The notes below the pieces were generated by a model. It ran no database searches and was not told the origin of the DNA. It saw nothing but the letters and a program-made list of their open reading frames with translations. DNA of 64,000 bases from Flavobacteria bacterium MS024-2A (GTDB lineage: Bacteria; Bacteroidota; Bacteroidia; Flavobacteriales; Flavobacteriaceae), in NCBI GenBank assembly GCA_905182305.1, contig CAJJBB010000001.1, positions 103,326-167,325 on the forward strand, in the 5' to 3' direction. Positions 1 to 64,000 of this stretch are shown piece by piece. How positions within the stretch are numbered: the stretch's first letter is position 1; every line of letters begins with the position of its first letter. The translations under genes were made by a program, and so were the position numbers.

Positions 1-197
1 CTTCCTCCTAAAATAGATGGATACCCCGTTGTGTCTTCTATTGCATTAACCTCATGTCCAAGACTTCTAATGAAAGTTTCTGTTCCTCCCGTTGAGTATA
101 AGGTTACATTGTTTGCAGCAAGTTCTTTTATAAGTGGCTCCAATCCGGTTTTATCAAAAACAGAAATAAGTGCGGAGGTTATTTTTTTTGAATCCAT
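1..197 (-). CDS. purH: Bifunctional AICAR transformylase/IMP cyclohydrolase PurH, N-terminal part (runs off left edge)
   Basis: Minus-strand translation MDSKKITSALISVFDKTGLEPLIKELAANNVTLYSTGGTETFIRSLGHEVNAIEDTTGYPSILGG matches the PurH/MGS-like N-terminus. Confidence 0.9.
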   Translation of the reverse strand, partial: MDSKKITSALISVFDKTGLEPLIKELAANNVTLYSTGGTETFIRSLGHEVNAIEDTTGYPSILGG

Positions 198-204
198 AAT
201 CGTA

Positions 205-687
205 TTAAAGATGTAAGAGTGAAGTATTATAGGTTTTTGAGATGAGGGCACAAACAGTCTCAAGGAAAATAGAGTCTTTGCTGGTAAAGGGATCTGTTTT
301 TTTAGAGTCAATATCTATTTGTCCAATATTTTTCCCTTTCAAAAAGAGTGGAATGACAATTTCAGAACGAACATCAATACTACATGCTAGATAATTGTCT
401 TGGGCTAATACATCAGGGACAACAAAATTTTCGTTTGAAACGGCTACTTGACCACAAATTCCTTTTCCAAATGGAATTTCAGTGTGTTCTACAGGGTTTC
501 CAGAAAAAGCTTTTAAATGAAGTGTTCGTTTCTTGAAGTCAGCAAAATAAAACCCAACCCAGTTATAGTGTTCGAAATGTTTTCTCAAAATGGAACATAC
601 TTTTTCCAGTCCCATAAGAGTAGGGACATTCGTTTTCAGTAATACTGAAACTTCTGAAAATGCTTTTGAAAAATCTGCTTGAAACAT
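205..687 (-). CDS. GAF domain protein, free-methionine-R-sulfoxide-reductase-like
   Basis: 160 aa with NWVGFYF, GKGICGQVA and IDIDS motifs typical of fRMsr-type GAF proteins. Confidence 0.8.
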   Translation of the reverse strand: MFQADFSKAFSEVSVLLKTNVPTLMGLEKVCSILRKHFEHYNWVGFYFADFKKRTLHLKAFSGNPVEHTEIPFGKGICGQVAVSNENFVVPDVLAQDNYLACSIDVRSEIVIPLFLKGKNIGQIDIDSKKTDPFTSKDSIFLETVCALISKTYNTSLLHL

Positions 688-877
688 AATTATAACAAAA
701 GTAAGTAATATGCTCTATATATCAGGGTTTTATAACTTTGTTTTAGTCATTTTTTTAGTTTAAATAAAAACGGAAAGGGTCCCTTATTTGGAAGTTTTAG
801 AGAATAAATCATCTTACCCAAATGGTTTAAGAAATGGAATTCGCTTAGTGTATTGTTTAAAGTATTATCTTTACATT

Positions 878-1297
878 ATGAAAATGAAGCATTTAACAAG
901 TCTTTTTTTAGCTTTTTTGATCTTCGGATCAAGGGCAGGCTTTGCACTAAATGTTCATTATTGTGGTTCAAAAGCTGCAATTATTTCTTTGGCTCAAAAT
1001 CCATCTAATTGTGGAATGATAAAGTCCTTAGTAAAAGAATCTTCCACTAAAACAGTGTTATCAAAAACACCTTGTTGTAAAGATGCAACCTTTCTTTTTC
1101 AAAATGACGAACCTCAAAAGATACAGTTTGAAACGGTTGATGTTATAGCTACTTTATTTTCAACACTTCCTTTGAATGATTTTTCAGTAAATACTCCTCC
1201 TGTTTTATTGCTAATTGAAGAATTGAATTGGAACCCACCCCCCCCTCAAAAAAATCAACTCATTTTGTTAAAGCATTCCTTTGTGTACTATGGCTAG
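878..1297 (+). CDS. HYC_CC_PP family small secreted protein
   Basis: NVHYCG..., TPCCKD and terminal NPPPPQ motifs; upstream of a TonB receptor and an HMA protein. ATG at 878 (MKMKHLTSL) is more likely than the ORF start at 788. Confidence 0.75.
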   Translation: MKMKHLTSLFLAFLIFGSRAGFALNVHYCGSKAAIISLAQNPSNCGMIKSLVKESSTKTVLSKTPCCKDATFLFQNDEPQKIQFETVDVIATLFSTLPLNDFSVNTPPVLLLIEELNWNPPPPQKNQLILLKHSFVYYG

Positions 1298-1350
1298 TAA
1301 TTGTTTTTCATCCTTTGAATTACATCACTAACTAATTTTATACACTTAAA

Positions 1351-3579
1351 ATGAAAAAACTTACTATTATATTTATTGCCATTTTTGGCTTTATAGCCCA
1401 AGCACAAGTGTCTTTTACGGGAACTATTCTTGTTGAAGAAGGCGAAAATTCTCTCCCGTTGGAAGGCGCTAATGTTTATTGGTTGGGAACACAAACAGGC
1501 ACCATAACTAATCAAAAAGGTATGTTTTCACTACCTTTTACTGGAGTAAATCAAAAGCTTGTTATTAGCTATATTGGATTTAAATCGGATACGTTATCCA
1601 TTAATGATAGTAAAGCAATCAGGCACTTGCTTTCTATTAATACTTCAGATGCACTTGATGAAATTACCCTTACGCAAAGAAGAAAAGCGATTCAAAAGGC
1701 TTATTTTGAAACTCAGAATATAATTAATGTTAATAGTGCTGAACTATTAAAAGCAGCTTGCTGTAATCTTTCTGAAAGCTTTGAAACCAATCCTTCTATT
1801 GACGTAAATTTTTCGGATGCTTTGACCGGTACCAAACAGATTAAAATGCTGGGCTTAACAAGTCCATATCTCCTGATAACTGAAGAAAACATTCCAATGG
1901 TACGTGGTGCATCTCAGGCTTATGGGCTCACGTTTACTCCAGGCACCTGGATTGAAAGTATTCAAATAACAAAGGGGGTGGGGAGTGTTGTCAATGGTTT
2001 TGAAAGCATTGCTGGACAAATTAATACCGAAATAAAAAAACCTTTCTCTGACGTACCCTTGTTTTTTAATTTTTTCACTTCAGCAAATGGAAGGCAAGAA
2101 CTAAACACACATGGAAACTTCAAACTAAATGATAAATGGAGTACAGGAATCTTTATTCATGGAAATCAACGCATTAATAAAGTGGATCGGAACAATGATT
2201 CTTTTTTGGATGTTCCTTTGGCCAAGCAAGTAAATATTTTAAATCGTTGGCAATATACCGATGCTCAAAAAGGATGGGTAAGTTTTGGAAGTTTCAGATG
2301 GATGAAAGATGATAAGCAAATTGGGGCTGTTGGATTTTCTCCAACTTCAGACAGAAATAGTACCGCTCTTTGGGGAAGTGAAATCAGTACAGCAAGGTTT
2401 GATAGTTCTTTAAAAGTAGGATATGTTTTTCCTGAAGCACCTTATCAAAGTTTTGGTTTTCAATCGGCATACAGCAATCATAAACAAGAAGCTTATTATG
2501 GGTTTAGGCAGTATGATATAAATCATGAAAGTTTTTATGCAAATCTTTTATTCAACTCTATTATAGGAAATACTAAAAACAAGTTTAAAGCAGGAATTAA
2601 TTTTTCATATGATCAATATATTGAAGCTGTTGACACTTTTAATTTTAATAGGGCTGATAATTCTGCAGGAGCCTTTTTTGAATATAGTTATGATAATTTG
2701 GAAAACTTTAGTTTGGTGAGTGGAGTTCGTTTTGACACACATAATCGTTTAGGAAATTTTATTACTCCAAGAGTTCATATTCGTTATCTGCCTAAAGAAA
2801 ATATTATTATAAGAGCTTCCATTGGGAATGGTCGTAAAGCGGCCAATATTTTTGCAGAAAATCAAACGCTTTTTGGCACAAATCGAATAATTTCAATCAA
2901 TCAAAATGGGGGTGATATTTATGGACTTAATCCGGAAAAAGCATGGAATTATGGGGTTAGTATAAGAAAAATATTCTCTCTATGGGGAGGAAATGGTGAT
3001 ATTACTGCTGATTACTATGTAACTGACTTTACAGATCAAGTAGTAGTTGACTGGGAAGAAAAAGGGAGGATATCTTTTTATAATTTAAACGGAAAAAGCA
3101 GGGCTAATAGTTTTCAACTCGCCCTTGATTATTCGCCTTTTAAAGCACTTAATTTTCGTTTTGCTTATAAAAACTACGATGTAAAAACAACCTATAATTC
3201 CGGATTCTTGCAACGACCCCTTCAGGCGAAACACATATTTTTTGGAAATATAGGCTGGGAAACAGATCGCTCTATAAAAGGAGGTCAGTGGCGATGGGAT
3301 TTAACCTTTCATGCCGTTGGAGAGCAACGTCTTGTAGATACAATTCGAGATTTAAGGGACTCCTACGCCCCAGCTTATGGGCTATGGAATAGTCAGTTGA
3401 CACGTGCTCTTTCTCAAAAATTTGAAATATACACTGGGGTAGAAAATCTAGGAAATTATACTCAAAAAAACCCTATTGTAGGGGTAGATGATCCTTTTGG
3501 AATTAATTTTGATTCAGCCCAAGTATATGCACCAATTTTTGGAAGAATGCTTTATGCTGGCTTACGTTGGAATTTATAA
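1351..3579 (+). CDS. TonB-dependent outer membrane receptor with carboxypeptidase-like N-terminal domain (probable metal uptake)
   Basis: Signal peptide, GANVYWLGTQTGTITNQKGMFSL CarboxypepD_reg-like domain, plug and beta-barrel, C-terminal aromatic-rich end. Confidence 0.88.
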   Translation: MKKLTIIFIAIFGFIAQAQVSFTGTILVEEGENSLPLEGANVYWLGTQTGTITNQKGMFSLPFTGVNQKLVISYIGFKSDTLSINDSKAIRHLLSINTSDALDEITLTQRRKAIQKAYFETQNIINVNSAELLKAACCNLSESFETNPSIDVNFSDALTGTKQIKMLGLTSPYLLITEENIPMVRGASQAYGLTFTPGTWIESIQITKGVGSVVNGFESIAGQINTEIKKPFSDVPLFFNFFTSANGRQELNTHGNFKLNDKWSTGIFIHGNQRINKVDRNNDSFLDVPLAKQVNILNRWQYTDAQKGWVSFGSFRWMKDDKQIGAVGFSPTSDRNSTALWGSEISTARFDSSLKVGYVFPEAPYQSFGFQSAYSNHKQEAYYGFRQYDINHESFYANLLFNSIIGNTKNKFKAGINFSYDQYIEAVDTFNFNRADNSAGAFFEYSYDNLENFSLVSGVRFDTHNRLGNFITPRVHIRYLPKENIIIRASIGNGRKAANIFAENQTLFGTNRIISINQNGGDIYGLNPEKAWNYGVSIRKIFSLWGGNGDITADYYVTDFTDQVVVDWEEKGRISFYNLNGKSRANSFQLALDYSPFKALNFRFAYKNYDVKTTYNSGFLQRPLQAKHIFFGNIGWETDRSIKGGQWRWDLTFHAVGEQRLVDTIRDLRDSYAPAYGLWNSQLTRALSQKFEIYTGVENLGNYTQKNPIVGVDDPFGINFDSAQVYAPIFGRMLYAGLRWNL

Positions 3580-3616
3580 CTATTTTTACTGAATAAATTA
3601 ATCTGAATCTTAGATC

Positions 3617-3970
3617 ATGAAAAAAATACTACTAATAATGTTAATTACTCTTCCGCTAGCATTGTCTGGACAAAGTAAAGGAAAGAAAAATGTTAAGGCC
3701 ACTTTTGAAGTTAGTGGTAATTGCGAAATGTGTCAGAACAGGATTCAAAAGGCTGCCTTTAGTGTTAAGGGTGTTAAAATGGCCAATTGGGATATCCCTA
3801 GCCATTTAATATCGGTAATTTATGATAGCAATAAAATTTCACTCGATTCACTTCAACATACCATTGCTTTAGCGGGACATGATACTCCCTTAGTAAAGGC
3901 AATTGAGACTACGTACGATAAACTGCCAATGTGTTGTTTGTATGAGCGAATGTCTATTGTCAAAAATTAA
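3617..3970 (+). CDS. Secreted heavy-metal-associated (HMA) domain protein
   Basis: Signal peptide followed by TFEVSGNCEMCQNRIQKAAFSVKGV (MxCxxC-like HMA). Confidence 0.8.
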   Translation: MKKILLIMLITLPLALSGQSKGKKNVKATFEVSGNCEMCQNRIQKAAFSVKGVKMANWDIPSHLISVIYDSNKISLDSLQHTIALAGHDTPLVKAIETTYDKLPMCCLYERMSIVKN

Positions 3971-3975
3971 AACAT

Positions 3976-4006
3976 AAAAAAACCCGCCTATAGCGGGTTT
4001 TTTTAT
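3976..4006. terminator. Rho-independent terminator between convergent HMA gene and groEL
   Basis: AAAAAACCCGCCTATAGCGGGTTTTTTTA hairpin. Confidence 0.85.
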
Positions 4007-4017
4007 ATCAATGAGTA

Positions 4018-5658
<1,641 letters not shown>

Positions 5659-5666
5659 TTAATAAA

Positions 5667-5945
5667 TTAAACGATAGCGAATATGTCGCTTTCTTTCATA
5701 ATTAGAAAATCTTTTCCTTCATGCTGTAGTTCAGTCCCTGCATATTTACCGTATAAAACCTGATTACCTACAGCAACAGTCATGGGGTTCTTTTTTGTGC
5801 CTATCCCTACAGCTACAACAGTTCCTTTTTGAGGTTTTTCTTTTGCAGTATCTGGAATGTAAAGACCAGATGAAGTTTTAGTTTCAGCAGCAGCTGGTTC
5901 AATTAGAACTCTATCTGCTAGGGGTTTAATATTCATTTTGCTCAT
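5667..5945 (-). CDS. groES: Co-chaperonin GroES
   Basis: [36 protein letters not shown]. Confidence 0.99.
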
Positions 5946-6063
5946 CGTTTATTTATTTTTAATATTTAAATTCTTTCCAGAAATCATGCCACCTACATTA
6001 TATACTGCCATTTTTAAAATTAAAATGTCAGCTTGTCAGTTTAAGAATGTTTATTGGAGCGTA

Positions 6064-6432
6064 TTAGTTATTTGCAGGAATTTCTGGAATCTCAGGAATT
6101 TCTTCTAATGCTTCCTCTGTATTTTCTGGAAGTGATTCTGGAATTGACTGTTGGATGGCGTTATCTTGCAATAATTTTGAATCAGAAACACTAGTTCCTG
6201 AAGAAAGACTAACGTTAGACATTAAAATTAAAATTAAAAGCAAGGAGGCAAGTATCCATGTGCTTCTGTCTAAAAAATCTGAAGTTTTTTGAACACCACC
6301 TACTTGTTGTGACCCACCACCACCAAAAGAAGAAGAAAGCCCCCCGCCTTTAGGATTTTGAACCATAACAACCAACACTAGAAGGAAGCAAACAACAATA
6401 ATAAGGGCGATAAAAATGGAAAATGTACTCAT
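6064..6432 (-). CDS. secG: Preprotein translocase subunit SecG
   Basis: VVMVQNPKGGGLSSSFGGGG motif, two TM segments. Confidence 0.93.
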   Translation of the reverse strand: MSTFSIFIALIIVVCFLLVLVVMVQNPKGGGLSSSFGGGGSQQVGGVQKTSDFLDRSTWILASLLLILILMSNVSLSSGTSVSDSKLLQDNAIQQSIPESLPENTEEALEEIPEIPEIPANN

Positions 6433-6436
6433 TGGG

Positions 6437-7183
6437 TCAGTCTTTCAGTTTTTGTAATCGTTTAATCTCTTTTATTTGGTCTGCAAAGAAACTATTTTTT
6501 TCTGGATATTTCAAACCTAATATTTGATAGGCCTGAAGTGCTTTAGTATATTTTTGTTGCTTAACAAAAACTTTAGCTAAAGTTTCAGTCATTAATTCAT
6601 CAGAAGATGTCCAACTTATTTCACTTAAATCAATATTATTTTTTGAGTTCTTATCGGGGACGATTTTTTGAGTATTAGCTATAAAGCTGTCAATGAGCTT
6701 AAACTTATCTTCTAACGTTGGTTTTTCTTTGTTTAATATTTTCTTTGTTTTTAAGTAATGAGCCCAATCTGCAAAAGTTAAGGATTCTGGCGTATTTTCT
6801 GTTTCTTGGAATTTTGAAGTTTTTTTAGATTTTTTTATGCCAGAAACTTTGGTTTCCTTTAATTTATTCTTTTTAGGTTCTTTAAGTTGTGCATTTATTT
6901 TTGAAATCGAAAGACTATCTGTAACCTTAATAGATGATTTCTCTTGATTTTCAATAAAGTCATATAAAAGGTTTCGGTTATATGTAGCGATTGCGGTATG
7001 CGAGAGCTGCTTGTCAAAAGCTTCAGGTTTTAGTTCTTGCACTGCTTTCAGGAAATAGGTTCTTACCAAATGAAAATCAGGATAAACTTCAAGAACGTTT
7101 TCAAGTGCTTCAAGTTCTTTTTTACTTGAAAAGTCAAAGGTGTCTAATACCTTAAAAAGGGAAAAAGCGTCTTTAATTACCAT
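6437..7183 (-). CDS. Tetratricopeptide-repeat-like protein
   Basis: C-terminal ETLAKVFVKQQKYTKALQAYQILGLKYPEKNSFFADQI TPR-like; conserved position between secG and lptE in Flavobacteriia. Confidence 0.65.
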   Translation of the reverse strand: MVIKDAFSLFKVLDTFDFSSKKELEALENVLEVYPDFHLVRTYFLKAVQELKPEAFDKQLSHTAIATYNRNLLYDFIENQEKSSIKVTDSLSISKINAQLKEPKKNKLKETKVSGIKKSKKTSKFQETENTPESLTFADWAHYLKTKKILNKEKPTLEDKFKLIDSFIANTQKIVPDKNSKNNIDLSEISWTSSDELMTETLAKVFVKQQKYTKALQAYQILGLKYPEKNSFFADQIKEIKRLQKLKD

Positions 7184-7716
7184 TTAGCTAAAGTATCATT
7201 AAATATATCTTGTGTGATTCTATCAAAAATTTCTTTATGTGCCGCATCTTTTACATCATATACTTGCAGTCCTGCTGGAAAATCATAAAAGAAAGAATAC
7301 GTTTTGTCGTAATCATCCTCTTCTTTTTTCAGGTTTATAAAATGAAAAGCTATCGACATTTTTAATCGGTTTTGAGCAGCTGTTATTTTTGCAGTAGCAG
7401 ACATTGGTGTTACACTATATTCTGTGATTTCTCCTTCATAGATTAATTGACCATCAGTAGTTACTAAATCTAAGTTAGTTTGGTTCATAATTAAATCTTG
7501 AAGAGCAACAGTAAACTCATTGTCTAAGCCTGGTTCAACGGTAGATCCAGGTCTATTCCCTGCTTTGTTCTCAAAGAAATTTACCTGAAAAGTTGTTACT
7601 CCTGCAGGAATGGAAGCGCCTGTAAAGGAATAAATCCCACAGGAATTTACTAACATTACAATAAACAGAAAGGATACAAGTTTTAGATTATTCTTTTTCA
7701 AGGTCATTGAGATCAT
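7177..7716 (-). CDS. lptE: LPS assembly lipoprotein LptE-like
   Basis: Lipoprotein signal NSCGIYSFTGASIPAGVTTFQVNFFENKA; location in the secG-lptE-sigma54-miaB block. Confidence 0.8.
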   Translation of the reverse strand: MISMTLKKNNLKLVSFLFIVMLVNSCGIYSFTGASIPAGVTTFQVNFFENKAGNRPGSTVEPGLDNEFTVALQDLIMNQTNLDLVTTDGQLIYEGEITEYSVTPMSATAKITAAQNRLKMSIAFHFINLKKEEDDYDKTYSFFYDFPAGLQVYDVKDAAHKEIFDRITQDIFNDTLAKW

Positions 7717-8966
7717 ATTGTTTTATTTTACGATAAAGTGTTCGCTCAGAGATACCTAATTCTTTTGAAGCCAATTTACGTTTTCCATTGCTTCTAATTA
7801 AAGCCTGTTTAATCATTTCTATTTCTTTCGCTTGAAGAGAAAGAGGCTCTTCTTCTTCAATTGTTTCGGCATATGAATATTTATCCATTGTTTCTACTTG
7901 AGAAATCTCTGAGGTTTCTGCCTGGAAAGGGAGAGCTTTATATGAAGGTGACATTTCTTCTTCTTTTCCTTCCGTTTCTTTCCCATAAATTTTATCTATT
8001 AATCCTTTATTTTTTTCCTGAGCAACCTCAGCGGTCTCGTGATTCATTAGGTCAAGAGTTAACTTTTTTAAGTCATTTAAATCATTCTTCATATCAAAAA
8101 GCACTTTATACAAGATTTCTCGTTCTGAAGAAAAATCACTTTCACTTTCTTTTTTACCCATTAAAGCAGGTGTCTTTGAACCATTATCTGGTAAATACAT
8201 ACGAATCATCGCGGCATTAATATTCCTTTCTTTTTCTAATACAGATAACTGTTCAGCAACATTCCTTAACTGTCTAATATTTCCATTCCAACGATATTCT
8301 TTTAAAAGAGCTTGTGCATGTTCATCAAGTTTCAAGGTTGGCATTTGGTATTTTTGAGCAAAATCAGAAGCAAATTTTCTAAATAAAAGTACAACATCTT
8401 CTTTTCGCTCACGGAGTGGGGGTAGGGTAATTTCAACTGTGCTAAGACGGTAATATAAATCTTCTCTAAACTTTCCTTTTTGTAGAGCTTCCATCATGTT
8501 GACATTGGTCGCAGCTACTATTCTTACATTTGTTTTTTGTGCGTTAGAGGAACCGACCTTAATAAATTCTCCAGTTTCGAGTACTCTGAGTAACCTCACT
8601 TGAGTGGGGAGTGGAAGTTCTCCTACTTCATCTAAAAAAATAGTACCTCCGTCAGCCACTTCAAAATATCCTAGGCGGGTTTGTGTTGCTCCCTGTGAAG
8701 GCTCCTTTTTCATGACCAAAAAGTTCACTATCTATAGTTCCCTCAGGAATAGCACCACAGTTTACCGCAATATACTTTGAGTGTTTTCTGTGAGAATATT
8801 GGTGTATTATTTTAGGAATATTTTCTTTTCCTACCCCACTTTCTCCAATAACTAATACAGATATATCAGTTCCAGAAACACGCATTGCTTTTTCTAAAGC
8901 TCTATTGAGTCCTAAGTTATTTCCAATAATTCCGAAACGTTGTTTAATACTTTGTAATGAATCCAT
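7688..8966 (-). CDS. Sigma-54 interacting transcriptional regulator, interrupted by a frameshift near 8689-8693
   Basis: ORF 8661-8966 (GESGVGKENIPKIIHQYSHRKHSKYIAVNCGAIPEGTIDSELFGHEKGAFTG) continues in another frame as ATQTRLGYFEVADGGTIFLDEV... to an HTH C-terminus. ACAGGGAGCAACA needs one G fewer to read through. Confidence 0.88.
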
Positions 8967-8968
8967 AA

Positions 8969-10376
8969 TTAAACGCTTTTAGAGTATCCAACAGCATTTC
9001 CAATAAGGGTTGCAGAGGTACATTTTTTAATTTTAACATCTACAAAATCTCCAATTTGATAGTGTTCTTTTGGAAAAACAACAACAGTATTTTTAGCTGT
9101 TTTACCACTCCATTGGATTTCTGATTTTTTAGAAACCTTTTCAATCAGTACACAAACGGTTTTACCAATATTTTGTGAAGTTCTAAAATTACTGTGCTCT
9201 CTTTGTTTTGAAATGATTTCGCTAAGTCTCCTCTGCTTAATTTTTTCGGGCACGTCATCCTTGATTTTTTTTGCTGCCATTGTACCGGGTCTTTCAGAAT
9301 ATGAATACATAAACCCATAGTCGTATTTTACATAGTCTAAAAGGTCTAATGTGTCTTGGTGGTCTTGTTCTGTTTCTGATGGGAATCCGGCAATCATATC
9401 GTGAGAAATACCACAATCAGGAAGTATAGAACGAATGGAATTTATGAGACTGAAATATTCTTCACGGGTGTGTTGACGATTCATTTTTTTTAAAATGGTG
9501 TTACTACCCGATTGAACAGGAAGGTGAACCGCATTACAGATATTATCGTATTTGGCTACAACTTTTAATACCTCAAGAGACATGTCCTGTGGATTTGATG
9601 TTGAAAACCTAATCCTCATTTTTGGTTGAGCTTTAGCTACAAGTGTTAATAAATTTTCAAAACGTAAAGCTGTTTTTTGTTGTAATGATGAAGCTTTTTC
9701 AAAATCTTTTTTTAGCCCTCCTCCATACCATAAATAACTATCTACATTTTGCCCAAGCAGAGTAATTTCTTTATAATTTTTAGCTTCTAATGCGCTTATC
9801 TCTTCCAAAATACTTTTCGGATCTCTACTGCGCTCTCTTCCCCGAGTGAATGGAACTACACAGAAAGTGCACATATTATCACAGCCACGAGTAATAGAAA
9901 CAAATGCAGAAACACCATTTGAATTTAGTCTTACAGGAGAAATGTCTCCGTAGGTTTCATCTTTTGATAATAGAACATTGACCGCTTCTTTTGTTGCTAG
10001 CGACTTCTTTAAGTAGGTTTGGAATATCTTTATAAGCATCAGGTCCAACGACTAAGTCAACTATTTTTTCTTCTTCAAGGAATTTATGTTTTAGGCGTTC
10101 TGCCATACAGCCTAAAACTCCTACTGTCATTTCTGATTTTTTTATTTTAAGGGAATTAAAGTATTCTAATCTTTTACGAACTGTTAGCTCTGCTTTTTCA
10201 CGAATAGCACAGGTATTCACCAAAACTAGTGAAGCTTCCTCTAGGACCTCTGTTATTTTATAGCCGTCATCATTCAGGATAGACGCCACAATCTCGCTAT
10301 CTGCAAAGTTCATTTGGCAACCATAACTTTCTATATATACCTTTTTATTATGTGTTTTTTTAGCTAGTAACCACAT
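8969..10376 (-). CDS. miaB: tRNA-2-methylthio-N6-dimethylallyladenosine synthase MiaB, interrupted by a frameshift near 9989-9992
   Basis: N-part [16 protein letters not shown]...[15 protein letters not shown]-part [54 protein letters not shown]. One extra A in an AAAA run restores the frame if removed. Confidence 0.92.
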
Positions 10377-10626
10377 TATTTACAAGTACTTGACCGTTAT
10401 ATTGGTTAGGATTTTTATCGGGGGAATCTGATAATCCCCTATTTTCCTTAATACTTACTGTTTTGGTTTTCAATACTTTATATATTTTACAGATTTCTAT
10501 GAGAGAAATTATTTTACAAAGATAAGGAATTACAGACAAAGTGTCATGTATGAAACACAAACTCCTCATCAAAAAAACACACTGATCATAAAATCATTAC
10601 ATTAGAAAATAAATTTGGATCATTCT

Positions 10627-11114
10627 ATGAAAAATTTGATTTTCATAAGTTGTTTTATTTTGTTTTTGGGATGTAATTTAAATATTTCTCAAAACGAAAA
10701 GTTATCTGATATAGAATCCCTTCAGCTTAAAACTTCTTTTGTAGATTTAAAAAACAAAAAAGTTGATTTGAGATCCTATAAAGGAAAGAAAATCATCATT
10801 AATCATTGGGCCACATGGTGTGGGCCATGTATAAAGGAAATGCCAGGAATAAAAAGGGCTCAACAGATTTTAAAAAACTATAATTATATTTTTCTGTTAG
10901 TTTCTGATGAAAAAGTTTCAAAAATATCTGCGTTTAAAAATGATAAGAAATATGATTTAATTTTTTAAAATCTGTTGGATCAAATGAAACACTTGGAATA
11001 TATTCTTTACCAACATCATATATTTTTAATGAAAAAGGAATAAAAATTGAAACTATTGTTGGGACGATTATTTGGGATTCTGAAATAATTATAAATAAAT
11101 TAAAAACATTATGA
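10627..11114 (+). CDS. TlpA/thioredoxin-like lipoprotein, frameshifted near 10956-10958
   Basis: INHWATWCGPCIKEMPGIKRAQ; the ORF stops at 10968, but adding one T gives KKYDFNFLKSVGSNETLGIYSLPTSYIFNEKGIKIETIVGTIIWDSEIIINKLKTL*. Confidence 0.75.
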
Positions 11115-11115
11115 T

Positions 11116-12316
11116 ATGAAGAAATTCATTATTATTTTTCTCTTTCCTAACTACGATATCTTGTTCTAGAAAAGAAGTCCATATACAAGAAATTCCTTTC
11201 TTTTATGATAATAGTAATGCACAGCCTAATCTAGTTTCTTATAATGGTTCTTTGTCTTTATCTTGGATTTCTTCTAAAGAAGAAAACAAAGCTTCCTTAA
11301 ACTATAGTCAGTATAAGGAAGGACGATGGATTAAACCTCAAGTAATTGCTTCTGGTTCAGACTGGTTTGTTAATTGGGCAGATTTTCCAGCTCATGCAAT
11401 TAATCAAGATTTAATAATTACAAGCCATTTAAAGAAATCAGCTTCTGGAACATATACCTATGATGTTGTTTTAAATTTACAAAAATTATCTGGAGAGAAA
11501 ATAAGAGAAAATTTTTTATTAAATACTGATGGTGTTAAAGCAGAACATGGCTTTGTGAGTATAATGGCAAATAATGAAAAAGGATTTTTTATCACATGGT
11601 TAGATGGAAGAAATACGATTGAAAAAAAACTAGAGGGAGACCATAAACCAATGACAATTCGTTTTGCAGAAATTACTGATAAAGGAGATGTCATTAAAGA
11701 AAGTGAACTTGACGCATCTACTTGTGATTGCTGTCAGACATCAATAGCAATTACTAATGATGGACCTATAGTTGTTTACAGAGATAGAAGTGAAGAAGAG
11801 GTAAGGGATATTTATATTGTCAAAAACATAAATGGAACTTGGGAAAAACCTAATGCGGTTCATGATGATGGATGGATAATAAATGGATGTCCAGTAAATG
11901 GTCCTAAAGTTGCTGTCAACTCAAAAAACCTTGCCGTTTCATGGTTTACAGTATCTAATAATCACCCATTAGTAAATGTTTCATTTTCAAAAAACAACGG
12001 TAATTCTTTTGGCGCTCCATTAAAAGTAAATGACCATGATGCAATAGGAAGAGTAGATGTTGCATTTCTTAATGATGAAGAAGTAATAGTCAGTTACATG
12101 GAAGTTGATGATATTGGAACGTATTTGAGAATTAAAAAGGTTTCATTTGACGGAAAGATTTCTGAGCCAATTACAATATCTAAAATTGATGGAGGAAGAA
12201 ATACAGGAGTCCCTCAATTAGAAATAATAGATTCAGAGATTTTTATTGTTTGGACTATTTTTTTAGACGGAATGAATCAGTTAAAATCTATAAAATTAAA
12301 TTCGAAAAATATCTAA
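11116..12316 (+). CDS. Secreted sialidase-like beta-propeller protein with CDCC motif, frameshifted in the signal peptide near 11143-11145
   Basis: Reading across one extra T gives MKKFIIIFLFLTTISCSRKEVHIQEIPFFYDNSNAQPNLVSYNGSLSLSWISS...; contains DASTCDCCQTSIA and NGCPVNGPKVA. Confidence 0.65.
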
Positions 12317-12412
12317 AATTCATCTAATAGCTTACCTATAAATTTCTTTTAAAATCCAAAGGAATATTGATATTTTCAATCTTTAAAAGCTGTCATTGAA
12401 GCTATTTAAAAG

Positions 12413-13822
12413 TTAAAGTTTTGATGGGCAAACGTATTCTGAAATTTTCATACCTTCATTTTTAATAGCTGCAAATCCTTTTTTGACATCTATTAAATTA
12501 TGAATCCCCCTACTTTTTAAAATAGAAGCAGCAATTACACTTCTATACCCTCCTGCACAGTGAAGATAAAAAGGCTCATTTTTAGGAAATTCATCCATGT
12601 AATTATTTATAAAACTTAGAGGGGTGGAGTGAGCTTCATCTAGGTGCTCTGAAGCATATTCACCGGGTTTACGAACATCAAAAATATTAAGAACTTTCTG
12701 TTTTTTCAATGCTTTTAAGTCTGTTACTTCAATTCCATCAATAGTGTCTATTGCATTCCCTGCTTTAGACCAAGCTTCAATACCGTGATTAAGATATCCA
12801 AGTGTTTGATCAAATCCAACACGTGAAAGACGAGTGATTGTTTCTTTTTCTCTTCCTTTCGGTGTAACTAGTAAAATAGGTTGTTTGACATTCCCAATCA
12901 TGGCACCTACCCATGGAGCAAAACCTCCATCGATTCCAATAAAAATAGACTTCGGAATGTGTCCTTTTGTGAAATCATCTTGATGTCTAACATCTAAAAT
13001 AAGTGCATTAGTTTCGTTAGCAATTACTTCAAAATCCTCAGGAGTTAACGGCTTTGCTCCATTTTCAAGAATTTCATCAATGTCAGTATATCCTTCTTTA
13101 TTCATCTTTACATTCAAAGGAAAATATTGTGGTGGAGGAAGTAAACCATTAGTTACTTCTTTTACAAATTCTTCTTTTGTCATGTCTTCCCGCAGGGCGT
13201 AGTTTGTCTTTTTTTGATCTCCAATAGTACCAACAGTTTCTTTACTTAAATTTTTTCCACAAGCAGAACCAGCACCATGAGCAGGGTACACAAGAACATC
13301 ATCGGCTAGAGGCATAATTTTTTCTCGAAGACTATCAAAGAGAATTCCAGCTAAATCTTCTTGTGTCATATCAGCTGCTTTTTGAGCTAAATCAGGACGC
13401 CCTACATCACCTAAAAATAGTGTATCACCACTAAAAATGGCAATATCTTTATTTTTTGCATCACGAAGTAAATAAGTAGTACTTTCCATAGTATGCCCAG
13501 GAGTGTGTAAAACGGTAAGTGTAATTTCGCCGATTTTAAATTCTTGTTGGTCTTTGGCAATTAAAGAATCATAACTTGTTTTAGCTAAAGGGCCATATAC
13601 AATAGTAGCACCAGTTTCTTTAGCAAGAGTTACATGACCACTCACAAAATCTGCATGGAAATGGGTTTCGAAAATGTATTTAATCTTAGCGTTTTTTTTC
13701 TTGGCTTTTTCAATATAAGGAGTTGTCTCCCTAAGAGGATCTATTATAGCAACTTCACCGTTACTCTCTATGAAATATGCACCTTGAGAAAGACATCCCG
13801 TATATATTTGTTCAATGATCAT
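12413..13822 (-). CDS. MBL-fold metallohydrolase with two rhodanese domains (persulfide dioxygenase/CstB-like)
   Basis: ETHFHADFVSGH, HTPGHTMEST, SGDTLFLGDVGRPDL; C-terminal rhodanese YLHCAGGYRSVIAAS. Confidence 0.88.
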   Translation of the reverse strand: MIIEQIYTGCLSQGAYFIESNGEVAIIDPLRETTPYIEKAKKKNAKIKYIFETHFHADFVSGHVTLAKETGATIVYGPLAKTSYDSLIAKDQQEFKIGEITLTVLHTPGHTMESTTYLLRDAKNKDIAIFSGDTLFLGDVGRPDLAQKAADMTQEDLAGILFDSLREKIMPLADDVLVYPAHGAGSACGKNLSKETVGTIGDQKKTNYALREDMTKEEFVKEVTNGLLPPPQYFPLNVKMNKEGYTDIDEILENGAKPLTPEDFEVIANETNALILDVRHQDDFTKGHIPKSIFIGIDGGFAPWVGAMIGNVKQPILLVTPKGREKETITRLSRVGFDQTLGYLNHGIEAWSKAGNAIDTIDGIEVTDLKALKKQKVLNIFDVRKPGEYASEHLDEAHSTPLSFINNYMDEFPKNEPFYLHCAGGYRSVIAASILKSRGIHNLIDVKKGFAAIKNEGMKISEYVCPSKL

Positions 13823-13887
13823 TAATCTAATTTGAGTATAAAATTAAGAAACTATTTTTGTTAAATATTATCTACTTTAAAAAGTAA

Positions 13888-15609
13888 TCAAGAATTATTT
13901 TGTTGCGTTAATTTTTTCTGTAAAGTTGTTTTTTCACAAACTCCATCAAAGCTATCAGTTGCGTCTCCTGAGGTTATAAAAAGATTTCTTTTTTTTAAAA
14001 CGCGGATGATTTCACTTTTTAAAATAACATCTCGAGCTGGACCAATTGCTCCAACTAGCATTACGCGTATTCCTTGTTTTTTCAGGGTTAAAATTATTTT
14101 AGTGAGCTGTTCCGTTGCGGTGCTATCAATATAATTTATTGAACGCATATTAATGATAAATCCTTTGACTTTATCTGGATTTTTTGAAATAGTATCGGTG
14201 ATTAACTGTTTAAAATATTGAATATTTCCAAAGAAAAGCTGGCCGTCAAACCTTAAAATTATTAAATCATCTCTTGTGACTACTTCTTTAGGAAAGCGGA
14301 GGCTATTTTTGAAATAGTTTGTGGTTCCAATACGGCTTAAAAATGCATGATGTGGCTTTGAACTTCGATAAACTAGAAGTAATAAAGAAAGTAAAATTCC
14401 TAAAAGAATTCCTTCTGTAATTCCAAAAAAGAGGGTTAATAAGAAAGTAACTATCAGAACTAAAAATTCATCTTTTGCAATAAAATATAATCGTTTCGCA
14501 TATTTGAAATCAATTAAATTAATAACTGCAACTATTATGATTGCCGATAGTATTGCTTTTGGTAAGTAATAAAACCAATGGGTAAAAAAACTCAAAACTA
14601 TAGCAACTAAAGCAGCAGTAATTAATGCAGCAAGCCCTGTTTTAGCACCAGCTTGATGGTTTACAGCTGTTCTGGAAAACCCTCCAGTAGTGGGATAGGA
14701 TTGAAATAGTGCCCCTACCATATTTGAAGCACCAAGAGCAATAAGTTCTTGGTTAGGATTTAATGTATATTTTTTTTCTTTTTCTTCTATTGCTTTAGCC
14801 ACTGAAATAGCTTCCATGAAGGCAACTAATGCAATGGTTATTGCGGTTGGGAATAAAATTTTTATAGTTTCTAAATCAATAACAGGTACCTGAAAGAAGG
14901 GAAGTCCCCCAGGAATTAGACCTACTACATCAACTCCTTTTTCCCATTGTTGCGTAACGTAAACCCAAGTGACACCTAGTGCAACAACAACTAAAGAAGC
15001 AGGAATTTTTTTACTTATTTTTTTAATTCCAAGTAATATTAAAACACCAGTAATTCCAATAACTAAAGTCGGAAGATGAATAGGTGTATCAGTGTTAATA
15101 ATTGATTTTATAATGACCTGAAGCTTATTGCTTTGTGGAATTGGCATTCCAAGAAAATGTTTAAGCTGACTTAATCCTATGATTATTGCAGCTGCAGATG
15201 TAAAACCACTTATAACGGGTTTGGATAAGAATGCAACAATAAAGCCCATTCTTAAAAGCCCCATTATAAACTGGATGACTCCCATCATTAGAGCTAATAA
15301 AATTGCCATTTGAATGTACGCTTCAGGAGATGCCATTGAAATAGCACCTAGGCCTGCAGCGACTAAAAGCGAATCCATAGCTACGGGCCCCACGGCAAGT
15401 TGTCTTGAAGTCCCTAAAAAAGCATAAATTATTTGCGGAACCAATGCCGCATAAAGTCCATAAATAGGAGGTAAGCCCGCAATCATTGCATAGGCCATTC
15501 CCTGAGGGATCAATAATACTGCTACGGTTAATCCAGCTATTAAATCATTTTTAAAATACGATTTTTTATAAGCAGGCAACCAATTTAAAATAGGTATAAA
15601 TTGTTTCAG
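13888..15609 (-). CDS. SulP family inorganic anion transporter with STAS domain (start uncertain)
   Basis: DLIAGLTVAVLLIPQGMAYAMIAGLPPIYGLY; C-terminal STAS. In-frame N-terminus KQFIPILNWLPAYKKSYFKND reaches back to CTG at 15609 with no ATG; the ORF-track start is TTG at 15579. Confidence 0.9.
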   Translation of the reverse strand: MKQFIPILNWLPAYKKSYFKNDLIAGLTVAVLLIPQGMAYAMIAGLPPIYGLYAALVPQIIYAFLGTSRQLAVGPVAMDSLLVAAGLGAISMASPEAYIQMAILLALMMGVIQFIMGLLRMGFIVAFLSKPVISGFTSAAAIIIGLSQLKHFLGMPIPQSNKLQVIIKSIINTDTPIHLPTLVIGITGVLILLGIKKISKKIPASLVVVALGVTWVYVTQQWEKGVDVVGLIPGGLPFFQVPVIDLETIKILFPTAITIALVAFMEAISVAKAIEEKEKKYTLNPNQELIALGASNMVGALFQSYPTTGGFSRTAVNHQAGAKTGLAALITAALVAIVLSFFTHWFYYLPKAILSAIIIVAVINLIDFKYAKRLYFIAKDEFLVLIVTFLLTLFFGITEGILLGILLSLLLLVYRSSKPHHAFLSRIGTTNYFKNSLRFPKEVVTRDDLIILRFDGQLFFGNIQYFKQLITDTISKNPDKVKGFIINMRSINYIDSTATEQLTKIILTLKKQGIRVMLVGAIGPARDVILKSEIIRVLKKRNLFITSGDATDSFDGVCEKTTLQKKLTQQNNS

Positions 15610-15870
15610 AGTTTTTTTGTTTTGAACAAAAATACTACAGTTTTAGCTAACAGATATAAATCTTGTCATATGACCTTGATTTTATACTATGAAGTTGACT
15701 GTTATTTCATCTTAATAAAAGAGTGCCCTTTTTTCTTTTAGATAGCGGACTAAACTTTGGTTTAAGTATACAAAAGCAAGTATACTCAGATTTAAATTTA
15801 ACACAAGAGAGCTCAAAAATTTCATAGTTACAAAAAAACTTACCTACTTTTGTTGCCAAATAATTATAAT

Positions 15871-18360
15871 ATGGCTAAGAATTTAGTAATTGTAGAATCA
15901 CCGGCAAAAGCCAAAACTATTGAGAAATTCTTAGGAAAAGATTTTAAAGTAGCTTCTAGTTTTGGTCACATTGCAGACCTTCCCTCTAAAGAGTTGGGTG
16001 TTAGTGTTGAGAGTGACTTCAAGCCTAAATATGTAGTTAGTACTGACAAGAAAAAATTGGTTAGTGAATTAAAGAGTTTAGCAAAAAAGTCAGATACTGT
16101 TTGGCTTGCGAGTGATGAAGATCGAGAGGGGGAAGCTATTGCATGGCATTTAGCTAACACTTTAGATTTAAATGAATCAAATTCCAAAAGAATTGTTTTT
16201 TCTGAGATTACAAAAAATGCCATTCTTAAGGCAATTGATTCTCCTAGAACAATTGATTATAATTTGGTAAACGCACAACAAGCAAGAAGAGTTTTAGATC
16301 GCCTTGTAGGGTATGAATTATCACCTGTTTTATGGAGAAAAGTTAAAGGAGGACTTTCTGCAGGCAGGGTTCAGTCTGTTGCAGTTAGACTTATTGTGGA
16401 ACGAGAGCGAGAAATAAGAAATTTTTCTCCAACTCAAAACTTTAAAACTCAAGCCTTTTTTTTAACAGCTTCTAAAAAAGTTATTCCAGCTCAATTATCC
16501 AGGGTATTTGATAATGCAGATGAAGCAGATAAATTTTTAACCAAAAATATAAATACCGCTTTTAAAGTAGTAGATATTAGTAAAAAACCTGCAAAAAAGA
16601 GTCCAGCAGCTCCATTTACTACTTCTACATTACAACAAGAAGCTTCTCGTAAATTATACTTCTCAGTCAGTAAAACAATGACATTAGCACAGCGGCTTTA
16701 TGAAGCAGGATATATCACTTATATGAGAACCGATAGTGTAAACCTTTCTAAAGATGCACAAAAAAATATAGCTGCTCAAATCAATTCTTCTTACGGGAAA
16801 GAATACCTTCAGCCTCGAATTTTTAAGACAAAAAACAAAGGAGCTCAAGAGGCGCATGAAGCTATTCGACCTTCTGATTTTTCAAAAGCCCAATTAAATA
16901 TTGATCATGATCAAGCCCGTTTATATGAATTAATTTGGCGAAGAACAGTCGCTTCTCAAATGAGCGATTCTCAATTAGAGCGAACACAAGTTTCGATTGA
17001 GGCAGATACTCATGAAGATAGATTTACAGGAAAGGGCGAGGTTATTACTTTTGATGGATTTTTAAAATTATACATGGAAGGAGTTGATGATGATGACGAT
17101 GAAATCAACGGTATGCTTCCTAAGGTTTCTGTGGGAGAGACTCTTGGGTTAAAAAAAATGATTTCAACACAGCGCTTTACTCGTCCTCCTTATCGATATT
17201 CTGAAGCTTCTTTAGTTAAAAAAATGGAAGAATTAGGTATTGGAAGACCCTCTACTTATGCCCCAACTATTTCTACAATTCAAAATAGAAAATATATTGA
17301 TAAAGGTGCTTCTGAAGGACTTTCACGTTCTTATGAACAATTCACTTTAGAAGAAAACACAATTAAAAAAATAGCATTAACCGAAATGGTTGGTGCCGAT
17401 AAAGGAAAATTAGTCCCTACGGATATAGGGTTAATTGTAAATGACTTTTTGGTTGAAAATTTTAAAGATATTTTAGATTTCAATTTTACTGCTCAAGTTG
17501 AACAAAATTTTGATGATATCGCAAATGGTTCAAAGGATTGGACTGAAATGATAAAAGGATTTTACTCAAAATTTCATACTACGGTTGAGTTTGTGAAAGA
17601 GAATGCTCAACGTGAATCTGGTGAGCGCGTGTTGGGAGTTGATCCTGAATCTGGTCGCTCGGTAAAAGTAAGGTTAGGTAAGTTTGGTCCCATGGCTCAA
17701 ATAGGAGATCCTGATGAAGAGGAAAAACCTATTTATGCAAGTCTAGGACCTAACCAACAGTTAGAAAACATTTCCTTTGATGAGGTAATGAGTCTTTTTG
17801 AGATGCCAAAAACAGTGGGTATATTTGAAGATCAAGAAATAGTTGTAAATAATGGTCGTTTTGGTCCTTATTTAAAACATAATGAAATTTTTATTTCCCT
17901 TCCAAAGGGAATGCTTCCAACGGAAGTTGATTTAGAAACATCCATTACCTTAATTAAGGAAAAGCAATTAGCAGATGCCCCTATTTATGTTTTTAAAGAA
18001 TTGCCTGTCACAAAAGGAGTAGGCCGATTTGGACCCTTTTTGAAATGGAGTGGCATGTTTATTAACGTTAATAAAAAGTATGATTTTGACAGTCTTTCAA
18101 ATGATGATATCGTTACTTTAATTGAAGAGAAAATCCAAAAAGAAATTGATAAGGTTATTCATGACTGGAGTGATTCGGGTATCCGGGTTGAAAAGGCACG
18201 TTGGGGACGACACCACATTATTAGAGGGAAACAAAAAGTTGAAATTGGAAAAGATATTGATGCAGTTAAACTAACCCTTAAAGAAGCGGAAAAATATTTG
18301 GGTAAATCCAAAGTAAAAACAAAGCCTAAAGCAAAGAAAAAAGTTGTTAAAAAAGGATGA
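15871..18360 (+). CDS. topA: DNA topoisomerase I
   Basis: MAKNLVIVESPAKAKTIEKFLGKDFKVASSFGHIADLP; start moved from 15850 to the ATG at 15871. Confidence 0.98.
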   Translation: MAKNLVIVESPAKAKTIEKFLGKDFKVASSFGHIADLPSKELGVSVESDFKPKYVVSTDKKKLVSELKSLAKKSDTVWLASDEDREGEAIAWHLANTLDLNESNSKRIVFSEITKNAILKAIDSPRTIDYNLVNAQQARRVLDRLVGYELSPVLWRKVKGGLSAGRVQSVAVRLIVEREREIRNFSPTQNFKTQAFFLTASKKVIPAQLSRVFDNADEADKFLTKNINTAFKVVDISKKPAKKSPAAPFTTSTLQQEASRKLYFSVSKTMTLAQRLYEAGYITYMRTDSVNLSKDAQKNIAAQINSSYGKEYLQPRIFKTKNKGAQEAHEAIRPSDFSKAQLNIDHDQARLYELIWRRTVASQMSDSQLERTQVSIEADTHEDRFTGKGEVITFDGFLKLYMEGVDDDDDEINGMLPKVSVGETLGLKKMISTQRFTRPPYRYSEASLVKKMEELGIGRPSTYAPTISTIQNRKYIDKGASEGLSRSYEQFTLEENTIKKIALTEMVGADKGKLVPTDIGLIVNDFLVENFKDILDFNFTAQVEQNFDDIANGSKDWTEMIKGFYSKFHTTVEFVKENAQRESGERVLGVDPESGRSVKVRLGKFGPMAQIGDPDEEEKPIYASLGPNQQLENISFDEVMSLFEMPKTVGIFEDQEIVVNNGRFGPYLKHNEIFISLPKGMLPTEVDLETSITLIKEKQLADAPIYVFKELPVTKGVGRFGPFLKWSGMFINVNKKYDFDSLSNDDIVTLIEEKIQKEIDKVIHDWSDSGIRVEKARWGRHHIIRGKQKVEIGKDIDAVKLTLKEAEKYLGKSKVKTKPKAKKKVVKKG

Positions 18361-19502
18361 GCTTAGAATTACTAGTTCCTGTTAAAAAAGAAACTTTGTT
18401 AGACTTGACACTCTTGCCAAAGCAAATACTAGGCAAAAATATAAGCATCCATACTCAAAATAATGGACTGCCTGAACTTAAGGGTTTAACCATTGCCTTA
18501 ATTGGATTACATGAGCACAGGAACAGTTTTTTTCATAATTCAAGCTATAATGTTAATCAATTCCGTAAGGTTTTCTATGAACTATATCCTGGTAATTGGA
18601 ATTTGAGTATTGCCGATTTAGGAGATTTGCCAAATGGCGAAAAGGTTGAAGACACATATTTTGCTATAAAAGAGATTGGTGTCAATTTAAAACAAATGAA
18701 CATTATTCCTGTTTTTATTGGTGGAAGCCATGATCTAATGTTTCCATTATATGAAATTTTTCAAAATTTCAAGCAACTAGTAAATATTGTTTCAGTTGAT
18801 AGGTCTTTTGATTTTTCTCAAGAAGATGAACTGATTTCTGGACGTTCTTACATGAGTAAAATCATTATGGAAAAGCCTAACGTTTTAAATAACTATACCA
18901 ATATCGGTTTTCAAAGTTATTATTGTGCCGAACAGGAAAAAGATCTAATGGAAAAACTTTATTTTGACAGTATTCGCTTGGGACAAGTATTGAACCAACC
19001 GGCTCTTGCTGAACCTGTTTTTCGAGATGCAGATGTTGTAGGTTTTGATATGAAATGTTTGTCATGGCATGCCATTGCAGATCCATTAAAAGGACAACCT
19101 AATGGGATTGATTCTCGAACAATTTGCTCACTTACAAGATATGCAGGTATTAGTGACCGCATTAGCTTTTTAGGGTTTTTTGAAATCCCTTCAACTCCAA
19201 TGACTGACCAACTTTTGGCTCAAATGATATGGTATTTAATTGAAGGAGTACAGTTGAGATTTGACGAATATCCAGTAAACAAAAAAGATTTTTTAAAATA
19301 TTCCGTAACACTTTCGGATCAAATAATGGTCTTTTATAAAAGCGATAAAAGCAATCGATGGTGGATGGAATTGACAAATAATTCACATTTGAATAATAAA
19401 ATAAAAAGTACAACGTTATTAGCATGCACAGAAAAAGATTATTTAGATGCCATGCAGGATAAAATTCCTGAAAGATGGTACAATGCAGTCAAGAGAATAT
19501 AA
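18357..19502 (+). CDS. Formimidoylglutamase/arginase-like ureohydrolase family protein
   Basis: IPVFIGGSHDLMFPLYE, GFDMKCLSWHAIADP; arginase-like. Confidence 0.8.
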   Translation: MSLELLVPVKKETLLDLTLLPKQILGKNISIHTQNNGLPELKGLTIALIGLHEHRNSFFHNSSYNVNQFRKVFYELYPGNWNLSIADLGDLPNGEKVEDTYFAIKEIGVNLKQMNIIPVFIGGSHDLMFPLYEIFQNFKQLVNIVSVDRSFDFSQEDELISGRSYMSKIIMEKPNVLNNYTNIGFQSYYCAEQEKDLMEKLYFDSIRLGQVLNQPALAEPVFRDADVVGFDMKCLSWHAIADPLKGQPNGIDSRTICSLTRYAGISDRISFLGFFEIPSTPMTDQLLAQMIWYLIEGVQLRFDEYPVNKKDFLKYSVTLSDQIMVFYKSDKSNRWWMELTNNSHLNNKIKSTTLLACTEKDYLDAMQDKIPERWYNAVKRI

Positions 19503-19637
19503 TTAATTCTCCCTAAAAAAATAATTTTTAGTGTTTAGACTACCAATGATTTGAATAGTTTATCGTGTTTATAGTGAAAAAATAATTAGTTTTATGCTTA
19601 GGAATTTGCATAGACTAAAGTTTTAATTAAAATATTA

Positions 19638-21014
19638 ATGAAAAGACTTTTAATTCTGTTAAGCATCTCTTTGATAATTGTTTCCTGTGGAAATAAGAAC
19701 AGAGGAGAGCTTATTGGTGTCAAACAAAAAAAATGGTTTGGCGAAAAACCTTACGGGATGACCCTCGTTGAAGGTGGAGCTTACATAATGGGTAAAGCTG
19801 ATGAGGATATTGCACAACTTCAAAATGCCCCAGCAAAAACGGTAACTGTTCCATCTTTTTATATGGATGAAACAGAAATTACCAATAGTGAATACAGACA
19901 ATTTATCTATTGGGTAAAAGATTCTATAGCTCTTGCAATGCTTGCAAGAAAAGCAGATGAGTTAGAACTTGGAGAGGATAACAAAGATGGTATTGGCGAA
20001 TTTGCATTTCAAGATTCCGATACTTCAAAATTAAATGCATATCAGAAATATATGCGTGAAAATTATTATGATTTAAGTGACGATATTTATGCGGGAAGGC
20101 CCCTGAACTGGGATGCAGATTTAAGTTGGAATACTGAAGATTACACTGACAGTAATTATGCCGAAGTTATGGATTCTCTTTATTTACCTCCAGAGTTATG
20201 GTATAATGGTGAAATGAAGTTAGATGTTAAGAAAATAGTTTATTCCTATAATTATTTCAATGCTGAAGCTGCTGCTGCAGAATCTAAGCGTAAACGAAAT
20301 CAATTTATTGACAGGAAACCTTTCATAGAAAAGAGAAACGTTGAAATTTATCCCGATACCACAGTTTGGATTAAAGATTTTACCTATTCATACAATGAGC
20401 CTATGCATAACGATTATTTCTCACACCCAGCATATCAAGATTACCCTGTAGTTGGAATAAACTGGGATCAAGCGGTTGCTTTTTGTAATTGGAGAACCAG
20501 TTTTAAAAATGGATATCAAAGAAATAAGGGTAAGCCACAAGTAAGCCGATTCAGACTTCCTACCGAAGGTGAATGGGAGTATGCTGCTAGAGGGGGAATT
20601 CCTTCCGGAACCTATCCCTGGGGATCTCCATATTTATTAAATGATAGAGCTTGCTTTTTAGCTAATTTTAAACCTCTTCGTGGAGATTATGCCTCAGATC
20701 AAGCTGTTTACACCGTAGAGGCAAAATCTTATGAGCCTAATGATTATAATCTTTACAACATGGCAGGAAATGTTGCGGAATGGACAAATTCATCTTATGA
20801 TACTGGATCTTATGAATATGTATCATCCCTTAACCCAAACATGGCCTTTAGCGGAGAACAACGAAAAGTAGTTCGTGGAGGATCTTGGAAAGATGTTGCA
20901 TATTTTTTGCGCGTGAGTTCAAGAGATTATGAATATGCGGATACTTCAAGAAGCTATATTGGCTTTAGAACAGTTCAAGATTACTTGGGGGTTCAAAAAG
21001 TAGAGGTTAAATAA
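19638..21014 (+). CDS. gldK: T9SS gliding motility lipoprotein GldK (SUMF1/FGE-like)
   Basis: Lipoprotein with MDETEITNSEYRQFIYW and RLPTEGEWEYAARGG; followed by gldLMN. Confidence 0.95.
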   Translation: MKRLLILLSISLIIVSCGNKNRGELIGVKQKKWFGEKPYGMTLVEGGAYIMGKADEDIAQLQNAPAKTVTVPSFYMDETEITNSEYRQFIYWVKDSIALAMLARKADELELGEDNKDGIGEFAFQDSDTSKLNAYQKYMRENYYDLSDDIYAGRPLNWDADLSWNTEDYTDSNYAEVMDSLYLPPELWYNGEMKLDVKKIVYSYNYFNAEAAAAESKRKRNQFIDRKPFIEKRNVEIYPDTTVWIKDFTYSYNEPMHNDYFSHPAYQDYPVVGINWDQAVAFCNWRTSFKNGYQRNKGKPQVSRFRLPTEGEWEYAARGGIPSGTYPWGSPYLLNDRACFLANFKPLRGDYASDQAVYTVEAKSYEPNDYNLYNMAGNVAEWTNSSYDTGSYEYVSSLNPNMAFSGEQRKVVRGGSWKDVAYFLRVSSRDYEYADTSRSYIGFRTVQDYLGVQKVEVK

Positions 21015-21067
21015 TATACTAACTAAACAAATCTTATTATATTTAAGAAATAATTAAATAAACAAAA

Positions 21068-21715
21068 ATGGACGATAAAATTCTTAACAAAAGACTTAGA
21101 AGTAAAGTTGCAATGCACATGTTATTTGGACTTGGAGGAGCTGTAGTAATTATTGGAGCACTTTTTAAAATCCTTCACCTAGAAATAGGTCCAATTACGG
21201 GAGGACTGGTATTGGGACTTGGTTTAGGGACTGAAGCCTTGATTTTTACAGTTGCAGCACTTAATACAGGAGAAATTAAAGAAGAGCATAATGATTATGT
21301 TAAAAAAATTAAAGGGGGTGCTAAAAAAGTTTCTTCTGGAGGTGGAGACGAAGGACTATCATCTAAAATAGATGCATTAATGCAAGAAGCAAAACTTGAT
21401 GTAAGCTTAATGAATTCGTTAGCAAGCAGTATTAAGGGACTAGAGACTTCAGCAAAAGCACTTTCTCCTGCTTCTGAAGCAGCAGCAGCATCACAGAATT
21501 ATTCTCAAGAATTAGCTAAAGCTTCAACACAATTAGAGCAGTTAAATTCTAGTTATCAAAAACAAATCAGTGATTCACAAGGCAATGAAGATTTTAATAA
21601 TAAAGTAAATCAGAATGCTGAACAATTGAGATCTCAAATGGAAAGTTTATCTGCTAACCTGGCTGCATTGAACAATGTATATGGTGGTATGTTAAACGCA
21701 ATGAATAAAAAATAG
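21068..21715 (+). CDS. gldL: T9SS inner-membrane protein GldL
   Basis: GGAVVIIGALFKILHLEIGPITGG; gldKLMN synteny. Confidence 0.95.
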   Translation: MDDKILNKRLRSKVAMHMLFGLGGAVVIIGALFKILHLEIGPITGGLVLGLGLGTEALIFTVAALNTGEIKEEHNDYVKKIKGGAKKVSSGGGDEGLSSKIDALMQEAKLDVSLMNSLASSIKGLETSAKALSPASEAAAASQNYSQELAKASTQLEQLNSSYQKQISDSQGNEDFNNKVNQNAEQLRSQMESLSANLAALNNVYGGMLNAMNKK

Positions 21716-21718
21716 AAC

Positions 21719-23296
21719 ATGGCAGGAGCTAAAGAAACACCCAGGCAGAAACTTATTAGTCTGATGTACCTAGTATTTATTACCATGCTTGCATTAAATG
21801 TAAGTAAAGAAGTACTAGATGGATTTGGTCAAATGTTTGAAAAAATTGCTGATGCCAATGAAAGAGTTTCAGAGAGTAACAATTTACTTTATGAAAACAT
21901 AGAAGTTAACTCCTCTGAAAAAGGCGGTAAATGGATTGGCCACGATCGTACTGCTAAGCAAATCAAAAAAGAGTCTGATGCATTTTATAATAAAATTGCA
22001 CAAATTAAGACGAAGATTACTGAAAAGCAGAAACTAAAAGATCCAGAGCTTAAAAAGTTTTCCGAAATGGATAAAGGTGAGGCCTTGGATGTAATATGGT
22101 TTAAAGAAGGATCCGACAAAGCATCAGATGAATTTCAAAGTATGGTTGAGGAATACCGGGGACATGTGATAAAAGTTTTTGGAAGTCAGTATCCTTCTTC
22201 AATAGATATGGTAGAAGCTAGGTTTTTTATTGGTGATATGAATCGTAACGTCAAAAATAAAGATAATGTTGACCAGCCATGGTTAGCTGCTAACTTTAAG
22301 GGCTTCCCTTTAATTTCTTCACTTGCTAAGTTAACCATGATGCAAAACGATATTCGTCAAACAGAACATGATGTATTAACGACCCTAATGGGAAAAGAGT
22401 TGAAAATGTCATCAACTGTTAATGAAACAAATTATACCAGTCTTCTTATTACCGAAAAAGGAGCTTATTATCAAGGTGAAACCTTTGATGGTAGTATTGT
22501 TTTAGGAAGAAAAGGTGGAGCTCAAAATCCAAATTCTGTAGATCTTAAAATAGATGGGAGATCTTTAAAAGAATCTGATTTTGATTTAATTCCAGGAGGT
22601 ATAAAGCTTAAAGTAAGTGCAGGATCACCTGGAGATCATTCTATTGAGGGTAGCTTAGTCTTCTTGAGTGAAGGGAATGAATCTAAAATATCAGTGAAAC
22701 AGATGTATTCAGTGATTTCTAAACCAAATTCAGCTGTTATTTCAGCAGATAAAATGAATGTGGTGTATCGTGGGGTTCAAAATCCAATCACTATATCTAT
22801 ACCGGGAATTCAAGACAGCAAAGTAAAGGCTTCTGCTCCAGGACTCAAGCGTAAAAAAGGGAGTAAATACAATCTTTTTCCTGGAAAAGGAAAAGCTGTT
22901 AAGATTAATGTTTCGGGTACTTTACCTGATGGAAAAAAAGTTTCTTCAGTTTCTACTTTTAGAATTAAGGATATTCCAAAGCCATCAGGATTTTTTAGAG
23001 GAAAATCTGGATCTTTTACTTTACCAAAATCAAGTTTGGAACGTGGGTCAGTTTCCGCCAAATTAGAAGATTTTGATTTTGATCTACCATTAGAAACAAA
23101 GTCATTTCGTTTTAGAGCTCCAGGACAGCCAAGTGTTGTAGTTACTGGATCGAAACTTAATAGTAAGGTTATTACAATGCTTAAAAGAATTAAAAGTGGA
23201 CAGTCTGTAATTATTTCAGATATTAAAGTAATAATTCCTACAAATCCAAGTTATAAGTTAAAACAAACTACTCCTATTTCAATTACGATTAACTAA
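21719..23296 (+). CDS. gldM: T9SS protein GldM
   Basis: MAGAKETPRQKLISLMYLVFITMLALNVSKEVLDGF. Confidence 0.97.
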   Translation: MAGAKETPRQKLISLMYLVFITMLALNVSKEVLDGFGQMFEKIADANERVSESNNLLYENIEVNSSEKGGKWIGHDRTAKQIKKESDAFYNKIAQIKTKITEKQKLKDPELKKFSEMDKGEALDVIWFKEGSDKASDEFQSMVEEYRGHVIKVFGSQYPSSIDMVEARFFIGDMNRNVKNKDNVDQPWLAANFKGFPLISSLAKLTMMQNDIRQTEHDVLTTLMGKELKMSSTVNETNYTSLLITEKGAYYQGETFDGSIVLGRKGGAQNPNSVDLKIDGRSLKESDFDLIPGGIKLKVSAGSPGDHSIEGSLVFLSEGNESKISVKQMYSVISKPNSAVISADKMNVVYRGVQNPITISIPGIQDSKVKASAPGLKRKKGSKYNLFPGKGKAVKINVSGTLPDGKKVSSVSTFRIKDIPKPSGFFRGKSGSFTLPKSSLERGSVSAKLEDFDFDLPLETKSFRFRAPGQPSVVVTGSKLNSKVITMLKRIKSGQSVIISDIKVIIPTNPSYKLKQTTPISITIN

Positions 23297-23307
23297 ATTT
23301 ATTACTA

Positions 23308-24213
23308 ATGAAAAAAGTAATTTTTATTGTTTTATTAGTTTGCTTGATAGGAACCCAGGTTTCTATAGCTCAGGCTAACTTGTTAAACGCCAAAGTTCCT
23401 CAAGAAATTGGAATTCAAAACGAACAACAAGTAAAGGCTGATAATAATGACCCAATTGAGTATGGCTATGTTGATGATCGAGATATATTATGGTCAAAAA
23501 CTGTTTGGGAAGTAATAAACTTAGATGAACGTATTAACTTTCCTTATTATTATCCAAATAACAATAATGGTTATCTTTCTAGTGCTAGACAATCTTTATA
23601 TCGTGTTTTAATTGACAATATTGAATCTGGTGAAATTACTGAAATATATTCTGATGACTATTTTTCTGAAAAAATAACTTTTTCCGATTTACAAGAGAGT
23701 CTTGAGTCTAGAAAGCTTTCAGACGAAGGAATAGAGAAATCAAATCAAGGTGATGAAATTACTGATGATGATTATGATGTATATAAGATTCAGTCAGATA
23801 AAGTTATTCAATATCGTATTAAAGGGACTTGGTATGTAAACAAACGCTTAGGGGAATTAAAATACAGATTACTTGGAATAGCACCAGTTGCTCCAGATGT
23901 TTCAACCTTGAGTGATGGTCCAGAGGCTCAGGCAGATGCTCTAGTTCCATTATTCTGGATATGGTTTCCAGATGCACGTAAGGCTTTAAATAAGAATAAA
24001 GTATTTAATACAAGGAATTCTTCTCAACCAATTACATTTGATAACATGCTTAATTCTAGACGTTTTAATTCTTCTATTTATAAGGAAGAAAATGTTTATG
24101 AAGATCGTGAAGTGAAAGATTATATATATGAAGATGCATTACGTCAACTTCTTGAATCCAATCGTATCGAATCTGTAATTAGAGATTTTGAGCAAGATCT
24201 TTGGAATAATTAA
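23308..24213 (+). CDS. gldN: T9SS protein GldN
   Basis: DILWSKTVWEVINLDERINFPYYYP. Confidence 0.96.
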   Translation: MKKVIFIVLLVCLIGTQVSIAQANLLNAKVPQEIGIQNEQQVKADNNDPIEYGYVDDRDILWSKTVWEVINLDERINFPYYYPNNNNGYLSSARQSLYRVLIDNIESGEITEIYSDDYFSEKITFSDLQESLESRKLSDEGIEKSNQGDEITDDDYDVYKIQSDKVIQYRIKGTWYVNKRLGELKYRLLGIAPVAPDVSTLSDGPEAQADALVPLFWIWFPDARKALNKNKVFNTRNSSQPITFDNMLNSRRFNSSIYKEENVYEDREVKDYIYEDALRQLLESNRIESVIRDFEQDLWNN

Positions 24214-24235
24214 TATTTTATAAATAGATGAAATA

Positions 24236-24263
24236 AGCGCTTAGGGAAACCTTAGCGCTTTTT
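24236..24263 (+). terminator. Terminator downstream of gldN
   Basis: AGCGCTTAGGGAAACCTTAGCGCTTTTTTT hairpin with T-run. Confidence 0.8.
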
Positions 24264-24283
24264 TTATGGTATTTTTGAAGTAA

Positions 24284-25351
24284 ATGAAACACTCTATTAT
24301 TGTAGGTTTTGGATTAGCTGGGTTTCATTATGCCCAGCAGTTAAAGAAAACTAAAAAAGAATTTCTGATACTTGATAAAGGACAGAAAGGTGCAAGTAGA
24401 AATGCTGCAGGTGTATGCAATCCTACAGTTCTAAAACGTTATACCATGGCATGGGAAGCGATTCAGTTCCTTGAATATGCAATGCCTGTTTATAGAAAAA
24501 TTGAAGTTAAAGCAACACAACAATTTTTTTACCCCCATCCAATTCATCGTTATTTTTATTCTCCCTCAGAACAAAATAATTGGACCGTTGCAGCTCAATC
24601 CAGTAAGTTAAGTCGTTTTTTAGACCCGAATTTTAATTCAGAATCAATTCATGGGATAAAGCGTCAAAATGGATATGGTGTTGTTAAAGAAGTAGGCCGA
24701 TTAGCTATCAATAAAATGTTAGATCATTTTATTGATGATCTTCTTCCCTCTGAGTTACATAAGGAGGTATTTGATCCTACTGAACTTCAAATTTTATCAA
24801 AAAAAGTAATTTATAAAGGAATAGAAGCTAAACGAATTGTTTTCTGTGAGGGTTATGAATTAAAAAATAACAGCTGGTTTAATTATTTGCCGTTAATTGG
24901 GTCTAAAGGAGAATATTTAAAAATTGAAGCCCCTTTATTATCGCGTAAAAACATTATCAAAGGAAGTGTATTTATTACACCCTTTGAAGGAGATGAATTT
25001 TGGGTTGGGGCTACCTTTAATCCCCATGACAAAACAATATTACCCACAGAAAAAGGAAAAAAATGGCTCATTTCTAAATTAGAGACACTTATAAATGTTC
25101 CTTACAAGGTTGTTGACCATGCCGCTCAAATTAGACCCACTGTTATAGATCGTCGTCCACTTCTAGGGAGGCATCCTACTCTTAAAAACCTATATATTTT
25201 TAATGGTTTAGGAACTCGCGGTGTAATGATGGCACCTTTACTTTCAAAGTGGTTATATGATTTTATAGAATTGAAAAAACAATTACCCGAAGCGGTAGCT
25301 ATTAACCGTTTTGAATCCTATTTTTGCAATTCAAAAAAAGAAAATGTTTAA
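24284..25351 (+). CDS. FAD-dependent oxidoreductase (DAO family)
   Basis: IIVGFGLAGFHYAQQLKKTKKEFLILDKG; IFNGLGTRGVMMAPLLS. Confidence 0.85.
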   Translation: MKHSIIVGFGLAGFHYAQQLKKTKKEFLILDKGQKGASRNAAGVCNPTVLKRYTMAWEAIQFLEYAMPVYRKIEVKATQQFFYPHPIHRYFYSPSEQNNWTVAAQSSKLSRFLDPNFNSESIHGIKRQNGYGVVKEVGRLAINKMLDHFIDDLLPSELHKEVFDPTELQILSKKVIYKGIEAKRIVFCEGYELKNNSWFNYLPLIGSKGEYLKIEAPLLSRKNIIKGSVFITPFEGDEFWVGATFNPHDKTILPTEKGKKWLISKLETLINVPYKVVDHAAQIRPTVIDRRPLLGRHPTLKNLYIFNGLGTRGVMMAPLLSKWLYDFIELKKQLPEAVAINRFESYFCNSKKENV

Positions 25352-27246
25352 CGCACACAATATTACCGTCAGTTTTGGGGGAGAAACCCTTTTTGATTCT
25401 CTTTCTTTTCGACTTGGGAAAGGAGATCGTGTCGGTTTGATTGGAAAAAATGGCGCCGGAAAGTCAACACTTCTTAAGTTGATGGCCAAGGAAAATAGCC
25501 CAACATCTGGATCTTTTGCACTTGAAAAGAATTGTCAAATTGGTTACCTCGCACAGGATCTGGATTTCGAAAATGGAAGAACTGTTTTGGAAGAAGCTTA
25601 TTTGGCTTTTGAAGAAATAATGAAAGTGGAGAAACGACAAGAAGCGATTCACAAAATAATGGAGGAAACTCAAGATTTTGAGAGTCCATCATATTTAGAT
25701 ATTTTGGATGAGTTAAACGAATTGAATACTCGTTATGAAATGATAGGAGGATATCACTATCAGGCACAAACCGAAAAAATATTACTTGGGCTGGGGTTCT
25801 CTATAATTGATTTAAACGCTGCTACCGATACTTTTTCAGGAGGTTGGCGAATGCGAATTGAATTAGCTAAACTACTCTTAAAAGACAACGATATTCTTTT
25901 ATTAGATGAGCCAACAAATCACTTAGATATAGAATCAATTATTTGGTTAGAGCAATTTCTTAAAAAGTATAAAGGTGCTTTGGTAATGGTCTCCCATGAC
26001 AGGATGTTTTTAGACCAGGTAACGAACAGAACTATTGAAATTATACATCAGCGCCTTTTTGACTTCAAGAAGCCTTATTCGCAATATATGGTGCTTAGAG
26101 ATGAGTTAAGAGCACAGCAGCAAGCGGCACAAAAAAATCAAGAGAAGCAAATACAACAAACTGAAAAGCTTATTGAACGTTTTAGGGCTAAAGCGTCGAA
26201 AGCAAGTATGGCTCAATCGCTTATTAAAAAGCTTGATAAAATTGATCGTATTGAAATTGATCCAGAAGAAAACAGAAAAATGAAGTTTGAATTTGGCATC
26301 TCACATCAGCCAGGAAAAATTATCCTTGAAACTGATAAAATTTCCAAAGCCTATGGTGATAAACAAGTATTAAGTGATGTTGATATTGAAGTTGTAAGAG
26401 GAGAGAAAATTGCTTTTGTAGGACAAAATGGACAGGGAAAATCGACCTTAGCTAAAATTATTGTTGATGAAATTTCCTATGAGGGAAAAGTGAAATTAGG
26501 ACATAATGTACAGTTGGGTTATTTTGCTCAAAATCAATCAACGTATCTAGATGGAAGTAAAACCGTTTTACAATCCGCAGAGGATTCTGCAACTCCAGAA
26601 AACCGAACAAAAGTTAGAGATTTATTAGGTTCTTTTTTATTTCAAGGAGAGGTTGTAGAGAAAAAAGTAAGTGTACTCTCAGGAGGGGAACGTAACCGTC
26701 TAGCTCTTTGTAAATTATTACTTCAGCCTTTTAATGTATTGATTATGGATGAGCCTACAAATCATCTTAGATATTGCATCCAAGAATGTACTAAAACAGG
26801 CTTTAAAAAATTTCAAAGGAACCCTTATTTTGGTTTCTCATGATAGAGATTTTGTCCAAGGCTTATGTGAAAAAGTAATTTCATTTAAAGAGCGTGAGGT
26901 GAAACCTTTTTTAGGTGATATCAATGCTTATTTAGAATTTCAAAAATTATCATCACTTAAGGAATTAGAAAAAAAAACTCCTAAGCCACGGCTAGAAAAG
27001 AAAGAAAATGATCCTGATAAATATGAAAAGCAGAAGGAAACTCGCGCTGCACAACAAAAATTAGAAAAAACAGAAAAAAGAATTGCCCGTCTTGAAAAAG
27101 AAATTAAAGAAATTGATTTCGAATTACAGATTAATTATGACCAGACCATCGCGCAGCCGAACTTTTTTGATGAATATCAAGCCAAAAAGAAAACTCTTGA
27201 AGACTTGATGATTTCGTGGGAAAAACTTCAAATAGAATTAGAGTGA
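25344..27246 (+). CDS. ABC-F family ATP-binding protein, interrupted by a frameshift near 26769
   Basis: Two ABC domains; MDEPTNHL in frame 1 continues as DIASKNVLKQALKNFKGTLILVSHDRDF in frame 2. CATCTTAGATATT needs removal of one A. Confidence 0.93.
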
Positions 27247-27250
27247 TCTA

Positions 27251-27430
27251 ATGGGTATGGAAGAACACTTTTTTGATTGTCCTAAATGTTGGGAAACCAT
27301 TTCGATGCTTTTCGATCCTAGCCTAAAAAACAGCCAATATTTTGAAGATTGTGAAGTATGTTGCCAGCCTCTAGAAATTATATACCAAAGAGATGCTGAG
27401 GGATCTGTTTTTATTGAAGTACTTCAATGA
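27251..27430 (+). CDS. CPXCG motif-containing cysteine-rich small protein (59 aa, absent from ORF track)
   Basis: MGMEEHFFDCPKCWETISMLFDPSLKNSQYFEDCEVCCQPLEIIYQRDAEGSVFIEVLQ*. Confidence 0.8.
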   Translation: MGMEEHFFDCPKCWETISMLFDPSLKNSQYFEDCEVCCQPLEIIYQRDAEGSVFIEVLQ

Positions 27431-27434
27431 AAAT

Positions 27435-28385
27435 TTAAATAGCTACAGAACTTTCAATGGCTTGTAAATAACGTTCTGCATCTAGTGCAGCCATACAACC
27501 TGTTCCAGCCGCGGTTACTGCTTGACGGTATTCTTTATCTTGGACATCTCCAGAGGCAAAAACCCCAGGCAAGTTTGTATCCGTAGTTTTTCCTTTGGTT
27601 ATTAAATATCCAGCATCGTCCATATTAAGTTGTCCTTTAAAAATATCAGTATTAGGTTTATGACCAATAGCAATGAATAAACCCGTAATAGGTATTTCCT
27701 CTTTAGTTCCGGTGGTATTATTTCTCATACGTAATCCTTCTACTACTTGTTCTCCAAGCACTTCATCTATCTCTGTGTTATACTTTAAATCAATATTGGG
27801 AGTATTGGTGACCCGGTGTTGCATAACCTTTGAAGCTCGCATTTGTTCTTTTCGAACTAACATGGTAACTTTTGAACATATTTTGGCTAAATAGGTAGCT
27901 TCTTCTGCTGCAGTATCACCTCCACCAACAATAGCAACCTCTTGTCCTTTATAGAAAAAACCATCACAAACAGCACAAGCAGAAACTCCACCTCCTCTTA
28001 GTCTTTGTTCACTAGGAAGCCCTAAATATTTTGCAGTTGCTCCAGTACTAATAATAATTGTTTGTGCTTGAATTTCAGTTCCATCTTCAGTAAAAGCTTT
28101 ATGCATTCCACCTTTTTTTGTAGAAAATTCTACCTTATTAATAAAGCCAATTCGAACTTCAGTTCCAAAGCGTTCTGCTTGGTTCTGAAGCTGAACCATC
28201 ATGGTAGGACCATCAATTCCATCGGGATATCCTGGGAAGTTATCTACCTCTGTAGTTGTAGTTAATTGTCCTCCTGGTTCCATTCCTGTATAAAGAACAG
28301 GCTTTAAATCAGCGCGAGCCGCGTAGATAGCTGCAGTATAACCGGCAGGTCCACTTCCAATAATTAGGGTCTTAAGCGTTTCCAT
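27435..28385 (-). CDS. trxB: Thioredoxin-disulfide reductase
   Basis: IIGSGPAGYTAAIYAARADLKPVLYTG; CAVCDG redox motif. Confidence 0.98.
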   Translation of the reverse strand: METLKTLIIGSGPAGYTAAIYAARADLKPVLYTGMEPGGQLTTTTEVDNFPGYPDGIDGPTMMVQLQNQAERFGTEVRIGFINKVEFSTKKGGMHKAFTEDGTEIQAQTIIISTGATAKYLGLPSEQRLRGGGVSACAVCDGFFYKGQEVAIVGGGDTAAEEATYLAKICSKVTMLVRKEQMRASKVMQHRVTNTPNIDLKYNTEIDEVLGEQVVEGLRMRNNTTGTKEEIPITGLFIAIGHKPNTDIFKGQLNMDDAGYLITKGKTTDTNLPGVFASGDVQDKEYRQAVTAAGTGCMAALDAERYLQAIESSVAI

Positions 28386-28470
28386 AATAAATTCAATATT
28401 TTGATCAAATGTAAAGGATATAATTTAGTCGTATCTTGGATTTTAATCAGTTTTTTTAATAAACTTATCA

Positions 28471-29208
28471 ATGATTTCTTTTTTAAAATGTACGCTACCT
28501 TTTCTTCTTTTATTGGTGGCCTGTAAGGATATAAATGATAAAAAAGTAGAAGAAATTATTAACAAATCAATCGAAGTTTCAGGGTTTAACACCAATGAAA
28601 TTGATATTACTTTTGATTTTAGAGCTTACCATTATGAGTTTTTTAGAAAAGACTATAATTTTACTTACGCACGAACTACTATTAAGGATGATAAGAAAAT
28701 AAGAGACGAATTGTCATCAACTAAAGGCTTAAAACGTTTTATTGATTCTGTACCTGAATCACTTACTGATAGTCTAGCAGTGGTATATTCAAATTCACTT
28801 AATTCTGTAATGTATTTTTTTCAACTCCCAAAACCACTCCTAGATGGTGCAGTTCACTCTGAGTTATTAGATGAAATTAAAATAGAAGAAGCAACCTACT
28901 GGACAATAAAAGTTTATTTTTCTGAAGAAGGAGGCGGCGAGGATTATCAAGACGAATACAGGTATTGGATTAATCAAGACACCTATGAAATTGATTACTT
29001 AGCCTATAATTATACTACTGAAGGAGGTGGAATTAGATTTCGAAAAGCAATAAACAAGAAACGCGTAAAAGGAATCTTGTTTCAAGATTACCAAAACTTT
29101 AGTCCCTCAAACAAGTTTGAACCACTTGACAGTCTTCCTCAAATTTATGAAGACGGTTTACTCTCACAAATTTCATTGATTGAAAATAAAAACATAATCG
29201 TTCAATAG
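28471..29208 (+). CDS. DUF6503-like lipoprotein
   Basis: Lipoprotein signal plus NKSIEVSG...DFRAYHYEFFRKDYNFTY, typical of flavobacterial DUF6503 proteins. Confidence 0.6.
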   Translation: MISFLKCTLPFLLLLVACKDINDKKVEEIINKSIEVSGFNTNEIDITFDFRAYHYEFFRKDYNFTYARTTIKDDKKIRDELSSTKGLKRFIDSVPESLTDSLAVVYSNSLNSVMYFFQLPKPLLDGAVHSELLDEIKIEEATYWTIKVYFSEEGGGEDYQDEYRYWINQDTYEIDYLAYNYTTEGGGIRFRKAINKKRVKGILFQDYQNFSPSNKFEPLDSLPQIYEDGLLSQISLIENKNIIVQ

Positions 29209-29211
29209 CAT

Positions 29212-31056
29212 TTAAACTTCTGCTGTATCAAAAATATCTTCTTTTATGATCCAAGATCTACAATCTTTAAAAGACTCAAAAGTATGTTCTTGAGGTATTA
29301 AGGTATTAAGAATTCCAATACTTTTCATTAACAATTTTGGTTGGGACTGAATTCCAACCATAAAACAAACAATATTTTTTTCATTTAATTCCATTAAAAC
29401 ATCTTCTAGAGCAAAAAGTCCAGATTGGTCAATGTAGGGTACACGATCCATTCTAATGATGAGTATTTTTGCTTCTTTAGGGATTTGTTTTGAAACATTT
29501 ATAAAATCAGATGTGAAACCAAAAAATAAAGGACCATTCAGGTGTTTAATAAAAACATTTTCTAAAAAAAGATTACTAAGTAATTTTTCATCTTTCCAGG
29601 CCTTTTCTTTAGTTACCGATATAACTTTGGCATCGTCATTTGATATATCTCCCATTTTTTTCATAAAGAAAAGAGCGGCTAAAACTAAGCCAATTCCAAC
29701 AGCATAAACCAAATTCCAAAACACAGATAATAATAAAACAACCAACATGATTAAAATTTCTGTTTTAGGTATTTTATTCAAGGCCTTTAATCCTTTATAA
29801 TCAATCACTCCGATTCCAACAGTAACAAGTATACCTGCTAAAACAGCTGCAGGAATTTGAGAAGCTAATGGACTAAGAACTAAAAGAATAAGTAAAAGTG
29901 CTAAAGAAGCTACCATTCCAGAAATAGGAGTTTTCCCACCCGCTTGAATATTTACAACGGTTCTAATAGTTGCTCCTGCACCAGGTAATCCGCCAAATAA
30001 AGAACCTATGGAATTTCCTATTCCTTGACCAATTAACTCTTTATTTGGAAGGTGTCTGGTCTTGGTAAGGTTATCTGCAACCACAGAGGTTAGTAATGAA
30101 TCAATTGCCCCCAATAATGCTAATGTAAGAGCTGTTCCTATGTAAGGAATTATTTGAAAGAAGCTAAATTTTGAAAAAATTCCTAATTGAAATTGAGGAA
30201 ATCCACTTGGAATTTTTTGAATAGGAAGATAATTAACATTAAGAATAATAGCCATTCCAGTAACCACAAATAAAGCAACCAATGTGCTAGGGATAGCAGT
30301 AGTAATTTTCTTAAAACCATAAATTATGAAGATAGTGCTGAGAGCTAAAATAACTTCAATCCAATTAATTTCTCCTAATGCTCTAGGTAATGTTTTAAAG
30401 GTTCCAATAACACCTGAAGCATTATTTTTAGCTAAACTTTGTGCTTCTTCATAAATAGTTGTTTGATCAATTTCTTTGGCACGTTTAATAGTTTCTTCAA
30501 AGTTTTCTAATACTAATAAACCTTCATTGGTTTCTTCAACAAGTATTTTTTCTAATAAATGTTCTTCTGCTAAAGGCTTGAATTGCTCTATAAGTTGAAT
30601 GTCATTTTTCACCTCATACCCTAAAATAGGAAGACATTGTGTAATCAAAATAATGACACCAATAGCAGTCATAAAACCTGAAACTACAGGATATGGAATA
30701 TATTTAATATATTTTCCAAAGCCTAAGACTCCCAAAGTTATTTGAAATAAGCCACTTAATAAAAAGACCATTAAGATGTAGGGTAATGCCTGCTCTACAG
30801 AACCATTATTAGCACCAATAATCCCAGCGATAACCACCATGCTAACAGCTGTCATTGGAGCAGTAGGACCTGAAATCTGTGTTGGAGTTCCGCCAAATAA
30901 TGCGGCAAAAAAGCCAAGAAAAATAGCACCATATAATCCCGCACTTGGTCCAAGCCCTGAACTTACTCCGAAAGCAAGTGCTAATGGAAGGGCAACAATA
31001 CCTGCAGTTAGACCTCCTAAGAGATCTCCTTTAATGTTTAAGAAATATTTTTTCAA
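29212..31056 (-). CDS. SulP family anion transporter with STAS domain (second, longer paralogue)
   Basis: GDLLGGLTAGIVALPLALAFGVSSGLGPSAGLYGAI; insert at about aa 155-220; STAS RMDRVPYIDQSGLFALEDVL. Confidence 0.9.
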   Translation of the reverse strand: MKKYFLNIKGDLLGGLTAGIVALPLALAFGVSSGLGPSAGLYGAIFLGFFAALFGGTPTQISGPTAPMTAVSMVVIAGIIGANNGSVEQALPYILMVFLLSGLFQITLGVLGFGKYIKYIPYPVVSGFMTAIGVIILITQCLPILGYEVKNDIQLIEQFKPLAEEHLLEKILVEETNEGLLVLENFEETIKRAKEIDQTTIYEEAQSLAKNNASGVIGTFKTLPRALGEINWIEVILALSTIFIIYGFKKITTAIPSTLVALFVVTGMAIILNVNYLPIQKIPSGFPQFQLGIFSKFSFFQIIPYIGTALTLALLGAIDSLLTSVVADNLTKTRHLPNKELIGQGIGNSIGSLFGGLPGAGATIRTVVNIQAGGKTPISGMVASLALLLILLVLSPLASQIPAAVLAGILVTVGIGVIDYKGLKALNKIPKTEILIMLVVLLLSVFWNLVYAVGIGLVLAALFFMKKMGDISNDDAKVISVTKEKAWKDEKLLSNLFLENVFIKHLNGPLFFGFTSDFINVSKQIPKEAKILIIRMDRVPYIDQSGLFALEDVLMELNEKNIVCFMVGIQSQPKLLMKSIGILNTLIPQEHTFESFKDCRSWIIKEDIFDTAEV

Positions 31057-31118
31057 TTGAATGTATTTTTAATCCTTTTGTATGAGGATGTTAATTTAAT
31101 TTTAATGAGTGAATTAAA

Positions 31119-31427
31119 TTAACAAACCTGGGGAGGAGGACTAAAGCTGTTAAGAAATACTGATTGATAATTTTTAGTGAGAGTATGTATTAATATTTGA
31201 CATGAATCAATTTTTGCGTGATTAAGATAAATAGATTCTTCAAAAATTTTTTTTTCAGTCTCTTTTTCCTCTGATTCATGATCACCCTCTAGATTAACTA
31301 TGGTAATAGAACTTTCAATTAAATCATTACCTAATAGAGTTAATGATGGCAATAAAATGCCAAGACTAATATGAAATAATAATAAGTAAAATAAAGATTT
31401 AAACACTTTGATGTATTTGTTATACAA
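31119..31427 (-). CDS. Small hypothetical protein ending in SPPPQVC
   Basis: 102 aa, one N-terminal TM, proline-rich C-terminus; upstream of the SulP gene. Confidence 0.5.
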   Translation of the reverse strand: MYNKYIKVFKSLFYLLLFHISLGILLPSLTLLGNDLIESSITIVNLEGDHESEEKETEKKIFEESIYLNHAKIDSCQILIHTLTKNYQSVFLNSFSPPPQVC

Positions 31428-31525
31428 TGATACTTATGATTTTTCAATATTAAAAGAAAATTACTTGAATTCAAAAACTTTACTGAAAGAAACCTTAAAT
31501 TTGTTATTCGCATTAATTTTATAGG

Positions 31526-33457
31526 ATGACAGACAAGTTAAAGAAGTCTTTATTACAGTATAAAGCTCCTGGTATTTTTGAAGAAACACGGTATGAAAAA
31601 TTACATAATGTAATTGTAAAATCTTCCACAGAAGGTTCAAAATTAATAGCCAATAGTATTGCACTATTAATAAAAGAAAAACAAGACCAAAATCAAATGT
31701 GTGTTTTAGGCCTTGCAACTGGATCAAGCCCCCTAAGTGTATATAGAGAATTGGTTAGGTTACATAAGGAAGAAAATCTTAGTTTTGAAAACGTTATCTC
31801 TTTCAATTTAGACGAATATTATCCATTGGTTAAAGAAGATGTTCAGAGTTATCATTATTTCATGCACTCAAATTTATTCGATCATGTCAATATAAAACCT
31901 GAAAATATAAATATTCCAAGCGGAGAAGTTTCTCCTGAAAAACTTAGAAAATCATGTATTTCTTATGAGAATAAAATAAAATCTGCAGGAGGTATTGATC
32001 TACAAATTTTAGGAATAGGAACTAATGGACATATTGGATTTAACGAGCCTGGTTCCCATTTAAACTCAGAAACACGTACCATAACACTTGATCATCTTAC
32101 GCGTTTTGATGCAGCTCCTGCTTTTCAGGGGATTGAAAATGTACCTAGAAAAGCAGTTACTATGGGTATTCAAACCATTTTAAATTCAAAGAGAGTCCTT
32201 TTAATGGCCTGGGGATCTTATAAAGCCGAGATTATACAAAAGGCTATTGAAGGAGAGATATCTTGCTTTATACCTACAACATACTTACAACACCACAAAA
32301 ATACCACTTTAGTTATTGATAATGAGGCTGCTTCTGAACTTACTCGAATCAAAACCCCATGGTTGGTAACTTCGTGTGAATGGAACGAGGCGAATCGCTC
32401 CAAAGCAATTTTATGGCTTTGCGAAACAACAAAGAAGTCTATTTTAAAATTAACAGATGAAGATTATAATCAACATGGGATGTCGGATTTATTGGCTCAA
32501 CATGGTTCGGCATATGATCTGAATATTGAAATGTTTAATAAATTACAACGTTCCATTTCAGGTTGGCCTGGCGGAAAGCCCAATGCCGATGATAAATACA
32601 GACCTGAACGAGCACAACCAGCTTCTAAAAAGGTTATTATTTTTAGTCCACACCCCGATGATGATGTAATCTCAATGGGAGGAACCTTTGACCGTTTAGT
32701 GTCTCAAGGTCACGAGGTTCATATTGTTTATCAAACGTCAGGGAATATCGCAGTTTCTGATCAAAATGCTTTAAAATATCTTGAGGTTACTTCTGATTTT
32801 ATAAGCTCAAAAGAGAATGAATCCATAGGAAAATTAATTAAGGCTTTTGAAGTGATAAATCCACAGAAACCTGCACCTAGATCCATTTGTGATTTGAAAG
32901 GGAGTATTAGAAAAAGAGAATCTTTGGGCGCTACAAGGTATATGGGAATTCCAGATTCACAAGTTCATTTTATGAATCTTCCATTTTATGAAACAGGCAT
33001 GATTGCTAAAAATCCTGTTTCAAAGTTAGATATTGATCTTACAGTAGCTTTAATTGAAAAAATAAAGCCCCATCAAATTTATGCTGCTGGAGATTTAGCA
33101 GATCCTCATGGGACCCACCGGGTGTGTTTAGATATAGTTTTTGAATCACTTAAAATTCTTAAACCTAAAAAATTTATGGATGATTGCTGGGTATGGTTAT
33201 ATAGAGGTGCTTGGCATGAGTGGGATATTCATGAAATTGAAATGGCTGTTCCGATGAGTCCAGATCAGGTTTTACGAAAACGAAAAGCTATTTTTTATCA
33301 TCAATCTCAAAAAGATGGGGTTATGTTTCAAGGAAATGATCACAGAGAGTTTTGGATTCGTGCCGAAGAAAGAAATACTGCAACTGCCAAAAAATATCAA
33401 GCATTGGGGTTAGCAGAATATGCAGCAATAGAGGCCTTCAGGCGATATTTTTACTAG
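31526..33457 (+). CDS. nagB: Glucosamine-6-phosphate deaminase fused to a PIG-L/LmbE-like deacetylase domain
   Basis: N-terminal LGLATGSSPLSVYRELVRLHKEENLSF...IGTNGHIGFNEPGS (NagB); C-terminal FSPHPDDDVISMGGTFDRL (PIG-L). Confidence 0.9.
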   Translation: MTDKLKKSLLQYKAPGIFEETRYEKLHNVIVKSSTEGSKLIANSIALLIKEKQDQNQMCVLGLATGSSPLSVYRELVRLHKEENLSFENVISFNLDEYYPLVKEDVQSYHYFMHSNLFDHVNIKPENINIPSGEVSPEKLRKSCISYENKIKSAGGIDLQILGIGTNGHIGFNEPGSHLNSETRTITLDHLTRFDAAPAFQGIENVPRKAVTMGIQTILNSKRVLLMAWGSYKAEIIQKAIEGEISCFIPTTYLQHHKNTTLVIDNEAASELTRIKTPWLVTSCEWNEANRSKAILWLCETTKKSILKLTDEDYNQHGMSDLLAQHGSAYDLNIEMFNKLQRSISGWPGGKPNADDKYRPERAQPASKKVIIFSPHPDDDVISMGGTFDRLVSQGHEVHIVYQTSGNIAVSDQNALKYLEVTSDFISSKENESIGKLIKAFEVINPQKPAPRSICDLKGSIRKRESLGATRYMGIPDSQVHFMNLPFYETGMIAKNPVSKLDIDLTVALIEKIKPHQIYAAGDLADPHGTHRVCLDIVFESLKILKPKKFMDDCWVWLYRGAWHEWDIHEIEMAVPMSPDQVLRKRKAIFYHQSQKDGVMFQGNDHREFWIRAEERNTATAKKYQALGLAEYAAIEAFRRYFY

Positions 33458-34197
33458 TTAAAAGAAGTAATTTCATACTTATAAGCAGCTCTTAAATATT
33501 TAATTTTTCCTAGAGAATCAACAAAATAACTCTTACGAGTTTTATTCAAAAAAAGGCCTGTTTTATTTTCAACACTTTCATTGATGATAAGACTTATTCT
33601 TCCATCATGGTTTACTTGTGTTGCCTCTAACATAAAATTTTCTTCATTAAAATAGTAATGCCAAATGTCAGCAGTTGGGTCGTAGGGATATGATACTTTT
33701 AGACTATGTACAGAAATACTATCTAAAAGAGTTACTAAGCCAATATACTCTAGCCTTGCGTTAGAATCTACTAATTTATAGGGTTGCCAAAACACATACA
33801 GAGCTCCTTTAGTATTATCATATGCTTGAGCTACTTCTTGAGAATCCAAAACCATTTGGTCATTTTTAAAGAGTTCAATTTTTTCCTCTTGGAGGAGTGC
33901 AACATAATGATCGTCAACATTAACCCATTCCATTTTTGTAGAGGAAGGATTCCAGGTATGTTTTATTTTTTGATTAATTTCATTTTCCAACTTTCCAATA
34001 GAATCATAAAGTTCTATATTTTTCAAATAACTAATTTCAGATACCTTGCTCCACGCTTTTTTTCCACCATGGGCCACCAAACTTTTTTCCAGAAGATTTG
34101 AAGCATTAATTTTTTGGGCGCAAGAATGATTTAAAAGAAAAATACAAGATAATCCTATGAATTTGGCTGAAAAAAGAAAAAAGGACAAACGATTCAA
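33454..34197 (-). CDS. Secreted DUF6503-like protein
   Basis: LLEKSLVAHGGKKAWSKVSEISYLKNI; similar layout to 28471-29208. Confidence 0.55.
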   Translation of the reverse strand: MNRLSFFLFSAKFIGLSCIFLLNHSCAQKINASNLLEKSLVAHGGKKAWSKVSEISYLKNIELYDSIGKLENEINQKIKHTWNPSSTKMEWVNVDDHYVALLQEEKIELFKNDQMVLDSQEVAQAYDNTKGALYVFWQPYKLVDSNARLEYIGLVTLLDSISVHSLKVSYPYDPTADIWHYYFNEENFMLEATQVNHDGRISLIINESVENKTGLFLNKTRKSYFVDSLGKIKYLRAAYKYEITSFN

Positions 34198-34230
34198 TTT
34201 ATTTGTATTTTAGGTTAAAAATAACATTCT

Positions 34231-35829
34231 ATGTTACAATATACTGCTTCATTATTTAAAATTATTTTGCTAGGAACCTTCTTGTTTATAACCCCAGCTC
34301 TTGCACAACAAAAATTTTCTACTCGACAAATTCAAAAGTTAAAAAAAGAAACACTTGAAAAAGTAGAAGCTCAACACAAGAACACCCAGGTGATGATCGA
34401 TAAAGTTTTTAGCTTTGCGGAATTGGGCTTTCAGGAGTATGAGTCTTCAGCATATTTAACGGCTGTTTTAGAAAATGCAGGGTTTTCTATAGAACGAGGT
34501 ATTTCTGGAATACCAACTGCATGGATGGCAAGATGGACCAATGGTGAAGGCCCTGTAATTGCATTAGGAAGTGATATTGATTGCATTCCTAAAGCATCAC
34601 AATACCCCGGAGTGGCCTATCATAAGCCTATGGTAGAGGGAGCCCCAGGCCACGGTGAAGGGCACAACTCTGGAATTCCAGTAATTGTCACAGCAGCACT
34701 AACCGTTCAAGAACAAATGAAAAACAATAATATGGGCGGTACTTTAGTTGTGTGGCCTGGAATTGCCGAAGAGCTTGTTGCTTCAAAAGCATGGTATGTG
34801 CGCGATGGATATTTTGATAAAATTGATTTATGTATTTTCACACATGTTAGCAGTAATTTGTCAGTTTCATATGGTCAAGCAAATGGTACCGGGTTAATTT
34901 CTCTTGAATATACTTTTGAAGGAGAGGCTGCACATTCTGCAGGATCGCCTTGGCGAGGAAGAAGTGCTTTGGATGCAGCCGAGTTAATGAATGTTGGTTG
35001 GAATTATAAACGAGAGCATCTACATCCATTAAAGCGCTCACATTCTATTTTTACCGATGCAGGAGACCAACCTAATGTAGTTCCTTCCAAAGCATCTATA
35101 TGGTATTATTTAAGAGATATTACCTATGATGGAATTATGAAAATGTATAATGATGCGAATAATATTGCAGCAGGTGCAGCTTTAATGACTGACACCAAAG
35201 TTACTTCACGCGTATTGGGAACTGCTTGGCCCAGACACTTTAACAAGGTAATTGCAGAAACAATGGATGTAAATATTCAGAATGTTGGGATGCCTTCTTG
35301 GTCCGAAGCCGATCAAAAACTAGCTAAAGCTGTTCAAAAAGAAGTGAATTCAAAAAATGAAAAAGGTTTATCAACAATGCTTTCAGGACTAGGAAAACCC
35401 TCAGAAAATCCAAGAAGTGGTGGGTCAGACGATATAGGTGACATTTCATGGACTATTCCAACAGTTACCCTTAGGTTTCCATCAAACATTCCTGGCCTAC
35501 AAGGTCATCATTGGTCTAATGCTATAGCAATGGCAACACCGATTGCTCATAAAGGAGCGACTGCTGGGGCTAAGGTTGTAGCAACTACGGTAATTGACTT
35601 TCTTACCCAACCAAAGCTATTGGTAAGTGCTAAAGATTATTTTCAAAATATTCAGAGTAAAGAGACTAAATATAAACCCATGATTTCTGAAAAAGATTCC
35701 CCACCAATTTATTTAAACGAGACTATCATGAACCAGTTTAGACCACAATTAGAAAAGTTCTATTTTGATGAAACAAAATATGACACTTATTTGGAGCAGC
35801 TTAACATTCAGTACCCTACCCTTAAGTAA
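34231..35829 (+). CDS. M20 family amidohydrolase (AbgB-like), secreted
   Basis: SFAELGFQEYESSAYLTAVLENAGFSIERGISGIPTA; GAPGHGEGHNSG; GGSDDIGDISWTIPT. Confidence 0.88.
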   Translation: MLQYTASLFKIILLGTFLFITPALAQQKFSTRQIQKLKKETLEKVEAQHKNTQVMIDKVFSFAELGFQEYESSAYLTAVLENAGFSIERGISGIPTAWMARWTNGEGPVIALGSDIDCIPKASQYPGVAYHKPMVEGAPGHGEGHNSGIPVIVTAALTVQEQMKNNNMGGTLVVWPGIAEELVASKAWYVRDGYFDKIDLCIFTHVSSNLSVSYGQANGTGLISLEYTFEGEAAHSAGSPWRGRSALDAAELMNVGWNYKREHLHPLKRSHSIFTDAGDQPNVVPSKASIWYYLRDITYDGIMKMYNDANNIAAGAALMTDTKVTSRVLGTAWPRHFNKVIAETMDVNIQNVGMPSWSEADQKLAKAVQKEVNSKNEKGLSTMLSGLGKPSENPRSGGSDDIGDISWTIPTVTLRFPSNIPGLQGHHWSNAIAMATPIAHKGATAGAKVVATTVIDFLTQPKLLVSAKDYFQNIQSKETKYKPMISEKDSPPIYLNETIMNQFRPQLEKFYFDETKYDTYLEQLNIQYPTLK

Positions 35830-35835
35830 ATAAAT

Positions 35836-36279
35836 ATGCGATGGATTTATAGTGGTGTTTTATTTTTTTTCTCAGCTTTTATATTTGCGCAGCAGTCAGT
35901 CTCTAAAAATGATTCCATAAGTATTGTTACAAAGTTATTTAAACAACAAGATGACTGGAATACAGGAGACCTTGATGCTTTTATGGAAGCTTATTTAAAC
36001 ACAGAAAATCTTGTTTTTTCTGGTTCTTCTGGGCCTATCTATGGTTGGAAAGCCACAAGAGACCGCTATAAGAAAAGTTATTCAACGCGACAATTAATGG
36101 GAACATTGGATTTTGAAATCTTAAACATTATTTCTTTAAGTGATTCTGTAGCTCAACTTCAAGGGTCTTTTTATCTAAAAAGAAATATGGAAGACAGTAG
36201 AGGCTTTTTTACATTAACATGGCTTAAGATTAAAGATCAATGGTTTATTATTTCAGACCATACTTCTGCCTCACACTAA
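35836..36279 (+). CDS. Secreted NTF2-like/DUF4440 protein
   Basis: Signal peptide, LFKQQDDWNTGDLDAFMEAYLNTENLVFSGSSGPIYGWKATRDRY. Confidence 0.75.
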   Translation: MRWIYSGVLFFFSAFIFAQQSVSKNDSISIVTKLFKQQDDWNTGDLDAFMEAYLNTENLVFSGSSGPIYGWKATRDRYKKSYSTRQLMGTLDFEILNIISLSDSVAQLQGSFYLKRNMEDSRGFFTLTWLKIKDQWFIISDHTSASH

Positions 36280-36424
36280 AGAAAATGGAAAAAAAAGGTT
36301 TTTTTTTAGGCCTTTTAGCGTTTATATTATTAACGAATCATTATGATTTACAGATGTAACTTTTCAGGAGAATAGCTGTCTTAATAATAAGCCTAGTTTA
36401 TTATTTTGTTTATGTTTAATACTT

Positions 36425-36452
36425 AACCCTTTTGAAAGTTCAAAAGGGTTTT
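36425..36452. terminator. Intergenic terminator-like hairpin
   Basis: AACCCTTTTGAAAGTTCAAAAGGGTTTTG. Confidence 0.7.
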
Positions 36453-36564
36453 GTTATATATCACATAAAATCATTTTTCAATACCTTAAATTTATTAATA
36501 AATTACTTCTTTTATAATCTTTCCTATACTCCTGATAATTATCTTAGCAAAAAATATTATTAAA

Positions 36565-37413
36565 ATGAGATATTTATTGATAATAATTTTTGTGATACAA
36601 TTAAATGCTCAAGAGGGGGAATACGTTTCTATTGAAAACTTCATGTACCGACACGAGTTAATGAAATCAAACATTAATGATGTCTTAGTAACTCCAGTTG
36701 ACCGTTTTTTAAACAATCGCATTATGTTTTTTATTGAAGAACAATTCAAAGGTAAGATTGAATCTTCTCGAAATGTAATTTGGGAATCTTATTCTACAAC
36801 CATTAATCCAACATTAAGGTCTCATAGTATAACATTTACCGTTAGGGTCTATATTAATAAGAACAAAGAATTTAGATATATAGAAATTGATTACCTCCCC
36901 TCTTCTGACGAAATATCCACAAGATATAAATGGAGCACGGAATTTAAAAGTTTTGTATTAAAAGAAGACGAAATTAATATTCAAAAATTTCAACCGGATC
37001 TTGTTGCTTTAAGAATAAAAAACCAACCTCAAAAAGCAACTCTTGATCAACTTATCATTGAACATAAATCATTTTCAGATGGAATGCTTCAGAACACTAT
37101 ATATTTCAATAGGAGTAGACAGGATGAACTAATGTTTATATATGCTGAAATTGGTACTTTCATAAAAAATGGTTACCCAAAATCAGATTTCATTATGAAT
37201 ATAGTTTGGGATTCATACTATACCTTTGTTAGTAATTATGATGTTTATCATTATCACACATTTGTAGTTCAAATGCAAATGAATGATTTAGATAGGCCAA
37301 GATTCTTAGAAGTATATTATAATCCTTCTACAAAAAAAATTACAAGTGATTTTAAATGGAATGAAAAAGCTCAAGAATATCTCAGAATAACTAAAATACC
37401 TCAGAATAACTAA
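36565..37413 (+). CDS. Hypothetical secreted protein with two tandem copies of a ~130-aa domain
   Basis: NVIWESYSTTINPT...YIEIDYLPSSDEISTRYKWS and NIVWDSYYTFVSNYDVYHYHTFVVQ...LEVYYNPSTKKITSDFKWN; single-domain homologue at 42746-43201. Confidence 0.7.
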   Translation: MRYLLIIIFVIQLNAQEGEYVSIENFMYRHELMKSNINDVLVTPVDRFLNNRIMFFIEEQFKGKIESSRNVIWESYSTTINPTLRSHSITFTVRVYINKNKEFRYIEIDYLPSSDEISTRYKWSTEFKSFVLKEDEINIQKFQPDLVALRIKNQPQKATLDQLIIEHKSFSDGMLQNTIYFNRSRQDELMFIYAEIGTFIKNGYPKSDFIMNIVWDSYYTFVSNYDVYHYHTFVVQMQMNDLDRPRFLEVYYNPSTKKITSDFKWNEKAQEYLRITKIPQNN

Positions 37414-37516
37414 ACAAGAATTCTTTAATAAAGAATATTAAATCATAGAGAAGATCTCTTCATTGAGTTTTCACAAAAAACAGGGTGTTAAAATACTATA
37501 ATGGGAATAACTTTTG

Positions 37517-38200
37517 TTAAGGAACGATAAAGTCAAAATAAGTATCTGGGTAAGGCTCGTTTTTTAGACTAAAATGCCACCATTCTTTATCGTAAGGCAA
37601 AAATTCATGAGCAATCATTAGTTCACGCAGAAGTCTCCGATTTTCTTTTTGGATCATTGATATCGCCACATACCCGTATCCTGAGCTTACTCCAAATAAA
37701 TCCCAAACACTTCCCATATCAACTTCTTTTCCTTTTTCAGGACCTGATTCATAAAGTAGTGTTACGTCAACGGTACTGCCTCTTGTATGTCCGCTCTTTG
37801 AAGCAATATATCCCAAATCAAAAAGGGTGTTCTTTTTCAAATTCGGGTAGTATTTGTTTTTCATGATGGTATCACTGGGTTGATCTGACCATTTCATGAA
37901 ATAATTGACAGCTTTTTGTGGCCGGTATGCATCAAAAATTTTCAATCCAAGACCAAGCTTATTAAGTTCCTTCTGCACTTTTTTTAGGGCATTTGCTGTC
38001 GCAATTGTTATTACTGCTTGTCTTGACTCATAACCTGGTATAGACCTTCCAGTGAAATTATTATTAGTACCATAGCGCATTTCAATTACAATAGAAGGAA
38101 CTAATTCCTTAATTAACACAAAATTTTCAGGTAGCTCTTGAGCTAATATAAATGGGGATGTGATTCCCAAAAGGCATAAAAGTTTAAAATTGAATGGCAT
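37517..38200 (-). CDS. D-alanyl-D-alanine dipeptidase (VanX/DdpX family)
   Basis: IVIEMRYGTNNNFTGR, KIFDAYRPQKAV, SGHTRGSTVDVTL, YDKEWWHFSL. Confidence 0.92.
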   Translation of the reverse strand: MPFNFKLLCLLGITSPFILAQELPENFVLIKELVPSIVIEMRYGTNNNFTGRSIPGYESRQAVITIATANALKKVQKELNKLGLGLKIFDAYRPQKAVNYFMKWSDQPSDTIMKNKYYPNLKKNTLFDLGYIASKSGHTRGSTVDVTLLYESGPEKGKEVDMGSVWDLFGVSSGYGYVAISMIQKENRRLLRELMIAHEFLPYDKEWWHFSLKNEPYPDTYFDFIVP

Positions 38201-39416
38201 AGTCTAATAATTTACCACGAATATCTAAGCTATATAATTTTCTTTGATTTCGTGAAGGATATACGCGGTTACTTAAGAATATTATAAAACAATTATTGGT
38301 AGGGTCAACCCATACAAAGGTACCTGTAAAGCCACTGTGGCCGTAACTAGAAGGACTTGCAAGTAGGGAAGGATAGTTACTTTCAGGGTCAATTGAAGGT
38401 TTGTCAAACCCTAATCCACGTCTGTTATTACTATTGGGATAACTTCTTTGTGTAAACTTTTTTATTGTCTCAGGTTTTAAATATTGTTTACCATTATAGT
38501 TCCCGTTTTGAAGTAACATTTGAAGTAGAGGTTTAAGTGATACTGCGTTACTAAATAAACCCGCATTTCCTGAAATACCTCCCATCATTGCTGCTGCTTC
38601 ATCATGAACCCATCCTTGAATAAGTTGTTTTCTAAAAATACTATCGTTTTCTGTTGGAACTATTTCACTTTTTGGATATTTTTTAGAAGGTAAAAAGCCA
38701 AGTCTTTCTGTTTTTAGTGGTGTGTAAAAATAAGTTTGTAAAAATTTAGAAAATGAACTTCCGCTGAGTTGTTTGATTATTTCAGGAAGTAAGAAAAACC
38801 ATAAACCTGAATATGTATACTCACCTAAATTATTCAGTTTTGTTTTTTTAATTCTTCTGTATATTTTTTTAGAATATTTTTTGTGTATGAAAAGGGAGTC
38901 ACTAATTTGAAGCGGATATTTTTTGTTTTGTTTGTAAGAAAGTGTTCTTGTTTTGAAACGCCCTCTTTTATTGAGCACTAAGTTTTGATGCGCAATGTAG
39001 GGAAGCCAACCACCGCTATGACTAAGAACCTCCCTAAAACGGCTGTTTTTTTTATTACTTCTCTTAAGAAATGGAACATAAGCTGCTACTTTTTGATCTA
39101 AACCAATATTATATAATTCATACAATTTCATAAAAGCCAAAGTGCTTGCCAGAACCTTTGTGACAGAAGCTAAATCATATAAATGATGTTTTTCAATAGG
39201 CACTATAGAATCGTAGGTTTGAAATCCATAGGTTTTATTAAGTCGAATGGTATCATTTTTGAAAATCAAAACTTGTGCACCAGGAAAGGCTTTGCTTTTT
39301 ATTCCTAGCTCAAGTAAACGATCTGTTTTGAAAACTAATGAGTCGATTTCCTGAGAAAATCCAATAAAAGAGAGAATTAAAAAGCTCAATAAAAATATAT
39401 TGAATAATTTTTTCAT
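38184..39416 (-). CDS. Serine hydrolase (beta-lactamase/class C-like)
   Basis: LYDLASVTKVLASTLAFMKL (SxxK), YTYSGLWF, GHSGFTGTFVWVDP. ATG (MKKLFNIFLL) preferred over the ORF start at 39455. Confidence 0.85.
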   Translation of the reverse strand: MKKLFNIFLLSFLILSFIGFSQEIDSLVFKTDRLLELGIKSKAFPGAQVLIFKNDTIRLNKTYGFQTYDSIVPIEKHHLYDLASVTKVLASTLAFMKLYELYNIGLDQKVAAYVPFLKRSNKKNSRFREVLSHSGGWLPYIAHQNLVLNKRGRFKTRTLSYKQNKKYPLQISDSLFIHKKYSKKIYRRIKKTKLNNLGEYTYSGLWFFLLPEIIKQLSGSSFSKFLQTYFYTPLKTERLGFLPSKKYPKSEIVPTENDSIFRKQLIQGWVHDEAAAMMGGISGNAGLFSNAVSLKPLLQMLLQNGNYNGKQYLKPETIKKFTQRSYPNSNNRRGLGFDKPSIDPESNYPSLLASPSSYGHSGFTGTFVWVDPTNNCFIIFLSNRVYPSRNQRKLYSLDIRGKLLDYAIQF

Positions 39417-39547
39417 ACCTAGAGATAAATAATACTTGTAAAGTAAGAAAAACATTTAATTTTCATTAAAGGAACTCCTTGTAGCTTCATTTTTTTAATT
39501 TTACCGAACTAAATAATTATAATAGGACTGTTATTAAACTTCTTTAA

Positions 39548-40486
39548 ATGATTAAACCTCAAAACATTCATTTTTTAAAAATCATACTAGTGCTTTTGTT
39601 TACAAACACCTCGCTATATGCACAAGAAGAAACAACTTTAGAAGAACTTCCCTTTGATGCAGTTATTCAGTCTACCAATAGGGGTAAAAGAGTAAAGTTT
39701 TATGGTAATACTAGATTGAATTTTAATCAAGCTTATTTTTCAAATTGGATTTCTGGAGGTGAAAGCGCAATGACCGTTCTCTTTGGTTTAGAGTATAATT
39801 TAGATTATTCTTATCGTAATGGTTTGGTTTGGGATAATAAAATAATTCTTTCTTTAGGAACAACTTTTATTTCAGGGAACAAGTTTTTTAAAAAAGCAGA
39901 TGACAGATTTGAGATAAATTCTTTAGTTGGCAAACAGATAAATGAATATTGGAGTTATTCGAGTGTCTTAAATTTCAAAACCCAATTACTCCCGGGTTAC
40001 CGTTTTTATTCTGAACAAGGAGTAGATAAAAGAAATAAAGTTTCTCAGATATTGTCTCCGGCATATGTTCAATTGAGTTTAGGACTATATTATAAAAAAG
40101 CAGATAATTTTTGGTTAAACCTTTCTCCTTTATCTGCAAGAGTCTTATTAGTTTCAGGTAGTTTTACAAATGATTTACTCCCAGGAAAAACATACTTTGG
40201 GGTTGATGCAAATAAAAACGCTAAGTTTTTTTTAGGAGCTGCGGTTAGTGGTTTTTATAAAACACAAATTATGAAAAATATTTTTTGGGAAAATAAACTA
40301 AGTATTTATCTTAATTATTTGGAAAAACCTCAAAATATAGATTTTGATTGGGACACCAATATTCGCTTTAAAGTGAATGATAAAATATCAGGAAATTTCA
40401 TAATGCACCTTCTTTATGATGATGATTTAGTTGGTAAACTTCAATTAAGAGAGCTCCTTGGGTTAGGAATTAATATAGATTTATAA
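39548..40486 (+). CDS. DUF3078 family outer-membrane-associated protein
   Basis: NFNQAYFSNWISGGESAMTVLFGLEYNLDYSYRNGLVWDNKI. Confidence 0.8.
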   Translation: MIKPQNIHFLKIILVLLFTNTSLYAQEETTLEELPFDAVIQSTNRGKRVKFYGNTRLNFNQAYFSNWISGGESAMTVLFGLEYNLDYSYRNGLVWDNKIILSLGTTFISGNKFFKKADDRFEINSLVGKQINEYWSYSSVLNFKTQLLPGYRFYSEQGVDKRNKVSQILSPAYVQLSLGLYYKKADNFWLNLSPLSARVLLVSGSFTNDLLPGKTYFGVDANKNAKFFLGAAVSGFYKTQIMKNIFWENKLSIYLNYLEKPQNIDFDWDTNIRFKVNDKISGNFIMHLLYDDDLVGKLQLRELLGLGINIDL

Positions 40487-40487
40487 A

Positions 40488-40997
40488 TTATTCTTCTCCT
40501 CTAGCTTTTTTGAGAAACCAATCATAATTATAATAGGTTACAAATATATTGTAAGCATCTCCTTGGCCTCTTGGATCAAATTCAACAACAATAGTTTTGT
40601 CTTTATCAACAAAACGTATGCATGGTAGGTTTTTCTTTACTAAGATAGGATTAGACCAATTTTCTTGAGCATAGACGGTATTGTAATTATTGTTTTCAAA
40701 GAACTTTCTGCTAATAACTAAATATTTTTCAGCCTCTTTTACGGTTAAGTTTTTTTTACTCCAAAGGTTTATACTAATCAACTTATTCTCTTCGGACACT
40801 AAAGATCTTTTTCTAACAGCATAAACTGTTCCTTTTCCAAGGGCAAGATTGGTCAGTTTTTTTTTATTTGACTTAAGTATTTTTTTTGCTTCAAAAAAAT
40901 CCATTTTAAAATAAAAATCATCAAAAAGCATTTCTTGTGCATTCACAGCTGAACAAAATAATATAAAAACAACAAAGGAGTAGTATCTCTTTTTCAT
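40488..40997 (-). CDS. Secreted hypothetical protein
   Basis: Signal peptide MKKRYYSFVVFILFCSAVNAQ; start adjusted from 41051. Confidence 0.55.
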   Translation of the reverse strand: MKKRYYSFVVFILFCSAVNAQEMLFDDFYFKMDFFEAKKILKSNKKKLTNLALGKGTVYAVRKRSLVSEENKLISINLWSKKNLTVKEAEKYLVISRKFFENNNYNTVYAQENWSNPILVKKNLPCIRFVDKDKTIVVEFDPRGQGDAYNIFVTYYNYDWFLKKARGEE

Positions 40998-41196
40998 TTC
41001 TTTTCCATCTTTTATCGTCTTGCAAAGATAAGTGAGTTTTATAAATTGCACAACTTACTCAAAAAGATGATTGATTTGTTTCTTGAAATTTCAGTCAGAA
41101 CAAAAGATTGTTTATCCTAAAGTTATTAAAGAGTAGTTGTTATTATTTTCAGTACTTTAGAATGGTATTTTATTTTTAAAAAAAGCATATTATTTC

Positions 41197-42000
41197 ATGA
41201 ACTCAAAATATGCATTAATAACGGGAGCCTCATCAGGGATTGGACTTGAAATTGCAAAATCATTAGCCAAACGAAATTTTAATTTGGTCTTAACGTCAAG
41301 AAGTGAAGAAACTTTGAAAGAACTTTCCAGAGAAATTTCAAAAAACTTTTCTGTAAAAGTTGATTTTATATCATCTGATCTATCTAAAAAAGAAGCTCCA
41401 AAACAACTTTATGACTTTTGTAAGAATAAGGGGTATCAAATTGAAATACTTGTAAATAATGCAGGCTTTGCAATTCCTGGTTCTTTTGATCAAACTCCTA
41501 TGGAAGAAGAAGAGCGATTTATTAGAGTATTGGGCATTGCTGTAATTTCTCTTTGTAAGCAGTTTATAAAGGATATGTTAGAAAGAGGTAGGGGACGTAT
41601 CATGATCATTTCGTCCGTTGCTGCATTTGCACCTCCCTCCTCAATTCAAACCTTATATGGTCCTATAAAAACATTTATGAACCGATTTAGTGAAGGATTA
41701 AATTTAAATTATAATCATAAAGGAATCACTTCTACAGCTGTTTGTCCCGGATATACCATTACTAATTTTCATACAGCAAGTGGTGTTCAAAATGAAATGG
41801 ATAGTGTTCCCAGTTTCATGAAAAAAGAAGCTAAACAAGTAGCAGAAGAAGCTGTAAAAGCAACTTTAAAAGGAAAAAAAATATGCGTGCCCTCTATAAC
41901 TTTTAAAGTCATTGTTTTTTTACTCAAAATTATTCCACACGGATTATTTTCACTTGTAAGTGGATTTTTAGCGCCTGGTCGCTACCAAAAAAACAGTTGA
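41197..42000 (+). CDS. SDR family short-chain dehydrogenase
   Basis: ALITGASSGIGLEIAKSLAKRNFNLVLTSRS, NNAG, SSVAAFAPPSSIQTLYGPIK. Confidence 0.92.
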   Translation: MNSKYALITGASSGIGLEIAKSLAKRNFNLVLTSRSEETLKELSREISKNFSVKVDFISSDLSKKEAPKQLYDFCKNKGYQIEILVNNAGFAIPGSFDQTPMEEEERFIRVLGIAVISLCKQFIKDMLERGRGRIMIISSVAAFAPPSSIQTLYGPIKTFMNRFSEGLNLNYNHKGITSTAVCPGYTITNFHTASGVQNEMDSVPSFMKKEAKQVAEEAVKATLKGKKICVPSITFKVIVFLLKIIPHGLFSLVSGFLAPGRYQKNS

Positions 42001-42006
42001 AAATTA

Positions 42007-42618
42007 TTATTTTATACCAGTAATAATAAGGGTACCAGCCCAATTTTTTTTTGCACCTGAATGCCAACTGGAAACTTCTTTAAAGCCTACTTTTAAAAAA
42101 AATGTTTTCCATTCTGATTCTGAAAATAGTGACATAATAGAAATACCGCATTCTTCAGGCCAAGAATGAGAGGAGATATTTTCAGAATAAAAGTCTAAGC
42201 CAATAATAAGTCTTGCTCCTTCTTTTAACCAATTGGAAAACACATGTTGAATGAGTTTTTGAGGTTCTTTAAGATAATAGAAAACTTCCATTGAGTGAAC
42301 AAGATCTACCTTATTTTTCGGCTTCCAAAACAATAGATCATTACAAATATAGTTGTTTTTAAGATCTAATTTTTTGGCTTTTTGAATCATTTTTAAAGCC
42401 CCGTCTATTCCCGTTGCTTGGATACAATTTGGAAGAGAGGCTACCGAACGAACCACCCATCCGTTGCCACATCCAGCATCAATAAAGGAGAAGTTGGTTA
42501 GGTCTTTTGTTGCAAATGAAACCATATTCTCAACCGATTCTTCATGGTTTTTTTCCATGCCTTCATCTTTACCCATCGACACCCATTCACCAAACACTTC
42601 AATTGGTGTTTTTTTCAT
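42007..42618 (-). CDS. Class I SAM-dependent methyltransferase
   Basis: FIDAGCGNGWVVRSVASLPNCIQATGIDGALKMI. Confidence 0.88.
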   Translation of the reverse strand: MKKTPIEVFGEWVSMGKDEGMEKNHEESVENMVSFATKDLTNFSFIDAGCGNGWVVRSVASLPNCIQATGIDGALKMIQKAKKLDLKNNYICNDLLFWKPKNKVDLVHSMEVFYYLKEPQKLIQHVFSNWLKEGARLIIGLDFYSENISSHSWPEECGISIMSLFSESEWKTFFLKVGFKEVSSWHSGAKKNWAGTLIITGIK

Positions 42619-42745
42619 AATTTAAAAGTACATATTGTTTGTATGCTACAATACTTTTGTTGGATTTTAAAATGAATGTCTATAAAAGCTTTCCTAAACC
42701 ATAAGAATTTATATTTTTATGGTGTAAACACTAAATTTATATATT

Positions 42746-43201
42746 ATGATTAAGTTTAAAATATTGTTAGCAATCTCTGCTTTCTTTTTAACTAATTCGA
42801 TTCAAGCCCAGCAAAGTGGTTTGTCGCTAGATTCTTTTATTGAGCAACATCAGTCTTTCGAGGAAAATGAAAATGGTGAAATCACACCAATAAATGTAAT
42901 AGAAATAAATAAAGTATTAAAATTTTTAGTTGAGCAGAAATTTCCAAATGTAGCTAGAACTAGAAATATTATATGGGATTCCTATACCACCTTTGTGAGT
43001 CCATTCGATAAATATCATTTTCATACTTTTATTATTCAAGTTAAAATAGAAGGTGTAGATCGTTATAAATATGTTGAGGTAACTTACGATCCCGAAACAA
43101 AAAAAGCAGACACTAAATTCTTATGGAACCCCGATAAAGAAGATTTCTTTGTTCCAGAAGTCGAAGAGGAAATTTCAGAAGAAAGCACATCAAATAATTA
43201 G
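42746..43201 (+). CDS. Hypothetical secreted protein, single-domain homologue of 36565-37413
   Basis: NIIWDSYTTFVSPFDKYHFHTFIIQVKIEGVDRYKYVEVTYDPETKKADTKFLWN. Confidence 0.7.
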   Translation: MIKFKILLAISAFFLTNSIQAQQSGLSLDSFIEQHQSFEENENGEITPINVIEINKVLKFLVEQKFPNVARTRNIIWDSYTTFVSPFDKYHFHTFIIQVKIEGVDRYKYVEVTYDPETKKADTKFLWNPDKEDFFVPEVEEEISEESTSNN

Positions 43202-43228
43202 ACTAACTTTTTTTCATCACCTTATTAT

Positions 43229-44005
43229 ATGAAAAAAATTACATATTTATGTTTTTTATTAATTTTTGGGTGCAGTCCAAAAACTTCAGAATGGAATAAT
43301 CTTATTTTAAATAATTCGCTCGAAGGATGGCATATCTTTCAGGATGATGGTTCAAAAAAAGGATGGTATGTAGAAAACGATATTCTGATTTTTGATGCTG
43401 TATCAGGTTTAGAGTCTGGTTTTGAGGATGCAAGTCTTTTGTCTAATAAAAAGTATACTAGTTTTGAGATTAAATTCGATTGGAAAATTGAAAAGGGAGG
43501 AAATAGTGGATTTATGTGGGGAGTAAGTGAAGCGCCCGTCTATAAATTCCCCTATCAAACGGGCCCTGAAATTCAGATTATTGACATCGCTACATATAAT
43601 GCTCCAGAAGAGGTTCTTGGTGGTGAAATTGAGCTCAATAATATTCTTACAGATCTTGATGCTAAAAAACATTATTTAGGAGCAGTATATGACATGTATT
43701 CTCCAAATGAAATTGACTTATATAATCCTGCAGGACAATGGAATTCTTATCATATTAAAATAGATCAGAAAAATAATAATGGATGGGTAATGTTAAATGG
43801 TATCATTATTAATAATTTCAAACTTAGAGGTCCAGAATGGGATGCTTTATTACTAAATAGTAAATTCAGTAAATCTGAAGATTATGATTATTTAGGTGAT
43901 AAAAGATGGTATGATTTTGCAATTTATCCAGAGGGATATATTAGTTTACAGGACCACCCTGGCAAAGCATATTTTAAAAAAATTAGAATCAAAGAATTAA
44001 AATAA
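43229..44005 (+). CDS. DUF1080 (3-keto-disaccharide hydrolase-like) lipoprotein
   Basis: NNSLEGWHIFQDDGSKKGWYVENDILIF, FKFDWKIEKGGNSGFMWGV, GPEIQIID. Confidence 0.85.
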   Translation: MKKITYLCFLLIFGCSPKTSEWNNLILNNSLEGWHIFQDDGSKKGWYVENDILIFDAVSGLESGFEDASLLSNKKYTSFEIKFDWKIEKGGNSGFMWGVSEAPVYKFPYQTGPEIQIIDIATYNAPEEVLGGEIELNNILTDLDAKKHYLGAVYDMYSPNEIDLYNPAGQWNSYHIKIDQKNNNGWVMLNGIIINNFKLRGPEWDALLLNSKFSKSEDYDYLGDKRWYDFAIYPEGYISLQDHPGKAYFKKIRIKELK

Positions 44006-44088
44006 TTGCTGCATTATTTTTTAAAAATCACCTAGTTAAAAAAGACACTATGTCTTGAATTGCCTTTTATAAAGGTATTAATTGTAAT

Positions 44089-44122
44089 AAAAAAGCCCTT
44101 CAAATTGTTGAGGGGCTTTTTT
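44089..44122. terminator. Terminator between convergent DUF1080 and NTF2-like genes
   Basis: AAGCCCTTCAAATTGTTGAGGGGCTTTTTTTT. Confidence 0.8.
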
Positions 44123-44161
44123 TTAGCATTATAAGTTTATAATACATTCTAAAAGATAATA

Positions 44162-44665
44162 TTATTCAGCAGCTTCTTCAACTACTTCTATTTCTTTAAG
44201 AGAGTTCATTAAACCACCAGCATCCATATAGTCGCCTCCACTGATTACTTTACCATCTTTAAAGTCCCATGTATGGTATGAAACAATTTCCCAGCTTTTC
44301 CCTGAAGTAGAATGAACTCCACTCCATTTACCATATGTACGAACACTTCCATCGGATAACCCCGTTTCAGCTAACACACCAGGCAACCAGTTCACGGGAG
44401 TGTAAACTACATCTTCCATTGCATCTTGCCAACTTTTTAAATAGGCGCTAACAGCTTCTTTACCAACTGGTTCAGAACCGTGAAATGCAGGTTGCCATTG
44501 AACATCTTCATGGAACATTGCAAGTTGAGCTTCATTGTCAGCTTCTGAGCCTTGCAGTTCAAGAATCTTTTTTGCAGTTTCAAGATTTGCTGTATACTCA
44601 GGGTGTATTCCAGGAGAACAGGCCATAAGGAGGCCTAATAAGGCAATGCTTAGTATTTTTTTCAT
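44162..44665 (-). CDS. NTF2-like lipoprotein
   Basis: Lipobox LLMACSPG; FHEDVQWQPAFHGSEPVGKEAVSAYLKSW. Confidence 0.75.
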   Translation of the reverse strand: MKKILSIALLGLLMACSPGIHPEYTANLETAKKILELQGSEADNEAQLAMFHEDVQWQPAFHGSEPVGKEAVSAYLKSWQDAMEDVVYTPVNWLPGVLAETGLSDGSVRTYGKWSGVHSTSGKSWEIVSYHTWDFKDGKVISGGDYMDAGGLMNSLKEIEVVEEAAE

Positions 44666-44753
44666 TTTAAATTGATTTTAAGATTTATAATTTTTATGGT
44701 TAATTTCTTGATTTTTAGTAATATAGTGATTTTTTATCTAAAATAATGCCTTA

Positions 44754-45374
44754 CTAAAATGCATAAGAGAGACCTACACTAATAGTATTTGGGCGACTAT
44801 CAAATTCAACATCACTAACACTATTGTTGCCTAATAATTTAGTTTCTTCTTTAGATATAGCACGATCTAATCTTACATCTATACCCAATTTACCCATATG
44901 AACACGTACTCCGAAATGGACTCCCATAGTTGCATTTGATGTAATAGTTTCTAGTTTTTTTTCATCTCCTTTAAGCTTATATCTAAAAGTTGGTCCTGCA
45001 AACCCACTCAATATGGGAAGAATTTTTATACCCACTGAAACAGGCGCTTCAATCCTAGATGTCTTTATATTACCGATTACATTACCAAAATTTGTTTCAT
45101 AAGTAGTGAAATGAAGTTCTGGTCTTACATAAAGCATCAAAACTTTAATTTGAGAATAAAACCCAATATTTACTCCATTAATTTTACCAACTGCGTCATC
45201 AAAATTTTTAACATCTGCAGCAAGTTTTTCTGGAGATTCATTAGAATTTACACTAGCCTTTATTCCAAATTTAATAAACTTATTCACCACTTTTTTAGCA
45301 ACAGGAACTATAGGCTCCTGACCATAAGCTTTTGTGAAACCTACAACTAAGAGAAGGATAATTATTTTTTTCAT
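44754..45374 (-). CDS. Outer-membrane beta-barrel protein
   Basis: Signal peptide; alternating strands; C-terminal NTISVGLSYAF. Confidence 0.7.
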   Translation of the reverse strand: MKKIIILLLVVGFTKAYGQEPIVPVAKKVVNKFIKFGIKASVNSNESPEKLAADVKNFDDAVGKINGVNIGFYSQIKVLMLYVRPELHFTTYETNFGNVIGNIKTSRIEAPVSVGIKILPILSGFAGPTFRYKLKGDEKKLETITSNATMGVHFGVRVHMGKLGIDVRLDRAISKEETKLLGNNSVSDVEFDSRPNTISVGLSYAF

Positions 45375-45481
45375 TTCAATATATTTTTATGATTAATAGT
45401 ATTGCAATTTACTGATATTTAATAAGATGTATTATTCTTTAGAATAAAGATTAAGGTCAGTATAAAAATTTACCTTTGAAC

Positions 45482-45715
45482 ATGGGTTTAACAAATAATG
45501 ATATTTTCAAAAAGCTCCGTGTAGCACATAAACTACGTGATGATCAAATTGTTGAAATATGTGACTTAGTTGATTATAAGATCACTAAGTCTGAGCTTGG
45601 TGCATTCTTTAGAAATGAAAGACACGAAAAGTACATGGAGTGTGGCGATCAGGTATTACGTAATTTTTTAAATGGATTAATTATTCATTTGAGAGGACCT
45701 CTGGAAAAAAAATAG
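45482..45715 (+). CDS. DUF1456 (YehS-like) single-domain protein
   Basis: MGLTNNDIFKKLRVAHKLRDDQIVEICDLVDYKITKSELGAFFRNERHEKYMECGDQVLRNFLNGL. Confidence 0.8.
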   Translation: MGLTNNDIFKKLRVAHKLRDDQIVEICDLVDYKITKSELGAFFRNERHEKYMECGDQVLRNFLNGLIIHLRGPLEKK

Positions 45716-45725
45716 CTTTTTATAA

Positions 45726-45757
45726 AAAAGCCATCCTTTTTTAAGAATGGCTTTGAA
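45726..45757 (+). terminator. Terminator after DUF1456 gene
   Basis: AAAAAAGCCATCCTTTTTTAAGAATGGCTTTG hairpin. Confidence 0.7.
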
Positions 45758-45825
45758 TTAAAATTCTTTTAAAAAATTAATTTATGGTTATTCTCAAATA
45801 TAATATTTTTAATTGCAATAAACAA

Positions 45826-46275
45826 CTAATGATTAAATCTTTTTAATCTTAATTTTCTGTAAGTATTCTGATAATGAGAAATAACCTGTTCTTTAGAATT
45901 TAAACTTGAGAAATTTTTCCATTTAGAGGTGTTAGGCGAATATTTAAAATCCACATTATTAATTGTCCAAAGTTGTAATTCATAAATGACTCCGTAAAGA
46001 TCGATTCCTCTATCGGTTAAGTAATATCTTTTTATTTTTTTATCTTCAGGTTCTCTTATGAAATCAATTATTTCTAATGAAATCAACTTTTTTAATCTAT
46101 CAACAAGAATATTTGAAGATATACCTTCATCAGATTCATATAAAAACTCAGAAAAAGTAGACTTTTCTCTAAAAATATCACGAACAATTATTAAGGACCA
46201 TTTATCTCCTAAAATATCTAAAGATACTTTGCAAGCGCAGATCGATTCTTTTTTGTCGTATTTAATTTTTTGCAT
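45826..46275 (-). CDS. HxlR family winged-helix transcriptional regulator
   Basis: CACKVSLDILGDKWSLIIVRDIFREKSTFSEFLYESDEGISSNILVDRLKKL. Confidence 0.88.
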   Translation of the reverse strand: MQKIKYDKKESICACKVSLDILGDKWSLIIVRDIFREKSTFSEFLYESDEGISSNILVDRLKKLISLEIIDFIREPEDKKIKRYYLTDRGIDLYGVIYELQLWTINNVDFKYSPNTSKWKNFSSLNSKEQVISHYQNTYRKLRLKRFNH

Positions 46276-46370
46276 TTTTAAAATAGATATAACTATGGCT
46301 AATAATGAACTTAAAAAAAATAGCCATCTTTTTAAAAGATAACTCTAATATAAAAAATCTTTTAAAAATT

Positions 46371-46495
46371 GATTTATGATTATTTAAATATAATATTTTT
46401 AATTGCAATAAACAATTAATAGTAAAAACTTTTTAAACTTAATTTTCTGTAAGTCTTTTGATAATGAGAAATAAACTATTTTTCAAAATTTAAGA
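46371..46495 (-). pseudogene. Duplicated 3' remnant plus downstream flank of the HxlR gene
   Basis: TTTATGATTATTTAAATATAATATTTTTAATTGCAATAAACAATTAAT...CTTAATTTTCTGTAAGTCTTTTGATAATGAGAAATAA closely matches 45782-45890. Confidence 0.65.
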
Positions 46496-46614
46496 AATCA
46501 ATTTCTATTTTAGTAATATCTTGTATTTTAAAGCTCTCTTTTAAGACCAATTATTTCTAGTAAAATTATAAACCTTATAACATACTGATGATAACTATGA
46601 CTTTATTTAAAAGC

Positions 46615-46638
46615 AAAACCCTCCTATTGGAGGGTTTT
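46615..46638 (-). terminator. Terminator of the cold-shock gene
   Basis: AAAACCCTCCTATTGGAGGGTTTT perfect hairpin. Confidence 0.8.
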
Positions 46639-46660
46639 GATATAGAATTCAAAAGTAAAA

Positions 46661-46852
46661 CTATACTTTCCTTACGTTTAAAGCACTAAGTCCTTTATCT
46701 GTAGATTCTGTATCATAAGTAACTTTATCTCCTTCATTTATATCATCCTCTAAGTTGTTGATGTGTACAAAAACATCTTTTTCCCCTGAGTCAGGAGTTA
46801 TAAAACCAAAACCTTTGTTTTGATTAAAAAATTTTACTGTTCCGTTATTCAT
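46661..46852 (-). CDS. Cold-shock (CspA family) protein
   Basis: MNNGTVKFFNQNKGFGFITPDSGEKDVFVHINNLE. Confidence 0.96.
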   Translation of the reverse strand: MNNGTVKFFNQNKGFGFITPDSGEKDVFVHINNLEDDINEGDKVTYDTESTDKGLSALNVRKV

Positions 46853-47043
46853 TATAAATTGTTTTTAAAAATAAGTTGTAAAGGTAGGTTAACTTAATTT
46901 AAAAATTATCAATCTTATCTAAGATATTGTTTTTTTTAAATGCTAACTATAATATAATACTGATAATTAAGTAGTTAGGTTTGTGTTTCGAAAATTAAAG
47001 AACATACTTTTCAGTTATAGTTATTTTGTATTAATAATATATT

Positions 47044-47107
47044 ACTTACAAAAGATGATATGCCTGTTGTTTAAAAGAAAACGCCACTAAAGTTAATTAG
47101 TCACGTT
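47044..47107 (+). repeat. Module-2 repeat, copy 1
   Basis: ACTTACAAAAGATGATATGCCTGTTGTTTAAAAGAAAACGCCACTAAAGTTAATTAGTCACGTT. Confidence 0.85.
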
Positions 47108-47167
47108 GGTGTTTAAAATAGAATTGATATGAAAAGAAAATATTCTTAATGCAATTGGTTATAAATT

Positions 47168-47920
47168 TTAAAGTGCACTAAGGGTATAAACCTTTTTGTT
47201 GGCTAAATCTTCTCCTAATGAAAGTGTAAATTTCTCAAATGCAGGATCTGTCATCATTTCTCCTAATTTTGACATATCTACATCATATAAATAAACAGAA
47301 ACTTTGTTCGGATCTTTTACATCTCTATGGACAAGTGTTCTAGAATCATCACAAAACTGTTCTCTATTCTTATTATCTTTTATAAAGCCTTTATACCATG
47401 TGCCATAACCTTTGGTTAATGGAATTATAGCAACAACATCTACCAAAGAGTTTTGGTCTAAATCAGCGGCATTATACCATTCACTTTGGTGATAAATTTT
47501 GCCTTCGTCATTAAAGAATAATACAGCATAATAATCCATTAATACTGGTTTTTTTGTGACAGAATTTAACGATTCCCAAGTTCCATAAACTCTTACATCT
47601 CCATTGGGTTTTTGATTGTCATCTAAGCCAGCAAAATAAAGTTGTTTAGTGAAATTAATTTCTTTGAATCCAGCATTAAAACCTTTCATGGTATTGTGCC
47701 AAGTATTAATGTCAAGCGAGTCAACTCCAGTTGGTGGGGGTGACCACGTAAAGTCATCGGTTACATAGCTTTTCATTTCATCAAGTTTTTCATCAGAAAA
47801 TGCTTGGAAATATTCCTTAGATGTTTCTACGTTTTTCTCAAAATTGATCATCTCAGCTGAGTTTGAATCACAATTAATGAACAAAAAAGAACAGAACAAA
47901 ATAGTTATAATTTTTTTCAT
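47168..47920 (-). CDS. Secreted protein with NTF2-like domain
   Basis: Lipobox FINCDSN; YVTDDFTWSPPPTGVDSL...NGDVRVYGTWESLNSVTKKPVLMDYYAVLFFNDEGKIYHQSEW, related to 44162-44665. Confidence 0.65.
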   Translation of the reverse strand: MKKIITILFCSFLFINCDSNSAEMINFEKNVETSKEYFQAFSDEKLDEMKSYVTDDFTWSPPPTGVDSLDINTWHNTMKGFNAGFKEINFTKQLYFAGLDDNQKPNGDVRVYGTWESLNSVTKKPVLMDYYAVLFFNDEGKIYHQSEWYNAADLDQNSLVDVVAIIPLTKGYGTWYKGFIKDNKNREQFCDDSRTLVHRDVKDPNKVSVYLYDVDMSKLGEMMTDPAFEKFTLSLGEDLANKKVYTLSAL

Positions 47921-48270
47921 TTTAAAAAAGATTTAATATATGAATACAATATACAAAACTGTTTTTAAAACTGGAAGAAAAGCATTTGAACAAAATTTGA
48001 TTTCAAAACAAGAAATTGAAAGCCTTATTTTATTATGTATGCCTCACATTTTAGTATTTTAGTAAAACTATTTAAGTTTAAATTTTTTAAGAGTATAAAA
48101 AAGGAAGTTAAAAAATCTGATTTATAATGCGATTTACTTCATAGGACTTACTTTAATTTACACCATTAAAAAACTATATTATAAAAGAAAAAGAGATTAA
48201 AAACCACGATATTTATAAGAGTATTCAGCCATGGGTATTTTTTCCTTCAGCTGCCTTAATACTCATTTTT

Positions 48271-49710
48271 GTGCTGTTTACGCTTATTTATCAAGAGTCC
48301 GTAAGTGTGTTTTTCGAATCGGTACAAGCTTTTATAGCAGCAAAATTTGGATGGCTTTATGTTGTTGGTGTTAATGTTATTCTCATCTTTTGTATATACC
48401 TAGCCTTTAGTCGTTTTAAAAATATTAGGTTGGGTGGACCTGATTGCAAACCAGAGTTTAGTACTTGGGCTTGGATAAGTATGTTGTTTAATGCTGGTAT
48501 AGGTTTGGTGTTGATGTTTTACAGTGTTGCCGAACCAATATTACATTTCTCTAATCCTCCATACGGAGAAGCAGGGACTATTGATGCTGCACAAAATGCT
48601 TTAAATCTTTCTTATTTGCATTGGGGACTGCACGGTTGGGCTATTTATGCCTTAATGGGTTTGTCAATCGCATTCTTTTGCTATAATAAAGGACTTCCTT
48701 TGGGTATTCGTTGGGTATTGTATCCTTTGCTCGGCGATCGATTAAAAGGTCCTATTGGTCATTTTATAGATACTATAGCTGTTGTTGCTACGATGTTTGG
48801 CTTAGCAACTACACTTGGTCTAGGTATTCAGCATATTAACTCAGGGATGCATCACCTATTTGGTATAGTGGAAAACACAAATGTTCAAGTAATTTTGATT
48901 GCTATAATAACCATTTTTGCTACTATTTCTGTCGTTTCAGGATTACATAAAGGCGTTCAAATACTCAGTAAAATAGCTTCAATAATGGCTGTACTCCTAA
49001 TGATATTTATGTTAGTTGTTGGTCCTACTTTATTTATTCTTGGCTCTACAATTCAAAGTACAGGTTATTATTTACAAAACATAATAAGCACAGGTACTTG
49101 GATGGAAATTTATAAAGGAACAACATGGATGGGTAGTTGGACTATTTTTTACTGGGGATGGTGGTTTGCTTGGGCTCCTTTTGTAAGCTTATTTATTGCC
49201 CGAATTTCTAAAGGAAGAACCATAAAAGAGTTGCTCATAGGTGTAGTACTTGCCCCTTCGGCGGTAAGTGTTTTATGGATTTCTATTTTCGGAAGTACTG
49301 CATTCCACATAGAACTTTTTGGTGAAGGCGGTATTACAGCTGCTGTAAACGAAAATATTACTACGGCTTTGTTCAGCTTGTTAGAACATTTCCCTTTATC
49401 CTATTTTAGTATTCTATTTGTGGTTATTGCCGGAATAATATTCTTTGTAACCTCTTCCGATAGCGGTTCACTAGTTATAGATTTTATAACCAGTGGAGGT
49501 AGAGAAAAAGCAGCTGTATGGTTGCGTATTTTTTGGGCATTAGCCGAAGGGCTCGTTGCTGCTACTCTTGTATATGGAGGTGGACTCATAGCTTTGCAAA
49601 CAGGTTCGCTTGTTACGGGCTTACCTGTCTGTATTCTTATGTTAGTTTTGTGCTATTCCATTCTAAAAGCACTCCGAAAATACCAAGCTGATTCCGAAAT
49701 TAAGCCTTGA
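48271..49710 (+). CDS. BCCT family (choline/carnitine/betaine) transporter; N-terminus extends upstream
   Basis: PEFSTWAWISMLFNAGIGLVLMFYSVAEPILHF; WTIFYWGWWFAWAPFVSLFIARISKGRTI. In-frame ...NHDIYKSIQPWVFFPSAALILIFVLFT lies upstream of the GTG at 48271. Confidence 0.92.
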   Translation: MLFTLIYQESVSVFFESVQAFIAAKFGWLYVVGVNVILIFCIYLAFSRFKNIRLGGPDCKPEFSTWAWISMLFNAGIGLVLMFYSVAEPILHFSNPPYGEAGTIDAAQNALNLSYLHWGLHGWAIYALMGLSIAFFCYNKGLPLGIRWVLYPLLGDRLKGPIGHFIDTIAVVATMFGLATTLGLGIQHINSGMHHLFGIVENTNVQVILIAIITIFATISVVSGLHKGVQILSKIASIMAVLLMIFMLVVGPTLFILGSTIQSTGYYLQNIISTGTWMEIYKGTTWMGSWTIFYWGWWFAWAPFVSLFIARISKGRTIKELLIGVVLAPSAVSVLWISIFGSTAFHIELFGEGGITAAVNENITTALFSLLEHFPLSYFSILFVVIAGIIFFVTSSDSGSLVIDFITSGGREKAAVWLRIFWALAEGLVAATLVYGGGLIALQTGSLVTGLPVCILMLVLCYSILKALRKYQADSEIKP

Positions 49711-49713
49711 TTT

Positions 49714-51354
49714 TTATAAACTCCCTTTCTTTTTAAAAAAAGGACGCTGCTCTGGTTTTAAAGGAGTGTTCCCTAGAATTAAGTCGGCGGCCTTTTCTGC
49801 TACCATCATAACTGGCGAATAAATGTTTCCATTGGTAACATAAGGAAATACCGAAGCATCAACAATTCTAAGGTTGTTAATTCCGTGTACCTTTAAGTTT
49901 TCATCTGTTACAGCCATGCTATCTAAACCCATTTTACAAGTTGAACTTGGATGGTAAGCGCTTTCGCCTTCTTTAGCAATAAAATCTAAAATCTCTTCAT
50001 CAGTTTGTATATGAGCTCCGGGAGATAATTCTTTCCCCATTAATTCACTCATCGAATCAGTCTCAATAATTTTTCTTGATAATCGTACTGCTTCACACCA
50101 CTCTTTTCGTTCGTTTTCAGTAGAAAGATAGTTGAATAAAATACTAGGATACTCCAATGGATCCGCAGATTTTATTTTTACTCTTCCTCTAACATCAGTT
50201 CCCATAGGCCCAACATGTAGTTGAAAACCATGACCTTCGCTAGGAGCAGTTCCATCGTATCTAATTGCTAATGGTAAAAAATGGAATTGTAGATTAGGAT
50301 ATTTTACAGTGTCATTACTTCTGATGAAACCACCTGCTTCAAAGTGATTACTTGCACCGATTCCTTTTTTTCTAAACAACCAATCGAATCCAATTTTAGG
50401 GGCTCTCCAAGGACTCAAAGCTGAAAATAAACTAACTGGTTTTTTACAAGCCCATTGCACATATACTTCTAAGTGGTCTTGTAAATTCTCGCCAACTCCT
50501 GGTAAATCCTTTACTACAGGTATCCCTAAACTCTTTAAATGTTCTGCATTTCCTATTCCCGAAACCTGTAATAATTGAGGCGTGTTAATAGCTCCACCGC
50601 AACAAATGATTTCTTTTCCGTAAACTTTATATATCTTTCTACCCTTTTTGTATTCAACACCAACAGCTGTATTCCCATCAAAAAGAATACGCATTACCAT
50701 AGCTTGTGTTACCACATTAAGGTTTTTACGATGTTTTATGGGGTGTATATATGCACGAGCAGCATTCAATCTTCTAGAATTATGGATAGTCTGGTCGAAC
50801 TTACCAAATCCTTCTTGCTGATGTCCGTTAACATCATTGGTTAAAGGATACCCAGCTTCTTGAACAGAATTAAAAAAAGCATCAAAAAGTGGATTGTCAC
50901 ATTTAGGAGTGGTTAATTTTAAATTCCCTTTATCCCCTCTGTAGTCATCTCCACCAATAAGTCTATTTTCAACTTTTTTGAAATAAGGTAAGCAGTGTGC
51001 ATAATCCCAAGAATCTAGTCCATCGTCATTTGCCCATTTATCAAAATCCATCGCATTACCACGAATCCATATCATACCATTTATAGAACTACAACCACCC
51101 AAAACTTTCCCTCTAGGCTGAGCTATTTCTCGGTTATACATAAAGGGTTCTGGATCTGATGTATAGCCCCAGTTATAATTAGTTCCGGTAAGTAAATAAG
51201 TCAATGCTGCGGGCATGTGAATTCTAAAGTCCCAGGTATAATCTGGTCTCCCTGCTTCTAGCACTAATACCTTATTCGAAGAATCTTCACTTAAACGATT
51301 TGTAAGTACCGAGCCTGCGGAGCCTCCACCTATTACAATATAGTCCTGTGTCAT
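49714..51354 (-). CDS. GMC family oxidoreductase (choline dehydrogenase-like)
   Basis: DYIVIGGGSAGSVLTNRLSEDSSNKVLVLEAG; PRGKVLGGCSSINGMIWIRG. Confidence 0.92.
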   Translation of the reverse strand: MTQDYIVIGGGSAGSVLTNRLSEDSSNKVLVLEAGRPDYTWDFRIHMPAALTYLLTGTNYNWGYTSDPEPFMYNREIAQPRGKVLGGCSSINGMIWIRGNAMDFDKWANDDGLDSWDYAHCLPYFKKVENRLIGGDDYRGDKGNLKLTTPKCDNPLFDAFFNSVQEAGYPLTNDVNGHQQEGFGKFDQTIHNSRRLNAARAYIHPIKHRKNLNVVTQAMVMRILFDGNTAVGVEYKKGRKIYKVYGKEIICCGGAINTPQLLQVSGIGNAEHLKSLGIPVVKDLPGVGENLQDHLEVYVQWACKKPVSLFSALSPWRAPKIGFDWLFRKKGIGASNHFEAGGFIRSNDTVKYPNLQFHFLPLAIRYDGTAPSEGHGFQLHVGPMGTDVRGRVKIKSADPLEYPSILFNYLSTENERKEWCEAVRLSRKIIETDSMSELMGKELSPGAHIQTDEEILDFIAKEGESAYHPSSTCKMGLDSMAVTDENLKVHGINNLRIVDASVFPYVTNGNIYSPVMMVAEKAADLILGNTPLKPEQRPFFKKKGSL

Positions 51355-51732
51355 GGGATGAGTTTTTTTATTACCACAATTTACTGAATTATCAAGACTA
51401 CATCTACTAGTTGAATAAAATAGGCAGTAATTATATGAAGAAGATAATAATCTAAATCCTTAATCTATTCAAGATGCGTTTTTATGGATATTATCTGATC
51501 AAATTTAATAGTAATGTGATTTAACTAATGGTTGGCTATTAGGAAGTAAATAAAGTCTAATGGATTATAACATCATATATTCTACAATAATTTATTAAAT
51601 TCAATATAATTAGTACTTTGCAAGGTATTTATACACCAATATGTACACTGCTATGTCAATTATTATACAATTAAAGTAAAGTAAGTATTTGTTATTGACT
51701 GTTAATATGTACAATAGAACACCGTGTTTCTT

Positions 51733-51790
51733 CCAGAACTTACTGATGATGATATGCCTGTGGAAAAAAAGAAAAACACCACATTAAAAA
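51733..51790 (+). repeat. Module-2 repeat, copy 2 (diverged right half)
   Basis: CCAGAACTTACTGATGATGATATGCCTGTGGAAAAAAAGAAAAACACCACATTAAAAA. Confidence 0.75.
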
Positions 51791-51823
51791 TTTCGTATGG
51801 TTTCTAAACTAGAATAAAAATTT

Positions 51824-51964
51824 TTATGTAAATCCCCCACTATTATCATTAGGATTTACCTTATTAAGGTCAACCCCTGTTCGCTCATAATATTCTTTTC
51901 GGAATTTTAAATTCCTATCTCTTCTTTTCTTAAAACATTTAAGTAAATTTTTTATCCATTTCAT
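51824..51964 (-). CDS. Small hypothetical protein, 46 aa (absent from ORF track)
   Basis: MKWIKNLLKCFKKRRDRNLKFRKEYYERTGVDLNKVNPNDNSGGFT*; A-rich upstream leader. Confidence 0.5.
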   Translation of the reverse strand: MKWIKNLLKCFKKRRDRNLKFRKEYYERTGVDLNKVNPNDNSGGFT

Positions 51965-52051
51965 AATTTATGATTTAAAATAAAACACCAACTATAACAG
52001 CAATTAAAAATACTATATAGGACAAAACAAGCTGTTTTTGTTTTCAAAATA

Positions 52052-52240
52052 TCACAATGACAATAGGTAATTTATAATAGCAAATGGATAGAAACAAACT
52101 GTTAAAAAAATTGCAATAATAACGACTCCCTTTGCTAAATCTTTATCAGTAATATTATTTATCCATAATATTGTGGGTTTAATACCTTTTATGAGTATAA
52201 AAAACCCAAAAAATGCTAAAAAATAAGCTAATAACTCCAT
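52052..52240 (-). CDS. Small two-TM membrane protein
   Basis: MELLAYFLAFFGFFILIKGIKPTILWINNITDKDLAKGVVIIAIFLTVCFYPFAIINYLLSL. Confidence 0.6.
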   Translation of the reverse strand: MELLAYFLAFFGFFILIKGIKPTILWINNITDKDLAKGVVIIAIFLTVCFYPFAIINYLLSL

Positions 52241-52255
52241 TACAGCTAATATAAC

Positions 52256-52330
52256 AAATCCCAGAACTTACTGAAGATGATATGCCGATGATTCAAAAGA
52301 AAACGCCACTAAAGCTAATTAGTGACGTTT
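52256..52330 (+). repeat. Module-2 repeat, copy 3
   Basis: AAATCCCAGAACTTACTGAAGATGATATGCCGATGATTCAAAAGAAAACGCCACTAAAGCTAATTAGTGACGTTTTT. Confidence 0.9.
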
Positions 52331-52353
52331 TTATGCATAGAAAGGTCTTTTAT

Positions 52354-52836
52354 TTAATTGTCTTCAGATCTTGATCCTATTTGAGATGTTCCACTTCCAC
52401 TTGATATTGGAGAATAATGAGCTGTTTTTATAACCCATTTACCATTTTCTTTTATATAAGTTTCTGATACTCTTGTCATATAATGAGAGACAGCAGGACT
52501 CCCTTTTGGTTTCATACTACCTTCGCTATAAAACATAGCTATTGCAGCTTTTCCTTGAACAAGAGATACTACTTTGATATGTTTAGGTTGTAAGCTAACG
52601 TAATCCCATTCATTTTTTCTGTTGTTGGGATTTTGGTCATAAATCATTAGCCCCCCTGTAGAATTAAATGCATAGTGACCATTGTCTGACATAAGTCTAA
52701 CATCAATGTTGCCCTTATTGTTTATTTCCCAATTACTTTGAATTAATTTTGTAATCTCTGTCTCATCTTTAGAATTATTTTGGGCAATAAGATTGGAAGT
52801 AATAAATAGAAGTAATAAGATTCCAATTTTTTTCAT
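52354..52836 (-). CDS. Secreted NTF2-like/DUF4440 protein
   Basis: Signal peptide; IQSNWEINNKGNIDVRLMSDNGHYAF...YMTRVSETYIKENGKWVIKTAHYSPI. Confidence 0.7.
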   Translation of the reverse strand: MKKIGILLLLFITSNLIAQNNSKDETEITKLIQSNWEINNKGNIDVRLMSDNGHYAFNSTGGLMIYDQNPNNRKNEWDYVSLQPKHIKVVSLVQGKAAIAMFYSEGSMKPKGSPAVSHYMTRVSETYIKENGKWVIKTAHYSPISSGSGTSQIGSRSEDN

Positions 52837-52874
52837 TTTATATTTATTTATGGTTAATAATACTCAAATATAAC
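52837..52874 (-). promoter_or_regulatory. Shared promoter/leader block (TATATTTGAGTATTATTAACCATAAATAAATATAAAATG)
   Basis: Bacteroidota -7-like TAnnTTTG with the leader repeated upstream of other array genes. Confidence 0.6.
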
Positions 52875-52914
52875 AAATCCCAGAACTTACTGAAGACGAT
52901 ATGTCTGTGGTTTA
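52875..52914 (+). repeat. Module-2 repeat, copy 4 (truncated after GTGGTTTAA)
   Basis: AAATCCCAGAACTTACTGAAGACGATATGTCTGTGGTTTAA. Confidence 0.88.
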
Positions 52915-52921
52915 ATTTTTC

Positions 52922-53740
52922 TTAATTTTTTTTTGATCTTAATAGAGCAAGAAATTTTTTTCCATATTTCGATTTTTTTACTTTTGGAGAAAGCTTTAAT
53001 GCAACAGAGTCTAGTAATGAAATATTTGCATCACTTATTTTTGTATATGCTAAATAAGGTGCTATTTCGTAATTAGAATTTGAAATTGCAAAATTAGCAG
53101 TATATAAATAGCTTAGTAAAAGAGTCCTTTTCAGTTGATTTTGAAAAGAATCCATTTTTATTATATTATCATTTTCTTCAGCATATTTCTTTTTAATTTT
53201 TAATTGCTGAATTTTTAATTTAAATTGATTTTCAAGTTTTTGGTATTCAATCATTAATTCTCTATTCTTTTTGCCTTTTATGGTATAACTTCTTTTTTTA
53301 TTTAAAGAATTATTTTCCAAGCCAAGTTGAGTATTAATTACAATTGCAGATATAGTTAGTTGATCAGTTCTGATTTCAACTTTTTCAATCTTTTGAGTGA
53401 GCTCTCTGATGGAAATGAAATTTTTAAAGAGATGCTTTTCAGTCAATTCATTATCATTAATAAAAACTCTTAATGGACCTTCACTTTGAAATGAATGTAA
53501 TTTTCCTGTTTTATAATCTTCCAAAGGAATTATAAAATTAAATTCTCTCCAAAAAGCAGATCTAAACAACTTTTTGATGAATGCATCTCTTTCTCTGAAT
53601 GAATAGATATTATCATTCAAATAAATTTTTGGGATAGCGACAGCGGAATTAACCACCTCGTCTAGATCAATACTTGTCCCTTGTTGTCCAAAAGCAAAGG
53701 AAAGAAAAAATAAAAAGCTAGAAAAAATAAAATTTTTCAA
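52922..53740 (-). CDS. Secreted hypothetical protein
   Basis: Signal peptide ...FLFFLSFAFGQQ; probable TTG start at 53740 aligned with other MKK starts. Confidence 0.55.
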   Translation of the reverse strand: MKNFIFSSFLFFLSFAFGQQGTSIDLDEVVNSAVAIPKIYLNDNIYSFRERDAFIKKLFRSAFWREFNFIIPLEDYKTGKLHSFQSEGPLRVFINDNELTEKHLFKNFISIRELTQKIEKVEIRTDQLTISAIVINTQLGLENNSLNKKRSYTIKGKKNRELMIEYQKLENQFKLKIQQLKIKKKYAEENDNIIKMDSFQNQLKRTLLLSYLYTANFAISNSNYEIAPYLAYTKISDANISLLDSVALKLSPKVKKSKYGKKFLALLRSKKN

Positions 53741-53772
53741 AATCAATATGTTTATGGTTATTCAAACATCAT

Positions 53773-53843
53773 AAATCCCAGAACTTACTGAAGATGATAT
53801 GCCTGTGGTTTAAAAGAAAACGACATTAAAGTTAATTAGTGAA
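53773..53843 (+). repeat. Module-2 repeat, copy 5
   Basis: AAATCCCAGAACTTACTGAAGATGATATGCCTGTGGTTTAAAAGAAAACGACATTAAAGTTAATTAGTGA. Confidence 0.9.
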
Positions 53844-53898
53844 AATATATGATTTATTACTGTGAGAGGAATAAATAAGAATATGATTGTATTTTTGA

Positions 53899-54300
53899 TT
53901 AATTATTAAAAGGTATTACTTTAAGTTCATTTGAACCGAAAAACATATCTCCAATTAGTGAAACTGTTTCTTTTGTTATTTCTTCCTCTGAAGTATTTTT
54001 TTTTAATTCGAATTCAGTTAAATCCATCGAATACAGTTTATTCTCTTTTTGATTAATATGAATTGCCGTATAGAAGTGGTATCGTAGTATTTTTTCAAGG
54101 GTTATTTTAGTTCCAGGATAATAAGTTTGAAACCCCTCTAAACTTTTTAATGTAGTTTTTAATACTCGAAAAGACTTTTGAAATCCTAGTTCATTTTTAA
54201 GGCGAAGAGCCTTGTAATGATTAATTGAATCCTGAGAGTGCACTTCAGCTAAAAATATTGTAAAGATAAATGTTATAAAAGTGCGTAAGTTAAATTTCAT
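53899..54300 (-). CDS. Secreted hypothetical protein
   Basis: Signal peptide MKFNLRTFITFIFTIFLAEVHSQ; 133 aa. Confidence 0.55.
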   Translation of the reverse strand: MKFNLRTFITFIFTIFLAEVHSQDSINHYKALRLKNELGFQKSFRVLKTTLKSLEGFQTYYPGTKITLEKILRYHFYTAIHINQKENKLYSMDLTEFELKKNTSEEEITKETVSLIGDMFFGSNELKVIPFNN

Positions 54301-54380
54301 CTGTCAAATATATAGAGTATTAGTAATATACTAAGCTATTACACCTGTTAGGATAGATACTTTCAAAAATTATTTTAGTT

Positions 54381-54914
54381 TTAAAGCATTTTTTTTAATC
54401 TAAGTTTTTTTATCTCCTTTTTTTTTAACAAAATGATATTATCATCTTTCAAAGAATAAAATTCATTTTTAATTTTAAATTCTGGATTTGTATTTTCTGA
54501 AAACCCATCTGATTTTTTTGAGGGATAAAATTTAGCAATTGGTTTTAATAAATATATAAAATCATTCCTTTTATCTAATATTCTAAACCAACTATTACTA
54601 TAGGTAATCCAAGATTCCTTGTTATCTAAAAGTAGAATTTCGTTTTTAGGAAAAGCGAAAAGATTAGGTCCAACCTGTGAGCGCATAAAATCATCTAATG
54701 CGTTATACTTGACCTTAATTTCTTTTCCGTTAACCATTGTTGGTATGAATTCATCGTGATAAAATTTTGAACCAATAATATTTAACGTCCAGCTATTATC
54801 ACGTTTTTTAGTTTCTATATTTATTTGTTCTACATCTCCATAGTTTCTAACCTGTTGCGTTTGTTGGCTATGAATTAAAAATGGAAAAAGCAGAAAAGTA
54901 ATTACACTTCTCAT
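54381..54914 (-). CDS. Secreted hypothetical protein
   Basis: Signal peptide MRSVITFLLFPFLIHSQ; 177 aa. Confidence 0.55.
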   Translation of the reverse strand: MRSVITFLLFPFLIHSQQTQQVRNYGDVEQINIETKKRDNSWTLNIIGSKFYHDEFIPTMVNGKEIKVKYNALDDFMRSQVGPNLFAFPKNEILLLDNKESWITYSNSWFRILDKRNDFIYLLKPIAKFYPSKKSDGFSENTNPEFKIKNEFYSLKDDNIILLKKKEIKKLRLKKML

Positions 54915-54946
54915 TTTAATTGATTTATGGTTAATAAAGATTCAAT
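54915..54946 (-). promoter_or_regulatory. Shared promoter/leader block
   Basis: TTAACCATAAATCAATTAAAATG immediately upstream of the ORF, as at 57884 and 59461. Confidence 0.55.
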
Positions 54947-54966
54947 AAACCTATAATATCATAATA

Positions 54967-55044
54967 CCGTATTTTTCTTCTTGAACTTACTGATGATGAT
55001 ATGCCTGTGGTTTAATAGAAAATGCCAATAAGTTGATTAGCGGT
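54967..55044 (+). repeat. Module-2 repeat, copy 6 (subfamily with ACCGTATTTTTCTTC left flank, shared with copy 2)
   Basis: ACCGTATTTTTCTTCTTGAACTTACTGATGATGATATGCCTGTGGTTTAATAGAAAATGCCAATAAGTTGATTAGCGG. Confidence 0.82.
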
Positions 55045-55166
55045 TATTTTTTTTTCTTTAATTCATCAACCTCTTTTTTTATAGTTTCAATTACTTTTTT
55101 TTGTTGAAGCACCATACTTAAGGCAGCTAAAGCAAAAATAAATCCTATTACACCTAAAGTTTCCAT
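55044..55166 (-). CDS. 40-aa membrane microprotein (absent from ORF track)
   Basis: METLGVIGFIFALAALSMVLQQKKVIETIKKEVDELKKKK*; one TM plus a charged coiled tail; ends at repeat copy 6. Confidence 0.5.
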   Translation of the reverse strand: METLGVIGFIFALAALSMVLQQKKVIETIKKEVDELKKKK

Positions 55167-55288
55167 TTTTTTTGATTTAAGATTTGATTATCAAGGTAGT
55201 AATAAAACATAAAACGCCCCTAAAATTAATTATTAGTTCTTTGGATGATTTTGCGAAATTCGTAATTTAGATTATTTACTTTTAGGGT

Positions 55289-55459
55289 ATGGAAAAGTTA
55301 CTAATTATTCTTTATTTAAACCTTGGGTTTTATGCCATAGCAAGGACTAATTATTTCATTAGCAAAAGAGATAAAAATTGGGGTAAATGGATTCATAGAG
55401 TTTTACATCTTATTAATATTGTTGTTTACTTCAATATTTTATATGAATTAATTATATGA
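55289..55459 (+). CDS. 56-aa small membrane protein (absent from ORF track)
   Basis: MEKLLIILYLNLGFYAIARTNYFISKRDKNWGKWIHRVLHLINIVVYFNILYELII*. Confidence 0.45.
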   Translation: MEKLLIILYLNLGFYAIARTNYFISKRDKNWGKWIHRVLHLINIVVYFNILYELII

Positions 55460-55508
55460 GAATACAACCCTGTGATGTTTGCAGCTATTCTTCCCATATA
55501 TTTACATT

Positions 55509-55676
55509 ATGTTAGTTAAGGTTAAATATTTAGGATTATCTGTCAGCATTTTTGCTTGTCTATTTAAACTTATGTCTTGGCAAGGCGCTGATATACTATT
55601 GATTATCGGTTTATCTTTGTTGGGCATTTATTTTTTACTTAAAGTTTTTAAATCACTCTTTTTAAGGAAGGAATAA
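55509..55676 (+). CDS. Small GldL-TM-like membrane protein
   Basis: YLGLSVSIFACLFKLMSWQGADILLIIGLSLLGIYFLLKVFKSL resembles the GldL-related two-TM pattern; ATG at 55509. Confidence 0.5.
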   Translation: MLVKVKYLGLSVSIFACLFKLMSWQGADILLIIGLSLLGIYFLLKVFKSLFLRKE

Positions 55677-55678
55677 AA

Positions 55679-55705
55679 ACCTGAAGATGATATGCCTGTG
55701 GTTTA
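55679..55705 (+). repeat. Module-2 repeat, copy 7 (core fragment, truncated after GTGGTTTA)
   Basis: ACCTGAAGATGATATGCCTGTGGTTTA. Confidence 0.8.
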
Positions 55706-55820
55706 CAATAGAAGATTTGGAATTTATTTTTATTTAAGTATTTAAATGTATCTAAGATTTCATAATTAAGGGTATTTATTTTAAAGCAGTTAATTTTGTG
55801 TAAATTAAAATTAAATAAAT

Positions 55821-56324
55821 ATGCCAAATAAATATAGAATTATTGTTGAATTAACAAGTGTAGTTGCAATAATATTTTCACTTGTATTTCTTGCATTAGA
55901 AGTAAAACAAAGTAATCAGCTTGCTAAAGCAGAAATTAGACAAGCTTTAAATGTTACTGATATGGAAGTTTATAAGGTTCAAATGGAAGAAGATATAATC
56001 GCAAAAGCATTATATAAAATAAATAAAAATATACCCATTGATGATTATGAAGAATATCAGCTTAATGAATTCCAAAGGTTTAATTTTAGAGATTTTGACA
56101 ATTCTTTTTATCAATACAGAATTGGATTATTTGATGAAAATGTATGGTTTGCATACAGAAGAATAATTAAATCCTTATTAACGGAAAATTATATTATGCT
56201 AATGTGGGGAAACAGTAATCAATCATTTAGTATTGAATTTCAAGACGAGGTAAATAATATATTAAAAGAAATAAAAGATGATGTTGCTCTTGGTTTAAAA
56301 GAAAACGTCACTAAAGTTAATTAG
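55821..56324 (+). CDS. Hypothetical membrane protein whose C-terminus is encoded by a module-2 repeat
   Basis: N-terminal TM ELTSVVAIIFSLVFLALEVKQSNQ; C-terminus KDDVALGLKENVTKVN* read from repeat copy 8. Confidence 0.6.
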   Translation: MPNKYRIIVELTSVVAIIFSLVFLALEVKQSNQLAKAEIRQALNVTDMEVYKVQMEEDIIAKALYKINKNIPIDDYEEYQLNEFQRFNFRDFDNSFYQYRIGLFDENVWFAYRRIIKSLLTENYIMLMWGNSNQSFSIEFQDEVNNILKEIKDDVALGLKENVTKVN

Positions 56325-56330
56325 TGACGC
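56274..56330 (+). repeat. Module-2 repeat, copy 8 (right half, inside the ORF 3' end)
   Basis: AAAGATGATGTTGCTCTTGGTTTAAAAGAAAACGTCACTAAAGTTAATTAGTGACGC. Confidence 0.85.
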
Positions 56331-56454
56331 ATTCAACTTTAACTAAAATCTAAACAATGAAATAAACTATATGCTATATTACTACTCTTTAAAAAAGAAC
56401 TCTCATAATGCTTTTATAATGTTTCTTTAAAAATTTGTTAAAAAAACTAATCTA

Positions 56455-56667
56455 TCACATAAACAAAGGTAAATCTTCACTTACTTCATTAGTAGCTTGT
56501 TTCATTCTTGGTAAAGTGTATTGTAAGACTATTTGAAGCATCTTAATACGCTGGTTAGCGTCTAACTCATTTACACCTAAAGAAGTTTTTAAATCGTCTA
56601 TAAGTAGTTGTAACTTTTCTTTTACTTCTAATGTTATTTTATTTGGTACTCCTGCTGTTCTTACCAT
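56455..56667 (-). CDS. 70-aa hypothetical protein, apparently intact source of module 1
   Basis: MVRTAGVPNKITLEVKEKLQLLIDDLKTSLGVNELDANQRIKMLQIVLQYTLPRMKQATNEVSEDLPLFM*; N-terminal GxPNK motif reminiscent of DUF5681/small-terminase-like proteins. Confidence 0.6.
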   Translation of the reverse strand: MVRTAGVPNKITLEVKEKLQLLIDDLKTSLGVNELDANQRIKMLQIVLQYTLPRMKQATNEVSEDLPLFM

Positions 56668-56697
56668 TTTTCCTATATTTAATTTAAATTATTCTTA

Positions 56698-57027
56698 ATG
56701 AAACATCTATTACTATTCTTTGGTCTTATCCTATTTTCTTGTGGGGATAGCACATCAAAATTTGACTTACAGAAAAAGGAAATGATAGCAAACGAGTCCG
56801 CAAGATGGTTTACTATGGCTGAACCTAAAGACTTCGTCTTTAATGTAGTTAACGATTCCACTTTTACGATGTCTTCTAAATTTGTTCATCCTATCCTCGC
56901 TAAAGAAGTAAGGTTTACCTACACATATTCCTATACTTCTTCCCTTGACAGTTTAAAAAAAAACGAACTCTCAAAACAAGAACTACTTGTTGAAGGCACG
57001 TTAAACAAGTATGTAGACAGAGAATAA
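56698..57027 (+). CDS. Lipoprotein, hypothetical
   Basis: MKHLLLFFGLILFSCGDS lipobox; 109 aa. Confidence 0.55.
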   Translation: MKHLLLFFGLILFSCGDSTSKFDLQKKEMIANESARWFTMAEPKDFVFNVVNDSTFTMSSKFVHPILAKEVRFTYTYSYTSSLDSLKKNELSKQELLVEGTLNKYVDRE

Positions 57028-57105
57028 AAATACTTACTTTATTTTTTAGAGAACGTCATTATTCTAACAGTAACTTATAGTTAGTTCTGATTAGCTTACG
57101 AGAAT

Positions 57106-57180
57106 TAATCCCAGAACTTACTGAAGATGATGTGCCTGGGGTTTAAAAGAAAACGCCACTAAAGTTAATTAGTGACGTTA
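57106..57180 (+). repeat. Module-2 repeat, copy 9
   Basis: TAATCCCAGAACTTACTGAAGATGATGTGCCTGGGGTTTAAAAGAAAACGCCACTAAAGTTAATTAGTGACGTTA. Confidence 0.92.
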
Positions 57181-57211
57181 GTATTTATAAGATTCTTTGT
57201 GTTTTAGAATT

Positions 57212-57883
57212 CTAATTAAAAACGTGAATATTATTTGTCAAGTAGCTTTTAACTAATTCTACTTTTCCTCTTTCAGCAATAAAATTCTGAAAAGCCTTTG
57301 TTTTATTAATTGCTCTTTCAGTTAAAATTATATCGTTAAGGTTAGAACCGCTCAACCAAGTATTGTGAGTTCCTCCTTGTCCTCCCATATCAATTGATTC
57401 AAGTGCTACAATTCGATCATCCAAAATATTATCAATTGCTTTAATGAATTTATCATACGCTTTTGCAAACTTAGCAGGTTCGTGAACAATCATTTCCCAG
57501 TTTTTATGAGCTTTATTCTTTTTACCATCACCATCTCTCCATCGTAAATTTGTCATTACCATAGATCCAGTTCCATCATTGATGTTTTTTTGAATTTTCC
57601 CAATGTAGGCATCCCATTCAACATCTGATTTTTCTTCTTTATAACCCCAATTTGCAGGATCACCTACCAGGAGAACCCTGTGTGTCACATCATATCCTAA
57701 ATAATTTACTCCCTGAAGAACTGCAGCTCCTGATTTTCTTTCTGCATCATTCCACTCAGCAAAAAGTTCTGCAACCTCTTCTGCTCTTCCCATTTTAACA
57801 TCAAGATTAATAACTCTAATACTTGTTTGAGCAAAAGAGACTATTGAGACAAGTAAAGTTGTAATTGTAATAAATTTTTTCAT
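57212..57883 (-). CDS. Secreted hypothetical protein
   Basis: Signal peptide MKKFITITTLLVSIVSFAQ; start moved from 57913 because MSIINHKSIK is translated from the shared leader. Confidence 0.65.
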   Translation of the reverse strand: MKKFITITTLLVSIVSFAQTSIRVINLDVKMGRAEEVAELFAEWNDAERKSGAAVLQGVNYLGYDVTHRVLLVGDPANWGYKEEKSDVEWDAYIGKIQKNINDGTGSMVMTNLRWRDGDGKKNKAHKNWEMIVHEPAKFAKAYDKFIKAIDNILDDRIVALESIDMGGQGGTHNTWLSGSNLNDIILTERAINKTKAFQNFIAERGKVELVKSYLTNNIHVFN

Positions 57884-57920
57884 TTTAATTGATTTATGAT
57901 TAATAATACTCAAACATAAA
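57884..57920 (-). promoter_or_regulatory. Shared promoter/leader block (TATGTTTGAGTATTATTAATCATAAATCAATTAAAATG)
   Basis: TAnnTTTG plus conserved leader. Confidence 0.65.
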
Positions 57921-57938
57921 AAAAAATTAAAAAATCAC

Positions 57939-57979
57939 AAATCCCAGAACTTACTGAAGTGGATATGTATGTGGTTTAG
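57939..57979 (+). repeat. Module-2 repeat, copy 10 (truncated after GTGGTTTAG)
   Basis: AAATCCCAGAACTTACTGAAGTGGATATGTATGTGGTTTAG. Confidence 0.85.
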
Positions 57980-57981
57980 TT

Positions 57982-58332
57982 TTATTCTTTTTTAAACCAA
58001 AGCATTATTCTGTTATTATTTGAAAAAGTCAAATTTGAAAAACCAAAATTATTTCCCCGGTTGTTATTACTTAATGGAATGTTTCCGTTAATGTCAAGTT
58101 CTATTCCAGATGTTACTTTTTCCAGGGTAAAACCATTATTTTGATATTCATTTATGAGATTGACAATAGAAGGGTTTTTAATTTTTTTTCTATTTATTTT
58201 TTCTCCCCCATTATCAATCATTACAAATAATTCTTTAGAGTTTTGATTTACAATATCAACAATAACCCATTCTTGGGAATGTACTTTTGAAATAAAGACA
58301 AAAAAGGAAAAGACAAATAAAATTATTTTCAT
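57982..58332 (-). CDS. Secreted hypothetical protein
   Basis: Signal peptide MKIILFVFSFFVFISKVHSQ; stop lies about 3 bp from repeat copy 10. Confidence 0.55.
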   Translation of the reverse strand: MKIILFVFSFFVFISKVHSQEWVIVDIVNQNSKELFVMIDNGGEKINRKKIKNPSIVNLINEYQNNGFTLEKVTSGIELDINGNIPLSNNNRGNNFGFSNLTFSNNNRIMLWFKKE

Positions 58333-58392
58333 AGTATAATCTGTTATATCCCAAATATAAGAAACTCTACAATATCTCTAATCCTTGTTTTG

Positions 58393-58518
58393 TCCCAGAA
58401 CTTAATGAACAAACAAAGGCAAGTCCTCACTTACTTCATTAGTAGCTTGTTTCATTCTTGGTATAGTGTATTGTAGAACTTACTGAAGATGATATGCCTG
58501 TGGTTTAAAAGAAAACTT
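58393..58518 (+). repeat. Composite repeat, copy 11: module-2 left end / inverted module 1 / module 2
   Basis: TCCCAGAACTTAATGAA-CAAACAAAGGCAAGTCCTCACTTACTTCATTAGTAGCTTGTTTCATTCTTGGTATAGTGTATTGTA-GAACTTACTGAAGATGATATGCCTGTGGTTTAAAAGAAAAC. Confidence 0.9.
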
Positions 58519-58577
58519 CAATAAACAGAAAACGCTAACTTTGATAAAACCTTAAATCAATTTATTACGTTTAAATT

Positions 58578-58769
58578 ATGAATTATAAAATTTTAATGAC
58601 CGTTACTGGTGTTCTAATTATAGCAAACCTCCTGATTGGATTCTTCACTAATTTTTGGGATGAAACTAATTATCCTGATTATATCAACTCCGTTTTAGGT
58701 GTTTTTTTAATTCTGTTTGCCACACAAGTTTTTTCCAAAGAGAATAAAAAAGAAAGCAAAGAAGATTGA
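58578..58769 (+). CDS. Small membrane protein (63 aa)
   Basis: MNYKILMTVTGVLIIANLLIGFFTNFWDETNYPDYINSVLGVFLILFATQVFSKENKKESKED; followed directly by a module-2 terminator remnant. Confidence 0.55.
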   Translation: MNYKILMTVTGVLIIANLLIGFFTNFWDETNYPDYINSVLGVFLILFATQVFSKENKKESKED

Positions 58770-58774
58770 AGAAA

Positions 58775-58895
58775 TAGAAAACGACCCTAAAGTTAATTAG
58801 TAACACTAATCACACAAACAATGGCAAATCTTCACTTACTTCTATTCTAGGTAAAGTGTATTGAAGAACTTAATGAAGATATGCCTGTGGTTTAG
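58775..58895 (+). repeat. Composite repeat, copy 12: module-2 terminator / inverted module 1 (15-nt in-frame deletion) / module-2 core
   Basis: AGAAAACGACCCTAAAGTTAATTAGTAAC..., ACAAACAATGGCAAATCTTCACTTACTTCTATTCTAGGTAAAGTGTATTG, AGAACTTAATGAAGATATGCCTGTGGTTTAG. Confidence 0.88.
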
Positions 58896-59031
58896 GTTTT
58901 ATATTTAAAAAATTACCGAGTTCTCAATTCACACTTACAAAACTTCTTTAAAGTTTCATTCACAAAATTTTAGAGTAGTTTTTCATTGTATTGGTTAAAG
59001 ATGTTTAAATCGTAAACTCGGGAGAGTTATC

Positions 59032-59460
59032 TTATTTTATTTGCTCCGGTCTTTTAAACCAGATACTTGCTATAAACATAAAAGCAATTGTAGCCCAAAT
59101 AATAATTGATGGAAAATCTGGGGCTAAAGAAGCGGGACCCATTTCTACAGTATAACCAAATTGGTTAATAATTGCTTTTGCACCTGATGAAATTTCTGCT
59201 CCGGTTTGCTCTAATTCAGAAAGTTGATATGAAATACTTTTTTGAGTTTGGACCATATAAGAAGATACTTGTAATCCAAAAAATATTATGCAAGTGCAAA
59301 ATAATGTCAATACGATTTTAGAATAAACAGGCATATTAAGCTCTCTTGACCTTCTAATAAGATAAAAAGCTAATACTGTCATTACAATTACACATAAAAG
59401 GTAAATTGCATTATTTATAAGATTAAGATTAGATATTTGATAAATTTGAAATTCATTCAT
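59032..59460 (-). CDS. Hypothetical membrane protein
   Basis: Three hydrophobic segments; start moved from 59490 because MNIINHKSIK is translated from the shared leader. Confidence 0.6.
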   Translation of the reverse strand: MNEFQIYQISNLNLINNAIYLLCVIVMTVLAFYLIRRSRELNMPVYSKIVLTLFCTCIIFFGLQVSSYMVQTQKSISYQLSELEQTGAEISSGAKAIINQFGYTVEMGPASLAPDFPSIIIWATIAFMFIASIWFKRPEQIK

Positions 59461-59497
59461 TTTAATTGATTTATGGTTAATAATATTCAAACATAAA
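59461..59497 (-). promoter_or_regulatory. Shared promoter/leader block (TATGTTTGAATATTATTAACCATAAATCAATTAAAATG)
   Basis: Nearly identical to 57884-57920. Confidence 0.65.
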
Positions 59498-59516
59498 CCT
59501 ATTATTAAAGAATCAC

Positions 59517-59653
59517 AAATCCCAGAACCTACTGAATAAACAAAGGCAAGTCATCACTTACTTCATTAGTACCTTGTTTCATTCTTGGTAAAGTGTATTG
59601 TAAGCCAGAACTTACTGAAGATGATATGCCTGTGGTTTAAAAGAAAACACCCC
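59517..59653 (+). repeat. Composite repeat, copy 13: module-2 left end / inverted module 1 / module 2; right end of array
   Basis: AAATCCCAGAACCTACTGAA-TAAACAAAGGCAAGTCATCACTTACTTCATTAGTACCTTGTTTCATTCTTGGTAAAGTGTATTGTAAG-CCAGAACTTACTGAAGATGATATGCCTGTGGTTTAAAAGAAAACACC. Confidence 0.92.
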
Positions 59654-59932
59654 TGACCATGAGAGTTTGGATTACACCCCTCTATACCCGTTTACCCCTA
59701 AGGAAAACCCCCTAATTAATCAAAAACTAATGAACTGATCGTCATTGTATTAGATAGGATAATTGGGGTGCAATGTATGTAGTGTCTTAAATACAGATGT
59801 ATAGGATTATATACTAGATACAAGAACTAGTGTCTAAATAAAAAACGATTCTAAAAAACCCACCCCTTATTTAGAAATCAAAGAATGTTTAGGAACTTTT
59901 AGGTTTTAAATATAATATCATAGTCCACATCT

Positions 59933-61615
59933 TTACTTATATACAATTGGTCTAGTTTCTTTTTTCTGAAATTCTGAATTCATTAAGATCCATAAATTAG
60001 GATCTAAAGTTATACCTATGGGCTCTTTATCAGATTTTATTCTATAGATATTTGACTTTCCATTCAATTGAACTTTTTCCATTTTAATATTATCGTTTTC
60101 AAATGTGATTTCAATCTCAAGCGGTAATTCAATTATTTGATTTCCATTCTGCACTTGATTTAATTCAATTATGATTTCGCTATTAATTTTGTCATATTGC
60201 CAAAAGCCATTTAATTTGAGATTCCCCGGACTGTATAACCATTGTTTGAAAAAATAGGTGAGACTTAGACCCGAAACCTCTTCCATTACAATTTTAAAGT
60301 CTTCTGTTGATGCATTTAAATCTTTAAATTTCAAATAATAAGCTCTAATTCCTTTCCAAAATATTTCTGTCCCCAAAACCCCTCTTAACATATGTAAAAC
60401 CCAACTTCCTTTTTGATACGTTTGTGAACTCGTAACTTCATTCATATCTTTCAGATTGTTGTGAATGATAGTGTATTCAGGGTTTTTTTTATAAAATAAA
60501 TCTACTCTTTTTTGACTTGATTTAAGCCCTTCAACAAAAGCCTCTCGACCATATTGATGTTCAATAAACAAAAGAGTAAAATAAGTTGCAAAACCCTCGC
60601 TCAGCCAAACATCATCCCAGTCATATTCAGTTACTGCATTACCAAACCATTGATGGGCTATTTCATGTATCACAACGTTTCTCCATCGTATATTGCGATC
60701 TCCTTTCACCGAGTTTGCACTGTATAGAATTGCTGAGGCCGCTTCCATACCACCACTAACACTGTTAGACTGAATATTGGCTAATTTTTCATAAGAATAA
60801 GGACCGATGTAGCTACTATAAAATTCTAGCACTTTTTTTGTAGGCTCTTTAAAATCATAAAAACCAGCATCTCGATCTTGTTTAAACACCCATGTCTGAA
60901 GGGACTTTCCTCTGAATTCATCGTGATATTGAACAGCAAAATCTGCAACACCCAATACATATAGCCATGATGCAATGGGAATCGATTGTTTCCAATGCGT
61001 AAGTTTTAAATTTCCATGTAAATTAGTTTCTTCTATTTTTAGACCATTTGAGACTACTTGATAGTGATCAGGTGCAGTAACAATAAATTCACACATTGCC
61101 TTGTCATAGGGATGATCAATTGTTGCCAACCAGTGACGTGCTTTATTAGGCCAATTATCACTAAAAAATGTTCTATCACCATATTTATTATTTCCAATTT
61201 GAAGGCCATTGGATGGGACTCCTTTGTACTGGATACTAAACTTTATTCTTTCATCTTTTTCTGAAGGTTTATCAAAATAGACCCACAGTTCATTTTCTTG
61301 ATGCGTAAATTTTAATTCTACATTATTTGATTTTACACGTTCTACAAGCATCCCTTTATTTTCAGATTCCTCAGAATAATTAGTTAAATCCAGTCTTATT
61401 TTTTCAAGGTTTGAAGCCTTAAAACGAAAATCAATAGTTGTATTACAAAATATTTCATCTTTTTCATCCGAAAGCGTTAGTTCAAAAACATAATTAATAA
61501 CATCAATCTTTGGGTTTTTTGGATATGGATCTCTTAGGGCTAGGGCTTGATGATGAAATGAAAAAATTATTACTAAAATAAAAATATTGAAAATCTTTTT
61601 TTTGAATGTGTTCAT
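59933..61615 (-). CDS. M1 family metallopeptidase
   Basis: VIHEIAHQWFGNAVTEYDWDDVWLSEGFATYF (HEXXH-18-E) and SGGMEAASAI. Confidence 0.92.
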   Translation of the reverse strand: MNTFKKKIFNIFILVIIFSFHHQALALRDPYPKNPKIDVINYVFELTLSDEKDEIFCNTTIDFRFKASNLEKIRLDLTNYSEESENKGMLVERVKSNNVELKFTHQENELWVYFDKPSEKDERIKFSIQYKGVPSNGLQIGNNKYGDRTFFSDNWPNKARHWLATIDHPYDKAMCEFIVTAPDHYQVVSNGLKIEETNLHGNLKLTHWKQSIPIASWLYVLGVADFAVQYHDEFRGKSLQTWVFKQDRDAGFYDFKEPTKKVLEFYSSYIGPYSYEKLANIQSNSVSGGMEAASAILYSANSVKGDRNIRWRNVVIHEIAHQWFGNAVTEYDWDDVWLSEGFATYFTLLFIEHQYGREAFVEGLKSSQKRVDLFYKKNPEYTIIHNNLKDMNEVTSSQTYQKGSWVLHMLRGVLGTEIFWKGIRAYYLKFKDLNASTEDFKIVMEEVSGLSLTYFFKQWLYSPGNLKLNGFWQYDKINSEIIIELNQVQNGNQIIELPLEIEITFENDNIKMEKVQLNGKSNIYRIKSDKEPIGITLDPNLWILMNSEFQKKETRPIVYK

Positions 61616-61745
61616 AATTGATATAAATATATAGTAAAACGATTTTTCTATTCAAGAATTAGAAAATATTACTAATGTATTAATTTTATGCGTGACCTAT
61701 TTTATTATTAAATTGAAGAATATTTTGGATATAAAAATACTTCCT

Positions 61746-63188
61746 ATGGTTATAAAAATTAAGACTTTTCTAATTGTTCTATTTTGTTTTCTGTTTAAAA
61801 CTGATTTAATAAGTCAAGAAAAACACTATTTCCAATCTGATTTCTTACCAAAAGAGTTTGAGCTGCGAAGAACTAAAATATTTGATGCAATTGGGACTAA
61901 TTCAATTGCTTTGATTCAAAGTGCTCCTACTGTACCGGGCTTTAAAGTTTTTAGGCAAACCAACACTTTTTATTATTTAAGCGGTTTAGAGGAGGGGCAT
62001 GCTTATTTACTTATGAATGGTAAAAATAAAACATCAACAATTTATTTACCCCATAGAGAAAAAGGGAGAGAAAAAAGTCAAGGAAAAATATTCTCAGCTG
62101 AGGATGCGGATTTAATAAAAAAACTTACGGGAGTAGATCGGGTTCGTGCTATAGAATATCTTGGGAATGATCTTGTTAGAACAGGTCTCATTAAAGGAGA
62201 AACGCCTCTGTTATTTACACCTCTCAGTCCAGCTGAAATGGGGAACGACAGTAGAGATGAGATTCTTAATGGTCACGCTCGAGCCGCTGCAGACCCATGG
62301 GACTCAAATAGTACCCGAGAAGCAAGATTAAAAATTTCTCTTAATAAACGCTTTCCTGAATTTGAAGTCCGCGACCTCTCTCCTTTATTAGATTCAATGC
62401 GTCTGATAAAAAGTCCCCAAGAAATTAGGATTATTAGTAAAGCTACTGAAATAGCCGGATTAGGGATTATGGAAGCAATGCGTTCTACCGCTCCTGGTAT
62501 ATATGAATATCAATTAGATGCTGCAGCAAAGTATGTTTTTTATCAGCATGGTGCACAAGGAGACGGTTATCCTTCAATTATAGGAGGTGGTGAAAATGCT
62601 TATATGGGACATTATTTCAGAAAAACAGATGAATTGAAAAATGGAGATTTAGTGCTAATGGACTATGCACCAGATTATCATTATTATACAAGTGATGTTA
62701 CCAGAATTTGGCCCGTAAATGGGAAATTTAATAAAGAACAAATAGCATTATACAACTATATAGTTGAATATAGAAATGCCTTATTTAGACATCTTAAGCC
62801 TGGTGTTACTTCAAACCAAGTACTAGATAATGCGTCGACTGATATGAAAAAGTATTTAGTTGGGAAAACATTTGAAAAAGAAAAACATAGAAAGGCAGTA
62901 TATGAGGGATTGGAGTTTAGGGGTCATTTTCAACATCCCGTCGGGATGGCAGTTCATGATGTCGGTCAGCTACGCAATGTTCCTCTAAAGGAAGGAATGG
63001 TTTTTACTATAGATCCTATGATCTGGATTCCTGACGAAAAACTATATATTAGAATTGAGGATATTGTTGTTATAACGAATTCAGGAGCAATTAACTTAAG
63101 CTCTTTTGTGCCAACAACAATTCCGGAAATTGAAAAAATTATAAAGGAAAAAGGATTAACAGAATTTAGACCCGCACAAGATTTTTAG
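61746..63188 (+). CDS. Aminopeptidase P family (Xaa-Pro aminopeptidase), secreted
   Basis: AMP_N-like YFQSDFLPKEFELRRTKIF; DLVLMDYAPDYHYYTSDVTRIWPVNG; HFQHPVGMAVHDVG. ATG at 61746 preferred. Confidence 0.92.
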   Translation: MVIKIKTFLIVLFCFLFKTDLISQEKHYFQSDFLPKEFELRRTKIFDAIGTNSIALIQSAPTVPGFKVFRQTNTFYYLSGLEEGHAYLLMNGKNKTSTIYLPHREKGREKSQGKIFSAEDADLIKKLTGVDRVRAIEYLGNDLVRTGLIKGETPLLFTPLSPAEMGNDSRDEILNGHARAAADPWDSNSTREARLKISLNKRFPEFEVRDLSPLLDSMRLIKSPQEIRIISKATEIAGLGIMEAMRSTAPGIYEYQLDAAAKYVFYQHGAQGDGYPSIIGGGENAYMGHYFRKTDELKNGDLVLMDYAPDYHYYTSDVTRIWPVNGKFNKEQIALYNYIVEYRNALFRHLKPGVTSNQVLDNASTDMKKYLVGKTFEKEKHRKAVYEGLEFRGHFQHPVGMAVHDVGQLRNVPLKEGMVFTIDPMIWIPDEKLYIRIEDIVVITNSGAINLSSFVPTTIPEIEKIIKEKGLTEFRPAQDF

Positions 63189-63208
63189 TATGTCTTTTTT
63201 ATCATTTT

Positions 63209-63997
63209 ATGGGTAGCACTAAACTAAATACATTGTTGTTTTTTATCTCCTTGATGTTTATTTCTTGTAAAACGGGAAATACTGGAAGTGGGCCAATCAA
63301 TTTTGGAAAAGATCCAAACTTCAAGATTATCCCAAATAATGATATTGGATTATCCGGTTTCAACAGAAAGGTTATTGTTTTTGGTATTGACCTTTATGCC
63401 GTTTCAGAGGTAGAAGACCTTAAACTTTTGCACGCTGCTAACGTAATGGCTCAATATCTTGATAATGATGAAGACGGTTTAATAGACAATCAATTGGTAT
63501 TAACTAAAATGATAGAGAATAAAGCTTTTTTAGTTATGTGGAAGAAAGAAAAAGATTTAAACATAAGACCTCCTTTGGGGAGAATTGGACAAGATTTAGG
63601 AAATGATGAAACCAATCCTTCTTTTATTTCTGATGGTAAAACTGGAAGATTCGATGCAACATTAGAGGAGGTGCTTCATTTAATAAACAATGCCGGACAT
63701 TCATATGCCTATCCAGCAGCTTTTGGTCAAAATCAAAAATCCGCATTATCAAAAGCAATGGATATAGCTCGAGGAGGACACTTTTTTAAGATTCCTTCTG
63801 TTTATCCTTCAAAGGCTTGGTTCAGCTATTACGACTCAACTTGTGATTATGAAAGTTGTCAAACCATTGAATATTTATACTGGTCTTTAACATCTATGTT
63901 AGGTGCTCAAGAAAACCGATTAAATGAAATTGGTGAAGAATGGAAATTAAATACTGCAGATTTGTTAGAAAACACAGATATTGAAATTATTAACTAA
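63209..63997 (+). CDS. Lipoprotein, hypothetical
   Basis: LMFISCKTGN lipobox; AANVMAQYLDNDEDGLIDNQLV. Confidence 0.55.
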   Translation: MGSTKLNTLLFFISLMFISCKTGNTGSGPINFGKDPNFKIIPNNDIGLSGFNRKVIVFGIDLYAVSEVEDLKLLHAANVMAQYLDNDEDGLIDNQLVLTKMIENKAFLVMWKKEKDLNIRPPLGRIGQDLGNDETNPSFISDGKTGRFDATLEEVLHLINNAGHSYAYPAAFGQNQKSALSKAMDIARGGHFFKIPSVYPSKAWFSYYDSTCDYESCQTIEYLYWSLTSMLGAQENRLNEIGEEWKLNTADLLENTDIEIIN

Positions 63998-64000
63998 TCC

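Follow-up and report, generated by a model that had tools for sequence, protein, structure and literature searches.

Integrons are the textbook system for the capture of gene cassettes, which they achieve via a tyrosine recombinase. Certain genomic islands and SCC-type elements integrate at a gene's 3' end, which they rebuild. SSV-type archaeal integrases have their attachment site inside int, and the gene is split upon integration. In streamlined marine bacteria, tycheposons and further tRNA-associated islands combine a tyrosine recombinase with a boundary at a tRNA 3' end. A repeat (designated hereafter as B) in a 64,000-nucleotide stretch of DNA (the window) from an NS5-type marine Flavobacteriaceae MAG (86.5% complete) probably acts as the recombination site in a cassette system resembling integrons, the site being embedded in the 3' end of the integrase gene itself and the window containing an array that lacks the integrase.

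The 33-nt core of B, CCAGAACTTACTGAAGATGATATGCCTGTGGTT, had eight + strand matches in the window at up to three mismatches, with none expected (100 shuffles), and additional divergent or partial copies were present. Perfect matches occur only at 53778 and 59605, so that the statement of an earlier note on this DNA that most copies read this sequence was slightly generous. The variants it had listed are real, including GAA to GAT at 51743 and 54990, GAC for GAT at 52890, TAA/TAG swaps and a copy with a 3-nt deletion, ELNEDMPVV-stop, at about 58863–58894. Genome-wide, 42 matches to B (E<=0.01) were found on seven contigs, in several arrays and at intergenic positions.

The earlier note had proposed a duplicated coding tail, and the protein it suggested looking for exists. 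PELTEDDMPVV-stop is the C-terminus of a tyrosine recombinase of 347 amino acids (PF00589, 36.8 bits; cut-off 27.1), full-length relatives of which end in GHSSINVSLTYLRGLEIPELNEEDMPMI-stop within the genus; the C-terminus shared by full-length tyrosine recombinases is PEL(T/N)E(E/D)DMP(V/M)(V/I)-stop, and full-length integrases from the genus and from other Flavobacteriales families terminate in B. The catalytic residues R207, K235, R298, H321 and Y330 are invariant with XerC/XerD, the first His of the motif R-K-(H)-R-H-Y being Tyr. The predicted codon-position bias was also borne out: substitution rates at positions 1, 2 and 3 were 0.100, 0.062 and 0.134, the synonymous fraction was 0.295 (0.222 expected) and replacements were conservative in the PEL... 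frame only (mean BLOSUM62 +0.48 vs -0.79 for all possible changes), every alternative frame giving a negative mean. Judged by its sequence, B thus reproduces the final ~40 bases of a gene for a DNA integrase. The earlier choice of a coding tail over a REP-type element holds as to origin and needs refinement as to role: because the tail comes from a mobile-element integrase and is placed at cassette boundaries, B is better seen as an attachment site than as an inert duplicate. A derivation of B from the eroded antisense body of a small gene in the array (gene A, below) was given up once the integrase tail had been found.

The palindrome AACGCCACTAAAGTTAATTAGTGACGTT, which the earlier note had described after the stop codon as a plausible bidirectional terminator, does exist and has good folding scores (z -3.3 / -4.5), but is joined to only part of the B copies, many of which stop at the stop codon. 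Its T-run (TTTTCTTTT) is found on the minus strand, and the palindrome adjoining B is the terminator mainly of minus-strand cassette genes.

The array extends from 51729 to 59654, with an outlying copy (right part plus palindrome; 47044–47107) ~4.6 kb to its left; the interval 52256–57180 originally singled out does hold repeats, but the array is wider. All B copies given here are on the + strand. The first (51729–51775) reads ...PELTDDDMPVE and has lost its stop. A B-to-B cassette (51733–52304) has an 89% identical unit on contig C43 of the sister genome G007, adjoining a locus orthologous to contig C5 of the window's own genome. The following B (52257–52332) carries the palindrome, and next to it lies a cassette gene (52354–52836, - strand) encoding 160 amino acids with a signal-peptide-like start and weak DUF4440/SnoaL-like matches as its only ones. 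A short B ending at the stop codon (52876–52915) and a gene for 274 amino acids (52922–53746, -) precede the B with the exact consensus and palindrome (53774–53842). The next two units, a cassette at 53808–54384 (-; gene 53899–54300, -) and a cassette body at 54374–54945 (-; gene 54381–54914, -), have copies of 87% and 91% identity at G007:C26, where the neighbour of the former differs and another cassette sits between the two. Some cassette ends, such as that at 54374–54384, lie away from B, which counts against the preferred reading.

To the right of a further B (54980–55040), the cassette at 55211–55705 (+; gene 55479–55676, +) has a 96% identical copy in another MAG (L156), in which identity ends at B on either side. 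A B without its left part, beginning CTGAAGATG (55681–55708), starts a cassette at 55681–56327 (+; gene 55821–56324, +) with a 95% copy in L167, and the right end of B with the palindrome lies at 56292–56329. Gene A (56455–56667, -) is small and intact (70 amino acids, MVRTAGVPNKIT...), and its 3' tail recurs elsewhere within B repeats. A B with palindrome (57106–57179) is part of a B-to-B cassette (57103–57958, -; gene 57212–57913, -) of which a 97% copy is found at G007:C64 with different neighbours. It is followed by a short B (57940–57978), a gene for 116 amino acids (57982–58332, -), a composite of the left part of B, the antisense tail of gene A and a full B (58389–58525), and an antisense A tail leading into the B with the 3-nt deletion (58817–58894). 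A gene encoding 152 amino acids with a repeated 5' leader, TTAACCATAAATCAATTAAAATG (59032–59490, -), and a second composite of left part, antisense A tail and full B (59518–59654) complete the array.

The same organization was observed beyond the window: in many related marine bacteria, copies of B mark off exchangeable cassettes of one or two genes. Adjacent B copies share a strand in 108 pairs against 9, with a median spacing of 863 bp, and the gene between them is antisense to B in 92 cases against 9. Cassettes common to different species are 87–97% identical, end at B and have different neighbours; the cassettes of one array in G007 are dispersed over contigs C1, C6 and C7 of the window's genome. 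A single chromosomal locus, marked by an M50 peptidase, is occupied in five species by B arrays that differ in their cassettes; it lies beside tRNA-Asn in three of the five and has an intact integrase in one. Breakpoints of half copies of B fall in CTTACTGAAG. A model with binding arms CAGAACTTAC-TGAAGAT-GATATGCCTG and a 7-bp spacer was rejected, 1985 of 2000 shuffles scoring as high for inverted integrase-binding arms in B, and only the breakpoint zone was retained.

Where the integrase is present, the array downstream of it takes the gene's own 3' end as its first repeat. At 13 of 21 integrase loci the last 48 nt of the gene recur as extra copies, all on the same strand (32/32) and mostly downstream (27/32), against recurrence of 4 of 197 control windows from the integrase body. 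One integrase (L193) is followed by seven more B sites, with every cassette gene antisense, and another (L195) by at least four further sites. For divergent integrases (to ~40% identity) the repeats match each one's own tail, and in families with other tails (for example, ...QLDVEDLPEL-stop) the recurring sequence is again the tail of that integrase; repeat and enzyme therefore co-diverge. Several integrases have tRNA-like calls beside them, of varying strand and identity. Counting against the preferred reading, no repeats were found at 8 of the 21 loci, some with >9 kb downstream (L227, L241, L243), the integrase of L194 carries a frameshift, and the closed genome of 'Ca. Arcticimaribacter forsetii' was matched by this DNA query for B only twice. 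The integrase was detected in 9 of 38 genomes of the genus and was undetected in the window's own 86.5% complete MAG, which likewise weighs against this reading; most arrays therefore lack the enzyme in cis. Comparison with the viral genomes of IMG/VR, in a search limited to close relatives, matched neither the repeat pattern nor the integrase, and a bacteriophage or satellite origin was set aside.

We propose that B, as the 3' end of a tyrosine-recombinase gene, would serve as the attachment site of that recombinase, at which small cassettes would insert head to tail, each comprising its own promoter, a single B, in most cases one short gene in antisense to B, and frequently a terminator. Because B encodes the last 11–12 residues and the stop codon of the enzyme, insertion at the integrase's own B would restore an equivalent C-terminal tail, the cassette landing directly behind the gene. 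The integrase would catalyse insertion or excision at B via a circular intermediate, and other cells may supply the cassettes. The comparative data revealed no recombination event, circular cassette or clean pair of empty and filled sites, which counts against the proposal.

Among described systems, integrons and CALINs (attC clusters lacking an integrase), with features taken from PMC8618304, share with B arrays a tyrosine recombinase neighbouring small cassettes in tandem, most with a single gene and most of unknown function, co-oriented sites (here 108:9; L193, L195), arrays without integrase elsewhere and exchange of cassettes between species; the window array is comparable to a CALIN. However, the enzyme scored 21.8 bits against the IntI model TIGR02249 (cut-off 265), no NCBIfam model reached its cut-off, and the B core does not fold (z -0.17 / +1.03), only the separate terminator doing so, whereas attC sites fold as single-stranded hairpins; membership of the IntI/attC class was rejected on both counts. 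Unlike in integrons, the site falls within the 3' coding end of the integrase gene itself, which all sites resemble, and the cassette genes are oriented towards the integrase, apparently with promoters of their own. In the comparison with attI, the integrase-adjacent site and the cassette sites were of one sequence, and no further site was identified in the platform. Gene-restoring islands and SCC-type elements appear analogous in site-specific insertion at a gene 3' end, regeneration of that end by the incoming element and tandem insertion, and direct repeats of the gene 3' end are present at the element boundaries here; the target, however, is the recombinase gene itself and the units are integrase-less cassettes of ~0.9 kb. 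As in SSV-type integrases, the attachment site overlaps the integrase reading frame, but only the last ~12 codons, past the catalytic Tyr, are involved here and the frame stays intact. The system may also be likened to tycheposons and tRNA islands in recombinase type, streamlined marine hosts and the position of some arrays beside tRNA genes, but the repeated boundary here is the integrase tail and not a tRNA 3' end.

An unlikely alternative is that complete integrase elements accreted in tandem, each at the 3' end of its predecessor's integrase, and then lost their integrase bodies, the tails being scars, with no dedicated non-autonomous cassette system. In other genomes, 34 matches do place integrase remnants of 20–70 C-terminal residues ahead of certain B copies, the integrase of L194 lies within an array with B on both sides, and G006 has a degraded integrase at the array edge; yet no remnant was found upstream of B at loci of the window's own genome, the cassettes are uniformly small (median 863 bp), and integrase-less units have relocated at up to 97% identity. 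Somewhat less probable still is passive RecA-type homologous recombination, in which dispersed 40–75 bp integrase tails are mere islands of homology for transformation or rearrangement. The many arrays in a genome with no detected integrase would suit it, but B is short and its copies, often only 85–90% identical, are poor substrates, the strict strand order and gene orientation are not predicted, and the co-divergence of repeat and local integrase tail is left unexplained. We consider a XerC/XerD-dependent element with a dif-like site very improbable: the genome encodes both proteins, with XerC (C5:174.8 kb) ~2 kb from an array, but the repeat is the tail of another recombinase and co-diverges with it, and no link to the C5 array is claimed since XerC and a tRNA group are neighbours in G021 (L199) as well, which looks like routine conservation of the locus. 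Just as improbable is a self-spreading extragenic repeat (REP-like or a bidirectional terminator) that looks coding by chance, for, intergenic copies and a credible terminator notwithstanding, its frame is a known enzyme's C-terminus with replacements conservative in that frame alone, and the palindrome is optional, being absent from many copies; the REP class was accordingly rejected.

The system was not found described in the papers searched, a coverage that leaves out subscription journals and preprints, and the NS5 genome paper (PMC9122927) does not mention integrases or mobile elements. We suggest tentatively, at somewhat less than even likelihood, a second system for cassette capture that is independent of IntI integrons, widespread in streamlined marine flavobacteria and uses the recombinase's C-terminal coding end as its site, so that each captured cassette rewrites the enzyme's tail and stop and could couple capture to control of the enzyme. 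If true, a parallel system with a different enzyme and its site in the enzyme's own gene would establish more than one origin of such platforms. It would also account for a pool of small accessory genes, of which many are secreted or SnoaL/DUF4440-like, that moves among abundant uncultured marine flavobacteria, a pool that would escape integron finders and for which the integrase tail offers a simple sequence handle to locate such cassettes.

The window (bases 103326–167325 of contig 1) belongs to a MAG of 1.86 Mb that is 86.5% complete. The repeat, hereafter B, forms an array spanning positions 51729–59654; eight copies of its 33-nt core, at three or fewer mismatches, lie in the window, against none expected by chance, and the sequence variants among copies listed in the earlier note were all found. 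The genome as a whole contained 42 matches to the repeat, spread over seven contigs. Within the genus, 24 of 36 further genomes also had matches, as did a MAG assigned to another family (G333, CATIQX010000212); no match was found in 23 sampled genomes from other families of the same order. Named carriers of the same repeat were uncultured Flavobacteriaceae MAGs, one MS024-2A bin and 'Candidatus Arcticimaribacter forsetii', the latter two being members of the NS5 marine group (PMC9122927).

All fetched loci were scanned for open frames reading through the repeat. This identified near-full and full-length tyrosine recombinases terminating in B, bearing out the proposal of a duplicated coding tail with full-length proteins sharing that C-terminus. 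The integrase of locus L163 is a polypeptide of 347 amino acids with the C-terminus GHSSINVSLTYLRGLEIPELNEEDMPMI*, matching PF00589 (36.8 bits) and scoring far under the XerC, XerD and IntI cut-offs. In an alignment with ten relatives and the XerC and XerD of the window's own genome, R207, K235, R298, H321 and Y330 were invariant, and the first catalytic His is replaced by Tyr in this integrase family. With Y330 as the catalytic Tyr, the repeat begins about seven codons past the Tyr codon and spans the C-terminal tail and stop. Among 179 distinct copies, replacements were conservative (T/N, D/E, V/M/L, V/I) in the integrase frame only, with a mean BLOSUM62 of +0.48 against −0.79 over every possible change, and synonymous changes were over-represented (fraction 0.295 vs 0.222), figures that are indications and no formal test because related copies are not independent.

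Neighbouring B copies 150–2500 bp apart in non-redundant loci lay on the same strand in 108 pairs and on opposite strands in 9, with a median spacing of 863 bp. Where both copies shared a strand, the longest open frame between them ran antisense to B 92 times and sense 9 times. Read antisense, a unit consists of an apparent promoter and 5′ leader, a gene, sometimes a hairpin with a T-run, and then B. The palindrome described in the earlier note as a plausible bidirectional terminator after the coding tail is therefore a terminator of the cassette gene, variable and often missing from copies; the B core itself gave no fold in a folding test. Most cargo proteins were short and matched no Pfam family; several were DUF4440/SnoaL-like. 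A 23-nt leader, TTAACCATAAATCAATTAAAATG, identical before three different cassette genes (54912–54934, 57881–57903 and 59458–59480, minus strand; 0.01 occurrences expected), was confined to the array within the window. A second repeated block of about 300 bp (...CCCCTGACTAGGAGAGTTTGGATTACACCCCTCTATGCC...) was found downstream of several B copies in this genome (window ~59606–59943; C7:5353–5731, C5:50875–51115, C7:111494–111826, C4:86481–86644) and others (loci L142 and L156).

In loci that carry the integrase, the gene's own tail forms the first repeat of an array. In L193 the integrase (6472–7506) precedes B copies at 8907, 9532, 10273, 10808, 11386, 11690 and 12636, with every intervening cassette gene antisense to B; L195 carries an integrase and at least four further B sites. 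In L194, B sites flank on both sides an integrase (9611–10651) whose frame is broken by a frameshift at ~10020, both halves being well conserved. Using the last 48 nt of each integrase as query at 21 integrase loci of several families, we found further copies of this tail at 13 of them; the 32 copies gained in this way were all on the same strand and 27 were downstream, and control windows from integrase bodies gave such a repeat in only 4 of 197. The repeat diverges together with the local enzyme, an integrase ending ...QLDVEDLPEL* being accompanied by a repeat with the same ending. Eight of the 21 loci had no extra copies of their own tail, so the arrangement is common, not universal. In six loci (L192, L197, L229, L232, L242 and L245) the contig stops no further than ~120 bp from the 3′ end of the integrase gene, a pattern that assembly breaks at repeated or variable junctions would produce. 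tRNA or tRNA-like sequences of varying strand and identity lie no more than ~100 bp from the start of the integrase in L192 (1210–1287, tRNA-His), L193 (6322–6390), L197 (1110–1196) and L194 (9304–9558). The main rival explanation for the arrays is that complete integrase-bearing elements accumulated in tandem and afterwards lost their integrases, in keeping with longer integrase remnants ahead of some B copies in other genomes; accretion and a cassette system may both operate.

Evidence for cassette movement came from units of the window's genome that recurred in other species at 87–97% identity, matching from B to B with unrelated flanks. Examples are 57103–57958 (contig C64 of genome G007, 97%), 55211–55705 (L156, 96%), 55681–56327 (L167, 95%) and 51733–52304 (G007 contig C43, 89%). 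Units of one G007 array (C26) sit on C1, C6 and C7 in the window's genome with order hardly preserved, and another unit intervenes there between the window neighbours 53808–54384 and 54374–54945. The two genomes also carry different cassettes next to a conserved 4.6-kb flank (L026/L098, 94% identity). At an M50-peptidase locus, which adjoins tRNA-Asn in three of five species, the B arrays of the five differed in content, with an intact integrase in one and a degraded integrase fragment in another. No clean pair of empty and filled sites was found. On C5 of the window's genome (L025), a duplicated tRNA-Gly(tcc)/tRNA-Thr(ggt) pair (5861–6018 and 15410–15567) encloses ~9.5 kb with B repeats, which looks like an island delimited by the tRNA duplication.

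In some 20 copies the left part of B (...GAACTTACT(N)AA) is followed by the 3′ tail, in antisense, of a small gene termed A and then a full B; others consist of the right part alone, starting at CTGAAGATG. Together these place breakpoints in CTTACTGAAG, which as an exchange point is suggestive only because some right-only copies are accounted for by an in-frame loss of 9 nt from the integrase tail. A model of the site with inverted arms performed no better than chance. In many genomes the embedded A tail (~28 codons) interrupts B at the same position, GAACTTACT(N)AA|ACAAACAAAGGCAAG, and takes its stop codon from B (window 58389–58525, 58817–58894 and 59518–59654, and ~20 further loci). Gene family A (~70–110 amino acids, MGR..G.PNKIT.EV..KL...; window 56455–56667, minus strand; L011, L063–L090) occurs throughout the genus, each genome having several copies, intact and broken, with highly variable C-termini; it had no Pfam match, and a relative matched a single PHROG of unknown function weakly.

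Our literature searches, within their limits, found no published description of such a system. It resembles integrons in its mode of working but falls outside the integron family by two tested features, the IntI model and a foldable attC. The best-supported reading is that B is an attachment site lying within the 3′ end of the gene for its own integrase, serving an integron-like cassette system, and that the window holds an integrase-less array. The comparisons show where the repeat comes from, how the arrays are built, that repeat and enzyme diverge together, and that cassettes have been relocated. On the proposed mechanism, an integrase of this family would catalyse recombination at B, cassettes would pass through circular intermediates, and genomes lacking the integrase would be supplied with it in trans.

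Follow-up and report, generated by a model that had tools for sequence, protein, structure and literature searches.

A probable array of mobile single-gene cassettes in a marine flavobacterium, with its attachment site in the 3' coding end of a tyrosine recombinase gene

The textbook example of the capture of single genes is the integron, whose attC site is a palindrome, folded as a single strand, with RYYYAAC and GTTRRRY ends. In tycheposons and other tRNA-anchored islands, which restore the end of their target gene, a tyrosine recombinase lies beside tRNA genes of streamlined marine bacteria, and past insertions are marked by 3'-end remnants. The pdif modules of Acinetobacter rely on host XerCD and dif-like sites on both plasmids and chromosomes (PMC12907356, PMC13141974), while integration by the suicidal integrases of SSV, pTN3 and pT26-2, a class described as exclusively archaeal, splits the integrase gene into inactive halves (PMC8371274). 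Here we analyse a 64,000-nucleotide stretch of the genome of Flavobacteria bacterium MS024-2A (contig CAJJBB010000001.1, hereafter the window), which probably contains an array of mobile single-gene cassettes belonging to an integron-like but non-homologous system, in which the 3' coding end of the recombinase gene, INT, contains the attachment site.

Two kinds of short repeat run through this array (Table 1). Module 1 comprises the 3' end of a 70-aa minus-strand ORF, here called S70, and three copies of that end, all present as a preliminary description of this DNA had reported. The copies begin at the same codon, being cut at LQYT (QYTxPR; ..GTATTGTA on the plus strand), and the middle one (58813-58864) does carry the 15-nt in-frame deletion ascribed to it; the tails LFVH and LFIQ, each followed by a stop, had also been read correctly, but the middle copy terminates LFV (GTG TGA) and not LFVCD. 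A 27-mer from this repeat, with up to three mismatches allowed, matches the window three times, at the gene and the two undeleted copies only, and never in 100 shuffles. For the three fragments, the best reading is that they are S70 3' ends that were displaced but retained their frame. Module 2 is present in 12 copies, every one of them on the plus strand, spanning 47044-59639; a 24-mer taken from it, again with up to three mismatches, has nine matches in the window and none in shuffles. The tails of the two modules are indeed alike at the DNA level (GAAGTAAGTGAAGA...TTGCCTTTGTTTA against GAACTTACTGAAGATGATATGCCTGTGGTTTA), but the proposal that both belong to one small gene family does not hold: module 1 is the 3' end of S70, and module 2 that of a recombinase gene.

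Table 1. Attachment (att) sites, S70 sequences and cassette genes of the array, in window coordinates.
Feature	Coordinates	Strand	Basis or remark
att site, first of array	47044..47073	+	site model
att site	51732..51763	+	site model
cassette gene, 62 aa	52052..52240	-	cassette 51733-52293 recurs in L062, 90% identical, with other neighbours
att site, two-type hybrid (..GAAGATGATATGCC joined to GATGATTTA)	52261..52293	+	
cassette gene, 160 aa, secreted-looking, no Pfam	52354..52836	-	
att site	52880..52914	+	site model
cassette gene, 274 aa, no Pfam	52922..53746	-	
att site	53778..53812	+	site model
two cassette genes, 133 and 177 aa, no Pfam	53899..54914	-	
att site	54980..55014	+	site model
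two small cassette ORFs	55289..55676	+	cassette has 495 nt (96%) in common with an L048 cassette
att site, right part only	55681..55705	+	site model
167-aa gene of the S70-bearing module, no Pfam	55821..56324	+	
S70 gene, intact, 70 aa	56455..56667	-	array-edge family; sits inside a 1.4-kb module here
109-aa lipoprotein-like gene, divergent from S70, no Pfam	56698..57027	+	
att site	57111..57145	+	site model
cassette gene, 223 aa, no Pfam	57212..57883	-	
att site	57944..57978	+	site model
cassette gene, 116 aa, no Pfam	57982..58332	-	
att left half (CCAGAACTTAATGAA) before A1	58395..58409	+	partial model match
A1, read as displaced S70 3' end (QYTIPRMKQATNEVSEDLPLFVH and stop)	58408..58475	-	cut end joined to att site
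att site joined to A1	58474..58507	+	site model
cassette gene, 63 aa, membrane-like	58578..58769	+	
A2, read as displaced S70 3' end, 15-nt in-frame deletion	58813..58864	-	terminates LFV and stop
att site joined to A2, 3-nt deletion	58865..58894	+	site model
cassette gene, 142 aa, no Pfam	59032..59460	-	
att left half (CCAGAACCTACTGAA) before A3	59522..59536	+	
A3, read as displaced S70 3' end	59536..59602	-	terminates LFIQ and stop; att left half on other side
att site, last of array, joined to A3	59605..59639	+	site model

A search of relatives for frames that end in the module 2 tail (ELTEDDMPVV and a stop) led to an intact tyrosine recombinase of 348 aa in L060, with the C-terminus LTYLRGLEVPELNEDDMPMV before the stop (the ending is also given as SSINVSLTYLRGLEVPELNEDDMPMV). 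Since this intact gene carries the module 2 tail at its end, module 2 is the 3' end of INT, and its copies are referred to below as att sites. INT scores 42 bits against the Phage_integrase domain PF00589 (cut-off 27.1), which alone was matched at E<=1; PF16795 (Phage_integr_3) was absent. R208, K236, R299, H322 and Y331, whose roles were assigned by motif, are invariant across seven INTs, and the box II His is replaced by Tyr (YSFRH). The closest solved structures are those of Xer-type recombinases, and a structure predicted from the single INT sequence was unusable (pLDDT 36). XerC and XerD are encoded by genes separate from INT in this genome, and arrays are headed by INT; the XerC gene adjoining the C5 array was considered as the agent and judged to be a housekeeping copy, beside HPF and tRNAs. 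Neither INT nor the site matched any viral contig, INT had no match in plasmids and S70 none in phage records, and the idea that INT or S70 came from a virus or plasmid was rejected, no such matches having turned up in the collections searched.

The source genome (1.86 Mb, about 86.5% complete) contains at least 58 att sites in several clusters, together with a decayed INT trace in L077 at about 18885. No intact INT was found at this level of completeness; the window array, which has none, would thus be either a remnant or served in trans. Most of the cassette proteins in the window matched no Pfam family.

The att core of about 32 bp (GAACTTACTGAA, GATGATAT, GCCTGTGGTTTA) has weakly inverted arms and ends GGTTTA, and no known RNA family was found in the repeats. 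INT reads through the site to a stop in L060, L136, L138 and L141, and the marks of a coding sequence extend to the sites at large: exactly 10 codons lead to a stop in 136 of 181, 153 of 171 finish with TAA, TAG or TGA as their last triplet, indels are multiples of three in 10 of 13 cases, and synonymous changes are moderately enriched (0.34 versus about 0.22). This is the constraint to be expected were every site, now or until recently, to form the end of an INT gene. When the two ends of shared cassettes are compared, identity switches at about +16 to +23, in GATATGCC. This comparison places the crossover inside the last INT codons, so that each cassette brings a substitute INT C-terminus and stop codon, and the existence of hybrid sites of two sequence types, such as that at 52261-52293, fits a crossover inside the site. 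INT genes are themselves mosaic. Species pairs have about 45-50% nucleotide identity upstream and 89-97% over the last 50-70 codons, third positions in the latter being 67-92% identical, and the breakpoints, which differ from pair to pair, fall near residue 278 or 302; judged from these alignments, protein constraint alone does not explain the mosaicism.

Arrays in relatives display the parts in order. L136 begins with tRNA-Ala, followed by INT, of which the final 36 nt form the first site, and then by seven further sites (eight in all) with opposite-strand genes between them. In L138, INT is followed by five further sites, an S70 relative facing it, other genes and tRNA-Asn, while in L137 and L141 a tRNA-His or tRNA-Ala gene stands directly upstream of INT and the contigs end soon after the site. 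L045 has S70 at one end, then cassettes, and a site with tRNA-Ala at the other; the 3' end of S70 points towards the array both here and in L138, where it lies opposite INT. Sites are present in 34 of the 38 species of the genus, six of which have a complete or nearly complete INT and others a split or partial one. At least four further families of the order have INT as well, for the most part in genomes of 1.3-2.1 Mb; beyond, it is rare. The M1-peptidase/Xaa-Pro-peptidase gene pair that flanks the array is kept in L184, L189, L191 and L193, with no sites at it.

Between the sites we distinguished 125 cassettes with a median length of 901 bp; of 122, 108 have their main gene on the strand opposite to the site and to INT. 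The leaders adjoining the site have a common block ending AACCATAAATCAATTAAA-ATG and are enriched in TANNTTTG (17 observed against 5.9 expected), which we take to be the Bacteroidetes -7 box. Cassettes common to different species span site to site. Among near-full-length homologous pairs from different species, 15 of 16 had neither assessable flank in common; whole cassettes have thus been shuffled as units.

Each cassette runs from a right half-site through, usually, a hairpin and one gene directed towards INT to a leader containing promoter-like sequence, and closes with a left half-site. We propose that, in circular form, it would be recombined by INT with the site at the enzyme's own 3' end or with any site of the array, strand exchange taking place in GATATGCC, and insertion behind INT would swap its last ~5 codons and stop for those borne by the cassette. 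INT catalysis, the circular intermediates and the route of S70 displacement considered next are inferred from the static footprint that shuffling has left in the sequences.

S70 would close the far end of an array, its 3' end facing INT. Groups of cassettes that bring a copy of the S70 3' end (A) would enter at S70 and renew its end from codon 47, and the old end, pushed into the array, would remain there as a fragment that starts at the same codon and is in frame. This is the weakest part of our scheme, and we give it an even chance. Among 82 S70 3' ends, 52 are joined to an att site at the LQYT cut and 22 run on into S70, with many of the 82 abutting an att left half on their opposite side; 41 of 60 displaced fragments are still open in frame to a stop, and the junction of A with att is variable (TGTA/GAAC, TGTA/AGCCAGAAC, TGTA/ATCCCAGAAC). 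The model is drawn from L045 and L138 rather than from the window copy. In the window the fragments lie on the 5' side of the intact gene, which is thus not at the array head here; it sits inside the array, and simple end-displacement was rejected for this copy. The preliminary description had seen in these 3' ends the target or the agent of recombination, which is essentially right, and S70 homologues are not isolated housekeeping genes: many species of the genus have them, with 3'-end fragments, amid these repeats. A housekeeping role for S70 was also dismissed on the relatives search, in which none of 21 genomes of other genera gave a match. The suggested kinship with terminase small subunits or DUF5681 was not borne out: the 70-aa protein matched no Pfam or PHROG family, and a longer relative reached only E=0.066 against a terminase profile. 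Structure prediction, proposed as a check for DNA binding, did return a helical hairpin, but at a confidence (pLDDT 65) too low for a fold search.

The arrays might instead have grown by tandem accretion, each unit having arrived with an INT and cargo of its own, inserted at the end of the preceding unit's INT gene and later lost all of INT but the 3' tail, with no INT-less cassette moving in trans. Like integrative elements, INT is located at tRNA genes, and INT pieces occur at array sites in several genomes; in L177, which belongs to another GTDB family (f2), the sites retain 31-40 codons of INT, which suggests that some units once carried it. Across the genus, however, most sites have a gene leader or A, and no INT sequence, upstream of the core; a single INT accompanies many cassettes in L136, and cassettes free of INT recur in different species beside different neighbours. 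We consider accretion rather doubtful. Ordinary homologous recombination between dispersed INT and S70 3' ends, with no site-specific action, is unlikely as the sole process, because the identity switch is confined to an 8-bp zone of a ~36-bp site that is short for RecA and belongs to a recombinase gene. Nonetheless, a single crossover within A can yield displaced A copies, and INT 3' ends are homogenised, with varying breakpoints, over 140-210 nt upstream of the crossover, a reach which indicates that homologous recombination acts too.

Some features of A recall a transposon: its tail and the B tail (module 2) are alike in inverted orientation, and in 34 of 82 copies att left halves stand on both sides of it, in the manner of a target duplication. 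On that view A and att together (~107 bp) would transpose as one MITE-like unit whose inverted ends are imperfect, and the arrays would have built up from it by chance. We do not favour this reading of A and B as the inverted repeats of one transposon, and hold it to be very improbable, given that the segments in common are whole site-to-site cassettes rather than the 107-bp unit, that most sites have no A and that no A composites were detected in the arrays L094, L101 and L146. It is exceedingly unlikely that the array is a canonical integron cassette cluster (CALIN) having attC sites and lacking IntI, for all that orphan genes, units of ~0.9 kb, one recurrent site per gene and integrase-less arrays would suit it. 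This candidate failed on the score of INT against the integron integrase model TIGR02249 (19.5 and 25.3 bits; cut-off 265) and on site folding, which is no better than that of shuffles (z -0.4 to +0.9); the sites are moreover coding and without GTTRRRY ends, and the genes are antisense to INT, with promoter-like sequence in their leaders.

With some reserve, we lean towards regarding the mobile cassettes and INT as a second, independently evolved form of integron-type gene capture in marine Flavobacteriales, in which the C-terminus of the recombinase would be part of the DNA exchanged. Each captured cassette would rewrite the last residues after the catalytic tyrosine; which cassette was taken up could thereby tune or reset the enzyme's activity, and sites would stay in frame through selection for a functional recombinase. 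If true, this would account for how small marine genomes acquire orphan genes and reshuffle them; many of these genes have signal-like N-termini. A recombinase whose site is the end of its own gene provides a testable tie between capture and enzyme activity. It would also give the integron a non-homologous counterpart, with sites throughout most of a marine genus and the recombinase in several other Flavobacteriales families, that tools based on IntI and attC are expected to overlook. We found no description of such a system in the open-access literature that was searched, and this gene-capture system of marine Bacteroidetes is apparently undescribed.

The arrays resemble integrons in their tyrosine recombinase, tandem one-gene cassettes with one site each, orphan cargo and integrase-less arrays; furthermore, in L136 and L138 the attachment site is at the integrase and leads into a tandem array, the INT 3' end being the first site. 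They differ in that INT is not IntI and the site is an unfolded core in the 3' coding end of INT; additionally, the cassettes point towards INT and have promoter-like leaders of their own, and INT adjoins tRNA genes. The pdif modules, too, are units of genes exchanged between short double-stranded core sites for a tyrosine recombinase, but here the enzyme is probably a dedicated one, INT, with the site at the end of its own gene. The archaeal suicidal integrases likewise have their attachment site within the integrase gene, a linkage of site and protein and tRNA targets, whereas here only the last codons would be swapped and the incoming DNA would restore the frame. Finally, unlike those of tycheposons, the units are single genes with recombinase-tail sites, and at the far end it is a protein gene, S70, that would be renewed.

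Relatives of S70, the 70-aa gene at the array edge, also occur near other recombinases. In locus L041, a distant relative and a divergent 329-aa tyrosine recombinase overlap tail to tail within a region of nucleotide-sugar genes, an arrangement that would fit S70-like genes serving as targets of integration. In L098 and L111, S70 relatives are found close to integrative elements whose recombinase is ~420-430 aa long; L098 additionally carries genes for a helix-turn-helix protein, an ATPase and a primase-like product. Within the L075 array, a ~10-kb element adjoins a truncated S70 fragment and contains a terS-like gene, a primase-like gene, a resolvase and a second copy each of tRNA-Gly and tRNA-Thr. 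In L099, the S70 N-terminus (MARPKGSPNKITADVKDNL) is joined, with the reading frame kept, to a DinB-like protein unrelated to it.

Coordinates of the features described
Locus	Coordinates	Feature
L041 (G000:C3, at ~9 kb)	1162-2436	Recombinase/S70-relative pair
L098	1983-8200	S70 relative and integrative element
L111	8243-14962	S70 relative and integrative element
L075	7017-16500	Element inside array
L099	4061-4738	DinB-like fusion
Window	47073-51732	First module
Window	59032-59460	Cassette gene
L186	11553-11978	Cassette-gene homologue

The first module encodes a BCCT transporter and a choline dehydrogenase-like GMC oxidoreductase, whose relatives elsewhere in the genus are only ~40% identical; the module may hold imported cargo. 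A homologue of the tabulated cassette gene occurs in another species (L186), where it adjoins, without att sites, the same M1 peptidase gene that flanks the window array.

Directly upstream of INT, the tyrosine recombinase intact in L060, lies a tRNA-like sequence with an extra arm of ~25-30 nt, for which ARAGORN called no tRNA. The C-termini of INT (EDDMPVV), S70 (SEDLPLF) and the L075 replication-like protein (VDSLPF) each look like the acidic tip at the C-terminus of single-strand binding protein and might be SSB-mimic peptides.
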